A stretch of 64,000 nt of DNA from Halobacteroides halobius DSM 5150 (GTDB lineage Bacteria > Bacillota > Halanaerobiia > Halobacteroidales > Halobacteroidaceae). The stretch is from assembly GCF_000328625.1 (NCBI RefSeq), contig NC_019978.1, positions 1,984,001 through 2,048,000 on the forward strand. The letters run 5' to 3'. The position numbers and the translations under genes are program-made. Positions 1 to 64,000 of the stretch are shown piece by piece. The notes beneath the pieces are model-generated. The model did not search any database, had not been told where the DNA came from, and saw nothing but the letters and a program-made list of their open reading frames with translations. Every line of letters starts with the position of its first letter. The stretch's first letter is position 1.

Positions 1-429
1 CTTTCAAATATTTTACCTCTCAGGAAGTTTACCTCATATATTATTATATTTATCCTTCTTTGTGAACTCTACTTTAGTAACGAAATAGTAATCAATTTAA
101 ATTTCTACTAACTCCTACTGTGATTTGCTTTGCAAAAAATCTAACATTAACTCCTTTTAAAGCAGTTGCACCTGGGTATTTTTTCTTTATTTTGTTCCCA
201 AAATCATTCCTTCTTATTATAACAGTGCACCATTAACCTAGCACACTATTATAATGCTAAATTAAAATAAATATTGCAAGTAATTCCTTTTCTGAAATTA
301 AATTATATGAATAATTATTAATTTAGCTAAATACTATTACTGATTGCAAAATATTAACTATATTTTTTACAAACTCAAAAAATAAAAAATGAGAGACCAA
401 GGTCTCTCATGACTAATCTTTGGTTACTT
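1..429. other. Intergenic region, no gene seen
   Basis: Very AT-rich stretch downstream of the Lgt-like gene. On the minus strand an open stretch of about 46 codons (about 95-232) lies between stops but has no ATG, GTG or TTG start and matches no family I recognise. It may be a decayed gene end or chance. The only clear element is the terminator hairpin near its right end. Confidence 0.6.
377..410 (-). terminator. Rho-independent terminator after the ccdA-tlpA-lgt-like operon
   Basis: A perfect 10-bp stem (ATGAGAGACC / GGTCTCTCAT, 2-nt loop) is followed on the minus strand by a T-rich run. It lies 20 bp after the stop of the last gene of the operon. Confidence 0.9.
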
Positions 430-993
430 CTATACTCCATAATAAAATTCAAGTAATAGATAAACTAGAAAAAATACTCCACTAATAACTTTATAACTTT
501 TCATTCTATCTTTAATAATAATTTCTAAAAACATAACAAGCACAAAAAGTATAGAAAAAGTTAAAGATTCTAAATAAGTAAGTAAATTATCAAAATAGTG
601 GCTCCATACTCCAATAATCAAACCCAAAGTTATCGCCTGAATATAAATAGCAAGTAATTTTTCAAAAGATATATCTTCTCGACGAGAAGTTAAATATAAT
701 ATCCCACTTGCTAAAATAAGTGCCCCTTTAAAATTTAAAGTCAAATGGGAAATATGAAAAATAGATAAATAGTTATCTACATAAAACTGCCAATTCGCCA
801 AGGCATAATAAATCCTAGCTCCAATAAATCCTCCTATAATCAACTTTAGTGTTAAATTATCTATCTTCTCCTTAGATAAAATTCCTATTAATTCTTTTTT
901 GCTAAAAATATATCCTAACCCAATTGATAGAATAGATAATACAATGAACCAGCTAATTGCTAAAGACTTATATTCAAAAATATAAGGATTCAT
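430..993 (-). CDS. Degenerate Lgt-like integral membrane protein
   Basis: A 187-residue multi-pass membrane protein resembling prolipoprotein diacylglyceryl transferase in outline. GGFIGARIYYAL (about 54-65) matches the Lgt GGRxGY-type helix. NFKGALILASGI (about 87-98) sits where Lgt has HGGxxG, and GLIIGVWSHYFD (about 124-135) sits where Lgt has GRxGNFxN. The conserved His and catalytic Arg are therefore missing and the protein is about 80 residues shorter than a true Lgt, so lipoprotein transfer is unlikely. Its ATG overlaps the stop of the TlpA gene (TAATG), so it is co-translated with a disulfide-exchange pair. A role in envelope thiol chemistry is inference. Confidence 0.55.
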   Translation of the reverse strand: MNPYIFEYKSLAISWFIVLSILSIGLGYIFSKKELIGILSKEKIDNLTLKLIIGGFIGARIYYALANWQFYVDNYLSIFHISHLTLNFKGALILASGILYLTSRREDISFEKLLAIYIQAITLGLIIGVWSHYFDNLLTYLESLTFSILFVLVMFLEIIIKDRMKSYKVISGVFFLVYLLLEFYYGV

Positions 994-1613
994 TACTTCT
1001 CTAACTTACTTGCAATATTTTTCTTAATCTGGTTTAATTCTGCTTGATTAACTGTTCCTCGTTTTACATACTGAATTTTACCTTGCGGGCCAACAAAATA
1101 AGAAGTAGGAATTACAGAAACTCGATATTTAAAAGCTGCCCCCCGCTCTTGATCCAATAAAATAGGATAATCATAACCATTTTCTTCAATAAATGATTTT
1201 ACTTTAGCCTTACTTTCTCCAATGTTAACACCTAAGATAACAAAATCTTGTTTATTATTATCATAAAATGCATCTAAATCTGGCATCTCAGCTCGACATG
1301 GTGGGCACCAAGTAGCCCAAAAGTTAACCATCACAAACTGTCCTCTATAATCAGATAAGGAAACTTGCTCCCCCTTTAGATTAACTAAGGTAAAATCAGG
1401 AGCAATATTTCCTACATTAATTCCTATTCTAGCTGAATTATTTTTTTGTTCTTCCTGCTCTTTTTGCTCTTGATTATTTTCTAGTTTTTCTTTTACTTTA
1501 GAATTATTTTTACTTAAGCCTTGCTTATGATATAAAACTCCTAGACTAACAATCCCTACTACTAAGATAGCAATCAATAGAAATTTGAAACTATTTTTCA
1601 CTTTAAACACCAA
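993..1613 (-). CDS. TlpA/ResA-type membrane-anchored thiol-disulfide oxidoreductase
   Basis: One N-terminal signal anchor (about 10-28) precedes a Glu/Gln/Lys-rich linker and a thioredoxin fold with the AhpC/TlpA entry APDFTL (about 71-76). The redox motif is WCPPC (about 102-106) and the cis-proline loop is VIPTSY. It probably reduces extracytoplasmic disulfides with electrons delivered by CcdA, whose gene lies 7 bp upstream. The start is uncertain: TTG at 1613 and GTG codons at 1610 and 1601 are all possible after a GAAAGG ribosome-binding site. The client is unknown; no cytochrome c maturation genes are visible here. Confidence 0.85.
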   Translation of the reverse strand: MVFKVKNSFKFLLIAILVVGIVSLGVLYHKQGLSKNNSKVKEKLENNQEQKEQEEQKNNSARIGINVGNIAPDFTLVNLKGEQVSLSDYRGQFVMVNFWATWCPPCRAEMPDLDAFYDNNKQDFVILGVNIGESKAKVKSFIEENGYDYPILLDQERGAAFKYRVSVIPTSYFVGPQGKIQYVKRGTVNQAELNQIKKNIASKLEK

Positions 1614-1620
1614 CCTTTCT

Positions 1621-2301
1621 TTAAAAATAAAAGTATTGACTTAACTGCTGAACCTTATTTAGATAAAGTAAAACCCCAAATACAATCATAATCACACCAC
1701 TAAATTTAGAAATTATAGGTAAATAGTTATTAATGTGGTTAGAAAAATTACTAAATTGATTAATAAAGATAGCTGTTAGTATAAAGGGAAGACCTAAGCC
1801 TAAAGAATAGGCAGTTAATAATAAAACCCCTGTTTTTAAAGTTGCTTCAGCCCCAGCATACAATAAAATAGAACCTAATACTGTGCCCACGCAAGGTATC
1901 CAACCAGCTGCAAAAGCCATCCCCATTAAGATAGAACTAAACCAATTTGTGGCTTGCCTTGGCCCTTGTACTCTAAACTCTTGATATAATAATTTTAATT
2001 TGAACAAACCAGTCATATGCAAACCAAAGATTATAATTAATATCCCACTTACTTTAGTAAATAATAGCTTATACTGACTAAATAATCTCCCAATATAGCT
2101 AGCAGATGCTCCCATGGTAATAAAAATAATTGAAAATCCAATTACAAACCCTAATGCCCTAACCACTGTAAATAATCTCCCCTTATCAATTGCACTACCT
2201 GTTATATATCCTATATAAGCTGGTACTAATGGTAACACACAAGGAGAAACAAAAGAAGCTACTCCAGCCATAAAAGCAACTACAACTGAAATGTTCTCCA
2301 C
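1621..2301 (-). CDS. ccdA: CcdA-family thiol:disulfide interchange membrane protein
   Basis: A 226-residue protein with about six membrane segments and two family motifs: SPCVLPLVPAYIG near residue 20 and GWIPCVGT near 135. The two membrane cysteines pass electrons from cytoplasmic thioredoxin across the membrane. It is the first gene of a three-gene operon with the TlpA-like protein and the Lgt-like protein. GTG start with a strong GGAGGTG site 5-9 nt upstream. Its promoter region overlaps a near-perfect Fur-type box, suggesting metal- or peroxide-responsive control (inference). Confidence 0.9.
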   Translation of the reverse strand: MENISVVVAFMAGVASFVSPCVLPLVPAYIGYITGSAIDKGRLFTVVRALGFVIGFSIIFITMGASASYIGRLFSQYKLLFTKVSGILIIIFGLHMTGLFKLKLLYQEFRVQGPRQATNWFSSILMGMAFAAGWIPCVGTVLGSILLYAGAEATLKTGVLLLTAYSLGLGLPFILTAIFINQFSNFSNHINNYLPIISKFSGVIMIVFGVLLYLNKVQQLSQYFYF

Positions 2302-2358
2302 CTCTACACCTCCTAAAATAATCTTTATATCTAAATAATAGAATATTGTTTTAATATA

Positions 2359-2387
2359 AGATTATCATAATTGATATTAATTATCAA
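2359..2387 (-). promoter_or_regulatory. ccdA promoter overlapped by a Fur-like box
   Basis: Minus strand: TTGATA (2382-2387), 17-nt spacer, TAATCT (2359-2364). Between them, TGATAATTAATATCA (2372-2386) matches the 7-1-7 Fur consensus TGATAATNATTATCA at all but one defined position. An additional half site, ATTATCA on the plus strand (2361-2367), follows. A bound Fur-family repressor would block polymerase. A Fur-family gene is present at 56.5 kb. Confidence 0.55.
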
Positions 2388-2393
2388 ATGAAT

Positions 2394-2424
2394 CAAAAAA
2401 TAAAAAGAGAGGCTCTCGCCTCCC
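2394..2424 (-). terminator. Terminator after proA
   Basis: The minus strand reads GGGAGGC-GAGA-GCCTCTC followed by TTTTTATTTTTT. It is a 7-bp stem with a GNRA-like loop, 10 bp after the proA stop, at the end of the obg-yhbY-proB-proA unit. Confidence 0.9.
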
Positions 2425-2433
2425 TTACTCTTG

Positions 2434-3690
2434 TTATTGACGTATCTGTCCATCACCAAAAATAATAAATTTAGTTGTTGTTAACTGATTAACACCCATT
2501 GGCCCTCTAGCATGTAACTTTTGAGTACTAATTCCTATCTCAGCTCCTAAGCCAAATTGGCCCCCATCAGTAAATCGGGTAGAAGCATTAACATAAACAG
2601 CAGCAGAATCAACTAAATCTAAGAATTTATGAGCTTTAGTATAATTTTCAGTTACAATTGCTTCTGAATGGCTAGTACTATACTCATCAATATGTTCTAA
2701 AGCCTGATCTAAACTACTAACTATCTTAATTGCTAAAATATAATCTAAAAACTCTGTAGCCCAATCTTCTGTCGTAGCTTCTTTAACATCGGAGACAATC
2801 TCTCTTACCTTTTTATCTCCTTTTACTAAAGTATCTCGCTCTCTTAATTCTTCAATTATAGCTGGTAAAAATTCTTCTGCTACATCTTCATGAACTAATA
2901 GGGTCTCCATAGCATTACAGACACCAGTTCGTTGTGTCTTAGCATTAATTACAATCTGCTCTGCCTTATCTAAATCTGCTTGACTATCAATGAATGTATG
3001 ACAGTTTCCTACTCCTGTTTCAATTACAGGTACAGTAGAATTATTAACAACTGCTTGAATTAAACCAGCTCCACCCCGAGGAATTAAAACATCTAAGTAG
3101 TCGTTTAATTCAAACATAACTTGCACTGCTTTACGCTCAGTACTTTCAAGTAATTGAATAGAACCCTCTGGTAAACCAGCATCATAAGCAGCTCTAGAAA
3201 TCACATTAACAATAGCCTTATTAGAATTAATAGCACTGGAACTACCTCTTAAAACTACAGTATTTCCTGCTTTAAGACATAATCCCGCAGCATCAACAGT
3301 TACATTAGGACGTGCTTCATAAATAATACCAATTACTCCCAAGGGAACTTGTACCTTACCAATTTTCAATCCATTAGGTCTTTTTTTCATCTCTAAAACT
3401 TCTCCTATTGGATCAGAAAACTGTGCTACCTCCCTTAAACCTTGGGCCATTTTAGAAACTCTAGCCTCAGTTAGTAATAATCTATCAAGTAAAGACTCTG
3501 ATAAACCATTCTCCCGGCCATACTCCATATCCTGTTCATTGGCCTGTAGTATCTCTTCTACTCTTTCTTCTAGTGCATCAGCCATGGCCAACAAAGCTTG
3601 ATTTTTGACCTCAGATCCTAAATGGGCCAATTTTTTTGATGCCCCTTTAGCTTCACTAGCTTGTTTTATAATTTTTTCTTTTAATTCCAT
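2434..3690 (-). CDS. proA: Gamma-glutamyl phosphate reductase
   Basis: A 418-residue aldehyde-dehydrogenase-fold enzyme that reduces gamma-glutamyl phosphate to glutamate semialdehyde with NADPH, the second step of proline synthesis. Family signatures include GVIGIIYEARPNVTVDA, the catalytic-cysteine segment TQRTGVCNAMETLL and the C-terminal FGLGAEIGIST. Length is typical. ATG start with an AGGAGGAGAG site. It is last in the unit, directly after proB (17 bp). Proline can serve as a compatible solute in halophiles, but nothing here shows osmotic control. Confidence 0.97.
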   Translation of the reverse strand: MELKEKIIKQASEAKGASKKLAHLGSEVKNQALLAMADALEERVEEILQANEQDMEYGRENGLSESLLDRLLLTEARVSKMAQGLREVAQFSDPIGEVLEMKKRPNGLKIGKVQVPLGVIGIIYEARPNVTVDAAGLCLKAGNTVVLRGSSSAINSNKAIVNVISRAAYDAGLPEGSIQLLESTERKAVQVMFELNDYLDVLIPRGGAGLIQAVVNNSTVPVIETGVGNCHTFIDSQADLDKAEQIVINAKTQRTGVCNAMETLLVHEDVAEEFLPAIIEELRERDTLVKGDKKVREIVSDVKEATTEDWATEFLDYILAIKIVSSLDQALEHIDEYSTSHSEAIVTENYTKAHKFLDLVDSAAVYVNASTRFTDGGQFGLGAEIGISTQKLHARGPMGVNQLTTTKFIIFGDGQIRQ

Positions 3691-3707
3691 CTTCTCTCCT
3701 CCTTTTC

Positions 3708-4823
3708 TTATAATAAAACTAAATTATCACGATGAACTACTTCATCATAAGCTTGATAACCCAATCTAGATTTAATTTCTTCTGACTGGAAGCCTTTAAT
3801 CTTATCTACTTCTGGTTGGTCATAATTAACCAATCCTTTAGCAATCCTACTTCCGGATTGATCAATAATATCAACTACATCACCAACCGAAAATTCTCCT
3901 CTAGCTTCTACAATACCACAAGCTAATAGACTACCTCCCTCTTTAGTAAGGGCCAAGGTAGCCCCTTCATCAATCACTATTTTACCAGCAATATCTAAAT
4001 TAAATGCTATCCATTGTTCTCGACTAGTCATCCCTGAATCAGGCAAAAAGAGAGTTCCTAAATCTTCGCCTTCACTAATTTTAGTCACCACTTGATCCAA
4101 ACTTCCATTAGCTATAACCAATGGTAACCCTGCTTTGGTAGCAATCTTAGCTGCATCAATCTTAGTAGCCATTCCTCCTGTGCCGCGATCAGTTCCAGCG
4201 CCTCCGGCTAATTCTTCAATCTCTGAAGAGATTTCTTCAACTTGACTAATCAATTTAGCTGAATCATCATTACGAGGGTCAGCAGTGTATAAACCATCTA
4301 TATCAGATAAAATAACCAACAAATCAGCTCCAACGAGACTACTTACTAAAGCAGATAAGGTATCATTATCACCAAATTTAATCTCTTTAACTGCTACAGT
4401 ATCATTTTCATTAATCACTGGAATCACATTATAATCTAATAACTGATATAAAGTATTACGAGAGTTAAGATATCGCTTCCTATCTGTTAAATCCTTCTGG
4501 GTCAATAAAACTTGACCTACCTGATATCCATACTCACTAAAGATTGTCTGATAAGTTCTCATTAAAGTTCCTTGGCCAATAGCAGCTAAAGCCTGTTTTT
4601 CAGGAATTGTACCTGGAGAAGCCTCTAGTTTTAATCTCCCGTATCCAGCTGCAACTGCACCAGAACTAACTAATATAACTTCTTTACCCTGATTCTTCAA
4701 ATTAACAATTTCTCTAATTAATTTCTCTATCCGCCCTAAATTTAACTTAGAATTTTGGTAAGTTAAAGTACTACTACCAATCTTAATCACTATTCTTTCT
4801 GCTTCTTTTATTTTTTTTCGCAT
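3708..4823 (-). CDS. proB: Glutamate 5-kinase with PUA domain
   Basis: Phosphorylates glutamate in the first step of proline synthesis. The N-terminal amino-acid kinase domain starts with RIVIKIGSSTLT and includes VSSGAVAAG, NENDTV and FGDNDTLSA. The C-terminal quarter is a PUA domain. A GTG lies three codons upstream of the chosen ATG, but that GTG sits inside the AGGTGG ribosome-binding site, so ATG at 4823 is preferred. Followed by proA and preceded by yhbY at 10-20 bp spacing. Confidence 0.96.
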   Translation of the reverse strand: MRKKIKEAERIVIKIGSSTLTYQNSKLNLGRIEKLIREIVNLKNQGKEVILVSSGAVAAGYGRLKLEASPGTIPEKQALAAIGQGTLMRTYQTIFSEYGYQVGQVLLTQKDLTDRKRYLNSRNTLYQLLDYNVIPVINENDTVAVKEIKFGDNDTLSALVSSLVGADLLVILSDIDGLYTADPRNDDSAKLISQVEEISSEIEELAGGAGTDRGTGGMATKIDAAKIATKAGLPLVIANGSLDQVVTKISEGEDLGTLFLPDSGMTSREQWIAFNLDIAGKIVIDEGATLALTKEGGSLLACGIVEARGEFSVGDVVDIIDQSGSRIAKGLVNYDQPEVDKIKGFQSEEIKSRLGYQAYDEVVHRDNLVLL

Positions 4824-4842
4824 ACTAGCCACCTATCTTTAC

Positions 4843-5133
4843 TTAAGAAGGTAAATTATACTTAGGATCCTCATCATTACGACGATACAAAACAAACACA
4901 TTACCAATAGTCTGAATAACTTCTGCATCACAAGACTCAGCTAATTCATAAGCTGCTTCTTTAGCAGTATACAAACTATTTTCTAATGCTCTTAGCTTAA
5001 TTAACTCCCGAGCTTCTAAAGTCTCATCTACCTGTTCAATTACATTATCAGTAATTCCATTCTTCCCAATTTGAAATAAAGGGTCCATTTGGTTAGCTTG
5101 GCCCCTTAAATAAGCACGTTGTTTACCTTTCAT
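4843..5133 (-). CDS. yhbY: YhbY/CRS1-CRM-type RNA-binding protein
   Basis: A small CRM-domain protein associated with 50S assembly in other bacteria. Seen: KGKQRAYLRGQAN at the N terminus, the IGKNGIT segment near residue 28 (the GxxG loop) and IGNVFVLYR at the end. The frame extends ten codons upstream into the 3' end of obg, but an AGGAGG site lies 6 nt before the ATG at 5133, so that start is chosen. Located between obg and proB in one unit. Confidence 0.9.
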   Translation of the reverse strand: MKGKQRAYLRGQANQMDPLFQIGKNGITDNVIEQVDETLEARELIKLRALENSLYTAKEAAYELAESCDAEVIQTIGNVFVLYRRNDEDPKYNLPS

Positions 5134-5143
5134 TTTTGACCTC

Positions 5144-6442
<1,299 letters not shown>

Positions 6443-6526
6443 CTACTATGTAGTAACTCTCTAAATTATATTACCACAATCTTAACTAACTAATTCACTC
6501 TATTCTAAATTTATCTCTTACTCTTA

Positions 6527-6555
6527 ATTGTAAATTGTCAGCTGCTAATTGTCAA
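6527..6555 (-). promoter_or_regulatory. SigmaA promoter for obg operon
   Basis: Minus strand TTGACA (6550-6555), 17-nt spacer, TACAAT (6527-6532): a near-consensus housekeeping promoter about 100 bp upstream of the obg start. Confidence 0.85.
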
Positions 6556-6560
6556 TTGAA

Positions 6561-6590
6561 AATAAAAAACCCCCAGTTTCAACTGGGAGT
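6561..6590 (-). terminator. Terminator after rpmA
   Basis: The minus strand has ACTCCCAGTT/ACTGGGGGT around a 3-nt loop, followed by a run of Ts. It lies 12 bp after the rpmA stop and ends the rplU-prp-rpmA operon. Confidence 0.92.
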
Positions 6591-6601
6591 CCTCTTAGTA
6601 G

Positions 6602-6904
6602 TTACGCCATCATTTTTAGCTCTTCTTCAGTATAAACATTAACCATTTTTTTATTTCTACCTTTTCGTTCAAAGGATACATACCCTTCTTCCTTAGCAAA
6701 TAGAGTGTCATCTCCACCTCGTCCAACATTTAAACCAGGGTGGAATTGAGTACCTCTTTGACGAACAAGAATACTACCAGATTTTACTTTTTGACCATCA
6801 TGTCTTTTAAGTCCTAAACGTTTGGAAATACTATCTCGACCGTTGTTTGAACTACCTACTGCCTTCTTCTTCGCAAAAAGTTGTAGATTCATTGCTTTTA
6901 ACAT
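6602..6904 (-). CDS. rpmA: 50S ribosomal protein L27 with cleavable N-terminal extension
   Basis: Standard L27 core ([19 protein letters not shown] onward) of 100 residues. The first residues, [13 protein letters not shown], form the Firmicutes-type extension whose cleavage after the hydrophobic LQxFA motif exposes the mature N terminus near the peptidyl-transferase centre. The protease gene prp lies 3 bp upstream, the usual rplU-prp-rpmA order. The extension has one extra residue pair relative to the common MLKLNLQFFA form. Confidence 0.96.
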
Positions 6905-6907
6905 TTT

Positions 6908-7228
6908 CTACACCTCCTCTATTTTTATATAATCTGAATAGGCTTTTGCCGTCTCTTTTAAACCTACTAACATTGTCTCTAAGATTGCTTTTACTTCTTG
7001 GTCACAAGCTAATTTAGATTGCAACCGACAATTTAACCAACCATCATCAGTGCTTACATCTGGCTTTAATTCAAGATATTCTTGTAAACCAAACACAGCT
7101 GTCTGTAAAATAGCTGAAATAGCTGCACATATAATATCTTCTCCATAAGGAGCATACTCAGCATGTCCTTGCGCCCAGAAAGCAATTATATTATTATCTT
7201 TATTTCGTTCAATTTTAACAGTAATCAT
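6908..7228 (-). CDS. prp: Ribosomal-processing cysteine protease Prp
   Basis: A YsxB/Prp family protein of 106 residues. The catalytic pair is visible in GHAEYAPYGEDIICAAIS: His near residue 22 and Cys near 34. In Firmicutes this enzyme removes the N-terminal extension of L27, and the L27 gene here carries that extension. Its ATG overlaps the rplU stop by one base (TAATG), so translation is coupled. Confidence 0.94.
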   Translation of the reverse strand: MITVKIERNKDNNIIAFWAQGHAEYAPYGEDIICAAISAILQTAVFGLQEYLELKPDVSTDDGWLNCRLQSKLACDQEVKAILETMLVGLKETAKAYSDYIKIEEV

Positions 7229-7539
7229 TAAGCTTCAATACTCTTAATCTCAACTTTAGTGTAAGGTTGACGATGACCTTGCTTCTTCCGATAATTATTC
7301 TTTGGCTTGTACTTAAAGATAATTATCTTATCACCTTTTGTCTGCTCAACAACCTCAGCAGTTACCTTAGCACCATCTACATTAGGCGTTCCAACTTGTA
7401 AACTATTTTCTCCAGATACAGCTTTAACTGTATTAAATTCAACAGTTTCTCCTGCTTCAACATCTAATTTTTCAACTTCAAGTTGCTGTCCTTCTTCTAC
7501 TTTATATTGTTTTCCACCTGTTTGAATAATTGCGTACAT
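7228..7539 (-). CDS. rplU: 50S ribosomal protein L21
   Basis: A 103-residue L21 starting [14 protein letters not shown] and ending with the [11 protein letters not shown] tail typical of the family. The frame is open 14 codons further upstream into the leader, but a GGGAGGTG site 7 nt before the ATG at 7539 fixes the start. First gene of rplU-prp-rpmA. Confidence 0.97.
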
Positions 7540-7645
7540 TATTTGCACCTCCCTACCTATGACTCGCCGGTAACTAGGCAATCATAAAAGATTTTTAAAC
7601 CCGTACCGTGCGGTTTTGGTAGTGGTCGATATAACCACTTACGAA
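7540..7645 (-). ncRNA. L21-leader-like structured 5' UTR of rplU
   Basis: About 105 nt separate the predicted transcription start from rplU. The RNA contains several short hairpins (GTGGTTATATCGACCAC; ACCGCACGGT; CCTAGTTACCGGCGAGTCATAGG) just before the ribosome-binding site. Firmicutes rplU mRNAs commonly carry an autoregulatory L21 leader, and position and hairpin layout fit. The call rests on context and hairpins, not on a covariance-model match. Confidence 0.6.
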
Positions 7646-7650
7646 TATAA

Positions 7651-7679
7651 ATTGTAGCATATCCTCAATCCAATGTCAA
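7651..7679 (-). promoter_or_regulatory. SigmaA promoter for rplU operon
   Basis: Minus strand TTGACA (7674-7679), 17-nt spacer, TACAAT (7651-7656). It lies directly after the rng stop codon at 7685. Confidence 0.88.
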
Positions 7680-7684
7680 GAGAA

Positions 7685-9232
7685 TTATTTTGTATTAATC
7701 GTTCTTATTATTTTACCAATAGCATACAGATTAGTTAATTTTATTACCTCAACCTTAACTTTGTCACCTACTAGCATTGCTGCCTCTAAAATTTTAATTA
7801 AATAACCATCGATTTTAGCTAGTCCATCTTTTTGATTAAACTTTTCTTCTATTTTAACTACCAATCGCTCTCTTACTTTAACAGGTAATGAATTTTTAAT
7901 CTCATCTTTAGTTCCTGACTCTAATTTAATAGCTTCCTGATTTAGTTCATCATTCCCTAATAGATAAACTTCTGCTTCTAACTCAGTAGTTAAATCTTGT
8001 AGTTTATCTGCTGCTAATTTAATTAATTCACCTACTATAGTTGGGTTTAAACTCAATAAGATTGCTTCTGTCTCCTTCTGCCAGTATTCAGCCTTTAACC
8101 TAGTAAACGCTTGTTGTATAATAGTTTCACTGGTTAATACTTTCCCTTGGCCTTGACAACAAGAACACTTCTTTTGTAATAGCTGTCCAATAGTATTTTC
8201 TTCTCTTTGTCTTGTTACTTCTACTAACCCTAGCTCTGTCATTCCTAACAAAGAGGTTCTCGTCTTATCCTTAGCTAACTCTTCTTCTAGTTCATTTAAT
8301 AATATTTCTTCATCTTCATCCCTCTTTAAACCAATAAAGTCTATAATAATAATTCCACTTAAATTTCTTAATCTTAACTGATTAGCAATCTCTCTGGCTG
8401 CTTCTAAATTAGTCTGTAAAATAGTATCAGCTATATTATCTCCACTGTATGTACCAGTATTAACATCAATAGCAGTTAGTGCTTCAGTAGAATCAATTAC
8501 TATATAACCACCACTATCCAGTTCAACTTCACGATTTAATAAATTCTGAATCTGCTCTTCAATACCATAATTACTAAAAACAGGTTCGGACTCTTGGTAA
8601 TAATAAACTTTTCCTTTTAAATCAGGAGCTAGATGCTCCACAAAATCCATTACTTGTTGGTAATCACTAGCAGTATCTACTACTAACCTATCAACTTCTT
8701 TATTAAATCGATCTCTAATCACTTGATTAATTAAATCTAACTCTTCATAAATTAGAGATGGTGTCGAAGCTTGTCTGCTTTTTGCTTCTATTTCCTTTCT
8801 GAGACCTAAAAGGTAATTTAACTCCCTTTTAATTTCCGATTCTTTTCGATAGGCAGCCTCAGTACGTACTATAGCACCCTTATCATCGGGAATAATCTCT
8901 CTCGCCAATACTCTTAATCTGCCTCGTTCTGGACCATCAATTCTTCTTGATACTCCTATATGGCCTGGTTCATCCATTAAAATCAGATATCTACCGGGCA
9001 ACTCTAACTTAGAACTACCTTTTGGCCCTTTAGTTCCTACTGGATCTTTATCAACTTGAACTACTACTTTTTGACCAGGCTGAAGAACTTGCTCAATCTT
9101 AGCTTCTTCATGATATGGTAGTACACTATTAATCGGTAAAAATACATTTTGTTCTGTACCAATATTTACAAAAGCTGCTTGAATTCCAGAAACTACATTC
9201 TCCACTCGTCCTTTATAAATATTACCTACCAA
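7685..9232 (-). CDS. rng: Ribonuclease G/E family endoribonuclease
   Basis: Single-strand-specific endoribonuclease for rRNA and mRNA processing. Visible: the S1 domain (VGNIYKGRVENV at the start of this frame), the catalytic aspartates in DVNTGTYSGDN and IIDFIGLKRDED, and the zinc-link cysteines in CSCCQGQG. The start given is TTG at 9232, but homologous coding sequence continues about 30 codons upstream without a standard start codon (see 9233-9341). The true protein is therefore probably longer, or the 5' end is frameshifted. It lies between spoIVFB and rplU. Confidence 0.88.
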   Translation of the reverse strand: MVGNIYKGRVENVVSGIQAAFVNIGTEQNVFLPINSVLPYHEEAKIEQVLQPGQKVVVQVDKDPVGTKGPKGSSKLELPGRYLILMDEPGHIGVSRRIDGPERGRLRVLAREIIPDDKGAIVRTEAAYRKESEIKRELNYLLGLRKEIEAKSRQASTPSLIYEELDLINQVIRDRFNKEVDRLVVDTASDYQQVMDFVEHLAPDLKGKVYYYQESEPVFSNYGIEEQIQNLLNREVELDSGGYIVIDSTEALTAIDVNTGTYSGDNIADTILQTNLEAAREIANQLRLRNLSGIIIIDFIGLKRDEDEEILLNELEEELAKDKTRTSLLGMTELGLVEVTRQREENTIGQLLQKKCSCCQGQGKVLTSETIIQQAFTRLKAEYWQKETEAILLSLNPTIVGELIKLAADKLQDLTTELEAEVYLLGNDELNQEAIKLESGTKDEIKNSLPVKVRERLVVKIEEKFNQKDGLAKIDGYLIKILEAAMLVGDKVKVEVIKLTNLYAIGKIIRTINTK

Positions 9233-9341
9233 TTGAGTTGAAAAATTCTGTTCAAATAATAAATCAATTAATTCTCTATCTTCTAAAATAGCAATTCTCT
9301 TTTTTAAACTCTGACCATTAATTACAATTTCCTTCCCACAT
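9233..9341 (-). other. N-terminal coding extension of rng with no in-frame ATG/GTG/TTG
   Basis: Reading on upstream of 9232 in frame gives GKEIVINGQSLKKRIAILED followed by further family-like residues, the expected RNase G N terminus. The frame then hits TGT and TGA with no standard start. An ATG at 9339-9341 is out of frame by one base; removing one T after it would give MGKEIVING, a normal start. Either this is a one-base insertion or sequence error, or translation starts at a rare ATT (9326-9328). Confidence 0.7.
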
Positions 9342-9406
9342 CAACCACCCCCTTTGTTATTAAACTATTTCTATTGGAGTCAATAACTCCCCATATCTAT
9401 AAAAAT

Positions 9407-10270
9407 TTAAACTAATCTTTTAATTGGCAAGTTTAAATCATCATTAATTAAAGCATCAATTAATCTATCTTCAGTTACCAATCCTAATTTATTAAATTCA
9501 TTATCAACTACTAAAACCGTATGAAATTGATTAGGGACTAAACAATCAATAACTTCTTTAATTGGAGTATCCGCATATGTAATTAATTCTTCTACTCTAA
9601 CGACCTGTCGATTTAAAACTTGCCCCTTTTTCTTAGCAATATATTGCATCAAAACATATGGAGTGTATTTCCCCTCTTTAAGAGCTGTAAAATAGACAAA
9701 AAAACAAATAATCAATAATGTAATATTAGTATAACCATAATAAACCCCAATCATAGCTAATATCCCAATTAAAAAAGCTATAGCTTTACTCCATTTCAAT
9801 ACCTGATAAGTTGCTCTTTTAAAACCTAACTTAGCAGTCAGTTTAGAACGTAAAATTCGTCCACCATCTAAAGGAAAAATAGGTAATAAATTAAATATAC
9901 CAATAATTAAATTTAACTTAATAAAAAATAAACCTTGTTTAGAAGCTATCATCTGATATCTGATTAACAATAAAGTGAGTGCTGCTAATATAAAATTAAA
10001 AATTGGCCCTGCTAGAGAAACCTGAAACTCAGTCTTAGGGGCCAACTGAATCAAATCCCTAAATTTAGCTACTCCACCAAAGGGCAGCAACTCAATTTCA
10101 TTAACTTCAACTCCCTTTTTATAAGCTATAACTGCATGAGCTAGCTCATGCAAAAAAACTACTATAAAGCTAAAGCATGCTTTAACAAATAATCCTGTAA
10201 TAGAAAAAAGAAATAAAACTAACAAAAATAATAAATTTAACTTAAATTTAACTCCAGCTATTTTGAACAT
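9407..10270 (-). CDS. spoIVFB: SpoIVFB-like M50 site-2 metalloprotease
   Basis: Membrane zinc protease with HELAH in the second helix, NLLPIFPLDGGRIL in the later helix (third metal ligand) and a C-terminal CBS-like segment. In spore formers SpoIVFB cleaves pro-sigmaK. Position between the mre/min genes and rplU matches the conserved spoIVF locus, but no SpoIVFA is seen beside it. ATG at 10270 is preferred over one eight codons upstream because GAGGGTGG precedes it. Its substrate in this organism is not shown. Confidence 0.88.
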   Translation of the reverse strand: MFKIAGVKFKLNLLFLLVLFLFSITGLFVKACFSFIVVFLHELAHAVIAYKKGVEVNEIELLPFGGVAKFRDLIQLAPKTEFQVSLAGPIFNFILAALTLLLIRYQMIASKQGLFFIKLNLIIGIFNLLPIFPLDGGRILRSKLTAKLGFKRATYQVLKWSKAIAFLIGILAMIGVYYGYTNITLLIICFFVYFTALKEGKYTPYVLMQYIAKKKGQVLNRQVVRVEELITYADTPIKEVIDCLVPNQFHTVLVVDNEFNKLGLVTEDRLIDALINDDLNLPIKRLV

Positions 10271-10306
10271 AATGCCACCCTCTTTCTGTATCATCTACAT
10301 AATATA

Positions 10307-10335
10307 ATATTAGTGGCATTTATTTAATATGTAAA
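10307..10335 (-). promoter_or_regulatory. Promoter for spoIVFB
   Basis: Minus strand TTTACA (10330-10335), 17-nt spacer, TAATAT (10307-10312), 37 bp upstream of the chosen start. Good match to a sigmaA promoter. Confidence 0.6.
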
Positions 10336-10364
10336 ATCATAATCTCCATTTTTTACTAAATTAA

Positions 10365-10394
10365 AGGCTAAGATTAGACAACTAACCTTAGCCT
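10365..10394 (-). terminator. Terminator-like hairpin after rodA
   Basis: A 13-bp stem (AGGCTAAGGTTAG / CTAATCTTAGCCT on the minus strand) with a 4-nt loop, a few bases after the rodA stop. The T-tract behind it is weak (TTTAATTT). Confidence 0.75.
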
Positions 10395-10398
10395 AATT

Positions 10399-11526
10399 TT
10401 AAAATGATAACTTCTTCCTCCGCATATTTACATTAAGAATTAATCCTATCCCAATTAAATTGGTAACCATAGCACTACCACCATAACTTATAAAGGGTAG
10501 AGGTATTCCTGTAACAGGCATAATTCCAAGTGTCATCCCTACATTTTCTACGATATGAAAGATATACATACAAAGTACCCCTATTACTAAAAATCGTCCA
10601 AAACTATCTTTAGCATTTTTAGCTACTGTAATCCCGCGCCAAATTAAAATAAAATAACATACTAAAACAACCATAGTTCCAATAAGTCCGAATTCTTCTC
10701 CTAATACAGAAAAAATAAAATCAGTGTGGCGTTCAGGTAAAAAGTTAAGCTGATTTTGCGTACCAGCAAATAAACCTTTACCAAATATCCCCCCTGAACC
10801 TATAGCTACTTTAGATTGTATAACATTATAACCAGCACCTAAAGGGTCAAATTGAGGATTAACTAATACTAAGAAACGATTTAGCTGATATCTTTGTAAA
10901 GGAATAGGAACTCCTAAATATAAATGAGCCGATACCCAACTTGCAGTAACCGCAATCACTCCAAAAATACTCCCAAATAAAAATTTACTATTGGCCCCCG
11001 CTACATAAATCATTCCAATAAAAATAGCCAATAATACCAAAGAAGTTCCTAAGTCATTCTGTAATAAAATCAATATAAAAGGAACTCCAATATAAATACC
11101 TGGTACTATCAAACCTAGAATATACTTTATTCTTCGTTTCCTTTTAGTTAGTACATCAGCTAAAGTAATTATAACCGCTATCTTGGTTATCTCAGAAGGT
11201 TGGAAGCTAAAAGGACCTAGCCTAATCCAACTTTGACCTCCTTGAATTGTTTGAGCTACAAACAAAATCCCAACTAGTACTAATACAATCCCTCCATAGA
11301 TCACATTTACATAATCTTGTAAAATTCTATAATCAAACACAAGAATTATACCAATTGCTATACTACCAACCAAAGTAGCTATCAGTTGCTTTTGTAAAAA
11401 AATATTATTCCAAAATGAACCTTCATTTACGTGAGTAGCACTTCCTATTAAGACTAATCCCATCATAATCAATACTAAAGTAATTAAGGGAATCACATAA
11501 TCAATATTTTTTATTAATTTCTCCAT
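10399..11526 (-). CDS. rodA: Rod-shape SEDS glycosyltransferase RodA
   Basis: A 375-residue, about ten-segment SEDS protein that polymerises lipid II during elongation with PBP2. Signatures: LGPFSFQPSEI, QNDLGTSLVL, FLPERHTDFIFSVLGEEFG and PVTGIPLPFISYGGSA. The cognate PBP2 gene is in the same cluster (13.4-15.2 kb). It follows minE after a terminator and has its own promoter. Membrane topology is typical. Confidence 0.93.
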   Translation of the reverse strand: MEKLIKNIDYVIPLITLVLIMMGLVLIGSATHVNEGSFWNNIFLQKQLIATLVGSIAIGIILVFDYRILQDYVNVIYGGIVLVLVGILFVAQTIQGGQSWIRLGPFSFQPSEITKIAVIITLADVLTKRKRRIKYILGLIVPGIYIGVPFILILLQNDLGTSLVLLAIFIGMIYVAGANSKFLFGSIFGVIAVTASWVSAHLYLGVPIPLQRYQLNRFLVLVNPQFDPLGAGYNVIQSKVAIGSGGIFGKGLFAGTQNQLNFLPERHTDFIFSVLGEEFGLIGTMVVLVCYFILIWRGITVAKNAKDSFGRFLVIGVLCMYIFHIVENVGMTLGIMPVTGIPLPFISYGGSAMVTNLIGIGLILNVNMRRKKLSF

Positions 11527-11559
11527 TTAACTCCCCCTTACTACAATCTCTACTTAAAA

Positions 11560-11589
11560 ATTATATAATATCTACTAGCATTAGTCCAA
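11560..11589 (-). promoter_or_regulatory. Promoter for rodA
   Basis: Minus strand TTGGAC (11584-11589), 18-nt spacer, TATAAT (11560-11565), located between the minE terminator and rodA. Confidence 0.7.
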
Positions 11590-11613
11590 CGAAAAGTTAC
11601 ATTCATCTCTAAT

Positions 11614-11664
11614 AGAAAAAAGCCTCATAAAAATAAACCAGGATTCTCCTGGCTTATTTTTATG
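11614..11664 (-). terminator. Strong terminator overlapping the minE stop
   Basis: An approximately 18-bp stem (CATAAAAATAAGCCAGGA and its near complement, 3-nt loop) is followed by AGGCTTTTTT on the minus strand. The stem includes the minE stop codon and ends the long maf-to-minE operon. Confidence 0.92.
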
Positions 11665-11941
11665 ATCTTTTATTCTTATGTATCTTTTTTAAATTTCTCA
11701 CTGGAATATTAGCTACTAAAGCCATTGAATCATCATCTTGTTCTAACTCCATCTCTAAATTTTCATCCTCTATCTCCAAATATTTAGAAATAACCTCTAT
11801 AAGTTCTTCTTTCATATCATCAATTATTTCTGGAGAAACACCTATTCGGTCATGAATTAACACTAGCCGTAACCTCTCTTTAGCTACTTCTTTGCTAGCC
11901 ATCTCTTCATTCCCCATAATTCCTTTTACTAAATCTAGCAC
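11660..11941 (-). CDS. minE: Cell division topological specificity factor MinE
   Basis: A 93-residue MinE. A short amphipathic N terminus (MLDLVKGIMG) is followed by the MinD-binding region AKERLRLVLIHDR and a C-terminal dimerisation domain with PEIIDDMKEELIEVISKYLE. It drives MinD oscillation and places the Z-ring. Its presence after minC and minD shows an oscillating Min system rather than the DivIVA-only Bacillus arrangement. Confidence 0.95.
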   Translation of the reverse strand: MLDLVKGIMGNEEMASKEVAKERLRLVLIHDRIGVSPEIIDDMKEELIEVISKYLEIEDENLEMELEQDDDSMALVANIPVRNLKKIHKNKRS

Positions 11942-11958
11942 ATTTTTTCCTCCTCTAT

Positions 11959-12750
11959 TTAATCAAGTCCTATAAACTTCTTTAAACGATCTATTAAGTT
12001 ATCTTCTAAAGAAAGATATGGAATTTTATTCCCCTCAATTCTTTGGGCAACATTCCAAAATGACTTACCAGCTTTAGTATCATTATCTAAAATGATTGGT
12101 TCTCCTTTATTAGTAGAGATAACAATTTTTTCATCTTCAGGTATAATTCCTAATAATTTAATAGCTAAAATATCCTTCATATCTTCAATCTCCATCATAT
12201 CACCCCGCCGAACCATATCCATTCTAATTCGATTAATAATTAACTTTGGGTCATCTAAACCTTCTGCTTCTAACATTCCAATAATTCTATCAGCATCTCT
12301 AACTGCTGACACCTCAGGCGTAGTAACTACAATAGATTCATCTACACCTGCTATAGCATTTTTAAAACCTTGCTCTATACCAGCTGGGGAGTCAATAATA
12401 ATATAATCATATTCTTTTTTTAATTGAATACATAATTTCTCCATTTGCTTTGGACTAACAGCCGTTTTATCCCTCGTTTGAGCAGCAGGTAATAAATGTA
12501 AACTGCTATAACGTTTATCCTTAATTAAAGCTTGTTCTAAACGGCAATTATCTTCTACCACATCTACAATATCATACACAATTCTATTTTCTAACCCTAA
12601 GACTACATCAAGATTTCGCAATCCAATATCAGCATCTATCAAAGCTACCTTTTTCCCTAATTTAGCCAAACCAATTCCTAAGTTAGCAGTAGTTGTAGTC
12701 TTTCCTACACCACCTTTTCCTGAAGTTATAACATAAGCCTTTCCTACCAT
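11959..12750 (-). CDS. minD: Septum site-determining ATPase MinD
   Basis: ParA-family ATPase with deviant Walker A (SGKGGVGKTTTTANLG), the Walker A' segment LIDADIGLRNLDVVLG and a C-terminal amphipathic membrane-binding helix (LIDRLKKFIGLD). It binds membrane as an ATP dimer, recruits MinC and is stimulated by MinE. ATG at 12750 has a GGAGG site at good spacing; a TTG one codon earlier is possible. Between minC and minE. Confidence 0.96.
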   Translation of the reverse strand: MVGKAYVITSGKGGVGKTTTTANLGIGLAKLGKKVALIDADIGLRNLDVVLGLENRIVYDIVDVVEDNCRLEQALIKDKRYSSLHLLPAAQTRDKTAVSPKQMEKLCIQLKKEYDYIIIDSPAGIEQGFKNAIAGVDESIVVTTPEVSAVRDADRIIGMLEAEGLDDPKLIINRIRMDMVRRGDMMEIEDMKDILAIKLLGIIPEDEKIVISTNKGEPIILDNDTKAGKSFWNVAQRIEGNKIPYLSLEDNLIDRLKKFIGLD

Positions 12751-12762
12751 CAAAATTCCTCC

Positions 12763-13368
12763 TTATTTCAAATAATCAATTACAATTTTATCTTCTTTAA
12801 CAAAAGCAATTTCAGCAGCCTCAGGAGAATGAAAATCATCATCTGGAGCTCGACTAATATGATTAGCAATTCTTAACTGAATAGGTTCTAGACGAAACGC
12901 TGAAATGGTTGCATTAGGATCTCCATTCACTCCCGCATGTGTAATTCCTCTTACTTCTCCCATTACTAATATATCGCCTCCAGCTGTTACTTCAGCCCCA
13001 GGATTAATATCACCTTCAATTACAATGTTCCCTTTATAAGCAATTGACTGACCGGATCTAACTGTCCTTTTAATTAATAGCGTATCATCTTCTGGTTCAG
13101 AATCTGAAACAGAATTAAAATTATTACTAAATTCCACTATAAAGGTACCCGGCTGCTTCTTAAAAATATCTAATAACTCTCTCTTTTGTTGAGAAGACAG
13201 ACATCTGTTTCCTAAATTAACTTTAGCAATCGTATTTCCTTTAAAAAAATTACTACTTTCTTCAAATTTATTATCCAAGCTAGCTTTAATTTCGGAAAAA
13301 TCAGAGTCTTCATTTAATAAGATAATAAGGCCCTCCTGGTCAGCCTTAAAAACAACACTCCTTTGCAT
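12763..13368 (-). CDS. minC: Septum site-determining protein MinC
   Basis: FtsZ polymerisation inhibitor. The N-terminal FtsZ-binding domain is followed by a C-terminal beta-helix domain with TVRSGQSIAYKGNIVI, GDINPGAEVTAGGDI and VMGEVRGITHAG repeats, as in the family. The frame extends 11 codons further upstream but AGGAGGAG lies 5 nt before the ATG at 13368. Starts 29 bp after the mrdA stop. Confidence 0.94.
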   Translation of the reverse strand: MQRSVVFKADQEGLIILLNEDSDFSEIKASLDNKFEESSNFFKGNTIAKVNLGNRCLSSQQKRELLDIFKKQPGTFIVEFSNNFNSVSDSEPEDDTLLIKRTVRSGQSIAYKGNIVIEGDINPGAEVTAGGDILVMGEVRGITHAGVNGDPNATISAFRLEPIQLRIANHISRAPDDDFHSPEAAEIAFVKEDKIVIDYLK

Positions 13369-13397
13369 CTTAACTCCTCCTATAAATTTAAACCACA

Positions 13398-15245
13398 TCA
13401 ACTAGCCGATTTATCACTTTTAAAATTATTATTTAAATCAAAATACTCCTTAATAATCCCTTTAGCTATAGGTAACGTATTAGCACTTGATGCACCATAT
13501 TCAATAAAGACTGTAATAGCAATCTTTGGGTCATCAGCTGGAGCAAATCCAGCAAACCAACCATGATTTGGTCGGTTTCTACCTGTTTGAGCTGTTCCCG
13601 TCTTTCCCGCTACTTTAATTGGGATATCTTTAAATACACTTCTGGCCGTTCCATAACTAGTAACACCTACCATACCCTTTTTAATTATTTTTAAATGGGA
13701 TTTAGAAACAGGTATCTCATTTAATAATTTAGGCTTAATATCTTTAACTACTTTCCCTTGGCTATCAACTATTTTATCAACTACCAAAGGTTGATATAAC
13801 TTTCCTCCATTAGCTACAGCCGAAACTAAATTAACTAACTGGATTGGAGAGACCCGTAAATTCCCTTGCCCAATTGATAAATTAATAGTATAGCCAGGAT
13901 ACCAAATTTGATTTTCTCTCTTCTCAAAATATTTCTTTCTCCACGCTGGACCTGGTACAAGTCCAGTAGCTTCATTAGGAAGATCGACTTGTGTCTTATC
14001 TCCGAGCCCAAACTCTCTAGCATACTCTTGTAATAATGTTTTGTCCTTTTTATAGAGACGATGACCTAACTTAAAGAAAACCGTATTATTAGACCAAGCA
14101 ATAGAATCGACAAAATTTATTTCCCCTTGGCCCCCTGGATACCAGTTGCGGAATTTAACTCCACCCGTTTTATAATAACCAGGATCATAAAATTTTGTCT
14201 TGGCTGTAATACCTAACTCCTCTAGACTAGCTGATCCAGTAACTATCTTAAATATAGAACCAGAAGGAGCACTAGTACTTACAGCACGGTTTAATAAAGG
14301 TTGCGTATAACTATTATTTAATTTTTTCCACTCTTTTTTAGTAATTTCAGTTAAAAACTGTTCTGGATTATAATCAGGATAACTGGCCATAGCCAAGATA
14401 CTACCATTTTTAGGATTAGTAATAATAACTGCTCCTCCACTAGGAGGCTGACTAATATCTTTATCCTGCTTAGCTAATTTAATCAACTTTTCGATCTCAC
14501 TTTTTAATAATTGTTCCACTTCCTTTTGTAGCTGATAATCCAAGTTCAAAACTAGATTATATCCAGGAGTAGGTTTTTTTATCCCTAAAGTTCTTACCTT
14601 TTGACCTAAATTATTTACCTCTATTAACTTTTTACCTTTTTTTCCACGTAAATATTCTTCATATCTTAACTCTAGACCCGTCTTTCCAATTAAATCTCCT
14701 AAACTATAATCTTCACGCTCCTTTAATTCAGCACCAGAAATTTCACTAAGATAACCTAATACATGACTAGCAAAATTTTGGTCAATATATTCCCGAATTG
14801 GTGTTTTTTCAATCAGTAATCCTGGTATTTCATCTTTATTTTCTTCTAATAAAATTAGCTCTTTACGATCTATATCCCTCTCTAAAATAATAGGTTTATT
14901 TGTACTAGCATTCTTTAGTTTTTCTTTTGTTTTTTTTACATTTAAGTTGATTATTTCATCTAACCTCTTCAAAACTAGATCTAACTTATCAATTTCGGCT
15001 GGGATTATAGAGACACTATATGCTAACCTATTAGAAACTAAAACTTTTTTATCTCGATCATAAATTTTACCTCTAGGTGCTCTAATTGGAATTACCGATG
15101 TTCTATATCCTTTAGATAGTTCCTTAAATTTTTGATAGCTATAAACTTGTAAATAATAAAGTCTCCCCACCAATACTACAAAAAGAACAGCCAGTAAAAT
15201 TCTAAATAAAAGAAGCCTCCTATCCTCTTCTTGATTCTCTCTCAA
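13398..15245 (-). CDS. mrdA: Penicillin-binding protein 2 (elongasome transpeptidase)
   Basis: A 615-residue class B PBP with one N-terminal membrane anchor (about 9-27), a dimerisation/pedestal domain beginning RGKIYDRDKKVL, and a transpeptidase domain with SIFK (active Ser, within PSGSIFKIV), SNN and KTGTAQ. It crosslinks the peptidoglycan made by RodA. A TTG start with GGGGG upstream makes it overlap mreD by 26 bp. Its placement between mreD and minC links it to the rod complex. Confidence 0.94.
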   Translation of the reverse strand: MRENQEEDRRLLLFRILLAVLFVVLVGRLYYLQVYSYQKFKELSKGYRTSVIPIRAPRGKIYDRDKKVLVSNRLAYSVSIIPAEIDKLDLVLKRLDEIINLNVKKTKEKLKNASTNKPIILERDIDRKELILLEENKDEIPGLLIEKTPIREYIDQNFASHVLGYLSEISGAELKEREDYSLGDLIGKTGLELRYEEYLRGKKGKKLIEVNNLGQKVRTLGIKKPTPGYNLVLNLDYQLQKEVEQLLKSEIEKLIKLAKQDKDISQPPSGGAVIITNPKNGSILAMASYPDYNPEQFLTEITKKEWKKLNNSYTQPLLNRAVSTSAPSGSIFKIVTGSASLEELGITAKTKFYDPGYYKTGGVKFRNWYPGGQGEINFVDSIAWSNNTVFFKLGHRLYKKDKTLLQEYAREFGLGDKTQVDLPNEATGLVPGPAWRKKYFEKRENQIWYPGYTINLSIGQGNLRVSPIQLVNLVSAVANGGKLYQPLVVDKIVDSQGKVVKDIKPKLLNEIPVSKSHLKIIKKGMVGVTSYGTARSVFKDIPIKVAGKTGTAQTGRNRPNHGWFAGFAPADDPKIAITVFIEYGASSANTLPIAKGIIKEYFDLNNNFKSDKSAS

Positions 15246-15723
15246 TTATACTGCCCCCTAATTTATACAAAATGGGATAAATAATCACAGATAGAGTAGC
15301 ATTAGAAATTCCTAAAGGAATAATTACCACTCGAAAAATCTCCTCTAATGGCATAGCCATCAATAAATAATTTGCAAAAGATATAATTAACAATTGATTA
15401 ATTACTGTAGCTAGAAATGAAAGAAACGGAGGGACTAATAATTTATCTTGATAAATATTACCTTTTAAAAATCCAAACAAATAACCTACTAATGCCTTAC
15501 AAATAGCATTAATTCCAAATAATCCTCCTGAAAATAAGTCCTGTAAGAGTCCCATTATAAAGCCGGCTATTCCCCCAGCTGTTTTTCCGTAGTTCACCGC
15601 CAAAAAAACAAGTAATATTAATAGTAAATCAGGCGCCACCCCATAAAAAAGATTTTGAAAAGAAGATAAACTCTGAACAATAAAAAATAATAGAGTTAAA
15701 AATCCATAAACTAGATAGAACAC
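15220..15723 (-). CDS. mreD: Rod shape-determining membrane protein MreD
   Basis: A 167-residue protein of about five membrane helices. The family feature is an acidic/Gly-rich GFIMGLLQDLFSGGLFGINA segment. It bridges MreC and the rest of the elongasome. The start overlaps the mreC stop and the end overlaps mrdA, consistent with tight co-translation. Confidence 0.9.
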   Translation of the reverse strand: MFYLVYGFLTLLFFIVQSLSSFQNLFYGVAPDLLLILLVFLAVNYGKTAGGIAGFIMGLLQDLFSGGLFGINAICKALVGYLFGFLKGNIYQDKLLVPPFLSFLATVINQLLIISFANYLLMAMPLEEIFRVVIIPLGISNATLSVIIYPILYKLGGSIIERESRRG

Positions 15724-16625
15724 TATTCATCCTCCTGATTAAGTTTATAATCTCTATTTAAAGAAGGGAATGATATATTTGTTTTAGTATTAAAGTCGGT
15801 AATTACTAATACTTCTTCTATCATTTTTAAATCTATAAAAGGAAGTAGAGTGGCTTCCTGAGTTAAACCATAATCATCTGGTCTAACTGATATAACTTCC
15901 CCTATTGGTAAGCCTTTAGGATAATATTTTGATAATCCTGATGTTACAATAGTATCACCTATCTTTATATTTGCATCCCAAGCTAAATTATCAAATAATA
16001 ATTTATTATTCTTTTTGACTTGGCCCTTTACCACACCTAAATCTCGAGAAGCTTTTCTCCTAACTAATCCTCCAGTAACAAAATTAGGATCATTGATTAA
16101 AATTACTTGTGCACTATGCTCACTCACCCTTTGAATCCTACCAATCAAATAACCTTTTTTAGCTACAACTGGCATCTTACGTCTAACCCCATCTTGTTTT
16201 CCACAATTTATCATTATAGTATTAGACCAATTATCAGTACTACGACTAATTACACTCGCTCCAACTACTTGATAAGGCTTATGTTTTTTAAAATTTAACA
16301 ATTTCCGTAATCGTTGGTTTTGATGCATAATTTTTTCTAATTGCTGCTGTTTATAAATTAAATTGCTTATCCTATCTTTTAAGCGTTGATTCTCTTTTTT
16401 TACCTCTTTATAATTTAATATCACTCTTAAAGTTCTACTAGTCCAATCTTGAGCACGGTCAATTCTAGAAAAAATAGGATTAAATAAATCAATAACTACT
16501 TCCTCTAAAAAATTATAACTTTTATCTACACCCAATAAATTAATAAAGACAATTACCGCTACAATCAAAATTATAACTAATATCTTTTTATAATGTTTTT
16601 TAAATAAATTTAGCACCATCACCAC
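15723..16625 (-). CDS. mreC: Rod shape-determining protein MreC
   Basis: One N-terminal transmembrane segment (about 14-31), a coiled-coil (about 70-110) and the beta-rich MreC periplasmic domain (VVGASVISRSTDNWSN; GLVRRKASRDLGVVKGQ). It activates PBP2. The first codons (?TG-GTG-ATG-GTG) offer several starts in the AGGGTGG region; the true start may be 2-3 codons in. It lies between mreB and mreD. Confidence 0.93.
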   Translation of the reverse strand: MVMVLNLFKKHYKKILVIILIVAVIVFINLLGVDKSYNFLEEVVIDLFNPIFSRIDRAQDWTSRTLRVILNYKEVKKENQRLKDRISNLIYKQQQLEKIMHQNQRLRKLLNFKKHKPYQVVGASVISRSTDNWSNTIMINCGKQDGVRRKMPVVAKKGYLIGRIQRVSEHSAQVILINDPNFVTGGLVRRKASRDLGVVKGQVKKNNKLLFDNLAWDANIKIGDTIVTSGLSKYYPKGLPIGEVISVRPDDYGLTQEATLLPFIDLKMIEEVLVITDFNTKTNISFPSLNRDYKLNQEDE

Positions 16626-16635
16626 CCTACTTTAG

Positions 16636-17700
16636 CTAAGATAATCGCTTAGGAGTAATTAAGACATCCTTAAGATTATTTAATTCTTCTAATACCTTTC
16701 CAGTTCCATGAACAACACAATCTAAAGGGTCATCAGCTAAATAAACCGGCATACCTGTTTCATCAGCTAATAATTTATCTAGACCCGCAAGTAGTGAACC
16801 TCCACCAGCCATTACAATTCCTCGGTCCATTATATCTGCTGATAATTCTGGTGGAGTTCCTTCTAAAGTACTTTTTACTGCTCGTACAATATCATTTACT
16901 GGTTCTTGTAAAGCCCCCTGAATTTCTTCAGAGCTAATACTAATGGTTTTAGGTAATCCATTTACTAAATCACGACCTCTAATTTCCATAGAATCATCTG
17001 GTGAAATTTCTGTATTATCAGAAAAATATGCAGAACCAATAGACATCTTAATTTCCTCTGCTGTTCTATCTCCCACCATTAGATTATATGTATTCTTTAT
17101 ATGATGAACTATAGCTTCATCTAATTCATCTCCACCTACTCTAATAGATTTTTTATTTACTATTCCTCCTAAAGAAATAACCGCAACCTCTGTAGTTCCA
17201 CCACCGATATCAACTACCATATTTCCAGTAGCTTCATGTACCGGCAAACCAGCTCCAATTGCTGCAGCCATTGGTTCTTCAATTAAATATGCTTCTCTAG
17301 CTCCTGCATGTAAAGCAGCATCAATTACTGCTCTTTTTTCTACTTCTGTTACTCCAGATGGAACACAAACAACAATTCTTGGCCTCAAAAACCTTTTTCT
17401 TTTATGAGCCTTTTGAATAAAGTATTTTAACATATTTTCCGTAACCTCAAAATCTGCAATAACTCCATCCTTCATTGGACGAATAGCCACAATATTACCT
17501 GGAGTACGTCCAATCATCTTTTTAGCTTCATCACCAACAGCTAAAACTCCATTAGCCGAGTCTTTATCTGCCTTAATAGCCACTACCGATGGTTCTCTGA
17601 TTAAAACTCCTTTACCCTTAATATAAACTAATGTATTAGCTGTTCCTAAATCTATCCCCATGTCTCTAGAAAACGGTGCCGTAAGAAAATCCATTACCAT
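16636..17700 (-). CDS. mreB: Actin-like rod-shape protein MreB
   Basis: Actin-fold ATPase: phosphate 1 [12 protein letters not shown], phosphate 2 [14 protein letters not shown], adenosine motif [15 protein letters not shown]. Forms membrane-associated filaments that orient wall synthesis. 354 residues is slightly longer than usual because of a short N-terminal stretch, [11 protein letters not shown]. Follows radC at 24 bp, the order seen in Bacillus. Confidence 0.97.
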
Positions 17701-17724
17701 AATTTATTTCCCCTTTCTTCAACT

Positions 17725-18408
17725 TTAAAATAATCCTTTAGTTTTTAAACTGCTATAATTATTGCTGCCTATAATTAAATGATCTAATACTTCAATCCCG
17801 ATAATCTCTCCAGCTTGGGCCAATCTTTTTGAGATCTTTATATCTTCTTGACTGGCAGTCAAATCACCACTTGGATGATTATGGGCCAAAATAATGGCTG
17901 CACTACTTCTCTTTATTGCTGGCCGAAAGACCTCTCTAGGGTGAACAATTGAACTATTTAAACTACCTTTAGAAATTTCTTCAATAGCTAATACCTTATT
18001 CTTTGTGTCAAGCAATACAGTCATAAAACACTCTTGCATTTTATATCTTAAATTGGGAATTAAAATCTCAGCTACCTCTGCTGGAGAACTAATCTTAGTT
18101 AACTTAGAACTTGCTACTGCTATTCTTTGACTTAATTCAACCACAGCTTGTAATTGAGTAGCTTTAGCAATTCCAATGCCACTAATTTCTTGTAACTCAG
18201 CAATACTATATTCAATTAATCCTTCTAATCCACTACAGACACTTAATAACTCATTAGCTAAACTAAGAGCTGTTTTTTTGTGTGAACCAGTCCGTAAAAT
18301 AAGAGCTAATAATTCAGTTGTAGATAAATTAGCTGAACCATATTGAACCATCTTCTCTCTAGGACGTTCATCAGTGGGCATATCTTTGATAGTAAAATAT
18401 TCACTCAT
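17725..18408 (-). CDS. radC: RadC-family JAMM/MPN-domain protein
   Basis: A 227-residue protein with an N-terminal helix-hairpin-helix (LQEISGIGIAKATQL) and a C-terminal JAMM metal site (Ala-His-Asn-His-Pro-Ser-Gly-Asp with a later Asp in SQED). Despite the name, its biochemical role is unsettled and a DNA repair role is not well supported. The start overlaps the maf end by 8 bp. Confidence 0.94.
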   Translation of the reverse strand: MSEYFTIKDMPTDERPREKMVQYGSANLSTTELLALILRTGSHKKTALSLANELLSVCSGLEGLIEYSIAELQEISGIGIAKATQLQAVVELSQRIAVASSKLTKISSPAEVAEILIPNLRYKMQECFMTVLLDTKNKVLAIEEISKGSLNSSIVHPREVFRPAIKRSSAAIILAHNHPSGDLTASQEDIKISKRLAQAGEIIGIEVLDHLIIGSNNYSSLKTKGLF

Positions 18409-18979
18409 TAAAACTTATCACTATTCCTAATTCCTGTAGCATCTGCACTAATTTAGTTAAAGGTAATCCCACTACATTATAAAAGGACCCTTCGATTTTT
18501 TCCACAAAAATAGCCCCTTTACTCTGAATTCCATAACCCCCTGCTTTATCCATTGGTTCTCCAGTAGCAATGTAATCTTTTATTTCTTTATTACTTAATC
18601 TTCTAAGAGTAACATCTGTTGTTTTATAATCAGTTAAACTTTGATTATCAGCTATAATTGTAACTCCAGTTAAAACCCGATGGGTTGTCCCACTTAAATT
18701 ATTCAACATTTTATAAGCACTATCTATATTAACTGGCTTTTCTAAAACCTTATCTTCTAATTCAACTATTGTATCTGCACCAATAATCACTCCGTCTTTT
18801 TTACAAGCTATATCTTTAGCCTTTAAATAAGATAATTTTTGCACAAGATCTTTTGGATTATCTGCTTCTACTTTAGTTTCATCAATATTACTAGGTGCTA
18901 CTATAAAGTCAATATCTAGCTGGTCTAATAATCTTTTTCTTCGTGGTGAAGATGAAGCCAATACTATCTTCTTCATCAT
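18401..18979 (-). CDS. maf: Maf-family nucleoside triphosphate pyrophosphatase
   Basis: House-cleaning pyrophosphatase acting on dTTP/UTP or modified nucleotides. Starts KIVLASSSPRRKRLL, with the catalytic region GADTIVELEDKVLEKP and GGYGIQSKGAIFVEKIEGS. 192 residues is normal. Two adjacent ATGs (18979 and 18976); the second has better spacing to GGAGG. First gene of the long maf-radC-mre-mrd-min unit. Confidence 0.94.
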   Translation of the reverse strand: MMKKIVLASSSPRRKRLLDQLDIDFIVAPSNIDETKVEADNPKDLVQKLSYLKAKDIACKKDGVIIGADTIVELEDKVLEKPVNIDSAYKMLNNLSGTTHRVLTGVTIIADNQSLTDYKTTDVTLRRLSNKEIKDYIATGEPMDKAGGYGIQSKGAIFVEKIEGSFYNVVGLPLTKLVQMLQELGIVISFNE

Positions 18980-19052
18980 AATTCCTCCTACTAAGCTTAA
19001 TGCTTAGACTCTAATATTAAATTCGCTAATCAATTACAAATTCCTCCCTGAT

Positions 19053-19577
19053 TCAGGAATTTTCATTATAAAAGACAATATTCTCTGTATTAGACAAGTG
19101 CTTTTTTAAATTTAAAACAATAATCCCTACAAAAATTCCAGTTGGTAATGATAAAAGTAATAAATAAGGCAAATATATAATTACCCTCCAACTTCCAATT
19201 AATAAATAAGCCATAAATATTTGTCCTAAATTATGAAAAGTAGCCCCTAAAATACTAACTCCAATTACACTATATAGATCTGTATGATAATATGCATATC
19301 CCATTACTAAAAAACTAACTAACCCACCAGTCAAACTTAACCAAAACCCTGGAGTGAAAATAGTTCCTATTAATAGAGAAGAAATTAATATTCTTAATAA
19401 TAAAACCTGAATCCCAGACCAAAAACCGTAGACAACTAAAACGAGTAGAGTAATAATATTAGCTAGCCCTAACTTAGCTCCAGGAAAGAAAAGAAAAGTT
19501 GGCAAAGAAAACTCTATAATATGTAATACGATTGCTCCAGCAATTAATATTGATAAAAACAGTCTTTTCCTAATCAC
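19053..19577 (-). CDS. Gx transporter family protein (EetB-like)
   Basis: A 174-residue protein with about five hydrophobic helices. The segment FPGAKLGLANIITLLVLVVYG is the hallmark of the family annotated as Gx transporter or heptaprenyl diphosphate synthase component I. EetB of the Listeria extracellular electron transfer locus belongs to this family. No EetA-like (NusG domain II) gene is seen next to it. GTG start with GAGAGG at spacing 8. It is the end gene of the putative EET cluster and has its own promoter. Confidence 0.75.
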   Translation of the reverse strand: MIRKRLFLSILIAGAIVLHIIEFSLPTFLFFPGAKLGLANIITLLVLVVYGFWSGIQVLLLRILISSLLIGTIFTPGFWLSLTGGLVSFLVMGYAYYHTDLYSVIGVSILGATFHNLGQIFMAYLLIGSWRVIIYLPYLLLLSLPTGIFVGIIVLNLKKHLSNTENIVFYNENS

Positions 19578-19598
19578 GATATAATCCTCTCTTTCTGT

Positions 19599-19626
19599 AT
19601 TATACCAAATTACACTTCGTTATAAA
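19599..19626 (-). promoter_or_regulatory. Extended -10 promoter for the Gx transporter gene
   Basis: Minus strand TTTATA (19621-19626), 16-nt spacer, TGGTATAAT with the -10 at 19599-19604. The TGn extension compensates for a weak -35. Confidence 0.65.
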
Positions 19627-19671
19627 CAATAAATTAAAATTAATTTAAATTATACTAAGTTAATAGTATCA

Positions 19672-19703
19672 TATTAAAATGCCCTAACCAAGGGCTAGGG
19701 CAT
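19672..19703 (-). terminator. Terminator after the FMN-binding lipoprotein gene
   Basis: An 8-bp stem ATGCCCTA/TAGGGCAT with a 9-nt loop, followed on the minus strand by ATTTTAATAT, 10 bp after the stop codon. Confidence 0.8.
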
Positions 19704-19712
19704 CAAAATTTA

Positions 19713-20555
19713 TTATTGGGATTTTTGTAAAAGTTTTCCAGCAAACTTAACTATTCTATCTTTAGTATGTGTAGCTCCTGATACTACATCATAATTTATA
19801 TTCTGTACACCATTTTTATTAATAATCTGCTTTTCAAACAACTTCATTGCTTTTGGTGCTTTGTCATACTTATAGTTTTTAACTGTTTTTTCATCACCTT
19901 TGTCTATTTTCCCATCGTCTTTAGTTGCTATTGCATCGTAATCAACACCTACTATTGTTCCATATTTCACAACTAATCTCAACTGTGGTAACCAACCATG
20001 GCTAGCTTGTTTTGCTTTAATCTTATAAACCCCATCTTCATACTTTGGTGTATAAGTCTTTCCTGCTTTTGCTTTAGCCATAAGGTCTTTAACTGCTTGT
20101 TTGAAGTTATTTTTAGTATGTGTTGCTCCTGACATTACATCAAAATCGACCTTAGCCAAATCCTTTTTGGCCCTAAATTGCTTATTTAAGTTATCTACTA
20201 CTTGTGGAGTCTTATAATCATAGTTACTATCCTTTTTTACCTCTCCAGATTGGGCTAAATACTCATTATACTCAAAACTTGCTATCCTTCCATCTTCAAC
20301 CTTCATATAAGCCATTGGGAAGTTACCATGACTACTTACATTATATTTTACTAAATACTTACCATCTTTTAAATTAGTAACTGCATTACTAACTTCCTTT
20401 TTAGTAACTTTCTCTTTTGGCTTAGCTTCCTTTTTCACTTTCTTTTCCACTTTTTTATCCTGAGCCGTAGTATTAGTTGTTTCTTGACCACCAGAGCATC
20501 CCACTATAGATATTGTTAACAAAATCACTAATGATAACAAAAAAATTTTTCTCAT
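19713..20555 (-). CDS. Lipoprotein with two FMN-binding (flavinylation) domains, PplA-like
   Basis: Type II signal peptide with lipobox SIVGC (lipidated Cys near residue 20), a Lys/Glu-rich linker (about 33-53), then two repeated FMN_bind domains. Each has a NVSSHG/KQASHG-type strand and a D-x-x-SGATHTK flavin-attachment motif (Thr near 145 and 262). ApbE-type transferases attach FMN to such threonines. The two-site lipoprotein architecture matches the PplA component of Listeria EET. Neighbours are a polyprenyl synthase, ApbE and the Gx transporter. Electron acceptor unknown. Confidence 0.85.
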   Translation of the reverse strand: MRKIFLLSLVILLTISIVGCSGGQETTNTTAQDKKVEKKVKKEAKPKEKVTKKEVSNAVTNLKDGKYLVKYNVSSHGNFPMAYMKVEDGRIASFEYNEYLAQSGEVKKDSNYDYKTPQVVDNLNKQFRAKKDLAKVDFDVMSGATHTKNNFKQAVKDLMAKAKAGKTYTPKYEDGVYKIKAKQASHGWLPQLRLVVKYGTIVGVDYDAIATKDDGKIDKGDEKTVKNYKYDKAPKAMKLFEKQIINKNGVQNINYDVVSGATHTKDRIVKFAGKLLQKSQ

Positions 20556-20586
20556 AGCTTCCCCTCCTTATGGTGACTTTAATCTT

Positions 20587-20615
20587 ATCATACTACAATA
20601 TTGTATTATTTTCAA
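20587..20615 (-). promoter_or_regulatory. Promoter with internal palindrome upstream of the flavolipoprotein
   Basis: Minus strand TTGAAA (20610-20615), 17-nt spacer, TATGAT (20587-20592). The spacer contains a perfect 12-bp palindrome TACAATATTGTA (20594-20605), well placed for a repressor. Confidence 0.65.
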
Positions 20616-20659
20616 TATCAACTATTACTTGATATATTATCCATCAAAATCATTGATTG

Positions 20660-21616
20660 CTAAAAATTTCTTTCAATCACTTCATCTGCTAATTGATTCA
20701 ACAAATTTTGATACTGATTAACAGGTAATTTACTTACTTCTTTTTTAGCCTTTTTTATATAGTCATTAGCTATACTTAATGTATATTCTAGTCCTCCTGC
20801 TTTATTCACTATTTCCTTAATTGCTTTACTATTTTTTACTGGTTCTTTAATTAACTTCTTTAATTGATCATCATATCCTGTTTCTAAAATAACGTATAAG
20901 ATAGGTAAAGTATAAATCCCTTGCGTAAAATCATTAGTATCCGGTTTTCCTAGAGTAGTAATCTCTTCTTTAAAATCTAATAGATCATCAGTAAGTTGGA
21001 AAGCCATTCCTAAATAACGTCCATATTTTCCTAATCTTCTTATATTTAATTTACTTAAATTAGCTAAGTCTGCTCCTAGATAACAACTACTCTCAAAAAG
21101 TAATGCTGTTTTGCTTTTAATTCGCTTTAAATAATCTTTATAAGATATAGCTAACTTATATCTGTCTTGGTGTTGTTGAATTTCTCCTTCACAAATCTGC
21201 TTTATCACATCTGCAACTTTTTGCAATTGCTTTTGGGTTGCCTTTCCTGATAATAAATTAAAAGTTAAACTAAATAAATAATCACCCGTAAAAACCGCTG
21301 TATCTTTACCATATTGAGCTTGAGTTGTCTTAGCTCCCCTTCTTAACCTTGCTTCATCTATTATATCATCATGAATTAAAGTCGCCATATGTAATATCTC
21401 CATCGCCCCTGCAACATTCCAAACTCTATCCTGGTCATAATCTCCAAAATGAGCCGAAGCCATTATTAAAGCAGGTCTGATCCTTTTCCCTCCTGCCTTA
21501 GCCAAATCTAAGATAGCTTCCTGAATTAATGATTGCTTACTAGTTAAATTAGTATATAAATATTCTTCAAAGTCTACCATTTCTTCTTTTATGATTGGAA
21601 ATCTATCCCAAAACAT
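20660..21616 (-). CDS. Polyprenyl diphosphate synthase (DmkB/HepT-like)
   Basis: All-trans prenyl elongating enzyme with both Asp-rich motifs: LIHDDIIDEARLRRG (first) and LTDDLLDFKE (second), plus GGKRIRPAL. It would make the isoprenoid tail of a menaquinone-type quinone, or undecaprenyl-related lipids. About 319 residues, as for the long-chain class. ATG at 21616 follows GCAGGTGATAGTT. It lies 26 bp after apbE in the same direction, the pairing seen in flavin-based EET loci, where DmkB supplies demethylmenaquinone tails. Confidence 0.88.
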   Translation of the reverse strand: MFWDRFPIIKEEMVDFEEYLYTNLTSKQSLIQEAILDLAKAGGKRIRPALIMASAHFGDYDQDRVWNVAGAMEILHMATLIHDDIIDEARLRRGAKTTQAQYGKDTAVFTGDYLFSLTFNLLSGKATQKQLQKVADVIKQICEGEIQQHQDRYKLAISYKDYLKRIKSKTALLFESSCYLGADLANLSKLNIRRLGKYGRYLGMAFQLTDDLLDFKEEITTLGKPDTNDFTQGIYTLPILYVILETGYDDQLKKLIKEPVKNSKAIKEIVNKAGGLEYTLSIANDYIKKAKKEVSKLPVNQYQNLLNQLADEVIERNF

Positions 21617-21642
21617 AACTATCACCTGCCTTATTAAATTAC

Positions 21643-22686
21643 TTAATTATTTTTAACTACTTTATACTTATCTTTTTTGATGATCTTTACTTCATCTTTT
21701 AAATTCGCAGTCATATAAACCTTATTATTTCGTGTAATAACTAGTGCTCCGACTCCCGGCAATTTATTAATCAATTCCAATCCTTTTTTAACCCCTAGTA
21801 CGTAAACAGTTGTCGATAAAGTGTCAGCATCAAGCGAAGATAAATTATCAGTTACAATAGTAGCACTAATAATCCTTTTTCTGGTTGGTCTTCCTGTTTT
21901 AGGATTTAAAATATGATGATATCTAACCCCATCTTTCATAAAGTAACGTTCATAGTTTCCAGAAGTAACCACAGTTTTACCCTTGACTTCTACAATAGCC
22001 ATTACATTACCTCTCGGTTCTTTAGGATCTTGAATCCCTACTTTCCATAAACTACCATCAGGTTTAGTTCCTAAAACTGAAACATTTCCTCCTAAACTAA
22101 TAAAGCCACTCTTAACTCCTTTTGCTTTCCAAAACTGAACCACTTTATCAGCAGCATATCCTTTTGCATTAGCACCTAGATTTAATTTCATATTATCTTT
22201 AGTCAACAATACTTTCTTCTTTTGAGGAACTAACTTTAACTTACTATAATCAACTAATTTTAATTTATTAGCTATTTCTTTTTGTGTAGGAATCTGGGCT
22301 TCTTTAGTACCTATACCCCATAATTCAACTAACGGGCCAATAGTAGGATCAAATGCTCCTTGACTTAACTTAGCATATTCTAATCCCTTCTTAATAACTT
22401 GATAAGTAGCATCGCTTATCTTAACAGCCTTTTGCCCTGCTAACTTATTAATCTCCTTCACTTCACTACCTTTAATATTTAAGCTCATCTTCTGCTCTAA
22501 ATTATCCATTATTTTAAAAGACTTCTTAATTATCTTTTCTGGTTGTGAAGCATAAACTTTCATTTTAACTATAGTCCCCATCATATAATCTGTTTTTAAA
22601 CTAGATTTCATCCCCTGTTCTCTTTCTGTACAACCTATAAAACCAACCATCGTCATTATCATTATTACTAAAATATATTTTCGCAT
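21643..22686 (-). CDS. apbE: ApbE-family FAD:protein FMN transferase (FmnB-like lipoprotein)
   Basis: Attaches FMN from FAD to Thr/Ser in SGAT-type motifs of extracytoplasmic proteins. Has a lipobox (FIGC near residue 19 from the chosen start), then TDYMMGTIVKMKVY, LNLGANAKGYAADK, VTSGNYERYF and HILNPKTGRPT, all ApbE signatures. Likely clients in this window are the two-site lipoprotein next door and RnfG/RnfD. ATG at 22686 follows GGAGGTCAAG; an earlier start sits inside that site. Confidence 0.93.
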   Translation of the reverse strand: MRKYILVIMIMTMVGFIGCTEREQGMKSSLKTDYMMGTIVKMKVYASQPEKIIKKSFKIMDNLEQKMSLNIKGSEVKEINKLAGQKAVKISDATYQVIKKGLEYAKLSQGAFDPTIGPLVELWGIGTKEAQIPTQKEIANKLKLVDYSKLKLVPQKKKVLLTKDNMKLNLGANAKGYAADKVVQFWKAKGVKSGFISLGGNVSVLGTKPDGSLWKVGIQDPKEPRGNVMAIVEVKGKTVVTSGNYERYFMKDGVRYHHILNPKTGRPTRKRIISATIVTDNLSSLDADTLSTTVYVLGVKKGLELINKLPGVGALVITRNNKVYMTANLKDEVKIIKKDKYKVVKNN

Positions 22687-22706
22687 CTTGACCTCCATTC
22701 TATATT

Positions 22707-22735
22707 ATTATATATGAATTTTATCTAGTAATCAA
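22707..22735 (-). promoter_or_regulatory. Promoter for apbE-polyprenyl synthase
   Basis: Minus strand TTGATT (22730-22735), 17-nt spacer, TATAAT (22707-22712), about 20 bp upstream of the start codon. The IS left end begins 46 bp further upstream, so this core promoter is intact. Confidence 0.8.
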
Positions 22736-22774
22736 TTCCCATTATCAACATATATAGCTTGACAAATGAATACT

Positions 22775-22780
22775 AATTAT
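22775..22780. repeat. Left target-site duplication of the IS
   Basis: AATTAT directly before the left inverted repeat, repeated as AATTAT at 24149-24154 directly after the right one. Confidence 0.75.
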
Positions 22781-22834
22781 ACTATAAATGAGCAAATTTG
22801 AACCCATATTATTCCAAGTCAAAAAATAAAACAA

Positions 22835-22907
22835 GACATTCCCAACATTTTGGTGTAGAATAAAGTTACCATACCAAACTCTCACCAGAAAGGATGTTGG
22901 AAATGTC
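22835..22907 (+). promoter_or_regulatory. Stem-loop burying the transposase start region
   Basis: GACATTCCCAACAT (22835-22848) pairs at 13 of 14 positions with ATGTTGGAAATGTC (22894-22907). G-U pairs can extend this over the AAAGG upstream. Both candidate ATGs and the ribosome-binding site are in the stem. Such folds in other IS elements prevent translation of read-through transcripts from outside. Confidence 0.55.
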
Positions 22908-24093
22908 TAATAACTTTATTCTACCTGATAATAAGCTAATTGACAAGTTTTTTGACGAAAATAATTTTAATCTTTATTATTCTAAACCAGCTTTAAAGCA
23001 TATAAAAGAATTCATTCTAGCAGGAATTTCTAAAGGGTTTTCATCTAAAACAACTGATATTGCAGAGTATAGTGAAAATCATAGAACTACAATTGGTCAT
23101 TTCTTATCTAAAGGAAACTGGAATGAAGAATTCATTAAAGAAATTATTAAAAACCAAAGTTTAGAGTTTTCATTTGATTATGCAAAGAATAATGATGAAC
23201 CAATCTTTATTCTTCATGATGACACTGTTTCTGAAAAGACTAAGCCTTCGTCACAGGCAAAGTCACCAATTGAGAAAACTGATTTTTGCTACTCTCATTT
23301 AACTGGAAGAACTGTGTTAGGACATCAATTATTAACTACTATGATTCAATCTGGTGAGCATAATTTAGTTTATGACCTTCAACGCTATGATAGAGAAGGC
23401 AAAAGTAAAATTGATACTGTTTGTGATATTGCAGAATCTATGCCTACACCACCTACAAATGCTTATGCATTATTTGATTCATGGTATAATTGTCCTAAAA
23501 TAATTAATGCTTATGCTAAAAAGGGTTATCATTGCATTGGAGCTCTTAAAAGAAACCGCATTATTTACCCTAAAGGTATTAGAATCGGTATATCTGATTA
23601 TGCAAAATATATTCAAAAGAGTGATGTTCACCTTGTGACCGTGAACGGCTCTGAATATTGGGTTCACCGTTATGAGGGAAACCTGAATAATATAGAAAAT
23701 GCGGTTGTAATTTTATCTTGGCCTGTAGATGCTTTTAAGAATTCTAAGGCTTTAAGAGCATTCCTCTGCACTAATGTTTCTTTAGATGAAAAAACTATTT
23801 TAGAATACTATTCTAAACGCTGGTCTATTGAAGTATATTTTAGACAATCTAAAAGGATATTAGGTCTTGATAAATATCAAGTCAGATCTATCAAAGCCAT
23901 AGATAGAATCTGGGTATTACAAAATTTAGTTTATTTATTTTGTACCATTGGTTTAGATAAACCAATGAAATTTGGCAGAGGTGTTCTAGAAGCCAGAAAG
24001 CACAGTAAAAGAGAATATATAGAATGGATTTATGAATGTGCTCAAACTGGCATACCATTAAATACCACTTTAGAGTTATTAAATGTTGCATAG
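22903..24093 (+). CDS. DDE transposase, IS4/IS701-like
   Basis: Intact transposase of about 396 residues. DDE features: LHDDTVSEK (first Asp), ALFDSWY (second Asp), and the YSKRWSIEVYFRQSK box with Glu followed by LGLDKYQVRS. N-terminal region has a probable DNA-binding helix set (SENHRTTIGHFLSKG). ATG at 22903 has AAAGGA at spacing 8; an ATG three codons earlier at 22894 lies too close to that site. Only gene of the element; probably active, as no lesion is seen. Confidence 0.88.
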   Translation: MSNNFILPDNKLIDKFFDENNFNLYYSKPALKHIKEFILAGISKGFSSKTTDIAEYSENHRTTIGHFLSKGNWNEEFIKEIIKNQSLEFSFDYAKNNDEPIFILHDDTVSEKTKPSSQAKSPIEKTDFCYSHLTGRTVLGHQLLTTMIQSGEHNLVYDLQRYDREGKSKIDTVCDIAESMPTPPTNAYALFDSWYNCPKIINAYAKKGYHCIGALKRNRIIYPKGIRIGISDYAKYIQKSDVHLVTVNGSEYWVHRYEGNLNNIENAVVILSWPVDAFKNSKALRAFLCTNVSLDEKTILEYYSKRWSIEVYFRQSKRILGLDKYQVRSIKAIDRIWVLQNLVYLFCTIGLDKPMKFGRGVLEARKHSKREYIEWIYECAQTGIPLNTTLELLNVA

Positions 24094-24132
24094 AAAAACT
24101 ATATCAAGTTGCTTCCATAAATTGGAACGGTT

Positions 24133-24154
24133 TTTGCTCATTTATAGTAATTAT
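24133..24154. repeat. Right inverted repeat plus target-site duplication
   Basis: TTTGCTCATTTATAGT (24133-24148) is the exact complement of the left end; AATTAT follows at 24149-24154. Confidence 0.8.
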
Positions 24155-24168
24155 AGTAAGATTATAAT
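24141..24168 (+). promoter_or_regulatory. Possible hybrid promoter: IS-end -35 with flanking -10, toward ndh2
   Basis: TTTATA (24141-24146) inside the right IS end, 16-nt spacer, TATAAT (24163-24168) in the flanking DNA. Joining the flanks without the IS leaves no comparable -35 at this distance, so the insertion may have altered ndh2 expression. The -35 matches consensus at only 4 of 6 positions. Confidence 0.4.
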
Positions 24169-24173
24169 AACGG

Positions 24174-24261
24174 ATATACCCTTTACGGTATATTTATTCT
24201 ATACTTAATGAGGTTTTCCTGTTATTTTTTGAAATAACTTGTGAAAACTATCTTTTTCACA
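24174..24261 (+). promoter_or_regulatory. Three successive palindromes in the ndh2 leader
   Basis: ATATACC-6-GGTATAT (24174-24193), GTTATTT-4-AAATAAC (24221-24238) and TGTGAAAA-6-TTTTCACA (24240-24261) lie between the IS and ndh2. The last ends 32 bp before the start codon. They could be operators or mRNA hairpins. None matches a named consensus well. Confidence 0.45.
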
Positions 24262-24293
24262 TTCAATTAAATAGCTAACCAAGGAGGGAAAAT

Positions 24294-26054
24294 ATGAAGA
24301 AGATTGCTATTCTTGGTGCTGGTTATGCAGGTATTAAAGCTGCTAAAACTCTTAACAAAAAATTTAAGCGAGATGATACAGTTGATATTACCTTAATAGA
24401 TCAAAATCAGCATCATACCTTATTAACTGAGTTACATGAAGTTGCTGGGAATCGTATTGGCCCAGATGGTGTCAAAATTTCCTTAGCAGATGTTTTTGCC
24501 CAAACTAAGGTTAATTTAGTCCAAGATAAAATCACAAATGTTGAGACTAACAATCAAAAACTAATCTCTAATACTAGTGAATATGATTATGACTATTTAG
24601 TATTAGGAGTTGGTAGTGAGCCGACTTACTTTAACATTCCAGGTATGGAAGAAAATGCTTTTACCTTATGGTCTCTTGATGATGCACAACAAATTAACTC
24701 TCACATCCACAACATGTTTAGATTAGCTGCAAATGAGACTGACTTAGATAAGCGAGATGAGATGTTAACATTTGTCGTTGGTGGCGGTGGTTTTACAGGG
24801 ATTGAAACTGTTGGTGAAATTGCAGAATGGTCTGAAGAATTATGTGAAAGATATGATATTTTACCTCAGGAAGTAAGTATTAAAGTTGTAGAAGCAATGG
24901 ATAGTATTCTTCCGGTTCTTAGTGAAAGAAGAATTAATAAAGCTAAAAAATACCTGACTGAAAAATTAGGAGTAGAAGTTCTAACTGACACTAGAATCTG
25001 TGAAGTTAAAGAAAATAGTGTTATAATCAACGATTGTGATGAAGAGATCAGAACTCAAACTTTGGTTTGGACAGGTGGAGTAAAAACTAAAAGTCTTGTC
25101 AAAAAATTAGGTTTAGAGTTAAATCGTAGAGATCGCATTGAAGTTAATAAATACTTACAAACTTCTATTGATAACATTTTTGCTATTGGGGATAATGCTT
25201 ACTTTGAAACAGAAGATGAATGGGTACTACCTCAATTAGTTGAAGCTGCAGTACAAGCTGGTAAATGTGTGGCCCAAAACATCCATGCTCAAATTACAGG
25301 TTCAAAAATGAAAGAATTTGACCCTCAATTACATGGAGTTATGGTTTCTATAGGCTCAAATTATGCAGTTGCAGAACTAAACCCTATATCTGGAATCACT
25401 ATTCCTCTAGTAGGCTTTTTAGCTATGATGACCAAACACCTTATTAATATGCATTATCTCTTTGAAGTAAACGGCTTTAGTTTAATTTGGGAGTATATCG
25501 AACATCAATTTAAAGATGTCAAAGGAGGAATCGGAATGGTAATTAAACATTTAAGTAAAAAAACAGGTACTTTCTGGTTAGTATTACTAAGAGTCTTCCT
25601 AGGAGCTAGATTCTTATTAGAAGGTATTAATAAGTTACAAGAAGGTTGGTTAACTGGATCAGAAGAACATCTAGTTTCAGGTGCCTCTTCTATGTTATGG
25701 AGTGAAGGTACACCTCAATTGTATATTGATCTAATGAAATCTATTGTTGCACCTAATCAAATAATTTTCCAAAAAATAATGGTACTAACTGAACTTGGTA
25801 TCGGTCTAAGTTTAATCTTTGGTTGCTTAACCATTCTTGGTGCTTTAGCTGCAATAGGTATGAGTGCTAACTTTATTATAGGAAGCTTAGGTTCAACTTC
25901 TGGCATTTGGGAACCACTCTGGTTATTCTTAATCTCAATCACTATGCTTTCTGGGACAGGAAAAGCATTTGGAGTTGACTATTATTTAATTCCTTGGCTT
26001 CTAAATCTATCTAAAGGATCAGTAAGATTTAATCAAAGAGATTTATCAGTGTGA
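24294..26054 (+). CDS. Type II NADH:quinone dehydrogenase with C-terminal membrane domain (Ndh2-like)
   Basis: A 586-residue flavoprotein. N-terminal FAD fold starts AILGAGYAGIKAAKTL. The NADH fold has FVVGGGGFTGIETVGEI (about 159-175) and the second FAD motif is NIFAIGDNAYF. After the usual NDH-2 length (about 400) an extra domain of about 160 residues has several hydrophobic helices resembling DoxX (FWLVLLRVFLGARFLLEGINK). This layout is that of Listeria Ndh2, which feeds electrons to the EET quinone pool. GGAGGG site 6 nt before ATG. Divergent from apbE; the only native plus-strand gene in this locus. Confidence 0.88.
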   Translation: MKKIAILGAGYAGIKAAKTLNKKFKRDDTVDITLIDQNQHHTLLTELHEVAGNRIGPDGVKISLADVFAQTKVNLVQDKITNVETNNQKLISNTSEYDYDYLVLGVGSEPTYFNIPGMEENAFTLWSLDDAQQINSHIHNMFRLAANETDLDKRDEMLTFVVGGGGFTGIETVGEIAEWSEELCERYDILPQEVSIKVVEAMDSILPVLSERRINKAKKYLTEKLGVEVLTDTRICEVKENSVIINDCDEEIRTQTLVWTGGVKTKSLVKKLGLELNRRDRIEVNKYLQTSIDNIFAIGDNAYFETEDEWVLPQLVEAAVQAGKCVAQNIHAQITGSKMKEFDPQLHGVMVSIGSNYAVAELNPISGITIPLVGFLAMMTKHLINMHYLFEVNGFSLIWEYIEHQFKDVKGGIGMVIKHLSKKTGTFWLVLLRVFLGARFLLEGINKLQEGWLTGSEEHLVSGASSMLWSEGTPQLYIDLMKSIVAPNQIIFQKIMVLTELGIGLSLIFGCLTILGALAAIGMSANFIIGSLGSTSGIWEPLWLFLISITMLSGTGKAFGVDYYLIPWLLNLSKGSVRFNQRDLSV

Positions 26055-26060
26055 AAAAGA

Positions 26061-26107
26061 CTATTAAAAGAGGCAACCGTAATATTACGGTTGCCTCTTT
26101 CTTTAAT
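26061..26107. terminator. Bidirectional terminator between ndh2 and the YkuS-like gene
   Basis: A perfect 34-bp inverted repeat (26067-26100; arm AAAGAGGCAACCGTAAT) extends with CTATTAAA/TTTAATAG outer pairs. T-runs on both sides serve the convergent genes. Confidence 0.9.
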
Positions 26108-26109
26108 AG

Positions 26110-26544
26110 TTATTTACCTAATTTATTCTTAATTTGACTTCTTACCTTATTAGCAGACATTCCCTGAGCATTAATTACCTGACCTTTAGCATTTTTAGCT
26201 GCATTCATAACACCTTTATTCTTACCACTAACAATTACTGCGTCTGCATCTTGTAAGTCAGACTTACCTACAACACTAGCACCTGCAGCATTTTTAGTAT
26301 TAGCTCCTGCTGCTCCACCAGCGGCGTTAGTAGCATTCGCTCCTGTTGCTCTACCAGTAGCGTTAGTAGCGTTCGCTCCTGTAGCTCCACCAGTAGCGTT
26401 AGTTCCAGCTGCACCACCAGCATTTGCATTAGCACCTATAGTAGCTACCTCAAAACCATCCTTTTTTAATCTTTTAGCAACACTTGATAGTCCATTCTCA
26501 ACAGCTACTTTACCTTTTTTACCTTTCTTTCGTGCCATTAGCAT
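26110..26544 (-). CDS. UPF0180/YkuS-like protein with Ala/Gly/Asn/Thr repeat insert
   Basis: The N-terminal part (VAVENGLSSVAKRLKKDGFEV) and C-terminal part (DAVIVSGKNKGVMN, GQVINAQGMSANKVRSQI) match the layout of the about 80-residue YkuS family of unknown function. Between them lies a low-complexity insert of about 50 residues rich in G, A, N and T, encoded partly by a 36-bp tandem repeat. A Lys-rich start (MARKKGKKGK) is also unusual. ATG at 26544 or two codons later. The function is unknown. Confidence 0.65.
   Translation of the reverse strand: MLMARKKGKKGKVAVENGLSSVAKRLKKDGFEVATIGANANAGGAAGTNATGGATGANATNATGRATGANATNAAGGAAGANTKNAAGASVVGKSDLQDADAVIVSGKNKGVMNAAKNAKGQVINAQGMSANKVRSQIKNKLGK
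26303..26410 (-). repeat. 36-bp tandem repeat inside the YkuS-like gene
   Basis: Three contiguous 36-bp units (26303-26338, 26339-26374, 26375-26410), the first two differing at a few positions and the third diverging at its end. Each encodes 12 residues such as NATNATGRATGA. The in-frame period allows gain or loss of units without frameshift. Confidence 0.85.
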
Positions 26545-26684
26545 ATCACTCCTCTTTAAATGATTGGGAGATATCTTATCTCCACTAATATTATAAACGA
26601 TAAAGAGAAGTGAAATACATAAAATAAGAAATCAACATATTAAAAATCACATTATCAGTTTCTTATCATAAGCTGGCCGGTAAA

Positions 26685-27074
26685 TTATTTAATATTATCG
26701 ATACAGTTAATTAATCGCTTCTCAATATCTTCAGCAATCTCTGTTAACTTTTCATCAGCTGCTAAATCAATTAAAGAAGTTGGTTTAGGAAGTCCAATCT
26801 TAGTTAGTCTACTATCTTTATCACTATAAACAGCAATTTTACAAGGTAAAAAATAACCAGTTAACTGATTATGTTCTAGTACTTTTTGAGCTTCTTGGGG
26901 GTTACATACTTCAAGAATATAGTATTCTTGTTCAAAGGCCAAACCTTTTTCCTGTAATTTATCTTGGATATCAAACTCCCATAATATTCCAAACCCTTCA
27001 CTTGTAAGCTCTTCTTGCAAGAGATTAATTGCATCTACAACAGATTTATCTGTTTCAATAGTATAGTGAAACAT
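26685..27074 (-). CDS. DUF302-family protein
   Basis: About 129 residues with the DUF302 pattern: FHYTIETDKSVVDAINLLQEE at the start, EQEYYILEVCNPQEAQKVLE in the middle and GYFLPCKIAVYSD, where the Cys-Pro-Cys-like region of the family has one Cys. The biochemical role is unknown; it is often found near redox or metal genes. ATG at 27074 has GGAGG 7 nt upstream; a TTG two codons earlier is less likely. Lies 51 bp after rnfB and may be read from the rnf transcript. Confidence 0.8.
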   Translation of the reverse strand: MFHYTIETDKSVVDAINLLQEELTSEGFGILWEFDIQDKLQEKGLAFEQEYYILEVCNPQEAQKVLEHNQLTGYFLPCKIAVYSDKDSRLTKIGLPKPTSLIDLAADEKLTEIAEDIEKRLINCIDNIK

Positions 27075-27125
27075 AGTCAACCTCCTTTAAGTAGTTACTG
27101 GTTATTTTCTTCTATTTTATAAAAC

Positions 27126-28136
27126 TTATTCATATCCAATTGTTTCTTTAGGACAAACAGCAATACACTGCTCACACTGAATACATTCAACCTGGTCTAT
27201 TTCGTGCTGTCCACCTTGCTCTCCAGAGATAGCATCAACAGGACATTTATTGGTACAAAGGGTACAACCTACACATTCATCACCAATTACAATCTGACCA
27301 CTATCTTCTGAAGTTGAAGTATCCTCAACTTCAAATGGAGTCTCTACCATAGCATCAGTTGGACAGACTTTAACACATTGATTACAACCGATACATTCTT
27401 CTGCATCAACTACTGGTAGATTATCTTCCATTTCAATAGCATCTACAGGACACTTTTTAGCACATAAACTACAACCTATACAACCTATATCGCAAGATTG
27501 TTTAACTTCAGTAGCACCTAAAGTAGATACACACTTAGTCGTTACTGCTTCTTGATTACTCATCAAAGAAATTATATTACGTGGACACTCAATTACACAC
27601 TCTTCACAACCGGTACATTTCTTTTCATCAATTTTAGGCAGACCATTATCAGTCATATAGATAGCATCAAATTGACAAACAGCTTCACAATCACCAAAGC
27701 CTAGACAACCATAACTACAAGATTTGATATTAACTTCCATATTAGCAGCCTGACAAGTCGCTACTCCTTCATAATTAGCCTTCATAGTAGTTTCTTGGTT
27801 ACCACCTTGACATAAAACTTGCGCTACTTTAACTTCTTGCTTAGAACTTTTAGCATCCACTCCCATAATTTGGGCTACTTTATCTGCTACTTCTTCGCCA
27901 CCAACAGGACAACCATCAACTGCCACTTCTTCCTTAACTACTCCTTCTGCAAAACTGAAACAACCTGGATAACCACAAGCACCACAATTAGCACCTGGTA
28001 AAGCTTCTTCTATTTTCCCTTTTCTAGGGTCTTCATCAACAGAAAATTTAACTGAAGCATAAGCCAAACCTCCAGCAAATACTGCTCCTAAAATCCCCAT
28101 ACTAGAAACTGCACTTTTAAAAATGGTTAAGTTCAT
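27126..28136 (-). CDS. rnfB: Rnf complex iron-sulfur subunit RnfB
   Basis: Ferredoxin-interacting subunit. N-terminal membrane helix (about 6-28), then the Fe-S domain NCGACGYPGCFSFAEG, then a long C-terminal array of CxxCxxCxxxCP motifs (CTGCEECVIECP, CIGCSLCAKKCP, CIGCNQCVKVCP, CVGCTLCTNKCP, CIQCEQCIAVCP) plus CSYGCLGFGDCEAVC. That is about seven predicted [4Fe-4S] sites. At about 336 residues it is of the long clostridial/Acetobacterium type. ATG at 28136 follows AGGTGG. Last gene of rnfCDGEAB. Confidence 0.95.
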   Translation of the reverse strand: MNLTIFKSAVSSMGILGAVFAGGLAYASVKFSVDEDPRKGKIEEALPGANCGACGYPGCFSFAEGVVKEEVAVDGCPVGGEEVADKVAQIMGVDAKSSKQEVKVAQVLCQGGNQETTMKANYEGVATCQAANMEVNIKSCSYGCLGFGDCEAVCQFDAIYMTDNGLPKIDEKKCTGCEECVIECPRNIISLMSNQEAVTTKCVSTLGATEVKQSCDIGCIGCSLCAKKCPVDAIEMEDNLPVVDAEECIGCNQCVKVCPTDAMVETPFEVEDTSTSEDSGQIVIGDECVGCTLCTNKCPVDAISGEQGGQHEIDQVECIQCEQCIAVCPKETIGYE

Positions 28137-28203
28137 CTTTACCACCTCTCTTATATGCCTAGAAAAATTTAACGCTCTAAACTAATTCTTTTATAATAAA
28201 TTT

Positions 28204-28785
28204 TTAAATTCCTGCAAACCCCATAAATGCCATTGCCATCATTCCAGCAATCAATAAAGTAATTGGTGCTCCTCGTAAAGGTTTAGGGACATTAGCAAAG
28301 TCTAACTTTTCTCTCATACCAGCCATTAATACTAAAGCTAATGTAAAACCTACACCTGCTCCTAAACCAAAAACTGTACTTTCAATAAAGTTATAACCAT
28401 TCATTGGAATCTGTAAAGCTAAACCTAAAATTGCACAATTAGTAGTAATTAATGGTAGAAAAATTCCTAAGGCCTTATATAATGGTGGACTAACTTTTTT
28501 AATTATCATTTCAGTTAGTTGTACAAAGGAAGCAATTACTAGAATAAAAGCAACGTATCTCATATATCCTAACCCTAAAGGAACTAAAATTAATGAATCA
28601 ATAGCCCAGACACAAATAGCAGACATAGTCATTACAAAAGTAGTAGCTAACCCCATACTAAATGCTGTTGGAATTTCTTTAGAAACTCCTAAGAAAGGAC
28701 AGATCCCTAAAAACTGGGCCAAAATAAAGTTATTAGTAATTGATGCCGTTAAAAAAAGTACAAATAATCCTCCTATACTATCCAT
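28204..28785 (-). CDS. rnfA: Rnf complex membrane subunit RnfA
   Basis: A 193-residue, six-helix membrane protein. Contains TNNFILAQFLGICPFLG and TNCAILGLALQ, the paired half-membrane Cys motifs that hold the intramembrane [2Fe-2S] centre together with RnfE. Carries electrons across the membrane between RnfB and RnfC/D/G. 17 bp downstream of rnfE. Confidence 0.95.
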   Translation of the reverse strand: MDSIGGLFVLFLTASITNNFILAQFLGICPFLGVSKEIPTAFSMGLATTFVMTMSAICVWAIDSLILVPLGLGYMRYVAFILVIASFVQLTEMIIKKVSPPLYKALGIFLPLITTNCAILGLALQIPMNGYNFIESTVFGLGAGVGFTLALVLMAGMREKLDFANVPKPLRGAPITLLIAGMMAMAFMGFAGI

Positions 28786-28801
28786 CTTATAACCTCCTTA
28801 C

Positions 28802-29461
28802 CTAAATACTTTTTGATCTATCATTATTAACTTGACTATTAGAACCTCCAATTAGATCCTGAAAACTAATTGATTGATCTTTAATGGCATTAACAACACC
28901 TAATACAGTTCCTAAACTTAAAAAGGCACCAGCGGGCAAGACCATAATCCCCCATGTATTAAACCAATCTCCCATCACTTGAATACTAAATATAGTTCCA
29001 AAGCCAAGTAATTCTCTTATAATTCCTAAAAAAGTTAAAGCCCAAGTAAATCCTATTCCCATACCCAAAGCATCAAAAACTGAGCGGTGAACAGGCATTT
29101 TAGAGGCAAAAGATTCTGAGCGCCCTAAAATCAAACAATTTACTACGATTAGTGGAATAAATAACTTTAAAGAAGCTGCAATCGCAGGAAAATAAGCCTT
29201 AGCTACATAATCAACAATTGTTACAAAAGTAGCAATTACAACAATAAAACTAGGAATCCTAACTTCATCTGGAATCAAGTTTCTTAATAAAGAATTCACA
29301 ATTCCAGCCCCTAATAATACAAAAGTAGTTGCTAATCCCATAGCAAATCCATTAGTGGCTGTATTCGTTACAGCTAAAGTTGGGCACATTCCTAATAACA
29401 TTACTAAAGCAGGGTTCTCTTCCCATATCCCTTTACTAAAGTCCTTCCATAATTTAAACAA
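28802..29461 (-). CDS. rnfE: Rnf complex membrane subunit RnfE
   Basis: Paralogue of RnfA with matching motifs ALVMLLGMCPTLAVTN and VVNCLILGRSE. About six membrane helices. The frame is open into rnfG, but a GGAGG site at the rnfG end with spacing 8 supports TTG at 29461 as the start, which removes the 47-bp overlap. C-terminal tail is polar. Fourth gene of the operon. Confidence 0.92.
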   Translation of the reverse strand: MFKLWKDFSKGIWEENPALVMLLGMCPTLAVTNTATNGFAMGLATTFVLLGAGIVNSLLRNLIPDEVRIPSFIVVIATFVTIVDYVAKAYFPAIAASLKLFIPLIVVNCLILGRSESFASKMPVHRSVFDALGMGIGFTWALTFLGIIRELLGFGTIFSIQVMGDWFNTWGIMVLPAGAFLSLGTVLGVVNAIKDQSISFQDLIGGSNSQVNNDRSKSI

Positions 29462-29462
29462 A

Positions 29463-30002
29463 TTACTCACCTCCACCATAAACTTGCTGTACTTTTGCAA
29501 TAGCTTCATCTAAAACATCACTTAAAGCCTGAGAAGAAATAGTTGCTCCCGTAATAGCATCAACATCTTTTTTAGCTTTAAATGCGTCAGAAAAAGACTT
29601 CCCTTGAAATTGAGCCTTAAATTGTTTCTCAGTTATTCTAGACCCTAAACCTGGAGTTTCTGCTTGAGATAAAATATTTATCTTAATTATTTTATTTTCC
29701 TTTAGATCCATTCCGATCATTAATTTTATTATACTTTGAAACCCTTGCCCAGAATTTTGAACAGCATAACCTACTGTATTACCAGACTTATCAATCCCTT
29801 TATACAAAGTAAGTCCTTCTTTAGTTACTTTTTTATATTTTATAGCCCCAGGTAATACATCTAAAATTGCTTTTTCTTTCTTTTCCTGAGCTTGAGCTTT
29901 AATTATAGGTGTTGTTACCTGATAAACGTAAGTTAACACCAATGCAGAGACAATCATAATTAAAGTTAACACTATAATCAACCGAGGTTTTATTTTAGCC
30001 AT
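29463..30002 (-). CDS. rnfG: Rnf complex flavoprotein subunit RnfG
   Basis: N-terminal membrane anchor (about 9-28) and an extracytoplasmic FMN_bind domain with ETPGLGSRI and the flavin-attachment motif VDAITGATISS (Thr near residue 154). FMN would be attached by ApbE, whose gene is at 21.6-22.7 kb. Overlaps the rnfD end by 8 bp. Confidence 0.95.
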   Translation of the reverse strand: MAKIKPRLIIVLTLIMIVSALVLTYVYQVTTPIIKAQAQEKKEKAILDVLPGAIKYKKVTKEGLTLYKGIDKSGNTVGYAVQNSGQGFQSIIKLMIGMDLKENKIIKINILSQAETPGLGSRITEKQFKAQFQGKSFSDAFKAKKDVDAITGATISSQALSDVLDEAIAKVQQVYGGGE

Positions 30003-30912
30003 TTGCTTTCACCTCACCAAAGACCTGTGGTTGAGTATACTGATCAATTAATGGTACACATAAATTCATTAATAAAATAGAATACATAACTCCCTCTGGA
30101 TATCCTCCATATAATCTAATCAGTACTGTTAAAAATCCACAACCAATACCAAAGATCAAACGACCTTTCTTAGTTACTGGGGTAGTGACCATATCTGTAG
30201 CCATAAAGAATGCTCCAAGCACTAAACCACCAGCTAATAAATGAAAAATTGGCCCTTTAGAACCTAACAAACTAGTTAAAATCGCTACCGTTCCTAGATA
30301 TCCTGTTGGGATTCTCCAATCAATATATCCTTTGTATAACAAATATAAGCCACCTAATACAATTGCTGCTACAGAAGTCTCACCTAAGGAACCTCCTGTA
30401 CTACCTAAAAATAAATCTGTTACTGAAGTTAATTCTTTTGCTTTCAAAGGTGTTGCTTGAGAAGTAACATCAACCATCTTAAACGTAGTCATTGCTACTG
30501 GAAAAGATGCCATTAAAAATGCACGTCCTATTAAAGCAGGATTAAAGAAATTATATCCTAATCCACCAAATACATGCTTACCAAGCACAATAGCTATTAT
30601 ACTTCCTAAACTAGCCATCCACAATGGTGCGGTTGGTGGTAGTGTTAAAGCTAACAATAAACCTGTTAATAAAGCACTTCCATCAGTAATCGTAACTGGC
30701 ACTCCACGTAACTTCTGCCAGACTGCCTCTGTCACTACAGCTACTAGAGAACAAGCTATCATTAACCATAAGCCATGAGAACCAAAGTAGTAAATCCCAG
30801 CTAAAGTAGCCGGTAATAAAGCCAAGATTACATTAAACATAATTTGAGATGTTGTCTCTTTACTTCTAATATGTGGAGCTGAAGAAACTGTCAACTGCAC
30901 ATCTTTAGCCAT
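29995..30912 (-). CDS. rnfD: Rnf complex membrane subunit RnfD
   Basis: A 305-residue multi-helix subunit thought to form the ion path with covalent FMN. Starts TVSSAPHIRSKETTSQIM; GYNFFNPALIGRAF is a family hallmark. The expected flavinylation motif SGAT reads SQAT here (151-154, DVTSQATPLK): the Thr is kept but the Gly is replaced by Gln. Second gene after rnfC. Confidence 0.95.
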   Translation of the reverse strand: MAKDVQLTVSSAPHIRSKETTSQIMFNVILALLPATLAGIYYFGSHGLWLMIACSLVAVVTEAVWQKLRGVPVTITDGSALLTGLLLALTLPPTAPLWMASLGSIIAIVLGKHVFGGLGYNFFNPALIGRAFLMASFPVAMTTFKMVDVTSQATPLKAKELTSVTDLFLGSTGGSLGETSVAAIVLGGLYLLYKGYIDWRIPTGYLGTVAILTSLLGSKGPIFHLLAGGLVLGAFFMATDMVTTPVTKKGRLIFGIGCGFLTVLIRLYGGYPEGVMYSILLMNLCVPLIDQYTQPQVFGEVKANG

Positions 30913-30923
30913 AACCTTCCCTC

Positions 30924-32228
30924 CTAGTCTCTCTTTTTAGCTTGTAATTTTGCTATACCTAACTTAATCCACTGTACCATTTCAATATTCGCTGGACAAA
31001 CATAAGTACATGAACCACACTGAATACAATCAGAAATATTATAATCATCTGCTTCTGAAATCATATCCTCTTTAACTAACTTAACAATATTAGTAGGAAT
31101 TAATTTAGCTGGACAAGCATCAACACAACGAGCACATCTGATACATGGGCTTGCATCAGGGTAGTGATTGACCTCTTTTTCACTTAATACTAATACACCA
31201 GATGTTCCTTTAGTCACAGGCACATCCAACTCACTTTGTGCTTTTCCTGTCATTGGCCCACCTAAAATAACTTTACCTGGATTTCCTTTAAATCCACCAC
31301 ACTGATCAATTAAAGATTCTACTGGAGTCCCTATTCGAACTAGTAAATTTTGTGGCTGCTTAACTGCTCCTGTAATAGTTACTGCACGTTGAATTAAAGG
31401 TTTTCCTTCAGTAATTGCTTCAGCCATAGCCGCTGCAGTTCCTGTATTATTAACAACTACTCCTATATCCAAAGGTAGACCTCCAGAAGGAACTTCTTTT
31501 CCTAAGATAGCATCAATTAACTGCTTTTCTCCTCCCTGAGGATATTTTGTCTCTAAAGGAACCACCTTAAGCTGTGAGTTACCTTTAGTTACATCCTGCA
31601 ACTTTTTAATAGCATCAAGTTTATTATCTTCAACCCCAATATAACCTTTTTTAGCTTCCGTCATCTTCATTAGAGCTTTTAATCCTGTTACTATCTTTTT
31701 AGCTTCTTCAAGCATCAGTCGATGATCAACTGTTAAGTAAGGCTCACATTCTGCCCCATTTAAAATAACTGTATCTACTTCTTTATCATCTGGAATAGAA
31801 ACCTTAACGTGACTTGGAAAAGTAGCTCCTCCTAAGCCAACCATTCCTGCTTCCTGGATAATACTTCTTAACTCATTAGCCGTTAAATCTTCTAATCTTC
31901 GGTTTTGCTTAGCTTCCTTGGCCCAATTATCTTGACCATCATTCTTAATTCTAACTTCTACTCTGCTATCACTATTTTCAATAGCAATAACTTCCCCAGA
32001 GACACTCGCATGAATATTAGCTGATACAAAACCAGCACTCTCTCCAATTTTCTCTCCTACTTTAACCAAATCTCCCTCTTCTACTAACAACTTAGCTGGG
32101 GCACCAATATGTTGTTGCAGAGGAATCACTACTTCATCTGGCACTTTAGCTTTAATTAAAGCCTTATCTTTAGTTAAAGCTTTATTATACCGTGGATGAA
32201 TTCCTTGGTCAAAACTTTTCACTTCCAT
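30924..32228 (-). CDS. rnfC: Rnf complex NADH-binding subunit RnfC
   Basis: NADH/FMN and Fe-S subunit related to Nqo1. Contains the biotinyl-like N-terminal barrel, a Gly-rich nucleotide motif GLGGATFPSHVK (about 132-143), AECEPYLTVDHRLM, and two ferredoxin motifs CIRCARCVDACP and CIQCGSCTYVCP. About 434 residues. First gene of the operon, about 110 nt downstream of the predicted promoter. Confidence 0.96.
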   Translation of the reverse strand: MEVKSFDQGIHPRYNKALTKDKALIKAKVPDEVVIPLQQHIGAPAKLLVEEGDLVKVGEKIGESAGFVSANIHASVSGEVIAIENSDSRVEVRIKNDGQDNWAKEAKQNRRLEDLTANELRSIIQEAGMVGLGGATFPSHVKVSIPDDKEVDTVILNGAECEPYLTVDHRLMLEEAKKIVTGLKALMKMTEAKKGYIGVEDNKLDAIKKLQDVTKGNSQLKVVPLETKYPQGGEKQLIDAILGKEVPSGGLPLDIGVVVNNTGTAAAMAEAITEGKPLIQRAVTITGAVKQPQNLLVRIGTPVESLIDQCGGFKGNPGKVILGGPMTGKAQSELDVPVTKGTSGVLVLSEKEVNHYPDASPCIRCARCVDACPAKLIPTNIVKLVKEDMISEADDYNISDCIQCGSCTYVCPANIEMVQWIKLGIAKLQAKKRD

Positions 32229-32335
32229 ACTCTCACCCCTTTATAACTAATTAAAAATTACAAACCCCCATAGATAGTTGAGCTTATAATTACTACTCAA
32301 TTAATATTAACATATTAATTATTTAATTACAATAA

Positions 32336-32370
32336 TTGTTCATTTTATCACAAGGTGTGATTTTAATCAA
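32336..32370 (-). promoter_or_regulatory. rnf operon promoter with overlapping Rex-like site
   Basis: Minus strand TTGATT (32365-32370), 17-nt spacer, TAAAAT (32342-32347). The -10 lies inside TTGTGA-TAAAAT-GAACAA (32336-32353), which resembles the 18-bp Rex operator (TTGTTAA-4-TTAACAA type) with intact TTGT/ACAA ends. Rex would derepress at high NADH/NAD. No rex gene is seen in the window. Confidence 0.5.
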
Positions 32371-32388
32371 GGAACTTTTTTCAGAATT

Positions 32389-33129
32389 TTATATATCTTT
32401 CAACTTTTTAGATTCTTCATTGATAGATATTACTTTCTTTAATTTAGATAATTTTTTTGAATTCAGCCTCAACTTAATACTCTTTGCTATATCTTCTAAA
32501 TAATGAGCATCAGAACTAGTTATCAAAAAATAATTTTCAAGTTGAGGAAATTTTAATTTAATCTCTTCTAAATCAACTTTAGAATAGATCTCTACAATAG
32601 ATAAATTCAAATCTGGTGGAATAAACCCTAAATTAGAAATCAAACTGTAATTTTTCTTATCAATATGAGCTGGAATAACTAATCCTCCTAGCTTTCTAAC
32701 CTCTTTTATCACTTGCTTCACAGTAAGATCAGTAGCTGTTAATAATAATCTATCTAATTTTTTTACATATTGATCATTTGAATTAACAATTATTTGTGGG
32801 CCAAAGACCTCTTCTTTATTTTTTATATTAGGTAATGCCTTATAAACTATCTCTTGTAACTGTAAAACTTGCTTAAGATTAGCAAATAAACAAACTAAAT
32901 GAACTTCTTCACTTGTAGTAACTTCCATACCTGGTATAACAGTTAGAGGGGTATCTTTTGCTAACTTAATTGCTACTTCTACATTTTCAGCTGAATTATG
33001 ATCAGTGATAGCAATTATATCTAATCCAACCCCTAAAGCTTGCTTGATAATATTTTGTGGTGTCATTAATAAATCACCACAAGGTGATAAAACAGTATGC
33101 ATATGCAAATCAGCATAAATTCCTGACAC
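32389..33129 (-). CDS. PHP-domain phosphoesterase
   Basis: A 246-residue PHP (polymerase and histidinol phosphatase) fold: YADLHMHTVLSPCGD at the start, AITDHNSAEN, PGMEVTTSEEVHLVCLF and VIPAHIDKK, with a late SSDAHYLEDI. The His/Asp metal ligands are all present, so an active phosphoesterase is likely; substrate unknown. Found after a DRTGG gene and the HydS-like gene, a recurring clostridial set. GTG start. Confidence 0.85.
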   Translation of the reverse strand: MSGIYADLHMHTVLSPCGDLLMTPQNIIKQALGVGLDIIAITDHNSAENVEVAIKLAKDTPLTVIPGMEVTTSEEVHLVCLFANLKQVLQLQEIVYKALPNIKNKEEVFGPQIIVNSNDQYVKKLDRLLLTATDLTVKQVIKEVRKLGGLVIPAHIDKKNYSLISNLGFIPPDLNLSIVEIYSKVDLEEIKLKFPQLENYFLITSSDAHYLEDIAKSIKLRLNSKKLSKLKKVISINEESKKLKDI

Positions 33130-33131
33130 AC

Positions 33132-33467
33132 TTATTCAACCCCTAATTTATATAATTGGCCTGCTAATTCATAAGTTGACATAGTACTCCGTAAAATAGT
33201 AACCTCTTTTTCTAAAGCTTTTTCAATTGTTTCTTCATCAATCTCAAAATCTTCTACAACTATAATCCCTGCTGCTTCAACTAATAAGGAAACAGCTACT
33301 ATATTCTGATGGCCCTGAATTGTAAGCCATAAATCACCTTTATTAGCATTAGCCATTACATTACTTAATAAATCACAAGCATACCCTCCTGTTACTTGAG
33401 CATCTAAATTACCTTCTACCACTATTTCTAACTCCAGTTGATTAACAATTTCTTTAAGTTTCATCAC
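33132..33467 (-). CDS. DRTGG-domain protein, upstream of PHP
   Basis: A 111-residue single DRTGG domain (VTGGYACDLLSNVMANANKGDLW). The domain is named from phosphotransacetylase and CBS-domain proteins; function unclear, possibly ligand sensing. It overlaps the end of the hydrogenase-like gene by 14 bp and abuts the PHP gene, so it is part of one translation-coupled set. Confidence 0.8.
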   Translation of the reverse strand: MMKLKEIVNQLELEIVVEGNLDAQVTGGYACDLLSNVMANANKGDLWLTIQGHQNIVAVSLLVEAAGIIVVEDFEIDEETIEKALEKEVTILRSTMSTYELAGQLYKLGVE

Positions 33468-34758
33468 TTTTATCCTCCCTTTGCATAACTGGTGGTAAAG
33501 AATGAGCTAAAGAAGTCATTTGATCAGTTAAATCAGCTAATTGCTGACGTAAAATAAAAACACAATCACTCCTCGATGCTAAGCCATTAACAATATCCTC
33601 AGCCAAAGTTTTACAATCAGGTGTTCCACAAGCAGCACAATCTAGTCCTGGTAAAGCATCAGTCTCATCTTTTAACTTAGCTAACTTGGCTATAGCTGAG
33701 TTGAAATCATCATCTAACGGGCCAACTGCATTAGATTCAAAATCATTATCTAAGATAAAATCATACTTACCTACTTCTTGTTTAACTAATTTATCCCCCT
33801 GCTTAATCAATTTTTTGATATTAAATTGGGCCAAAAAAGGATTCTTTACATTCAAAACTCCACCTACACATCCAGGCTCACAAGCCAATAATTCAAAAAA
33901 CTTAATATGAGATAAGTCACCTCGATCAAGCTCTTCTAACACAGAAATTACATTATGAATCCCAGATACAGCAATGGTATCATTATTTATTAAACCACTT
34001 TCTCCTCCACTATTGGCCCAGCCAATCCCCAAATAAGGCGGCTTATAATCTTTTTCATTAACAGTTTTTAGCTCCTTTACTTTTTGTAATAATGGCCGAT
34101 AAATCTTATCTACTGCTATAGCTCCTGTAAAAAAACTCTCTTCCATACCTAAAGGATTCTTAATTGCTGTCATTTTAGCAGGACATGGAGTAATAAAAAA
34201 GACTCCAACTTGATCATCATCAAATCCCTTACTCTTTTTAACCCTTTGTCTTATTTTTTGCGCTACTATCTCTACTGGAGGTTTAAGAGGTAATAAATAA
34301 TCTATTAACTCTGGATATAATAACTTTATTAATCTAACTACAGCAGGGCAAGCTGAGGAAATTATTGGCCCCTCATTATTCTTTAGATAATCTCTCGTAG
34401 CCCTAGTTAGTGCTTCTGCTCCTAAAGCAGCATCCCATACCTCTTTAAATCCTAATTCCTTTAAACCTATTGTAACATGAACAGGATCTATCTCTTCAGT
34501 AAATTGACCATAAAAACTAGGTGGTACTACAGCTATAGAATACTCATACTCTTGGATTTCTTTTAATTCACCAGTAATAACATGCTTTGCATGATGTTCA
34601 CAGTTTCTAATACACTCACCACAATCTATACAGTACTGGTCCTTAATCCAAGCCTGACCTTGGTGTACTCTAATTGCTTTAGTAGGACAATTTTGTACAC
34701 AATTAGTACAACCTTCACATTTATCTTCCTTTAAATGCACAGAATGGGACTTATTCAT
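33454..34758 (-). CDS. Sensory-type (group C/D-like) [FeFe]-hydrogenase
   Basis: Two N-terminal [4Fe-4S] motifs (CEGCTNCVQNCP about 14-25; CIDCGECIRNCE about 43-54) precede a hydrogenase large-subunit domain. All four H-cluster cysteines are present: SSACPAV (Cys137), TPCPAKM (Cys192), and ACEPGCVGG (Cys293, Cys297). The proton-relay Cys of catalytic enzymes (TSCCP) is Ala136 here, as in HydS-type proteins. A C-terminal CAACGTPDC Fe-S motif follows. No PAS domain. Flanked by DRTGG, HATPase and PHP genes, so a regulatory rather than catalytic role is likely (inference). Confidence 0.85.
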   Translation of the reverse strand: MNKSHSVHLKEDKCEGCTNCVQNCPTKAIRVHQGQAWIKDQYCIDCGECIRNCEHHAKHVITGELKEIQEYEYSIAVVPPSFYGQFTEEIDPVHVTIGLKELGFKEVWDAALGAEALTRATRDYLKNNEGPIISSACPAVVRLIKLLYPELIDYLLPLKPPVEIVAQKIRQRVKKSKGFDDDQVGVFFITPCPAKMTAIKNPLGMEESFFTGAIAVDKIYRPLLQKVKELKTVNEKDYKPPYLGIGWANSGGESGLINNDTIAVSGIHNVISVLEELDRGDLSHIKFFELLACEPGCVGGVLNVKNPFLAQFNIKKLIKQGDKLVKQEVGKYDFILDNDFESNAVGPLDDDFNSAIAKLAKLKDETDALPGLDCAACGTPDCKTLAEDIVNGLASRSDCVFILRQQLADLTDQMTSLAHSLPPVMQREDKSDET

Positions 34759-34816
34759 AAAACCACCTACCTTAAAGATTTTAGTAGTATATTAATAACT
34801 TAATTAACTCATTATT

Positions 34817-35248
34817 TTATAAACAAATGGAAGCAACAATTGTAGTACCTACATTTAATTCAGTTTCTACATCTAATTGATCGGAACACTGTTTAATATT
34901 ACATAATCCCATACCAGCTCCAAATCCCATTTCTCTTATAGAATCACTAGCAGTAGAAAACCCTGGTTGAAAGGCTTTATCTACATCCTCTATTCCTGGC
35001 CCTTTGTCAGTAGCAATGACTTTAACTACTTGAGGACTCACTCTAGCCTTTAACTTACCACCTACTGAATGAATAATAATATTCATTTCCAATTCGTAAG
35101 TTATAATAGCAATCTTTCGAATTATATCAGATGATACACCTAGTTTACGTAGTATCTCTTTTAAATTACTAGAAGCTTCTCCACCACTACTAAAATCACC
35201 TGCTTCAATTTTAGAAGTTAAAATAGTCTGTAATGAATAATCTTCCAC
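34817..35248 (-). CDS. HATPase_c / anti-sigma-factor-like kinase
   Basis: A 143-residue GHKL ATPase of the RsbW/SpoIIAB class: N box YELEMNIIIHS, G1 box DKGPGIEDVD, G2 box GFGAGMGLCNIKQ. Such proteins phosphorylate anti-sigma antagonists or act as switch kinases. No partner STAS protein is seen nearby. GTG start with GGAGGG upstream. Between the HydS-like gene and a second DRTGG gene, so it may transduce the hydrogenase signal. Confidence 0.82.
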   Translation of the reverse strand: MEDYSLQTILTSKIEAGDFSSGGEASSNLKEILRKLGVSSDIIRKIAIITYELEMNIIIHSVGGKLKARVSPQVVKVIATDKGPGIEDVDKAFQPGFSTASDSIREMGFGAGMGLCNIKQCSDQLDVETELNVGTTIVASICL

Positions 35249-35281
35249 ATCAATCCCTCCATCTTATAGCTTGTCTATATT

Positions 35282-35650
35282 TTATTGTAGCTTAGTTAAT
35301 TTTTCAGCAGCTAATCCAGCAGAATATAATAAACCACAAGCTTCATACAAGGGCTTATCTGTAACTAATAATGGTATCTGCTTGCTTTTAGCTAAATCAA
35401 TAGTTTCAGAAAGAGGTTCTTTTCCCCTTACAAAAATAATAGCAGCTAAATCAATCATTTCTGCCGTTCTCACTACCTGTGGATTAGTTAATCCGGTTAA
35501 TAATAAGGTTTTTTCTTTAGTAAATGCTAGAACATCACTCATTAAATCAGCACCACAGGCAGTTGAAATTATACATTTCTTTAAAGCACTCTCATCTTTA
35601 ATATAAATAATCTTAGCTGATAATAAATCTTGCACTTCTTTTAATTTCAT
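35282..35650 (-). CDS. DRTGG-domain protein, first gene of the hydrogenase-sensor set
   Basis: A 122-residue DRTGG domain (STACGADLMSDVLAFTKEKTLLLTG). Paralogue of the 33.1-33.5 kb gene. Starts 34 bp after the SPOR-gene terminator; a promoter between them is not obvious, so read-through may contribute. Ligand unknown. Confidence 0.8.
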   Translation of the reverse strand: MKLKEVQDLLSAKIIYIKDESALKKCIISTACGADLMSDVLAFTKEKTLLLTGLTNPQVVRTAEMIDLAAIIFVRGKEPLSETIDLAKSKQIPLLVTDKPLYEACGLLYSAGLAAEKLTKLQ

Positions 35651-35675
35651 TCCTATCCTCCTCTATAAAACAAAT

Positions 35676-35706
35676 GATAGAAAAGACCCACATTTAAAGT
35701 GGGTCT
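35676..35706 (-). terminator. Terminator after the SPOR-domain gene
   Basis: An 8-bp stem AGACCCAC/GTGGGTCT with a 7-nt loop (35684-35706), followed on the minus strand by CTTTTCTAT. Confidence 0.82.
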
Positions 35707-35710
35707 AAAT

Positions 35711-36211
35711 TTAGTGTTTGATATAAACAGAGAATCCGCTCTTCTTAAGCTCAGAACCTAATTCTTCCGCAGCTTTTTCAGTTCTAAATGCCCCAGTCTG
35801 AACCCGATAAGGCTCCTCACTAGTAATGTATGCAGTAAATCCTTGCTTTTTCAAATTCTTAACTAAACCTTGAGCATTAGACTTCTTACTAAAAGCACCT
35901 ACCTGAACAACAAACAGATTCTGATTATTTATTGATTGGGAAATTGTAGGTTTTTCAGATTCAGTTTCTGCTTTCTTCTTGGTTGCATTTGAATTAGATG
36001 CCTTCTCCTTTAGCTTATCAGGATTAATCTCCTCCTCTTTAACAATTTTGTCACCATTAATTGCATTAAGCTTTTCCTTAGGAGCAGCATAATAGTCTAA
36101 AAACCAGCTACTAACAAAATAACCAAATACACCAGCCATCACCGCCATAACAGCTAACATTGTAAATAAGGAAGCACCAGACTTAAGCTTTCCACCTTTA
36201 TTTCTTCTCAT
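35711..36211 (-). CDS. SPOR-domain membrane protein
   Basis: 166 residues: a basic cytoplasmic start, one membrane helix (about 14-36), a Lys/Glu/Asn-rich linker and a C-terminal SPOR domain (FVVQVGAFSKKSNAQGL and PYRVQTGAFRTEKAAEEL). SPOR domains bind denuded peptidoglycan at septa. Single transcription unit with its own terminator, after folC. Confidence 0.85.
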   Translation of the reverse strand: MRRNKGGKLKSGASLFTMLAVMAVMAGVFGYFVSSWFLDYYAAPKEKLNAINGDKIVKEEEINPDKLKEKASNSNATKKKAETESEKPTISQSINNQNLFVVQVGAFSKKSNAQGLVKNLKKQGFTAYITSEEPYRVQTGAFRTEKAAEELGSELKKSGFSVYIKH

Positions 36212-36347
36212 AAAATACCATCTCCTCCTGATTTAATTTAGGGAGTAAGTTTTAAAATTAAGTCTTACCTGCTTTTCTTAATAGATATTATGCAACCTAT
36301 CAACTATTTATTAACAAGTTTCAAAATAAATAATTTCATTCAATAGA

Positions 36348-37619
36348 TTAATTTTCTAAAATATCCTTTGCTTCAGCTACAGTATATAAAGAACCACTGA
36401 TTACAATTAGGTCATTAACCTCCGCAACTTGTTTGGTATAATCTATAGCTTTGACTAATTCTTCTTCTAGTTTTACATTAGAGTTATACTGAATTACTTC
36501 TTCTTTTATATTAGTAACTTCTTCCACTCGCTCATTTATATTTTCAGCTATTATTACTTGCCTGGCACTTGGGGCCAATTGACTGATAATCCCTTTTACA
36601 TCTTTATCAGCTAAAATACTAACTACTAAAAATAAATTATCATATTCTAAATTTCTAATAGCTTCTTTTAATTTCTTAGCTGCAGCATAATTATGAGCAC
36701 CATCAAGAATAATAGTTGGCTGCGTAGATGTTACTTCTAACCTCCCGGGCCAATTTACTTTAGATATTCCCTGCTTAATCTCTACCTTAGTAACTGGAAA
36801 TTGATCATTTAAAATTTCTATGGCTGATAAAGCAGTAGCAGCATTAACTATTTGATGATTGCCTAATAAAGGAAGTTGTAACTTGTTATAAACTTCCTGC
36901 TCTCCCCTAATATCAAATACCTGTTTTAATAGTCTTACTTGATATTTTTTCCAACTAAATTTATTGTATACATTTACTAACCTTGCTTCTTTTTCTGAAC
37001 AAACTTGTTTTAAACAAGATAAAACTTCTTTATTTTGAGTAGCAGTAATTACAAATTGATCTGGCTTAATAATTCCTGCCTTTTCAACAGCAATTTCGCT
37101 TATTGTATTTCCTAAATAGTCAGTGTGATCTAAACTTACATTTGTAATAATAGATATTAGAGTATCCACTACATTAGTAGCATCCAGTCTGCCACCCATT
37201 CCTACTTCTAAAATTGCTAAATCTACCTTTTGGTCAGCAAAATAGCTTATAGCTAGTGCAGTAATAACTTCAAAAAAAGTAGGATGTTCTAATTTATAGT
37301 TCACTTTCTTAATCGCTATTTTTAATTTATTAACTAATTTCTTTAAATCTTGGTCACTAATATTTTCATCATTAATTCTAATTCGTTCATTAAATTCAAT
37401 TAAGTGTGGGGAGTTATAAGTACCTACTTTATAACCTGCTTCTTTATAGATTGAAGTCAATATAGCTGCAGTAGACCCCTTACCATTAGTCCCTCCAACA
37501 TGAATAATATTAAGCTTTTCTTCAGGGTTTCCCAAGTAATCTAATAATAATTCCATTCGCTCTAAGCCAGGCTTTATTCCAAATTTATTTAAAGATTCCA
37601 AATACTCTATTGCTTTCAT
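36348..37619 (-). CDS. folC: Bifunctional folylpolyglutamate/dihydrofolate synthase
   Basis: Mur-ligase-fold enzyme adding glutamate to folates. Motifs: IHVGGTNGKGSTAAI (P-loop), GMGGRLDATNVV, SLDHTDYLGNT, ILDGAHNYAA. About 423 residues. It usually follows valS; here two plus-strand genes separate them. ATG start. Confidence 0.95.
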   Translation of the reverse strand: MKAIEYLESLNKFGIKPGLERMELLLDYLGNPEEKLNIIHVGGTNGKGSTAAILTSIYKEAGYKVGTYNSPHLIEFNERIRINDENISDQDLKKLVNKLKIAIKKVNYKLEHPTFFEVITALAISYFADQKVDLAILEVGMGGRLDATNVVDTLISIITNVSLDHTDYLGNTISEIAVEKAGIIKPDQFVITATQNKEVLSCLKQVCSEKEARLVNVYNKFSWKKYQVRLLKQVFDIRGEQEVYNKLQLPLLGNHQIVNAATALSAIEILNDQFPVTKVEIKQGISKVNWPGRLEVTSTQPTIILDGAHNYAAAKKLKEAIRNLEYDNLFLVVSILADKDVKGIISQLAPSARQVIIAENINERVEEVTNIKEEVIQYNSNVKLEEELVKAIDYTKQVAEVNDLIVISGSLYTVAEAKDILEN

Positions 37620-37695
37620 CTTTTCACCTCAATTAAAATATGATACAATAAAAATAAATGACCACTAATTACTAACTAAAAAAGGAGAGGATAAT

Positions 37696-38283
37696 ATGAA
37701 AGGACTATCTGTTCTAGGCAGTCCTCGTCATAACGGAAATAATGCATTATTACTTCAAGAAATAAATTCTAGTTTAAAAGAAAATTGTAATATTAAATTA
37801 GATAAAATAGAAATAGATAACCTAGATATTAGCCCCTGTCTATCTTGTGATTATTGTAAAAAAAATATAAACTGTACTATTGCAGATGATATGATAAAAC
37901 TCTACTCTAAGTTTGATGAAGCAGATATAATCTTAATTTCCTCTCCTCTTTATTTTAACACTGTTTCAGCTCAATTAAAAGCAATGATTGATCGTTGTCA
38001 AGCATTATGGGCCAACCGCTTTGTATTAAAGAAACCATTAATTGACCCTAACAAAAAAAGGTTAGGAGCTTTTGTCTCCACAGCTGGTCAACCTATAACT
38101 AATGATAGATTTAAGTACGTAACTAGTACTCTAGATTTATTCTTTAAAGCAATTAGTGCTGACTACTATGATAATTTTTTTGTTGGTAATATAGACCACA
38201 AACCAATTACTAATAGACCTAAAATCATCTCTGATGCTTATGATTGGGGAGAACGATTGGCCCAAGAATTAAAAAGACTATAG
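37696..38283 (+). CDS. Iron-sulfur flavoprotein / NAD(P)H-dependent FMN reductase
   Basis: A 195-residue flavodoxin-fold protein: SVLGSPRHNGNNALLLQE (phosphate loop), CLSCDYCKKNINCTI (Cys-rich segment of the iron-sulfur flavoprotein family), SSPLYFNTVSAQLKAMIDR. Binds FMN and possibly an Fe-S cluster; electron donor unknown. GGAGAGG site before ATG. It and the following ferredoxin form a plus-strand pair between folC and valS. Confidence 0.88.
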   Translation: MKGLSVLGSPRHNGNNALLLQEINSSLKENCNIKLDKIEIDNLDISPCLSCDYCKKNINCTIADDMIKLYSKFDEADIILISSPLYFNTVSAQLKAMIDRCQALWANRFVLKKPLIDPNKKRLGAFVSTAGQPITNDRFKYVTSTLDLFFKAISADYYDNFFVGNIDHKPITNRPKIISDAYDWGERLAQELKRL

Positions 38284-38385
38284 CTTATATATAAATTTAG
38301 ATATACTGCTTTTATTTCCTGTTTAAATTTTAGAGGGTTTCGCAATAATTTAAATTTTTTATTACAATTAGAGAGGAGATAACAA

Positions 38386-38661
38386 ATGAAGGCTAAAAAA
38401 ATTATCAAAATTGATGAAAATAAGTGTAATGGGTGTGGAGAATGTATCACAACTTGTAATAAAGGTGGACTAAAAATCATTGATGGGATAGCAAAATTAG
38501 TTAAAGAATCACTTTGTGGATCTTTTATCGACTGTATTGGGGACTGTCCTACTGGAGCTTTAACCATTAAAAATAAAAGATTATCAGCTAGTAACACATT
38601 GGCTCCTAATGCTGGTTGTTATTTGAGTGGTAGATATGATGCTAATGACTGGCTTACTTAA
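38386..38661 (+). CDS. Small 4Fe-4S ferredoxin-like protein
   Basis: 91 residues with CNGCGECITTCNKGGL (first cluster) and CGSFIDCIGDCPTGAL (three-Cys second cluster of the CDGLGxCxGxCP type). Resembles the N-terminal part of longer ferredoxins in strict anaerobes, so a shortened version is likely. GAGAGGAG site before ATG. Probably a partner of the upstream flavoprotein. Confidence 0.85.
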   Translation: MKAKKIIKIDENKCNGCGECITTCNKGGLKIIDGIAKLVKESLCGSFIDCIGDCPTGALTIKNKRLSASNTLAPNAGCYLSGRYDANDWLT

Positions 38662-38670
38662 ATATTGAAT

Positions 38671-38708
38671 CTAAAAAGCCAGTCTCTAATTAGAGACTGG
38701 CTTTTTAG
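38671..38708. terminator. Bidirectional terminator between ferredoxin and valS
   Basis: A perfect 38-bp inverted repeat with arm CTAAAAAGCCAGTCTCTAA, A- and T-runs at either end, between convergent genes. Confidence 0.93.
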
Positions 38709-41366
38709 CTATCCTTTTAATTCTGCTAATCGCTCTTGTAATTGTTCTTTTTTAGCAGTATATTCTTTCTTTTTCTCTCTCTCTTCTTCTACCAAATGAT
38801 CCGGTGCATTATTAACAAATCCTTCATTAGCTAACTTTCCTTTGGCCCGTTCTATCTCATACTCTACATCTTCAATTTCTTCCTCTAATCTTGCCACCTC
38901 TTTATCAATATCAATTAAATCTTTTAGTGGTAGGATAATCTCTACCTGATTAGTGATTGCTGTTGAAGCTTTATCTGGTCTATCATCAACTTCAGCTGTA
39001 ATTGTTAAGTCACTTACTTTAGATAAATCAGCAATATAATCTCTACCTTCTGCAATCACATCTAATTTAGCTTGCTCCTCAGAGGTTAAAATAGCTGTAA
39101 TCTCTTTTCCAGGGTTAACCTTCATTTCATTTCTAATATTTCTAACACTTCTAATTACATCCATTACTATATCCATTTTAGCTTCAGCTTGATCATTAAT
39201 GGCTATACTATCTGGTTCAGGCCAAGTAGCAGTCATCAAACTATCCTCTACACTAGGTAAACAATCCCAAATTTCTTCAGTGATAAATGGCATACATGGA
39301 TGTAATAATTTTAAAATATTACTTAAAGTATACCACACTACATATTGTGCCGTTTGATATGCTGCTTGATCTTCATCCTGGTATAATCGTGGTTTAATTA
39401 ACTCAATATACCAATCACAAAATTCACTCCACACAAAATCATATAATTCTTGGGCTACTTGACCAAATTGATAGTCATCTAATAAATCAGTTACTTGTTT
39501 AATTTTTTTATTTAAGCGACTTAACATCCACTGGTCAGCTAAAGTATATTTTAAATTACCATAATCTATTTCATCTAACTCAAAATCTTCTAAATTCATT
39601 AGTACAAATCGAGAAGCATTCCATAACTTGTTAGCAAAGTTTCTACTAGCTTCAACTCTTTCCTCTCGATACCGAATATCATTACCTGGTGTATTACCAG
39701 TAATTAAAGTAAATCGTAAAGTATCAGCTCCATATTGATTAATAACTTCAATAGGATCTACTCCATTACCTAATGATTTACTCATTTTTCTTCCTTGCGA
39801 ATCCCTTACTAAACCATGAATATAAATATCAGAAAAAGGTTTCTCCTCCATAAACTCTAAAGACATAAAAATCATTCTAGCTACCCAAAAGAAAATAATA
39901 TCTCGACCAGTAACTAATACATCAGTCGGATAAAAATAATCTACCTCTGCTTTATCCTCGGGCCAACCTAAAGTAGAAAAAGGCCAAAGTCCAGAACTAA
40001 ACCATGTATCTAATACATCTTCATCCTGCTGTAACTTAGAACTATCACATTCCGAACAATTCGTTGGCTCTTTAGAGGTTACAATCACTTCACCACAATC
40101 TTGACAATACCAAACTGGAATTTGATGTCCCCACCACAACTGTCTAGAAATACACCAATCTCTAATATTCTCCATCCAGTTAAAATAAACTTTATCAAAT
40201 CGCTCTGGGACAAAATTAATATCTCCATTCTTTACAGCTTCAATAGCTGGTGTGGCTAGCTGCTCCATATCAACAAACCACTGTTTAGAAACTAAAGGTT
40301 CAATAACAGTATCACAACGATAGCACTGTCCTACTGAGTGTTCATGTTCTTCAATTCCTGTTAATAGACCAGTAGACTTTAGATCGTCAATTAACTGCTT
40401 GCGGCATTCATAACGATCCATTCCTTCATATTTACCAGCTTCACTAGTCATATTAGCTTGATCATCAATCACCTTAATAATTTCTAAATCATGACGTTGA
40501 CCTATTTCAAAATCATTAGGATCATGAGCAGGTGTCACCTTGACCATACCAGTACCAAATTCAGAATCTACATAATCATCAGCAATAATCTCAACCTCTC
40601 GATTAACAATCGGTACAATTACCTTCTCACCAATTAAGTCCTGATATCGCTCATCATCTGGGTTAACAGCTATTGCTGTATCTCCTAACATAGTTTCTGG
40701 TCTAGTAGTAGCAACTACAATATAATCATCTTTATCTTTGAAGTTATATTTTAATTGATATAATTCGCCTGGTTGATCCTCGTGTTCTACCTCAACATCT
40801 GATAAAGTAGTTTCACAATCAGGACACCAATTTATAATATAATCCCCTTGATAAATTAATCCTTTATCATATAATTGGACAAAAGCTTCTTTAACTGCTT
40901 TATTACATCCTTCATCCATTGTAAACCTTTCTTTATCCCAATCACAAGAAACCCCTAATTTAGTAAGCTGGTTAGTAATTGTGTTTCCATACTCTTCTGT
41001 CCAATCCCAGGCCCGCTCTAAAAATTCTTCTCTATTTATATCATCTTTAGTTAATCCTTCTTCCTCTCGCATTTTATTAACTACTTTAACCTCAGTAGCA
41101 ATACTAGCATGATCTGTCCCTGGTACCCATAAAGCTTCATATCCTTGCATTCGCTTCCAACGAATTAAAATATCTTGAAAAGTCATATCTAAAGCATGAC
41201 CAATATGTAATTGACCAGTAACATTAGGAGGCGGCATCATAATTGTAAACGACTCTTTATCTTCATTAACCTCCGCTTGAAAAAATTGATTTTCTTGCCA
41301 ATAATCATACCATTTTTCTTCTACTTGATCTGGATTATAAGTTGTTGATAGATTTTCCTTGCCCAT
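38709..41366 (-). CDS. valS: Valyl-tRNA synthetase
   Basis: Class Ia synthetase of about 885 residues. HIGH motif in PPPNVTGQLHIGHALDM, KMSKS in GRKMSKSLGNG, editing domain, zinc-type Cys pairs (CPDC, CQDCGEV, CSEC) and a C-terminal coiled-coil arm. The frame is open 19 codons further upstream; GGGGGAAG before ATG at 41366 fixes the start. Controlled by a T-box leader. Confidence 0.97.
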   Translation of the reverse strand: MGKENLSTTYNPDQVEEKWYDYWQENQFFQAEVNEDKESFTIMMPPPNVTGQLHIGHALDMTFQDILIRWKRMQGYEALWVPGTDHASIATEVKVVNKMREEEGLTKDDINREEFLERAWDWTEEYGNTITNQLTKLGVSCDWDKERFTMDEGCNKAVKEAFVQLYDKGLIYQGDYIINWCPDCETTLSDVEVEHEDQPGELYQLKYNFKDKDDYIVVATTRPETMLGDTAIAVNPDDERYQDLIGEKVIVPIVNREVEIIADDYVDSEFGTGMVKVTPAHDPNDFEIGQRHDLEIIKVIDDQANMTSEAGKYEGMDRYECRKQLIDDLKSTGLLTGIEEHEHSVGQCYRCDTVIEPLVSKQWFVDMEQLATPAIEAVKNGDINFVPERFDKVYFNWMENIRDWCISRQLWWGHQIPVWYCQDCGEVIVTSKEPTNCSECDSSKLQQDEDVLDTWFSSGLWPFSTLGWPEDKAEVDYFYPTDVLVTGRDIIFFWVARMIFMSLEFMEEKPFSDIYIHGLVRDSQGRKMSKSLGNGVDPIEVINQYGADTLRFTLITGNTPGNDIRYREERVEASRNFANKLWNASRFVLMNLEDFELDEIDYGNLKYTLADQWMLSRLNKKIKQVTDLLDDYQFGQVAQELYDFVWSEFCDWYIELIKPRLYQDEDQAAYQTAQYVVWYTLSNILKLLHPCMPFITEEIWDCLPSVEDSLMTATWPEPDSIAINDQAEAKMDIVMDVIRSVRNIRNEMKVNPGKEITAILTSEEQAKLDVIAEGRDYIADLSKVSDLTITAEVDDRPDKASTAITNQVEIILPLKDLIDIDKEVARLEEEIEDVEYEIERAKGKLANEGFVNNAPDHLVEEEREKKKEYTAKKEQLQERLAELKG

Positions 41367-41400
41367 TTTACTTCCCCCTTTATTAATTCTACAATTTAAA

Positions 41401-41657
41401 CAATAAAAAAAGATCCCCTCCATCCTTAGTTAAGGACGAAAGAGGATCTTTCGCGGTACCACCTTAGTTCCTTACGGCTCTTAAACTAGGTAACGCCTAG
41501 CATTCGGCTAAAACTACTTTAACTTCATTTTAGCAACTCAGAAACGACTTCAATTAATATCACCTAGAGTACCTCCCAGCTTTGAGTACTCCTCTCTATA
41601 AGTGAGGGATTAATTTACTACTTTTCTTCACAGTTTTTCCCGTTTTCAATTATTTCA
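41401..41657 (-). ncRNA. T-box riboswitch upstream of valS
   Basis: Contains the T-box core AAGGTGGTACCGCG (minus strand, core 41452-41463) and a terminator stem AAAGATCCTC...GAGGGGATCTT with T-run (41403-41453). The upstream stem I has AATTAAT/ATTAATT basal pairing and a GAGTAC/GTACTC helix. In stem I the likely specifier is GUG (in TAGGUGAU), a Val codon. Uncharged tRNA-Val would stabilise the antiterminator. Confidence 0.92.
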
Positions 41658-41663
41658 TCTATA

Positions 41664-41692
41664 ATCATATAATTATTTCTCCAAGTTGTCAA
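41664..41692 (-). promoter_or_regulatory. SigmaA promoter for valS T-box transcript
   Basis: Minus strand TTGACA (41687-41692), 17-nt spacer, TATGAT (41664-41669). Confidence 0.88.
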
Positions 41693-41705
41693 CTATATTA
41701 AACTA

Positions 41706-42329
41706 TTATATCTGAAAAGGAAAAATAACAAAGACTAATAAATCCCATACAGAATGAGAAATAATAACTGACATCAAACTATAATTCTCTACAATTAACC
41801 AGCCCCAAAACAATCCTGCTAGCAATGCAGCTATAATTAACACAATATTTCCCGTCCATAAATGAAGTGCTGCATAAAGTAAAGAAGCAAAGAGATAACC
41901 TAGCTTATCTCCAAAGTTGATACTTAAAGTCCGTTGAAGAAATCCTCTCCAAAAAATCTCTTCAGCAGGGCCAATAACAATTACCAATAATAAACCAACC
42001 AAAGCTAAATTTAACTCTTGGCGATACTGATACACTGTAGCTATCTTTATTATAGTATGAGGCATCAAGAGCTGACCTATTTGATTTCCTAACCAAAACA
42101 GGATATATAATATCCCAGCTGATACCACTCCAACAATTAAATCACTTACTTGTAAATCAAAATCAAATTTCTTATACCTGCTAGCAATTACCAGTTGAAT
42201 AATTGCTACTAGACTTAACCTCGACCAAAAGTTTACAAGATTAGTTCTAAAAACTATGATCCATAATAAATTGATAAATACTATTACATAACCTAACTGT
42301 TGCAAAGAGATCTTTTTCTTCAGCTTCAT
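41706..42329 (-). CDS. CPBP-family intramembrane metalloprotease
   Basis: A 207-residue, about six-helix protein with the Abi/CPBP motifs GPAEEIFWRGFLQ (Glu-Glu-x3-Arg), AALHLWTG and SHSVWDLLVF. Related to Rce1-type CAAX proteases; substrate unknown. Ends 14 bp before the valS promoter and starts 5 bp after the UbiA gene. Confidence 0.85.
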   Translation of the reverse strand: MKLKKKISLQQLGYVIVFINLLWIIVFRTNLVNFWSRLSLVAIIQLVIASRYKKFDFDLQVSDLIVGVVSAGILYILFWLGNQIGQLLMPHTIIKIATVYQYRQELNLALVGLLLVIVIGPAEEIFWRGFLQRTLSINFGDKLGYLFASLLYAALHLWTGNIVLIIAALLAGLFWGWLIVENYSLMSVIISHSVWDLLVFVIFPFQI

Positions 42330-42333
42330 AATA

Positions 42334-43233
42334 CTACCCTAAAAAGTTAGCACTTATTATTGCTAAAGTTAACAAAGCCCCAAATTTAAAATGTAATTGA
42401 GCTGTTTGAAGATCAATCTGTTGTACATTTAATTTAGAATTAACTGTAGCTCTTCTAACTAAAGACATATTATTAAAGGCATACGGCAAGGTTATCAAAG
42501 AAATTAAAGCCCACTTAGTAATAACTCCTTTTAATACCAACCAGACTAATATTAAATAGGCTAAGGAAACTAACCCTAAATATAACTTAGCTGCTAATTC
42601 TCTTCCTAATAAAATTGCCAAAGTCTTAATTTCAACATTAGAATCATGTTCAATATCACGAAAGTCGTTCCCTTGTAAAATAGCACTAACTAATAATCCT
42701 AAGGGAATAGAGATTAATAAAACTTGATGGTTATAGCTAGCTGTTTGTACATAATAAGAACCAATTACTATCAACGGGCCAAATAAAAGAAAAACCATAG
42801 GAACCCCTAAAGCATAATATTTATAGTTAATTGGCTTAGCAGTATAAAAACAACCTCCTAAGATACCAATTATAGATAAAATGACTACTAGAGCCCCCCG
42901 TAAATAAGATAAATAAAAAATAATTGGCAGTGCTAATCCAAAGCAGATTAATCCTACAGTTTTAATCTGACTAGCAGGAATCAAACCGGCTACCAAAATA
43001 CCACTAGAACCGTAAGAATCTTTAGTATCAACTTTAGATTTATAATCATAGTAATCATTTAATAAATTAGACCCACCATGTAATAATACTATCCCACAAA
43101 TAGTCAATATAAACAAGCCTATATCAAATTGGCCCTGTTTAATTGCTAATCCCGTTCCCAAAAAAACCGGTAGCAAAGAAGCAGTAAAAAATAAAGGACG
43201 AAAAGCCTTAATCCATATTTTAAGTGGAAACAT
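42334..43233 (-). CDS. UbiA-family prenyltransferase (MenA/DmkA-like)
   Basis: A 299-residue membrane enzyme with the Asp-rich motif NLLNDYYDYKSKVD and a second acidic motif ILQGNDFRDIEHDSN. Resembles 1,4-dihydroxy-2-naphthoate prenyltransferase, which would join the polyprenyl tail made by the 20.7-21.6 kb synthase to a naphthoquinone head. No other men genes are in the window, so the head group is inferred. Confidence 0.85.
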   Translation of the reverse strand: MFPLKIWIKAFRPLFFTASLLPVFLGTGLAIKQGQFDIGLFILTICGIVLLHGGSNLLNDYYDYKSKVDTKDSYGSSGILVAGLIPASQIKTVGLICFGLALPIIFYLSYLRGALVVILSIIGILGGCFYTAKPINYKYYALGVPMVFLLFGPLIVIGSYYVQTASYNHQVLLISIPLGLLVSAILQGNDFRDIEHDSNVEIKTLAILLGRELAAKLYLGLVSLAYLILVWLVLKGVITKWALISLITLPYAFNNMSLVRRATVNSKLNVQQIDLQTAQLHFKFGALLTLAIISANFLG

Positions 43234-43293
43234 TATCTCACTCCTTAATTCCTTTTAGAGTGATTATTCCCCAGATCACAAATTAATATACTA

Positions 43294-43878
43294 TTAATCA
43301 ATAAATTGATTAATAAATTTAAATACTTCTTTCTTTCCCTCACCTGTTTTAGCAGAAAAGAAGGTAAAAGGAACAAATGGAGTTAAGTGTAATCTTTCTT
43401 TAATCAATTTTTCTTGTTGTCTACGTTGACTTCTTTTTAGTTTGTCTACTTTTGTAGCAACTATTAAAGTTGGCATATTCATTTCTAATAGCCAATCATA
43501 CATCATCAAATCATCATTAGTAGGTTTATGACGAGAATCAATTACTAGTATTACTCCCTCTAAATGAGATCGATTAAATAAATAATTTTCAATCATTACT
43601 CCCCATTCTTCTTTTACTTTATCTGGTACTTTAGCAAAACCATACCCTGGTAAATCAACAAAATAGAAATAGTTATCCATTTTATAAAAGTTAATTGATT
43701 GAGTTTTTCCTGGCTTTGAACTAGTGAAAGCTAACTTACGACGATTAATTACTTTGTTAATTAAAGAAGATTTACCAACATTAGAACGCCCCGCCAAAGC
43801 AACCTCTGGCAAATTATGAAAGGGATATTCTTCTCTTTTATGAGTACTGCAAACAAATTCTGGATTATTAATCTTCAT
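43294..43878 (-). CDS. engB: EngB/YsxC ribosome-biogenesis GTPase
   Basis: Small GTPase: GRSNVGKSSLIN (G1), DLPGYGFAKV (G3), TKVDKL (G4), SAKTGEG (G5). Needed for 50S assembly. ATG at 43878 follows AAAGGA; it overlaps the lon 3' end by 11 bp, the conserved lon-engB pair. Confidence 0.95.
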   Translation of the reverse strand: MKINNPEFVCSTHKREEYPFHNLPEVALAGRSNVGKSSLINKVINRRKLAFTSSKPGKTQSINFYKMDNYFYFVDLPGYGFAKVPDKVKEEWGVMIENYLFNRSHLEGVILVIDSRHKPTNDDLMMYDWLLEMNMPTLIVATKVDKLKRSQRRQQEKLIKERLHLTPFVPFTFFSAKTGEGKKEVFKFINQFID

Positions 43879-46246
43879 CTTGCTCATCCTTTAGCGAAAC
43901 TTCTTGAAGTACTTGTTCCATATCTTCAACTAAAACAATTTCTAAATCTTGTTTAACATTATCAGGTATATCCTCTAAGTTCTTCTCATTTTCATGACAG
44001 AGAATAACTTTTTCAATTCCCGCTCTTTGTGCAGCTAAAACTTTACTCTTAATCCCACCAACAGGTAAGACTTTTCCCCTTAATGTTACCTCTCCAGTCA
44101 TAGCAACTTTTCCACTAACTGGCTTATCAGCCAAAGCAGAAATTAAAGCTGTTGCTAAAGTAATTCCTGCTGAAGGACCATCCTTCGGAATTGCTCCTTG
44201 AGGAACATGTACATGAATATCATATTTTTTATAGAATTTATCTTCAAAATTAAATTTATCAGCTTGAGTTCGAGCATAACTTAAAGCAGTCTGAGCTGAT
44301 TCTTTCATTACATCCCCTAATTTACCAGTTAAAGTTAATTTACCTTCCCCAGGTACTATAGAGACTTCAATATTAAGAATATCTCCTCCAGCCGACGTCC
44401 AAGCTAACCCTGTTACAACACCTCTTCTATCCTTAGCTTCTATTTTTCCATACTTGTATTTAGGTATACCTAAATACTTTTTTAAATTTCGCAAATCAAC
44501 TCTAGTGGTTCGTTCTTTTCCTTCTACTACTTTTTTAGCTGCCTTTCGACAAACTGAAGCTATCTTCCTTTCTAAATTTCTAACTCCAGCTTCTCTAGTA
44601 TAATTTCTAATAACCTTTTGTAATGCATTATCAGATACAACTAATTGCTCATCATTTAAACCATGATTCTTTAATTCTTTAGGTAATAAATGATTCTTAG
44701 CAATTTCTACTTTTTCTTCTTCTGTGTATCCCGAAATCTTAATTACTTCCATTCTATCTAATAATGGTCTTGGAATTGTATCAATACTATTGGCAGTAGT
44801 AATAAACATTACATCAGATAGATCAAATGGAACTTCTAAATAATGATCACTAAATTCATTATTCTGTTCCGGATCCAAGACCTCTAATAAAGCAGCCGCA
44901 GGATCTCCTCTAAAATCACCCTTAACTTTATCAATTTCATCTAATAAGAAAAGAGGATTCTTAGTACCAGCATCTCGCATGGCATTAATTATTCTTCCAG
45001 GTCTTGCTCCTACATAAGTTCTTCTATGTCCTCTAATTTCAGCTTCATCTCTTAAACCACCTAATGAAAGCCTTACAAATTCTTTTCCGATAGCTTCTGC
45101 AACTGACCTACCTAAAGAAGTTTTACCAACCCCCGGTGGCCCTACTAAACACAAAATAGGAGTCTTCATCTTATCACTTAATTTCTTAACTGCCAAATAT
45201 TCTAAAATACGTTCCTTAACATCTTCTAAGCCATAGTGATCCTGATTAAGCTTTTCCTCTACTTGATCAATCACTAGTTTATCTTCACTATAATTATTCC
45301 AAGGTAAATCAAGAATACAATCTAAATATTTTCTAACTACAACAGCTTCATTTGCATTAGGAGGCATCTTCTGTAATTTCTCTGCTTCTTCAACTGCTTT
45401 TTCTTCAACTTCCTCTGGTAGATTAGCTTCTTTAATCTGTTCTTTATACTGCTCTACCTCATTATTAGAACCATCTTCTCCTAACTCTTTCTTAATAGCT
45501 TTCATTTGCTCTTTAAGATAGTATTCTTTTTGCCTCTTTTCTACTTGTTGACGAACTTCATCATTTATTTTATTTTTAACTTCTAGAATCTCCAATTCTC
45601 TATCTAAAATATTATAAATTCTTTGTAAACGCTCCCGAGAAGAAATAGCCTCTAAAATTTGTTGTTGCTGCTTAGTTTTTAAAGACATATGAGAAGCAAT
45701 AATATCAACTAGTCTGCCTGGGTCTTCTATATTAGTTACCGTCATCATAGTTTCAGGTGGAAGTTTCTTATTATCCTTTACATACTCCTCAAAATTATTA
45801 ACAACACTTCTCATCAAAGCTTCAATTTCTGTTTCATCTTCTGGTTCTTCTTCTTCTAATACCTTAAATCCAACTTCAAAATAGGGCTCTTCTTGTAATA
45901 AACTTGTAATTTCTACCCTTTGCATCCCTTCTACTAAAATCTTTATTGTTCCATCAGGTAATCTCATTAATTGCTTTATTTGAGCAATGGTTCCTATATT
46001 ATAGATATCATCAAATGTAGGCTCTTCTATAGCCTCATCTTTTTGAGCAGATAATAAAATTTTCTTATCTTCAACCATTACTTCTTCTAAAGCAGCTATT
46101 GACTTATCTCTTCCAACCAATAAAGAAGTAATCATATTAGGAAAAATAATTAATCCTCGTAAAGCTAATAGTGGCATATTTCCACTATTAGCCTTTAATT
46201 CTTTACTATCTTCAGCTACCATTTTTTGTTTCTTTTCTTCTGTCAT
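43868..46246 (-). CDS. lon: ATP-dependent protease LonA
   Basis: Soluble AAA+ protease of about 792 residues: N-terminal substrate domain, Walker A GPPGVGKTSLGRS, Walker B LFLLDEIDK, protease Ser-Lys dyad in PKDGPSAGITLATALIS. ATG at 46246 follows GGAGGTGTGGAT. Between lonB and engB. Confidence 0.96.
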   Translation of the reverse strand: MTEEKKQKMVAEDSKELKANSGNMPLLALRGLIIFPNMITSLLVGRDKSIAALEEVMVEDKKILLSAQKDEAIEEPTFDDIYNIGTIAQIKQLMRLPDGTIKILVEGMQRVEITSLLQEEPYFEVGFKVLEEEEPEDETEIEALMRSVVNNFEEYVKDNKKLPPETMMTVTNIEDPGRLVDIIASHMSLKTKQQQQILEAISSRERLQRIYNILDRELEILEVKNKINDEVRQQVEKRQKEYYLKEQMKAIKKELGEDGSNNEVEQYKEQIKEANLPEEVEEKAVEEAEKLQKMPPNANEAVVVRKYLDCILDLPWNNYSEDKLVIDQVEEKLNQDHYGLEDVKERILEYLAVKKLSDKMKTPILCLVGPPGVGKTSLGRSVAEAIGKEFVRLSLGGLRDEAEIRGHRRTYVGARPGRIINAMRDAGTKNPLFLLDEIDKVKGDFRGDPAAALLEVLDPEQNNEFSDHYLEVPFDLSDVMFITTANSIDTIPRPLLDRMEVIKISGYTEEEKVEIAKNHLLPKELKNHGLNDEQLVVSDNALQKVIRNYTREAGVRNLERKIASVCRKAAKKVVEGKERTTRVDLRNLKKYLGIPKYKYGKIEAKDRRGVVTGLAWTSAGGDILNIEVSIVPGEGKLTLTGKLGDVMKESAQTALSYARTQADKFNFEDKFYKKYDIHVHVPQGAIPKDGPSAGITLATALISALADKPVSGKVAMTGEVTLRGKVLPVGGIKSKVLAAQRAGIEKVILCHENEKNLEDIPDNVKQDLEIVLVEDMEQVLQEVSLKDEQDED

Positions 46247-46285
46247 ATCCACACCTCCATATCCAACTATCTACAATTAATCTTT

Positions 46286-47977
46286 TTATACTACCGAAGC
46301 AGGAATAGAATCCACTTCTAAATCAAATTCTAACTCTTCATTTTCTTTTAGAGCATCTTTAACTATTGCTTTTTCTAATGCTTGTTTTAGTGTACTAATT
46401 TTAATAATTTCTACATCAGAAAATTCTTCGCTGTTAAATAAATCCTGCCAATTATCACTAGGAATCAAAATCTGTTTAGCCCCTGCTCTAACAGCAGCTC
46501 TTACTTTAGGTACAACCCCACCAATAGGTCTAATTACACCATTGACTGATATTTTTCCAGTCATAGCAACCTGATTACTGACTGGCTTACCTGTTAAAGC
46601 AGAGTATAAAGCTACTGCCATAGTTACTCCTGCAGATGGACCATCTACTACTGCATCACTAGTAAAATCAATATGTATATCATACTCATTTAAATCGGTA
46701 TCTAAAATCTTCTTAACTACCGTAATTACATTTTCAGCAGAATCCTTTACCATACTCTTTCTTCTAATTTTTCGATGACGAGTTCCTTGTTCCTCTTCTT
46801 GAGCAACTCCAGTAATATTTAACCTTCCACTACTATTTCCAACTTTCGTTGCAGAAACCTCTAATTGATCGACAGTACCTCTATTAGCACCCATTACCGC
46901 TAAACCATTTACCACTCCCACTTGAGACTTATCAGGGATTTGATCAAGAGCACGAGGAGAATAATGCCCATTAATTATTACCCTCTCCATATCTTCTCTT
47001 TTTATCTTTTTACGGTCCTCAGTTAATGCAATACCCCCAGCTGTTTGAACCATATTAACTGCTTCTCGCCCATTAGTTGCATATTTCTTGATTATATCAA
47101 TTAATCCTTCTTGAATTGCAAAATCTATCTTTTTAATTGCTTTTTGCACAATTTTTTCTATATCTGCAGGCATTAATGGGTTAAAGAATATCTCTAAACA
47201 TCGAGAACGAATAGCTGGTGGAATCTCTTGAGGAGTTCTTGTTGTAGCACCTATTAATCTAAAATCTGCTGGTAACCCTTTTTGAAAAATTTCATGAATA
47301 TGGCGAGGAATATTTTTATCTTCCTCCTGGTAGTAAGAACTATCTAAGAAAACTTTCCTATCTTCTAGTACCTTTAATAGCTTATTCATCTGAATATGAT
47401 GTAACTCCCCAATCTCATCTATAAACAAAACACCACCATGTGCTTTAGTTACTGCTCCTGGCTTTGGTTGAGGAATTCCAGCTGATCCCATAGCTCCTGC
47501 TCCTTGGTAAATTGGATCATGAACAGACCCGATTAAAGGATCTGCAATTCCTCGCTCATCAAATCGAGCCGTTGTAGCATCTAGCTCCACAAAATCTGAC
47601 TCCCCATCAAATGGTGAATCAGCTCGCTTTCTTGCCTCTTCTAAAACTAATCTAGCAGCTGCTGTTTTACCTATCCCTGGTGGACCATAAATAATTACAT
47701 GTTGTGGGTTTGGCCCACATATGGCTGCTTGCAATGCTTTAATACCATCTTCTTGTCCAACTATGTCAGAAAATTGACTAGGCCTTATCTTTTCAGCTAA
47801 AGGTTTTGTTAAAGATCTTCGTCGCATTTTATGTAGTTTCTCTAATTCTTTCTTAGAATCCTTATTAATAGCTTTTTTATTACTACGTTGTTTCTGCAAC
47901 ATATTCCAAAAATAAACCCCAATTACTATTGTAAACAAAAACTGAACTAAACTAAAAATATTAACTGCAAAATTCAT
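46286..47977 (-). CDS. lonB: Membrane-anchored ATP-dependent protease LonB
   Basis: N-terminal membrane helix (about 4-26), AAA+ domain with GPPGIGKTAAARL and LFIDEIGEL, and a Lon-type protease domain (VDGPSAGVTMAVALYS). 563 residues, near Bacillus LonB (about 550), a forespore protease there. Located between clpX and lon as in Bacillus. Confidence 0.94.
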   Translation of the reverse strand: MNFAVNIFSLVQFLFTIVIGVYFWNMLQKQRSNKKAINKDSKKELEKLHKMRRRSLTKPLAEKIRPSQFSDIVGQEDGIKALQAAICGPNPQHVIIYGPPGIGKTAAARLVLEEARKRADSPFDGESDFVELDATTARFDERGIADPLIGSVHDPIYQGAGAMGSAGIPQPKPGAVTKAHGGVLFIDEIGELHHIQMNKLLKVLEDRKVFLDSSYYQEEDKNIPRHIHEIFQKGLPADFRLIGATTRTPQEIPPAIRSRCLEIFFNPLMPADIEKIVQKAIKKIDFAIQEGLIDIIKKYATNGREAVNMVQTAGGIALTEDRKKIKREDMERVIINGHYSPRALDQIPDKSQVGVVNGLAVMGANRGTVDQLEVSATKVGNSSGRLNITGVAQEEEQGTRHRKIRRKSMVKDSAENVITVVKKILDTDLNEYDIHIDFTSDAVVDGPSAGVTMAVALYSALTGKPVSNQVAMTGKISVNGVIRPIGGVVPKVRAAVRAGAKQILIPSDNWQDLFNSEEFSDVEIIKISTLKQALEKAIVKDALKENEELEFDLEVDSIPASVV

Positions 47978-48041
47978 TTAAATCCCTCCTAGAGAATCTT
48001 ACTCATAAATTATTATTACCCTAAGAGAGAAGTTTTATCCT

Positions 48042-48080
48042 TAAATAAAGAAGAAACTGCTTAAATTTAAGCAGTTTCTT
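48042..48080 (-). terminator. Palindromic terminator overlapping the clpX stop
   Basis: A perfect 30-bp palindrome (48051-48080, arm AAGAAACTGCTTAAA) that includes the clpX stop, followed by CTTTATTTAA. It separates clpX from lonB. Confidence 0.75.
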
Positions 48081-49323
48081 CTCTCTGATCACTCACCTTC
48101 ACTAGTTTTGGAGTAGCACCATCGTTAACTACTTCCTCAGTAATAATACACTTAGAAACATCTTCATATGATGGAATATCGTACATAATATCTAAGATTG
48201 ATTCTTCAATTACCGAACGTAATCCCCGAGCACCAGTTCCTCGATCTAAAGTTTTACGAGCTATAGCACGTAAGGATTCTTCAGTAAACTCTAAATCAAT
48301 ATTATCTAATTCAAAGAATTTGGTATATTGTTTGACTAATGCGTTACGTGGTTCAGTTAGAATTTCAACTAAATCATCTTCACTAAGCTTATCTAAAGTA
48401 GTAATTACTGGAATACGACCCGCAAATTCTGGAATCAATCCATACTTTAATAGGTCTTGAGCCATAACATGGCTTAAAATTTCACCAATATCTTCCTCAT
48501 CTTTACTCTTAACATCAGCACCAAATCCTAATACTTTATTACCAATTCTAGATTTAATCATCTTATCTAAACCATCAAATGCTCCCCCACAGATAAATAA
48601 AATATTTGTAGTATCTATTTGAATGAACTCTTGATGAGGGTGTTTTCTACCTCCCTGTGGTGGTACACTAGCTTCAGTTCCTTCTAATATCTTTAATAAT
48701 GCCTGTTGAACCCCTTCTCCAGATACATCACGAGTAATTGAAGGATTTTCAGACTTCCGTGCTACTTTATCTATCTCATCAATATAAATAATTCCTTGCT
48801 CTGCTTTTTCAACATCATAATCAGCAGCTTGAATTAACTTTAGTAGGATATTTTCAACATCTTCTCCAACATAACCTGCTTCAGTTAAAGATGTAGCATC
48901 CGCAATAGCAAATGGAACATCTAACATCCGGGCCAAAGTTCTAGCCAATAAAGTCTTACCAGAACCAGTAGGGCCAACCATACAAATATTACTCTTTTCT
49001 AATTCTACATCATCGATCTCCATTCCAGAGTTAACCCGTTTATAGTGATTATAAACTGCTACTGATAAAGATCTTTTAGCAGGGTCTTGCCCAATTACAT
49101 ATTCATCTAAAAATTCCTTTATTTCTTGAGGTTTGGGAACATTATCTAAATTCGTTTCAATATCTTCTTGTAGCTCCTCTTCAATAATTTCATTACATAA
49201 ATCTATACATTCATCACAAATATAAACTCCAGGCCCAGCTACAAGCTTTTGTACTTGGTCTTGAATCTTGCCACAAAAAGAACACTTTAACTGTCCTTTT
49301 TCTTCCCCAAATTTAAACATCAT
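48067..49323 (-). CDS. clpX: ClpXP unfoldase subunit ClpX
   Basis: AAA+ unfoldase. N-terminal zinc finger (CSFCGK...CDECIDLC), Walker [16 protein letters not shown], Walker [15 protein letters not shown]-type pore region and IGF-like ClpP-binding loop (KVLGFGADV). 418 residues. Two adjacent ATGs; the second is better spaced from GAGGTG. Follows clpP. Confidence 0.97.
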
Positions 49324-49355
49324 ATCACCTCTTTAAAAGTGTGCACTTTTTTTAA

Positions 49356-49952
49356 TTACGACTTAATCTCTTTCTCACGAGTAATAACCTCATCAATAAT
49401 ACCATATTCTTGAGCTTCACTAGCTGACATAAAGAAATCCCGATCTACATCTTCAGAAATCTTTTCTATTGGCTGTCCAGTGTGATCAGCTAAAATATCA
49501 TTGATGATTCTTCTTAATTCTAATATTTCATTAGCTTGTATCTCTATATCTGTGGCCTGCCCTTGAGCACCACCCATTGGCTGATGGATCATAATTCTAG
49601 AGTATGGCAAAGCATATCTTTTACCAGAAGTACCACCAGATAATAATAAAGCAGCAGCACTAGCAGCAAGGCCCATGCAAATTGTAGATACATCCGGTTT
49701 AATATATTGCATTGTATCATACATTGCTAAAGCTGCAGTTACAGATCCTCCAGGACTATTAATATATATGTAAATATCTTTATCAGGGTCTTCGGCTTCT
49801 AAAAATAATAATTGCGCAATTACTGTATTAGCTACTTGATCATTAATCTCACTACCAATAAATACAATTCGATCCTTTAATAATCGAGAATAAATATCAT
49901 AGGAACGTTCTCCCCTATTAGTCTTTTCAACTACCGTTGGCACTAAGTTCAT
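49356..49952 (-). CDS. clpP: ClpP proteolytic subunit
   Basis: A 198-residue serine protease. Catalytic Ser in [11 protein letters not shown] (commonly GMAASMGAFLL), His in [14 protein letters not shown], Asp in [16 protein letters not shown] forms the oxyanion region. Forms a tetradecamer with ClpX. Preceded by tig. Confidence 0.97.
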
Positions 49953-50009
49953 AAAATTTCCCTCCCTCTTTTTATATCTATACCCAGCTCAATGATTTTT
50001 AAACTGATT

Positions 50010-51287
50010 TTAATTATTTTCTGCTAAAAAATCAATTGCTTTTTGCATTTTTAGGTTTTCTCTTAAACTGTCTAGTTGACCTTGCATCTGTAAGAAAGCT
50101 TTAATTTGATCTTTATCTTGCCCTTGTTGCTCTGCAATATCAGCTACTCTATCATCTATTTCATCCTCTGTAACTTCAATTCCTTCTTCTTCAGCAATAG
50201 CTTCTAAAACTAAATTAGACTTTGCTCTATTTTCAGCTTCTTCTCTATGTTGTTCTCTTAATTGATTTTCATCCATACCAGTCATTTGTAAATATTGTTC
50301 AAATTCAATACCTTGCTGTTGTGCTTGCATTTTAAACTGATTTAACATATTTTCAATTTCATTTTCAACCATTGTTTCTGGAATATCAACTTCAGAATTT
50401 TCTGCTACAGCATCAACTAATTGATTTTGATACTCTCGTTCTTGTCTTTGCTCTTCTCTTTCTTTTAAATCCTCTTTAATATTATCTTTTAAATCTGCTA
50501 AAGAATCAAATTCTAAGTCTTTAGCGAATTCATCATCTAATTCTGGTGCTTCTTTTTCTTTGATTTCCTTAACTGTTACTGTAAAGACTGCATCTTTACC
50601 TGCTACATCATCATTATGATAACTTTCAGGGAACGTAACCTCAACTTCTACCTCTTGACCTACTTTAACTCCAACTAATTGATCCTCAAATCCAGGAATA
50701 AATTGTTCAGATCCAATTTCTAAATTATAATCTTCTGCTGTACCACCTTCAAAAACCTCACCATCTATCTTACCTTCAAAATCAATAGTAGTAAAGTCTC
50801 CGCTTTCAACAATATCTCTATCTACTGCTACTAATTGAGAGTGTCTCTGTCGTCGAGCCTCTAATTCTTGTTCTATCTGTTCATCAGTTACTTCTATATT
50901 TGGTTCTTCAACATCTAAATCTGTATAATTTCCTAGTTCAACTTCTGGCTTTACTTCTACTTCTGCAGTAAAAGTAGCTGGCTTTCCTTCTTCAATAAAT
51001 ACATCCGTAATTTCTGGTTTAGCAATCGGTTCAAGGTCTGATTCTTGAACTGCCTCTTGATATCCTTGAGGAATTAAAATATCCAATGCGTCTTTATGTA
51101 ATACCTCTTTACCATATTTTTGTTCTAATATCTTACGTGGCACCTTTCCTTTTCTAAATCCTGGCATATCTACTTCTTTAACAATCTTCTTATAAGCTTG
51201 CTGTAATGCCTCTGCAACCTTTTCTTCATTAACCTCAACATCTAATGCTACTTTATTTCCTTCTAATTGTTCTTTATTTACCTTCAT
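50010..51287 (-). CDS. tig: Trigger factor chaperone
   Basis: Ribosome-binding N-terminal domain (GFRKGKVPRKILEQKYG), FKBP-type PPIase centre (DFTTIDFEGKIDGEVFEGG) and a helical C-terminal domain. 425 residues, noticeably acidic. First gene of tig-clpP-clpX. Confidence 0.96.
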   Translation of the reverse strand: MKVNKEQLEGNKVALDVEVNEEKVAEALQQAYKKIVKEVDMPGFRKGKVPRKILEQKYGKEVLHKDALDILIPQGYQEAVQESDLEPIAKPEITDVFIEEGKPATFTAEVEVKPEVELGNYTDLDVEEPNIEVTDEQIEQELEARRQRHSQLVAVDRDIVESGDFTTIDFEGKIDGEVFEGGTAEDYNLEIGSEQFIPGFEDQLVGVKVGQEVEVEVTFPESYHNDDVAGKDAVFTVTVKEIKEKEAPELDDEFAKDLEFDSLADLKDNIKEDLKEREEQRQEREYQNQLVDAVAENSEVDIPETMVENEIENMLNQFKMQAQQQGIEFEQYLQMTGMDENQLREQHREEAENRAKSNLVLEAIAEEEGIEVTEDEIDDRVADIAEQQGQDKDQIKAFLQMQGQLDSLRENLKMQKAIDFLAENN

Positions 51288-51377
51288 TTACATTTCCTCC
51301 CTATTATCATATTATGCTTGTTTAACTTGATTAATACAATAAATAGCAATTTATTATTTAATTAAACTATATATTAT

Positions 51378-51405
51378 AAAAACAATACCTCGGAACTATC
51401 CGAGG
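51378..51405 (-). terminator. Terminator after tRNA-Leu
   Basis: The minus strand has CCTCGGA-TAGT-TCCGAGG then TATTGTTTTTAT, 24 bp after the tRNA 3' end. Confidence 0.85.
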
Positions 51406-51428
51406 CTTATAATAAAAATACAGCTAAT

Positions 51429-51513
51429 TGGTGCGAAGGGTGGGAGTCGAACCCACACGCCTTACGGCACTAGATCCTAAGTCTAGCGTGTCTGCCAATT
51501 CCACCACCTTCGC
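51429..51513 (-). tRNA. tRNA-Leu (UAG anticodon)
   Basis: 85 nt including encoded CCA. Acceptor GCGAAGG/CCTTCGC, D arm with TTGGCAGACAC, anticodon loop CTTAGGA with TAG at the anticodon, long variable arm, T arm GGGTTCGACTCCC. The long variable arm is typical of tRNA-Leu. Confidence 0.97.
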
Positions 51514-51703
51514 ATATAGGGCTATTGAATTATTTCATCCCATATTGACACAACATCTAACAGTATAACTTAAAAAACAAACTAGGTCAAAATAGCATAG
51601 ATTCTATTATTTGTAATCAGTAAAACATAACTGCTTTAAACTCTATAATACTATCATTTTCTCTTGAATTAATAACTATTTATTTTAATTTCGTTAAATT
51701 GAA

Positions 51704-52180
51704 TTAAGATAAATTATAATGTTTATAATTTATTCTGTCTTCCTCTAATTCTAGCAAACCAAAACTACCCTCTTCTCCATCACGAGGTAACGAAATACTA
51801 CCAGGATTAAAAAATAAAATCCCCTGTTCTTCTTGCGCATAGCGAATATGAGTATGACCAAAAATTACTATATTAGCCTCTAATTCTTGGGCTCTATAGT
51901 ATAACTGATCTATACCCCATTTGATTCTATAATTATCACCATGAGTTAATAATATCTTCTTTCTTCCTACTTTAAATATCCTCTCTCTAGGATAACCAGC
52001 ATTAAAATCACGATTTCCTTTAACTGCTATTATCTCAAAACCACTTAAAAATTCACATTCCATTAGGTCTTTAACTCCATCTCCAGCATATAATAAGTAA
52101 TCAACCTGTGGTAACTTCTTTAATCCCTCTTTTATGTTTTCATTTCTCCCATGGGCATCACTAAATACTGCTAATTTCAT
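51704..52180 (-). CDS. YfcE-type metallophosphoesterase
   Basis: A 158-residue calcineurin-like phosphodiesterase: FSDAHGRNENI, YAGDGVKDL, VKGNRDF, LLTHGDNYR, FGHTHIRYA cover all metal-ligand blocks. Acts on small phosphodiesters in vitro in relatives; physiological substrate unknown. After rdgB, as in many Firmicutes. Confidence 0.92.
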   Translation of the reverse strand: MKLAVFSDAHGRNENIKEGLKKLPQVDYLLYAGDGVKDLMECEFLSGFEIIAVKGNRDFNAGYPRERIFKVGRKKILLTHGDNYRIKWGIDQLYYRAQELEANIVIFGHTHIRYAQEEQGILFFNPGSISLPRDGEEGSFGLLELEEDRINYKHYNLS

Positions 52181-52185
52181 CTAAA

Positions 52186-52779
52186 TCACCTATATTCTAA
52201 TAAAATTTGTTTCATCTTTACTAATGCATTAGCCCGGTGACTAATTTTATTTTTAATTTTACTACCTAGCTGAGCAAAACTTTTGTCATATCCTTGTGGT
52301 ATAAATAACGGGTCGTAACCAAATCCTGCTTTACCATGTGGTGCTAAAGCAATTTTACCCGCAGACTTACCAATAACTATTTCTTCTCTTCCCTCCGGAG
52401 TCACAAAAGCCATAGCACAAGTAAAATGGGCCAATCTCTTCTCTTCTTTAACACCTTCTAATAACTTAAGTAATTTATCATTATTCTCCTTATCACTAGC
52501 ATCTTGACCAGCAAAACGAGCTGAATATACACCTGGCTGACCATCTAAAACATCTACTACTAATCCTGAATCATCTGCTATAGTAGGTAATTGTAGATAG
52601 TCACATAACTTTCTTGCTTTCTTTAAAGCATTGCCCTTAAAAGTTTCTTTATCTTCTATAACTTCAGGCAACTTAGCAAAATCATCTTTACACAACACTT
52701 TTATTTTAGTATTAGATAACATTTGCTTCATTTCTTTAATTTTATGTTCGTTTCCTGTAGCTAAGAATAATTTCATCAT
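52186..52779 (-). CDS. rdgB: Non-canonical purine NTP pyrophosphatase (RdgB/HAM1)
   Basis: A 197-residue enzyme hydrolysing XTP/dITP. LFLATGNEHKIKEMK, DDSGLVVDVLDGQPGVYSAR, and the C-terminal FGYDPLFIPQG and SHRANAL motifs. Overlaps rph by one base. Confidence 0.95.
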   Translation of the reverse strand: MMKLFLATGNEHKIKEMKQMLSNTKIKVLCKDDFAKLPEVIEDKETFKGNALKKARKLCDYLQLPTIADDSGLVVDVLDGQPGVYSARFAGQDASDKENNDKLLKLLEGVKEEKRLAHFTCAMAFVTPEGREEIVIGKSAGKIALAPHGKAGFGYDPLFIPQGYDKSFAQLGSKIKNKISHRANALVKMKQILLEYR

Positions 52780-53525
52780 TACTCCTCCTCAAACAAAACC
52801 ACTTTATCCTCTAAAGCCTGTTTTTGATAGGCAACCAATTCTTTGACTCCTTTTTCAGCTAACTCGACTAATTGTAACATATGTTGCTGAGAAAAAGGGC
52901 TCTCTTCTCCCGTCCCTTGGATTTCAATAATCGATCCTTCTTCAGTCATTACTAAGTTCATATCCACTTGAGCATTAGAATCTTCTTCATAACATAAATC
53001 TAACAATAACTTATCATCTACAATTCCTACACTAACCGCTGCTATAAAATCATTAATCGGAAATTGATCAATCATAGATTCTTCAAGCATATAATCTAAA
53101 GCATCAACTAAAGCTACAAAAGCACCTGTAATTGAAGCCGTTCTAGTCCCACCATCTGCTTGAATAACATCACAATCAAGCCAAATAGTCCTCTCACCTA
53201 ATAAATCTAGGTCCACTACTGAACGTAAAGAGCGACCAATCACCCGACGAATTTCTTGGGTTCGACTACTTAATTTTCCTTTAGCAGCTTCTCTAACATT
53301 TCTCTCCTTAGTTGCTCTGGGTAACATAGAGTATTCTGCTGTCAACCAACCTTGGCCCTTACCTCTTAAAAAATAAGGAACACTATCATCTACTGTAGCA
53401 TTACAAATCACTTTAGTATCACCTGCTTCAATTAAAACAGAACCTTCAGCATACTTAGTAAAATCCCTAGTTATTTTAATTGGTCTCAATTGGTCATTAT
53501 TTTTTCTTCCATCAACTCGCGACAC
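52779..53525 (-). CDS. rph: Ribonuclease PH
   Basis: 3'-exoribonuclease and tRNA processing enzyme. Signatures: [65 protein letters not shown]. The frame is open 29 codons upstream, but GGAGAG with 7-nt spacing supports GTG at 53525, giving the family N terminus. Confidence 0.95.
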
Positions 53526-53623
53526 TTTTATCTCTCCTTTATTAATATCTTTAACCCGATCACCTATATTTACTGAAAATCCCACTTTTTTTCTCCTCTC
53601 CACTAATTTCAACCCTACTACAA

Positions 53624-54151
53624 TTATTTATATAAATTCCCCCTATTACTATCAATTACACAAATCAAGGGCCAATCTTTTACTTTTAGCTTTCTAACAG
53701 CTTCTGTTCCTAAATCAGAGTAAGCAATCACTTCCACTTCTGTAATGCATTCAGAAATCAAAGCTGCTGCTCCACCTGTAGCACCTAAATATATAGCACC
53801 TTCTTGTTCCATACTATCTATAACTTCTTGATTCCTTTTACCCTTTCCAATCATAATTTTTAGTCCTTGGGCTAACAACTTAGGTGTAAAAGGATCCATC
53901 CGATAACTAGTTGTAGGACCGGCTGAGCCAATCACTTCATCTGGTTTAGCTGGGGCTGGGCCAACATAATATATAGCACTACCCTCTAATGAGAAAGGTA
54001 ATTTAGCCCCTTGATCTAAAGTATCTACTAATCGCTTATGGGCTGCATCACGAGCAGTATAAACTACGCCTGATAATAATACTTTATCCCCAGCTTGTAG
54101 TTCTCTTATTTCTTCTTCACTAACTGGTGTTTCTAACTTTACCTCTGCCAT
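53624..54151 (-). CDS. fumB: Fumarate hydratase class I, beta subunit
   Basis: C-terminal Fe-S hydro-lyase domain: [24 protein letters not shown] is diagnostic. 175 residues. Pairs with the alpha subunit directly upstream. ATG at 54151, or TTG one codon earlier. Symbol by role only. Confidence 0.92.
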
Positions 54152-54154
54152 CAA

Positions 54155-55018
54155 CTATTCACCTCCACTTGCCTTAAGAGTTACTTCCTTATGGCGGGTT
54201 ACGTGACAATTTAAATTAACAACTACTGGCAATCCAGCAATATGAGTTGGGAAAGTTTCTATATTGACCGCTAAGGCAGTCAACTTACCCCCTAAACCTT
54301 GAGGGCCAATTCCAGTCTGATTAATCTCTTTTAGTAAATCAGTTTCTAACCTCTTAAACTTCTCTTGTCTATTATGCTTACCTAAAGGACGTAGCAATGA
54401 TTTTTTAGCTAATAAAGCAGCCTTTTCTACTGTTCCTCCAATTCCCACTCCTACCACTATTGGAGGACAAGGATTAGGACCAGCTTCTTTAACTGTTTGA
54501 ATAATAAACTCTTTAACCCCTTCTACTCCTGCTGTAGGCTTTAACATCTTTAATTGGCTCATATTTTCACTCCCGAATCCCTTAGGAGCTACAGTAATCT
54601 TTATTTGATCTCCAGGAACTACTTCAGTATGTATTATCGCTGGAGTATTATCAGTAGTATTCTCTCTAGTAAAGACTGGGTCATCAACTACAGATTTTCT
54701 TAAATAACCTTTTTTATACCCTTTACTTACTCCAGTATTAATCGCCTTATTTAAATCATCTCCAACTATTTCTACCTCTTGCCCTAATTGCACAAATACA
54801 ACAGCCATACCTGTATCCTGGCAAATTGGCTTTTTTTCTTCTTTAGCTATCTTAGCATTTTCAATTATTTGCGCTAAAATTTCTTTAGCTACTGCTGATT
54901 CTGCTTTATTATAACCACTTTTAATTCTGTCAATAATATCTCTTCCTAAATTATAGTTAGCCTCTTGACATAATCTAGTTACTTCCTTAGTAATCTTATC
55001 AGCTTTAATCTGCCCCAT
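54155..55018 (-). CDS. fumA: Fumarate hydratase class I, alpha subunit
   Basis: Holds the [4Fe-4S] cluster: [46 protein letters not shown]. Fumarate/malate interconversion (a tartrate dehydratase role is possible in this family). GGGGGATTCT before ATG at 55018. Followed by the beta subunit. Confidence 0.93.
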
Positions 55019-55083
55019 AGAATCCCCCTTTTTAACTACTATCTCTATACTTCTTTCTATTAAATAGAAGTCCTTCATTCAAA

Positions 55084-56427
55084 TCAGAAAGCCGATAGTT
55101 CATTCTTTATATACTTTATTGCTTCTTCTTTGGTACTAATCTTTCCTGCTGCTTGATTTAATTCTACTTTTTTAAGAAGTTCTCCTACTTTTGGCCCTTC
55201 TGATATGGAGAATAATCTAATAATATCTTTACCAGTTAATAATCTTTTGGCTGTCTTTTTTTGTAGATTCTCTCCTTCTCTAACTAACTCTTTAAAAAAT
55301 ATTAAACTATCTTTAACCTCTTTATCATTATCATTTAATCTTTGATTACTTATTATATCTGCTAGAGCTAATAAACAAACATCAGTTGTTAAACTAGATA
55401 CTTCTTTGAAAAAATAATACTTTTTCTTAAACTTCAGATTATCAGTATGCAAAAAGTTTATAGCTTTTAAACGATACTTAATCAACCTAACTATATAAGA
55501 AACTTCTTGATTACTAAAAGTAAACTCTTTTAAAATTGATGGTAACTGAGTTATTATTTCTTTATTTAATAAATCTTCTATACCACAAAATAAAAGAGTA
55601 AACTTAAGTCTAGGTAACCACTTAACTTCAATCCTTTCATCCCAAAATTTATCATTATTCCACAACTGCTCTAACTTTTCTATAGCACAAATATTATGGC
55701 TCCACCTATCTTCACAATAATCCTTAGATTGATTTATCTGCTTTAATTCTTTAACAATTGGAAAGACCTTAGAAAAAAAAGAAAACTTATCTTCTAAATA
55801 AACTATATTAAAAGCTGCATTATTACATTCTAATATTTTAATCAATTCAGCTTTTATCCTTTCATTTGCTATTTGGTTAATTCTATCTTCAACTTGGCCC
55901 ATTAACTTTTCAGTACTTCTAGTAATAGCAAAATCTAATCTAGCTTTAAACCGAACTGCCCTTATCAAACGCAAAGGATCAGTAGCAAAAGCCTCATCAT
56001 TAACTACCCTAATAATTCCCTCTTTTAAATCTTTTTCTCCCTTAAATAAATCAATCAATGCTTTATTTAAGAAAGCAATTTTACCATTCTTAAGACAAAC
56101 CTTAGATAATGGAACTGCTAAAGCATTAATAGTAAAATCTCTACTGGTTAAATCTTCATTGATAGAACTCCCTTGTAAAGGTGCAAAATCATAATTAAAT
56201 TCATCCATTACGACACGATAGATTTCCCGTTTTTTGTCTAAAACTACTAAACTACTATTTGTTTGCTTAGCAAACTGACTAGCAACTTCCTTTATTTGCT
56301 TATTAATAACCACATCAATATCATTAAATTGACGGTCTAATAAAATATCACGAATTACTCCACCAACCAAATAACCCTGCACCTGATACTTTTTAACTAT
56401 TTTTTTAAGCTTAACAATTTTGTTCAT
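55084..56427 (-). CDS. cca: CCA-adding tRNA nucleotidyltransferase / poly(A) polymerase family
   Basis: Class II nucleotidyltransferase: GYLVGGVIRDILLDR, FNDIDVVI (metal Asp pair), SRDFTINALAV, RLIRAVRF. 447 residues with a helical C-terminal half. The tRNA-Leu in this window already encodes its CCA, so it is more likely a repair or poly(A) enzyme for such tRNAs; the exact role is unresolved. Confidence 0.92.
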   Translation of the reverse strand: MNKIVKLKKIVKKYQVQGYLVGGVIRDILLDRQFNDIDVVINKQIKEVASQFAKQTNSSLVVLDKKREIYRVVMDEFNYDFAPLQGSSINEDLTSRDFTINALAVPLSKVCLKNGKIAFLNKALIDLFKGEKDLKEGIIRVVNDEAFATDPLRLIRAVRFKARLDFAITRSTEKLMGQVEDRINQIANERIKAELIKILECNNAAFNIVYLEDKFSFFSKVFPIVKELKQINQSKDYCEDRWSHNICAIEKLEQLWNNDKFWDERIEVKWLPRLKFTLLFCGIEDLLNKEIITQLPSILKEFTFSNQEVSYIVRLIKYRLKAINFLHTDNLKFKKKYYFFKEVSSLTTDVCLLALADIISNQRLNDNDKEVKDSLIFFKELVREGENLQKKTAKRLLTGKDIIRLFSISEGPKVGELLKKVELNQAAGKISTKEEAIKYIKNELSAF

Positions 56428-56469
56428 AATTACTTTCCCCTTTAGTTTGCAAAAAATTCATACCTCAGA

Positions 56470-56499
56470 AAGAAAAAGATCCCAGGGTAAACTGGAATC
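56470..56499 (-). terminator. Terminator after fur
   Basis: An 8-bp stem GATTCCAG/CTGGGATC with a 6-nt loop (56478-56499), followed on the minus strand by TTTTTCTTTCT. Confidence 0.87.
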
Positions 56500-56522
56500 T
56501 ATAAAGCTATTCTAATTTGAAC

Positions 56523-56954
56523 TTATTGGCATTCCTTACAACGACCGTAAAATTTAATCCGATGTTGGGTGATTTTAAAATTATGTTTATCTGCTAAATC
56601 ATCTTCAAAAGCTTCTAGAATTTCATCATTAAATTCAATCACCCTACCACACTCTTCACAAACGAGGTGATGATGATGCTCATCATTATTAGTCCCCAAC
56701 TCATAACGCCGTCTATCTTCATCGAAATTAAGTTGTTGAATAATTCCTAAATCAGAAAACAACTCTAAAGTCCGATATACAGTTGCTAAACCAATTCCTG
56801 AGTCCTCTTGCTTAACTATTTGATAAATATCCTCTGCACTAAGGTGCTCCCCTTGGTGATCTAGCAAAATCTGTAGAATTAATTTCCGCTGGGAAGTCAA
56901 TTTGTAATTTTTAGTTGCCAATAAGCTCTTTAAATCCTGTAACTTACTCTCCAT
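56523..56954 (-). CDS. fur: Fur-family metalloregulator
   Basis: A 143-residue winged-helix repressor: ATVYRTLELFSDLGIIQ recognition region, HHHHLVCEECGRVIEFND metal site, and a second CxxC (CKEC) for structural zinc. Could be Fur, PerR or Zur by sequence alone. ATG at 56954 follows AGTAGGTG. Its likely target is the Fur box upstream of ccdA. Confidence 0.93.
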   Translation of the reverse strand: MESKLQDLKSLLATKNYKLTSQRKLILQILLDHQGEHLSAEDIYQIVKQEDSGIGLATVYRTLELFSDLGIIQQLNFDEDRRRYELGTNNDEHHHHLVCEECGRVIEFNDEILEAFEDDLADKHNFKITQHRIKFYGRCKECQ

Positions 56955-56983
56955 ACATTTCACCTACTATTTGTTTTACCTTA

Positions 56984-57013
56984 ATTATATATTAGCTTCC
57001 CTGTTAATGTCAA
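56984..57013 (-). promoter_or_regulatory. Promoter for fur
   Basis: Minus strand TTGACA (57008-57013), 18-nt spacer, TATAAT (56984-56989). An AT-rich palindrome TAATTATATATTA spans the -10. Confidence 0.75.
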
Positions 57014-57408
57014 CTTAATAGACCACTAACTACATCAAACACTTTATTTAAAATTTCAGATAAATTTTGAGCTATTCGATTAGATAATTTTTTACCCCAA
57101 TCATCACTAAAGATACCGATTGTCACTACTAGTAATTCTTTTAAAGTTTCTCCTTCTTTAGGAGTTATCTTCAAATAATCTAAATCACCTGGAGTAACAG
57201 TATCTCTATCTGTATCTAAAACCAATACCTTCTCTGCTTTTATATTAGATAATAGATCACATAATTCTTGACCTGCAGAATTAATTTGAATAAATGAAAT
57301 ATCATATTTAGAAAACATTTCTTTTAATTTATCTAACAAATAGACAGTAATACCTTGATCTTGTTTACGGGTATCCCCGATACCAATTACAGCTAATTTT
57401 CTAAACAT
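57010..57408 (-). CDS. HyaD/HybD-like hydrogenase maturation protease homologue
   Basis: 132 residues with the fold signature VIGIGDTRKQDQGITVYLLDKL and VLVLDTDRDTVTPGDL. The nickel-binding Glu of HybD (in LTDE) is Gln here and the His ligand (SPHQLG) has no counterpart; the protein has no His at all. It may not be a [NiFe]-hydrogenase protease. No [NiFe] hydrogenase genes are in the window. Upstream of fur; gene end overlaps the fur promoter. Confidence 0.7.
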   Translation of the reverse strand: MFRKLAVIGIGDTRKQDQGITVYLLDKLKEMFSKYDISFIQINSAGQELCDLLSNIKAEKVLVLDTDRDTVTPGDLDYLKITPKEGETLKELLVVTIGIFSDDWGKKLSNRIAQNLSEILNKVFDVVSGLLS

Positions 57409-57572
57409 AGAATATCACCTGCTAACCTCCTTAATTAACAAATCAAATTTATTATTCATAAACTAATCTTCACTATTAATCATAGTATATATCTAAATTC
57501 TACTATCATTATTCGTAAAGAGAAAATAAATTATTCATTAATTAACAGGTAATATCTGGTCAAAAACTATTT

Positions 57573-58430
57573 CTACTGGTCAAGCTTCTTTAAAGCATTT
57601 AAAGCTGCTACTTGCCCTTCACCTACTGCTTTTCCAATCTGTAATGGGCGCCCTATGCAATCACCAGCAGCATAAACACTCTCTATACTAGTCTCAAATT
57701 TACGATTTACAGCAATATATTCTCCATCAAGCTCTAAACCTGGTACTATTTCAGTTGGAGGTACAGTTTCTCTTAGAATAAAGATCCCATCTACATCATA
57801 TTCTCCACTACTTAATTGAACTCGATTAGCTAAATCATCTCCGGTTATTTCTTCTACTTCTCCTTTAACTACTTCAATTCTTTCATCTAAATTTTTAATT
57901 TTATCATACTGGGGTACATAATAAATGTTTTTACAAATGTCTGCTAAAAAATTAGCCTCATCTTCATGATGATTACTATCACTTATCACTAATACATCTT
58001 TATCCTTATATAATTTCCCATCACAAGTAGCACAATAACTGATTCCTTTACCTAAAAATTTAGCTTCACCTGTTATCTTAGCTTCTTGAACGACACCTAT
58101 TGCTAAAATTAATTTTTTTGCTGCATAGTTTTCTCCATTCGTTGTAATCATTACTTTCTCGCCCATAGGATAAGCTTTAACTACTTTTTCATTAATTATT
58201 GGAACCTCCAAATCTTCAATATGAGAAATAAATTGTTGGGCTAACTCCGAACCAGTTACATTACTAAAGCCCAAATAATTATTAATCTCTGGTGCCCAAT
58301 CAATTTTCTTGGCTACTTGTCCACTATTAAAAATAATAACACTTTTGTCTCTAGCCCGAGCATTAATCGCGGCTGACATTCCTGCTGGTCCTGCTCCTAC
58401 AATTGCTAAATCATAATTTTTTTCTCCCAT
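57573..58430 (-). CDS. Thioredoxin reductase-like flavoprotein lacking the NADPH motif
   Basis: About 285 residues with FAD motif LAIVGAGPAGMSAAINARA, redox motif CATC (133-136) and the second FAD motif VYAAGDCIG. The NADPH-binding GGGxSA and HRRxxxR of normal thioredoxin reductase are replaced by VLVISDSNHHEDEA and KNIYYVPQYDK. This matches ferredoxin-dependent flavin thioredoxin reductases of clostridia (inference). ATG at 58430 follows GAGGTG. Standalone gene. Confidence 0.85.
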   Translation of the reverse strand: MGEKNYDLAIVGAGPAGMSAAINARARDKSVIIFNSGQVAKKIDWAPEINNYLGFSNVTGSELAQQFISHIEDLEVPIINEKVVKAYPMGEKVMITTNGENYAAKKLILAIGVVQEAKITGEAKFLGKGISYCATCDGKLYKDKDVLVISDSNHHEDEANFLADICKNIYYVPQYDKIKNLDERIEVVKGEVEEITGDDLANRVQLSSGEYDVDGIFILRETVPPTEIVPGLELDGEYIAVNRKFETSIESVYAAGDCIGRPLQIGKAVGEGQVAALNALKKLDQ

Positions 58431-58534
58431 TAGTCTCACCTCACTAGATTAATAGAAACTTTATCACTTTCAATTATGTAATAATGTCATTAAATAGATA
58501 ATTTATTTCGTATTAAAAATATTGCTCTTATAAC

Positions 58535-58581
58535 AGAGAGTGGTCGAACATTTAATTTTATAATATGAACAGCCACTCTCT
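58535..58581 (-). terminator. Possible terminator after dhaM
   Basis: A 9-bp stem AGAGAGTGG/CCACTCTCT with further imperfect pairing inside, 10 bp after the dhaM stop. T-tract is weak. Confidence 0.55.
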
Positions 58582-58590
58582 ATTCCTTTA

Positions 58591-58983
58591 TTATATCCAT
58601 TCTATAATTCTTTTACTCTCCACCTTTCTTTTTATTTCCCTTAAGCCTTTACCTAAATTTGCTTCTACAGCAGCTATCATTGCTCCTTCTACTAGTGGAG
58701 CCCCACTGACTGCTACATTTTCATAGCCATCTAACTCTAGAATATCAAGTGCCTCTTTAGAATTCATTAGTGAACTTCCTACATCACCAATAATAAGCAC
58801 CCCATTTTCACTATATACTTCCTTAACTGCTTCTATAATTTCATCTATATCAGTTCCAATTCTACCATCTTCATCTCCACCAATAGAGACTAAAGGTATC
58901 TTTCTTGGAATCATTTCTAAAGCAAGTTCCTCTATACCTTCAGCCAACTTTCGACTGTGAGAAACCAATACAATCCCAATCAT
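58591..58983 (-). CDS. dhaM: DhaM, PTS-type phosphotransferase subunit of dihydroxyacetone kinase
   Basis: About 130 residues, the EIIA-Man-like domain only: IGIVLVSHSRKLAEGI (phospho-His in VSHS), GGDEDGRIGTDI, DVGSSLMNSKEAL, APLVEGAMIAAV. It would pass phosphate from HPr to DhaL-ADP. No dhaK or dhaL is in the window. ATG at 58983 follows GGGGGTG. After the glp-like genes, so it fits glycerol/dihydroxyacetone use. Confidence 0.92.
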   Translation of the reverse strand: MIGIVLVSHSRKLAEGIEELALEMIPRKIPLVSIGGDEDGRIGTDIDEIIEAVKEVYSENGVLIIGDVGSSLMNSKEALDILELDGYENVAVSGAPLVEGAMIAAVEANLGKGLREIKRKVESKRIIEWI

Positions 58984-59138
58984 TCTTTTCACCCCCTTTT
59001 TAAATGATTTTCTCTTGTTTTTATCATTTTAACAGATTTTATCTTAACTTTCATCTTTAATTAAATATTATTGCGCCTAAATAGTACTTAACATTAATAT
59101 ACATATTAATTTTAATATAATAATATTCCAATTATAAC

Positions 59139-59179
59139 AAAAAATAAAAAGATATCTATGAAATCTCCATAGATATCTT
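59139..59179 (-). terminator. Terminator after the DUF1667 gene
   Basis: A 12-bp stem AAGATATCTATG/CATAGATATCTT with a 7-nt loop (59149-59179), followed on the minus strand by TTTATTTTTTG. It ends the glpK-initiated operon and separates it from dhaM. Confidence 0.9.
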
Positions 59180-59213
59180 ATAGCTAGTCGTAATCTAAAA
59201 GTGCAACTATATA

Positions 59214-59585
59214 TCAATTCCGTGGCAAATCTCTAGTAGCCACTATATTAACCCCCGTATCTAATATATCTTCAATTATTACATCTCCTAGTTTAACTGG
59301 AGCCTCTACTTTAACCTTGGCTATTTCTGTCATTGCTTCTTCTAATAAACCCTTAGGTAGTGGTTCCTCACTCTTAACTGGTACTAATGGTAGTACTCCT
59401 CCTTTAACCCTGGCTGTAGTAGGCAACACTCTAGTGGGATTATAGTATTCATTTTTCACATATTTCTCTCCAGCTGGGCAACTAGCCCCCTCTATCTTTT
59501 CAATTTCATCATTCTCATCGACCTTTAACTCTACTTCACACCCCATAGGACAGCTAATGCAGGTAATCTCTACTGTTTGGCCCAT
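59214..59585 (-). CDS. DUF1667 Cys-rich protein of glycerol operon
   Basis: A 123-residue protein with CISCPMGCEVELK and ASCPAGEKYV, four Cys likely binding Fe-S or zinc. Always found beside GlpA-like/GlpB-like flavoproteins in anaerobes and may be the small electron-transfer part. Its start overlaps the end of the flavoprotein gene. Confidence 0.85.
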   Translation of the reverse strand: MGQTVEITCISCPMGCEVELKVDENDEIEKIEGASCPAGEKYVKNEYYNPTRVLPTTARVKGGVLPLVPVKSEEPLPKGLLEEAMTEIAKVKVEAPVKLGDVIIEDILDTGVNIVATRDLPRN

Positions 59586-60859
59586 TACTCTCCCTCCTTT
59601 ATAATATCAACTTTAATACTATTATTATCTAAATTATTAAGCATTTGTTCAGGAACCGGTAAAGTAATCATCTCTCCAGGCTCAACCCGTCGTTCTGTCT
59701 TATCAAACAGCTTTTTATCACCTGCTAATAATTTAATTGTCACATCTTCTATTGGTTGTTTAGCCCTCATATATAGATCCACCCTTTTTCTATCTTCAAT
59801 CTCATTATTTATTTTATGTGGGACTATATAACCTACATTTTCTCCTGGATTCACTTTAATTTCCTCTTTTTTCTTAGCCAATTGCCCCTGTAAGTATAGG
59901 GCTGCTGTTTTACCTGCTATTAGACTTTCTTCTGTTACCCAATCTACCAAATCATGGACATGAAGTACATTACCACAAGCAAAAATCCCTTCAATATTTG
60001 TCTCTCTACCTTCATTTACTATTGGCCCGCCAGTTACATCATGTAATTTAACTCCTGCTTCAGTTGATAATTCATTCTCAGGAATCAAACCAACAGATAA
60101 TAATAATGTGTCACATTCAATCTCATACTCTGTCCCTGGAATTGGCTGAAAATTATCATCAACTTCCGCTACAGTAACTCCTTCTACCCGTTCTTTACCA
60201 TGAATTTCTGTTACAGTCTGTTGCATTCGTAAAGGAATATCAAAATCATCTAAACACTGCACAATATTACGTGTTAATCCTCCAGAAAAAGGCATTATTT
60301 CTAATACCGCTTCCACATCTGCTCCTTCTAAATGCATTCTGCGGGCCATAATTAATCCAATATCACCAGAACCTAAAATCACAACCTTTTCTCCTGGCAT
60401 CCGCTGTTCCATATTAATATATCTTTGTGCTGTTCCAGCACTATAAACCCCAGCTGGTCTCGAACCTGGAATACCAATCGCTTCTCTTGTTCTTTCTCGA
60501 CAACCCATTGCTAAAATTACAGCCTGAGCATTAATTTCTAACATTCCTTCATCAGAATTAATAGCATAGATTTTTTTATCTGGAGTAACTTCTAATACCA
60601 TTGTATCTAATTTAATATCAACTCCACGCTCTTTAACATTCTCCATAAATTGTTGAGCATATTCGGGACCAGTTAACTCTTCCCCAAAATAATGTAAACC
60701 AAACCCATTATGAATACACTGTTGTAAAATACCACCTAATTCAAAATCACGTTCAATAATTAATATATCTTTAACACCTTGGTCATAAGCCGATTGAGCA
60801 GCTGCTAACCCTGCTGGTCCACCACCAACTACCACTAATTGATATTCCTGTTTATTCAT
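59585..60859 (-). CDS. Pyridine nucleotide-disulfide oxidoreductase family flavoprotein (GlpB-like role)
   Basis: A 424-residue flavoprotein with FAD motif LVVVGGGPAGLAAAQSA, NAD motif VVILGSGDIGLIMARRM and second FAD motif IEGIFACGNVLHVH. C-terminal part has no other known domain. Between a GlpA-like enzyme and DUF1667, a set common in clostridia and Thermotogales for glycerol-3-phosphate oxidation; exact electron acceptor unknown. Confidence 0.87.
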   Translation of the reverse strand: MNKQEYQLVVVGGGPAGLAAAQSAYDQGVKDILIIERDFELGGILQQCIHNGFGLHYFGEELTGPEYAQQFMENVKERGVDIKLDTMVLEVTPDKKIYAINSDEGMLEINAQAVILAMGCRERTREAIGIPGSRPAGVYSAGTAQRYINMEQRMPGEKVVILGSGDIGLIMARRMHLEGADVEAVLEIMPFSGGLTRNIVQCLDDFDIPLRMQQTVTEIHGKERVEGVTVAEVDDNFQPIPGTEYEIECDTLLLSVGLIPENELSTEAGVKLHDVTGGPIVNEGRETNIEGIFACGNVLHVHDLVDWVTEESLIAGKTAALYLQGQLAKKKEEIKVNPGENVGYIVPHKINNEIEDRKRVDLYMRAKQPIEDVTIKLLAGDKKLFDKTERRVEPGEMITLPVPEQMLNNLDNNSIKVDIIKEGE

Positions 60860-62330
60860 CAGCTTCCACCTCTTTCAATAATGATTCTTTCGTTTTCTCT
60901 ACTAAAAGTTGAGAATTTTCACTTTCAAGCTTAGCTTCTGTTTTGGGAATATCTAATTCTTCAGCTAAAATCTCAACTACTTTAGGTTCACAAAAGCCAC
61001 CTTGACATCTTCCAGCTCCTGGTCTAACTCTTCTCTTAATTGCATTAACCGTTTTAGCCCCTACTGGCTCATGAATTGCATCAATAATTTCTCCTTTAGT
61101 TACACTTTCACACCGACAGATAATTTGGCCGTAATCTCGATCTTCCTCTACTAATTGGGCCTGTTTTTGATGATTCATATGTCTAAACTTAGGTGGGCCT
61201 TGATAATTTGGATTAAATTGTGGATCAGAAGTTAAACCACCTAACTCTTCTTTCACAATTTCCACTACCATTTCAGCAATAGCAGGTGAAGAAGCTAAAC
61301 CTGGCGATTGAATTCCAGCTACATTAATAAACCCTGGCACTTTTTTACTAGCCTCAATTAAGAAATCTTCTGTTTCCTTAATAGCTGGTCTTAAACCAGC
61401 AAACTCTTTAATTACTCCTTTTTTACTCAGATCTGGAATAGTCTTTTTAGCTCCATTCATTACCTCATCTAATCCTTCTCTAGTAGTCGCCTTATCTTTT
61501 ACATCTTCTATCTCTTGAGCATTTGGCCCGATTAATAAGTTCCCTTCATCAGTTGGAGTAACTACAATCCCCTTACTAACCTTAGTTGGAACTGGGAAGA
61601 TGGTTCGCTGCACATCAATCTCCATTCTTTTATCATATAAGTAATACTCTCCTCTACGTGGAGTAATTTCAAAGTTATCTATTCCTACCATATTAGCTAT
61701 CTTATCAGCATATAATCCGGCAGCATTAATAACTAACTTAGCATCAATAGCTCCTTTAGCTGTTTTGACAGTCTTATAATCCCCATAATCTTCAATATCT
61801 TCAACTCCTGCTTCTAATATTACCTCAGCTCCATTTCTAACTGCATTATTTGCTAAACCTACTGTTAATTCAAAAGGATTAACTATCCCAGCCGTAGGAG
61901 CAAATAAGGCTGCTACAGCATCATCACTTAAGTTAGGTTCTAACTCAAATAATCTAGCTCCAGTAACAATCTCTAAATCAGGCACTCCATTTTCTTGACC
62001 ATTTTTTAATATGGCTTCTAACTTAGGAATGTCATCTTCATTCTCTGCTACTACTAAAGCTCCTACCCATTCCATTGGCACATCCAATTCATGTTGAATT
62101 CTTTCCCGATATAATTCATTACCTCTAACATTTAATCTTCCTTTTAATTTATTACAATCAGCATTAAACCCAGCATGAAGTAAAGCAGTATTAGCTTTAC
62201 TCGTACCAGTACAAATATCAGGTTCCTTTTCTACTAAAGTTATATTTAATTTATATTGTGCTAGCTCACGAGCAATAAAACATCCTGTTACTCCCCCACC
62301 AATAATTAAAATATCAGTTTTATCTTTCAA
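60852..62330 (-). CDS. glpA: FAD-dependent glycerol-3-phosphate dehydrogenase (GlpA-like) with BFD [2Fe-2S] domain
   Basis: DAO-type oxidoreductase: DILIIGGGVTGCFIARELA, GTSKANTALLHAGF, FAGLRPAIKE. The C terminus has a Fer2_BFD domain (ICRCESVTKGEIIDAI and GAGRCQGGFCEPKVVEI). Oxidises glycerol-3-phosphate to DHAP. A longer start at 62384 lies in a hairpin; TTG at 62330 with GGGGGG at 6-nt spacing is chosen. Second gene after glpK. Confidence 0.88.
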   Translation of the reverse strand: MKDKTDILIIGGGVTGCFIARELAQYKLNITLVEKEPDICTGTSKANTALLHAGFNADCNKLKGRLNVRGNELYRERIQHELDVPMEWVGALVVAENEDDIPKLEAILKNGQENGVPDLEIVTGARLFELEPNLSDDAVAALFAPTAGIVNPFELTVGLANNAVRNGAEVILEAGVEDIEDYGDYKTVKTAKGAIDAKLVINAAGLYADKIANMVGIDNFEITPRRGEYYLYDKRMEIDVQRTIFPVPTKVSKGIVVTPTDEGNLLIGPNAQEIEDVKDKATTREGLDEVMNGAKKTIPDLSKKGVIKEFAGLRPAIKETEDFLIEASKKVPGFINVAGIQSPGLASSPAIAEMVVEIVKEELGGLTSDPQFNPNYQGPPKFRHMNHQKQAQLVEEDRDYGQIICRCESVTKGEIIDAIHEPVGAKTVNAIKRRVRPGAGRCQGGFCEPKVVEILAEELDIPKTEAKLESENSQLLVEKTKESLLKEVEADE

Positions 62331-62351
62331 AAAAATCCCCCCTATAATATT

Positions 62352-62413
62352 AAAAACCACATCTAAGCTCCAAGAAGTAGACATAGTACTTCCCAGATTC
62401 TTAAATGTGGTTT
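62352..62413 (-). terminator. Hairpin / attenuator between glpK and glpA-like gene
   Basis: Outer arms AAACCACATTTAAG and CTTAGATGTGGTTT (62354-62413) pair at 13 of 14 positions, with an inner GAAGTA/TACTTC pairing, and are followed by TTTTTAATATT. It could terminate or attenuate transcription from glpK into glpA, reminiscent of GlpP-type control, or act as a processing site. Confidence 0.6.
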
Positions 62414-62537
62414 CTTTAATTTCTCCACCAGATTTATTTGTATTTTATTTTATTCTATTATTAGAATATCATACTATTATGGACTATTCAAGGATTTTAT
62501 CTTTATTTTCATAATTTTTAATCAACTTGTTATTAAC

Positions 62538-64000
<1,463 letters not shown>

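Follow-up and report, generated by a model that had tools for sequence, protein, structure and literature searches.

A conserved module linking a putative sensory group D [FeFe]-hydrogenase with a GHKL serine-kinase-like ATPase, DRTGG proteins and a PHP phosphoesterase upstream of rnf in Halobacteroides halobius

We describe a five-gene module of Halobacteroides halobius DSM 5150 in which the putative sensory [FeFe]-hydrogenase HydS would act as the H2- or redox-sensing subunit of a complex around a GHKL serine-kinase-like ATPase, a reading that we favour with fair confidence. It draws on features read from sequence: which genes are present, the invariance of catalytic residues, a nearly strict co-occurrence, gene fusions and the replaceability of HydS. 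In the model that we infer for complex formation, kinase activity, ligand, target and direction of control, DRTGG2, the ATPase, HydS and DRTGG1 would form the complex, with the PHP phosphoesterase as an accessory arm. H2 or ferredoxin would reduce HydS, a shift in HydS conformation would alter the activity of the bound ATPase, and the DRTGG subunits would probably supply a second input by binding a small molecule, which may be an adenine nucleotide. The output would tune the low-potential electron machinery, normally the electron-bifurcating hydrogenase HydABC; in the family studied here it would act on Rnf, on HydABC, whose genes lie at another site in the genome, or on both. A wider proposal, which we advance only tentatively, is that one conserved DRTGG/GHKL-kinase/PHP core forms a redox-gated serine-kinase complex, accepts either HydS or a CBS pair as its sensor and sets the activity of the bifurcating hydrogenase and Rnf; if true, this would be a type of signalling not described before. 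Group D hydrogenases have long been called sensory without a known partner, and the fusions and almost complete linkage point to the GHKL ATPase, together with the DRTGG proteins, as a candidate. If the model is true, fermenters, syntrophs and gut bacteria would read the H2 level at an H-cluster and pass it on as kinase activity, and this would help to explain the redirection of electrons between H2, ethanol and acetate.

The window analysed was a stretch of 64,000 nucleotides (contig NC_019978.1, positions 1,984,001 to 2,048,000) of a closed genome of 2.65 Mb. The module genes are closely spaced on the minus strand in the order DRTGG2, ATPase, HydS, DRTGG1 and PHP, followed by rnfC. The features, in window coordinates, are as follows.

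35711..37619, minus strand: SPOR-domain gene and folC, upstream of the module (Pfam)
35684..35706, minus strand: intrinsic-terminator-like hairpin between the SPOR gene and DRTGG2 (8 pairs, 5 of them G-C, with a T tail)
35282..35650, minus strand: DRTGG2, DRTGG-domain protein of 122 aa, partner of the ATPase (Pfam DRTGG, 26.6 bits)
34817..35248, minus strand: GHKL (Bergerat-fold) ATPase of 143 aa, SpoIIAB/RsbW/RsbT-like serine-kinase type (Pfam HATPase_c)
33454..34758, minus strand: HydS, group D (M2e) putative sensory [FeFe]-hydrogenase of 434 aa (Pfam Fe_hyd_lg_C, Fer4 and PF04060)
33132..33467, minus strand: DRTGG1, DRTGG-domain protein of 111 aa (Pfam DRTGG, 27.5 bits)
32389..33129, minus strand: predicted PHP-family metal-dependent phosphoesterase of 246 aa (Pfam, 39.8 bits)
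27126..32228, minus strand: rnfCDGEAB, downstream of the module (NCBIfam rnfC, rnfD and rnfB (TIGR01944), above cut-off)

The reading-frame coordinates and a Pfam match for each protein confirmed the five co-directional genes described in the first-pass annotation. The hairpin upstream of DRTGG2 fits a transcription unit of the module's own, and the region contained 4 terminator-like sites against 1.2 expected. The SPOR gene and folC, which also flank the module in relatives and in locus L113, are regarded as a conserved flank and are not thought to be part of it. The annotation had further placed the end of the module just before an rnf promoter. The position held (160 bp from the PHP stop to the rnfC start); promoter-like matches around the module and rnf showed no excess over shuffled sequence, so an rnf promoter in this gap stands as a plausible prediction. 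A single TTGTGA-N6-GAACAA-like site lies within the same gap; a Rex operator before rnf was dropped as a candidate, since generic Rex matches in the window were at chance level and the site was absent from seven relatives.

HydS retained the H-cluster ligands C137, C192, C293 and C297 together with K195. In CpI numbering it carried Ala in place of Cys299, Thr in place of Met353 and Leu in place of Met497, with Lys358 retained, and the alignment thereby upheld the earlier observation that the H-cluster cysteines are kept and the proton-relay cysteine is replaced by Ala. Cys299 and Met353 were absent from 85 of 85 group D sequences (position 299: 62 Ala, 20 Ser and 3 Thr; position 353: 47 Thr and 38 Ser), and 16 Fe-S and H-cluster cysteines were invariant in 84 of 84, which puts the HydS assignment far beyond chance. 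Two N-terminal [4Fe-4S] motifs, invariant in the group D alignment, and a C-terminal Cx2Cx4Cx16C cluster (C374, C377, C382, C399; PF04060 match) complete the protein, and Pfam gave no PAS match in the window HydS. In a tree of 158 hydrogenases, which did not include TamHydS itself, the 85 HydS sequences split from all others, both catalytic group A and group C, with support 1.0, in agreement with the earlier view that the protein stands apart from catalytic hydrogenases. Since these features are the published marks of group D (M2e), HydS is assigned by sequence to this group as a putative sensory hydrogenase of the TamHydS type.

TamHydS of Thermoanaerobacter mathranii is, according to the accessible portions of two papers (PMC8163306, PMC13104023), the only studied group D member; it is slow, reversible and CO-tolerant, and H2 alters its secondary structure. 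In the same portions its authors, as late as 2026, leave the interaction partner as an open question. The window HydS resembles TamHydS, as described there, in its architecture (two [4Fe-4S] clusters, H-domain, Cx2Cx4Cx16C, no PAS), in the lack of conserved Cys299 and the change of Met353 to Ser/Thr, and in an adjacent gene for a histidine-kinase-like ATPase. It differs in that TamHydS has the bifurcating hydrogenase downstream, whereas the window module has rnf.

The genes of the module were then followed across 249 genomes of the phylum, a sample separate from the locus set described below. Of these genomes, 91 carried HydS, 97 the ATPase subfamily and 90 both (Fisher p about 4e-58, a nominal value because the genomes are phylogenetically non-independent). 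The two genes were adjacent on one strand in 89 of the 90 pairs, with a median gap of about 55 bp; in the remaining pair (G102) HydS is broken into two reading frames. Only one genome with HydS lacked an ATPase match (G176), and its one HydS copy lies at the end of a contig. PHP (90 genomes) and DRTGG (100 genomes) tracked the same genome set, and ATPase and HydS tend to be gained and lost together. The related-locus search, which took the best 80 of more matches and leans to near relatives, fed a set of 88 loci with one genome counted twice (L043, L051); genes were named with profiles built from these loci, and fusions were called from reading frames. Among the 88 loci listed, with fused forms included where called, ATPase was found in 84, DRTGG1 in 81, PHP in 78 and DRTGG2 in 76, and the order DRTGG2-ATPase-HydS-DRTGG1-PHP recurred. 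Several absences coincide with contig ends, six Peptococcia-type loci are without PHP, and L118 has HydS without the ATPase. The module ranges over Clostridia, Halanaerobiales, Desulfotomaculum-type Firmicutes (without PHP), Symbiobacterium, Syntrophorhabdus-type bacteria and Parabacteroides.

Fusions connected the same proteins. DRTGG2 was fused to the ATPase in seven loci (L078, L085, L093, L096, L109, L159, L161), the ATPase to HydS in L143, HydS to DRTGG1 in L157 and L158, and PHP to HATP2 in L160. As they join DRTGG2, ATPase, HydS and DRTGG1 pairwise, the fusions are good sequence evidence for a physical complex, each rare fusion coming from one or two genomes. Taken with the PHP-HATP2 fusion, they make it most likely that HydS serves a GHKL-kinase complex as its sensor subunit, although a shared operon and fusion can reflect joint assembly instead of signalling. 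HydS itself is replaceable. Four genomes (G001, G002, G160, G101) carry DRTGG2-ATPase-DRTGG1-PHP-HATP2 without HydS and have a CBS pair N-terminal on the ATPase, recognised by Pfam in G001, G160 and G101 and by sequence and length in G002. The exchange is not strict, because L045 and L046 carry both a CBS-type extension and HydS; G021, G169 and G048 have neither. The existence of modules without HydS shows that the kinase core can do without it. In L149 and L150 DRTGG1 is the sole module gene still standing before hydC-HATP2-fd-hydB, and L151 retains ATPase, HydS and PHP as remnants; by these patterns of loss, DRTGG1 and HATP2 stay closest to hydABC.

The first-pass annotation had hinted that the set belongs to rnf, and the survey did not bear this out: most of the 88 loci listed have hydC-HATP2-fd-hydB-hydA behind PHP. 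The published position of group D HydS five locus tags from the bifurcating trimer in several organisms (PMC3561251) fits this order. In six loci rnfC follows hydA, and L113 holds folC-SPOR-module-hydABC-rnfC in a single row. L045 and L046 read module-HATP2-fd-rnfC, and the window reads folC-SPOR-module-rnfC, with hydC-HATP2-hydB-hydA elsewhere in the genome (L048). From these arrangements, the rnf neighbourhood looks inherited from a larger cluster, and the simplest history suggested by gene order is that hydABC was lost or moved out of a folC-module-hydABC-rnf cluster. An alternative is that the module is Rnf-specific in the window lineage and evolved to control Rnf. It gains from the 8 of 8 HydS-bearing genomes examined from the order in which the module precedes rnfC (with identical rnf gene order) and from three HydS-less relatives in which DRTGG2-ATPase still stands before rnfC. 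However, a loss of hydABC from the larger cluster (L113, with remnants in L045 and L046) would explain the same neighbourhood, and Halanaerobium species carry hydABC, not rnf, behind the module. We therefore consider an Rnf-specific module unlikely, and the position next to rnf points only weakly to rnf as the target.

The sensory reading was supported by other loci. In family f80 (L154-L156) and in L060, ATPase-HydS lies behind a conserved PAS/GAF/HisKA kinase and an OmpR-type regulator; CheW occurs near ATPase-HydS in L155, L060 and L112, and a hydrogenase-MCP fusion adjoins HydS in L155 and L156. Such HisKA/OmpR, CheW and MCP neighbours support signalling rather than metabolism. In G192 the remaining module genes are located elsewhere, behind Rex (L153). 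The competing metabolic explanation takes HydS as a slow catalytic hydrogenase, a redox valve between H2 and ferredoxin near Rnf/HydABC, with the small proteins as assembly helpers for HydS or the bifurcating hydrogenase (the ATPase a chaperone, PHP in a housekeeping role). The reversible H2 turnover kept by TamHydS (accessible text of PMC8163306), the two invariant N-terminal clusters as a route of electron entry, and the persistence of DRTGG1 and HATP2 beside hydABC after HydS loss are in line with it. Against it stand the uniform loss of Cys299 and Met353 in group D, the low published group D rates, an ATPase of the SpoIIAB/RsbT kind, the retention of the module where HydS is absent and, in one family, the presence of a histidine kinase, a response regulator and CheW nearby. 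We judge the valve improbable, slightly more so than the Rnf-specific module.

The module genes agreed with the earlier description of a signalling-like set, and the literature searched contained no account of its output. Published papers mention a histidine/serine kinase gene neighbouring the group D hydrogenase. The hydrogenase with a kinase-like neighbour was already known; a description of the complete module and of how its parts are wired was not found in the literature searched. The accessible portions of the TamHydS papers (PMC8163306, PMC13104023) do not mention two DRTGG proteins, PHP, fusions or a CBS alternative, and those of the C. thermocellum proteome and Tepidanaerobacter papers do not treat the module genes. 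The literature searched yielded no report of DRTGG together with group D hydrogenases, an absence that is not proof, and no biochemical study of the ATPase, the DRTGG proteins or PHP.

The ATPase scored 48.8 bits against TIGR01925 (anti-sigma F), below the curated cut-off of 135, matched SpoIIAB in the PDB with E 1e-6, and scored about equally against SpoIIAB and RsbT-type proteins. Its N-box Glu and Asn and its G1 and G2 boxes were invariant in 78 of 78 sequences. With these boxes and the Bergerat fold it is, by sequence, of the SpoIIAB/RsbW/RsbT serine-kinase kind, with predicted kinase activity. Unlike those proteins, it has a lid motif of its own (GFSTA...GFGAGMGL), occurs in relatives as a fusion with HydS, DRTGG or CBS, and has no recognised STAS or sigma partner in the module, many neighbours outside which were left unnamed. 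A dedicated STAS partner was sought and not found in the window genome, where STAS matches numbered just two, SpoIIAA and a match within a 543-aa reading frame, neither near the module. Group C (M2f) PAS-HydS (hfsBC of Thermoanaerobacterium, R. albus HydS; PMC5707799, PMC11837493) is, like the window HydS, a putative H2 sensor wired to serine phosphorylation machinery; it differs in having PAS and a SpoIIE-like phosphatase instead of a GHKL kinase, and forms a separate clade. The window genome encodes five further [FeFe]-hydrogenases, among them a group C-type PAS-HydS (L047) that is accompanied by a SpoIIE phosphatase, by Rex and by an adhE-like gene. Partner switching, in which the ATPase, as an anti-sigma factor or STAS kinase, would free a sigma factor and the SpoIIE-type phosphatase of this group C cluster would counteract it, is the least probable alternative: the best profile matches of the ATPase are SpoIIAB and RsbT-type proteins beside STAS genes, the cluster is present in the same genome, and adhE expression rises when the group C homologue hfsB is deleted (PMC5707799), but STAS candidates are as scarce as described and organisms with group D and without group C exist (PMC3561251, Table 6).

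For the GHKL-kinase complex that we favour, the DRTGG and PHP proteins were consistent with a ligand-binding and a phosphoesterase part. Both DRTGG proteins scored above the Pfam cut-off of 25.2 bits. D32, S35, W47, T49 and N55 of DRTGG1 were invariant (81 of 81 sequences); in DRTGG2, D35 was kept in 68 and S38 in all of 69. The predicted DRTGG1 structure (pLDDT 97.9) matched the HPrK/P N-domain 1ko7, AF1212 2ioj and the CBS-DRTGG pyrophosphatase 3l2b/3l31 in Foldseek. The Clostridium perfringens CBS-DRTGG pyrophosphatase binds AMP/Ap4A. The module shares the DRTGG fold with its CBS-DRTGG region, and a CBS pair recurs on the module ATPase; unlike in that enzyme, the module DRTGG is free-standing, with an invariant D..S..W.T..N set. 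As we read the secondary structure of the model, the invariant residues D, S, W/T and N sit where strands finish and helices begin, an arrangement like that of a ligand site. The DRTGG Ser was rejected as a phospho-acceptor of the kinase: it is also kept in L149 and L150, from genomes without an ATPase match (G017, G142), so a place in a ligand pocket is likelier than a phosphorylation site. In PHP, H9, H11, D43, H44, E69, H77, H155, D207 and H209 were kept in 71-72 of 72 sequences, and only the D19 position varied. Its predicted structure (pLDDT 93.8) resembled 3o0f, EndoQ, RNase AM and TM0559. The fold and metal ligands are those of PHP phosphoesterases such as RNase AM, EndoQ, TM0559 and the AMP-binding 2yb1, from which the window PHP differs in its identity of about 16-18% and an invariant Cys in an LSPC motif.

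Another sensory cluster was observed in the same genome as the window module (L047, G000:C1:22000-41999), with the following gene row:

7280-15338: PAS-HydS, SpoIIE-type phosphatase, 503-aa [FeFe]-hydrogenase, Rex and an 866-aa adhE-like gene

A Rex-like sequence, TTGTGATAAAATGAACAA, lies in the gap between the PHP gene and rnfC (window 32333-32354, minus strand); its conservation was looked for in relatives and was not found. Elsewhere in this genome, a second GHKL ATPase of 181 aa (HATP2, L048:12488-13033) is encoded between hydC and hydB, and HATP2 was present again in most of the hydABC loci that were read.

At one compared locus (L118:9505-13201), HydS was present and the GHKL ATPase absent, the HydS neighbours being a Fur-family regulator and two MinD/ParA-type ATPases containing ferredoxin. 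HydS-less modules were found at two loci from the same genus, one (L131:3091-9514) followed by a cell-wall amidase gene and a Germane-domain gene, the other (L133:8008-14394) by genes of similar size. The L151 locus (7165-8927) is a module in decay: DRTGG1 is intact, and only remnants of the ATPase, HydS and PHP are left around it. In family f80, the ATPase-HydS pair was directly adjoined by a fusion of an [FeFe]-hydrogenase with a methyl-accepting chemotaxis signalling domain (L155:4934-6847; L156:5534-7447).
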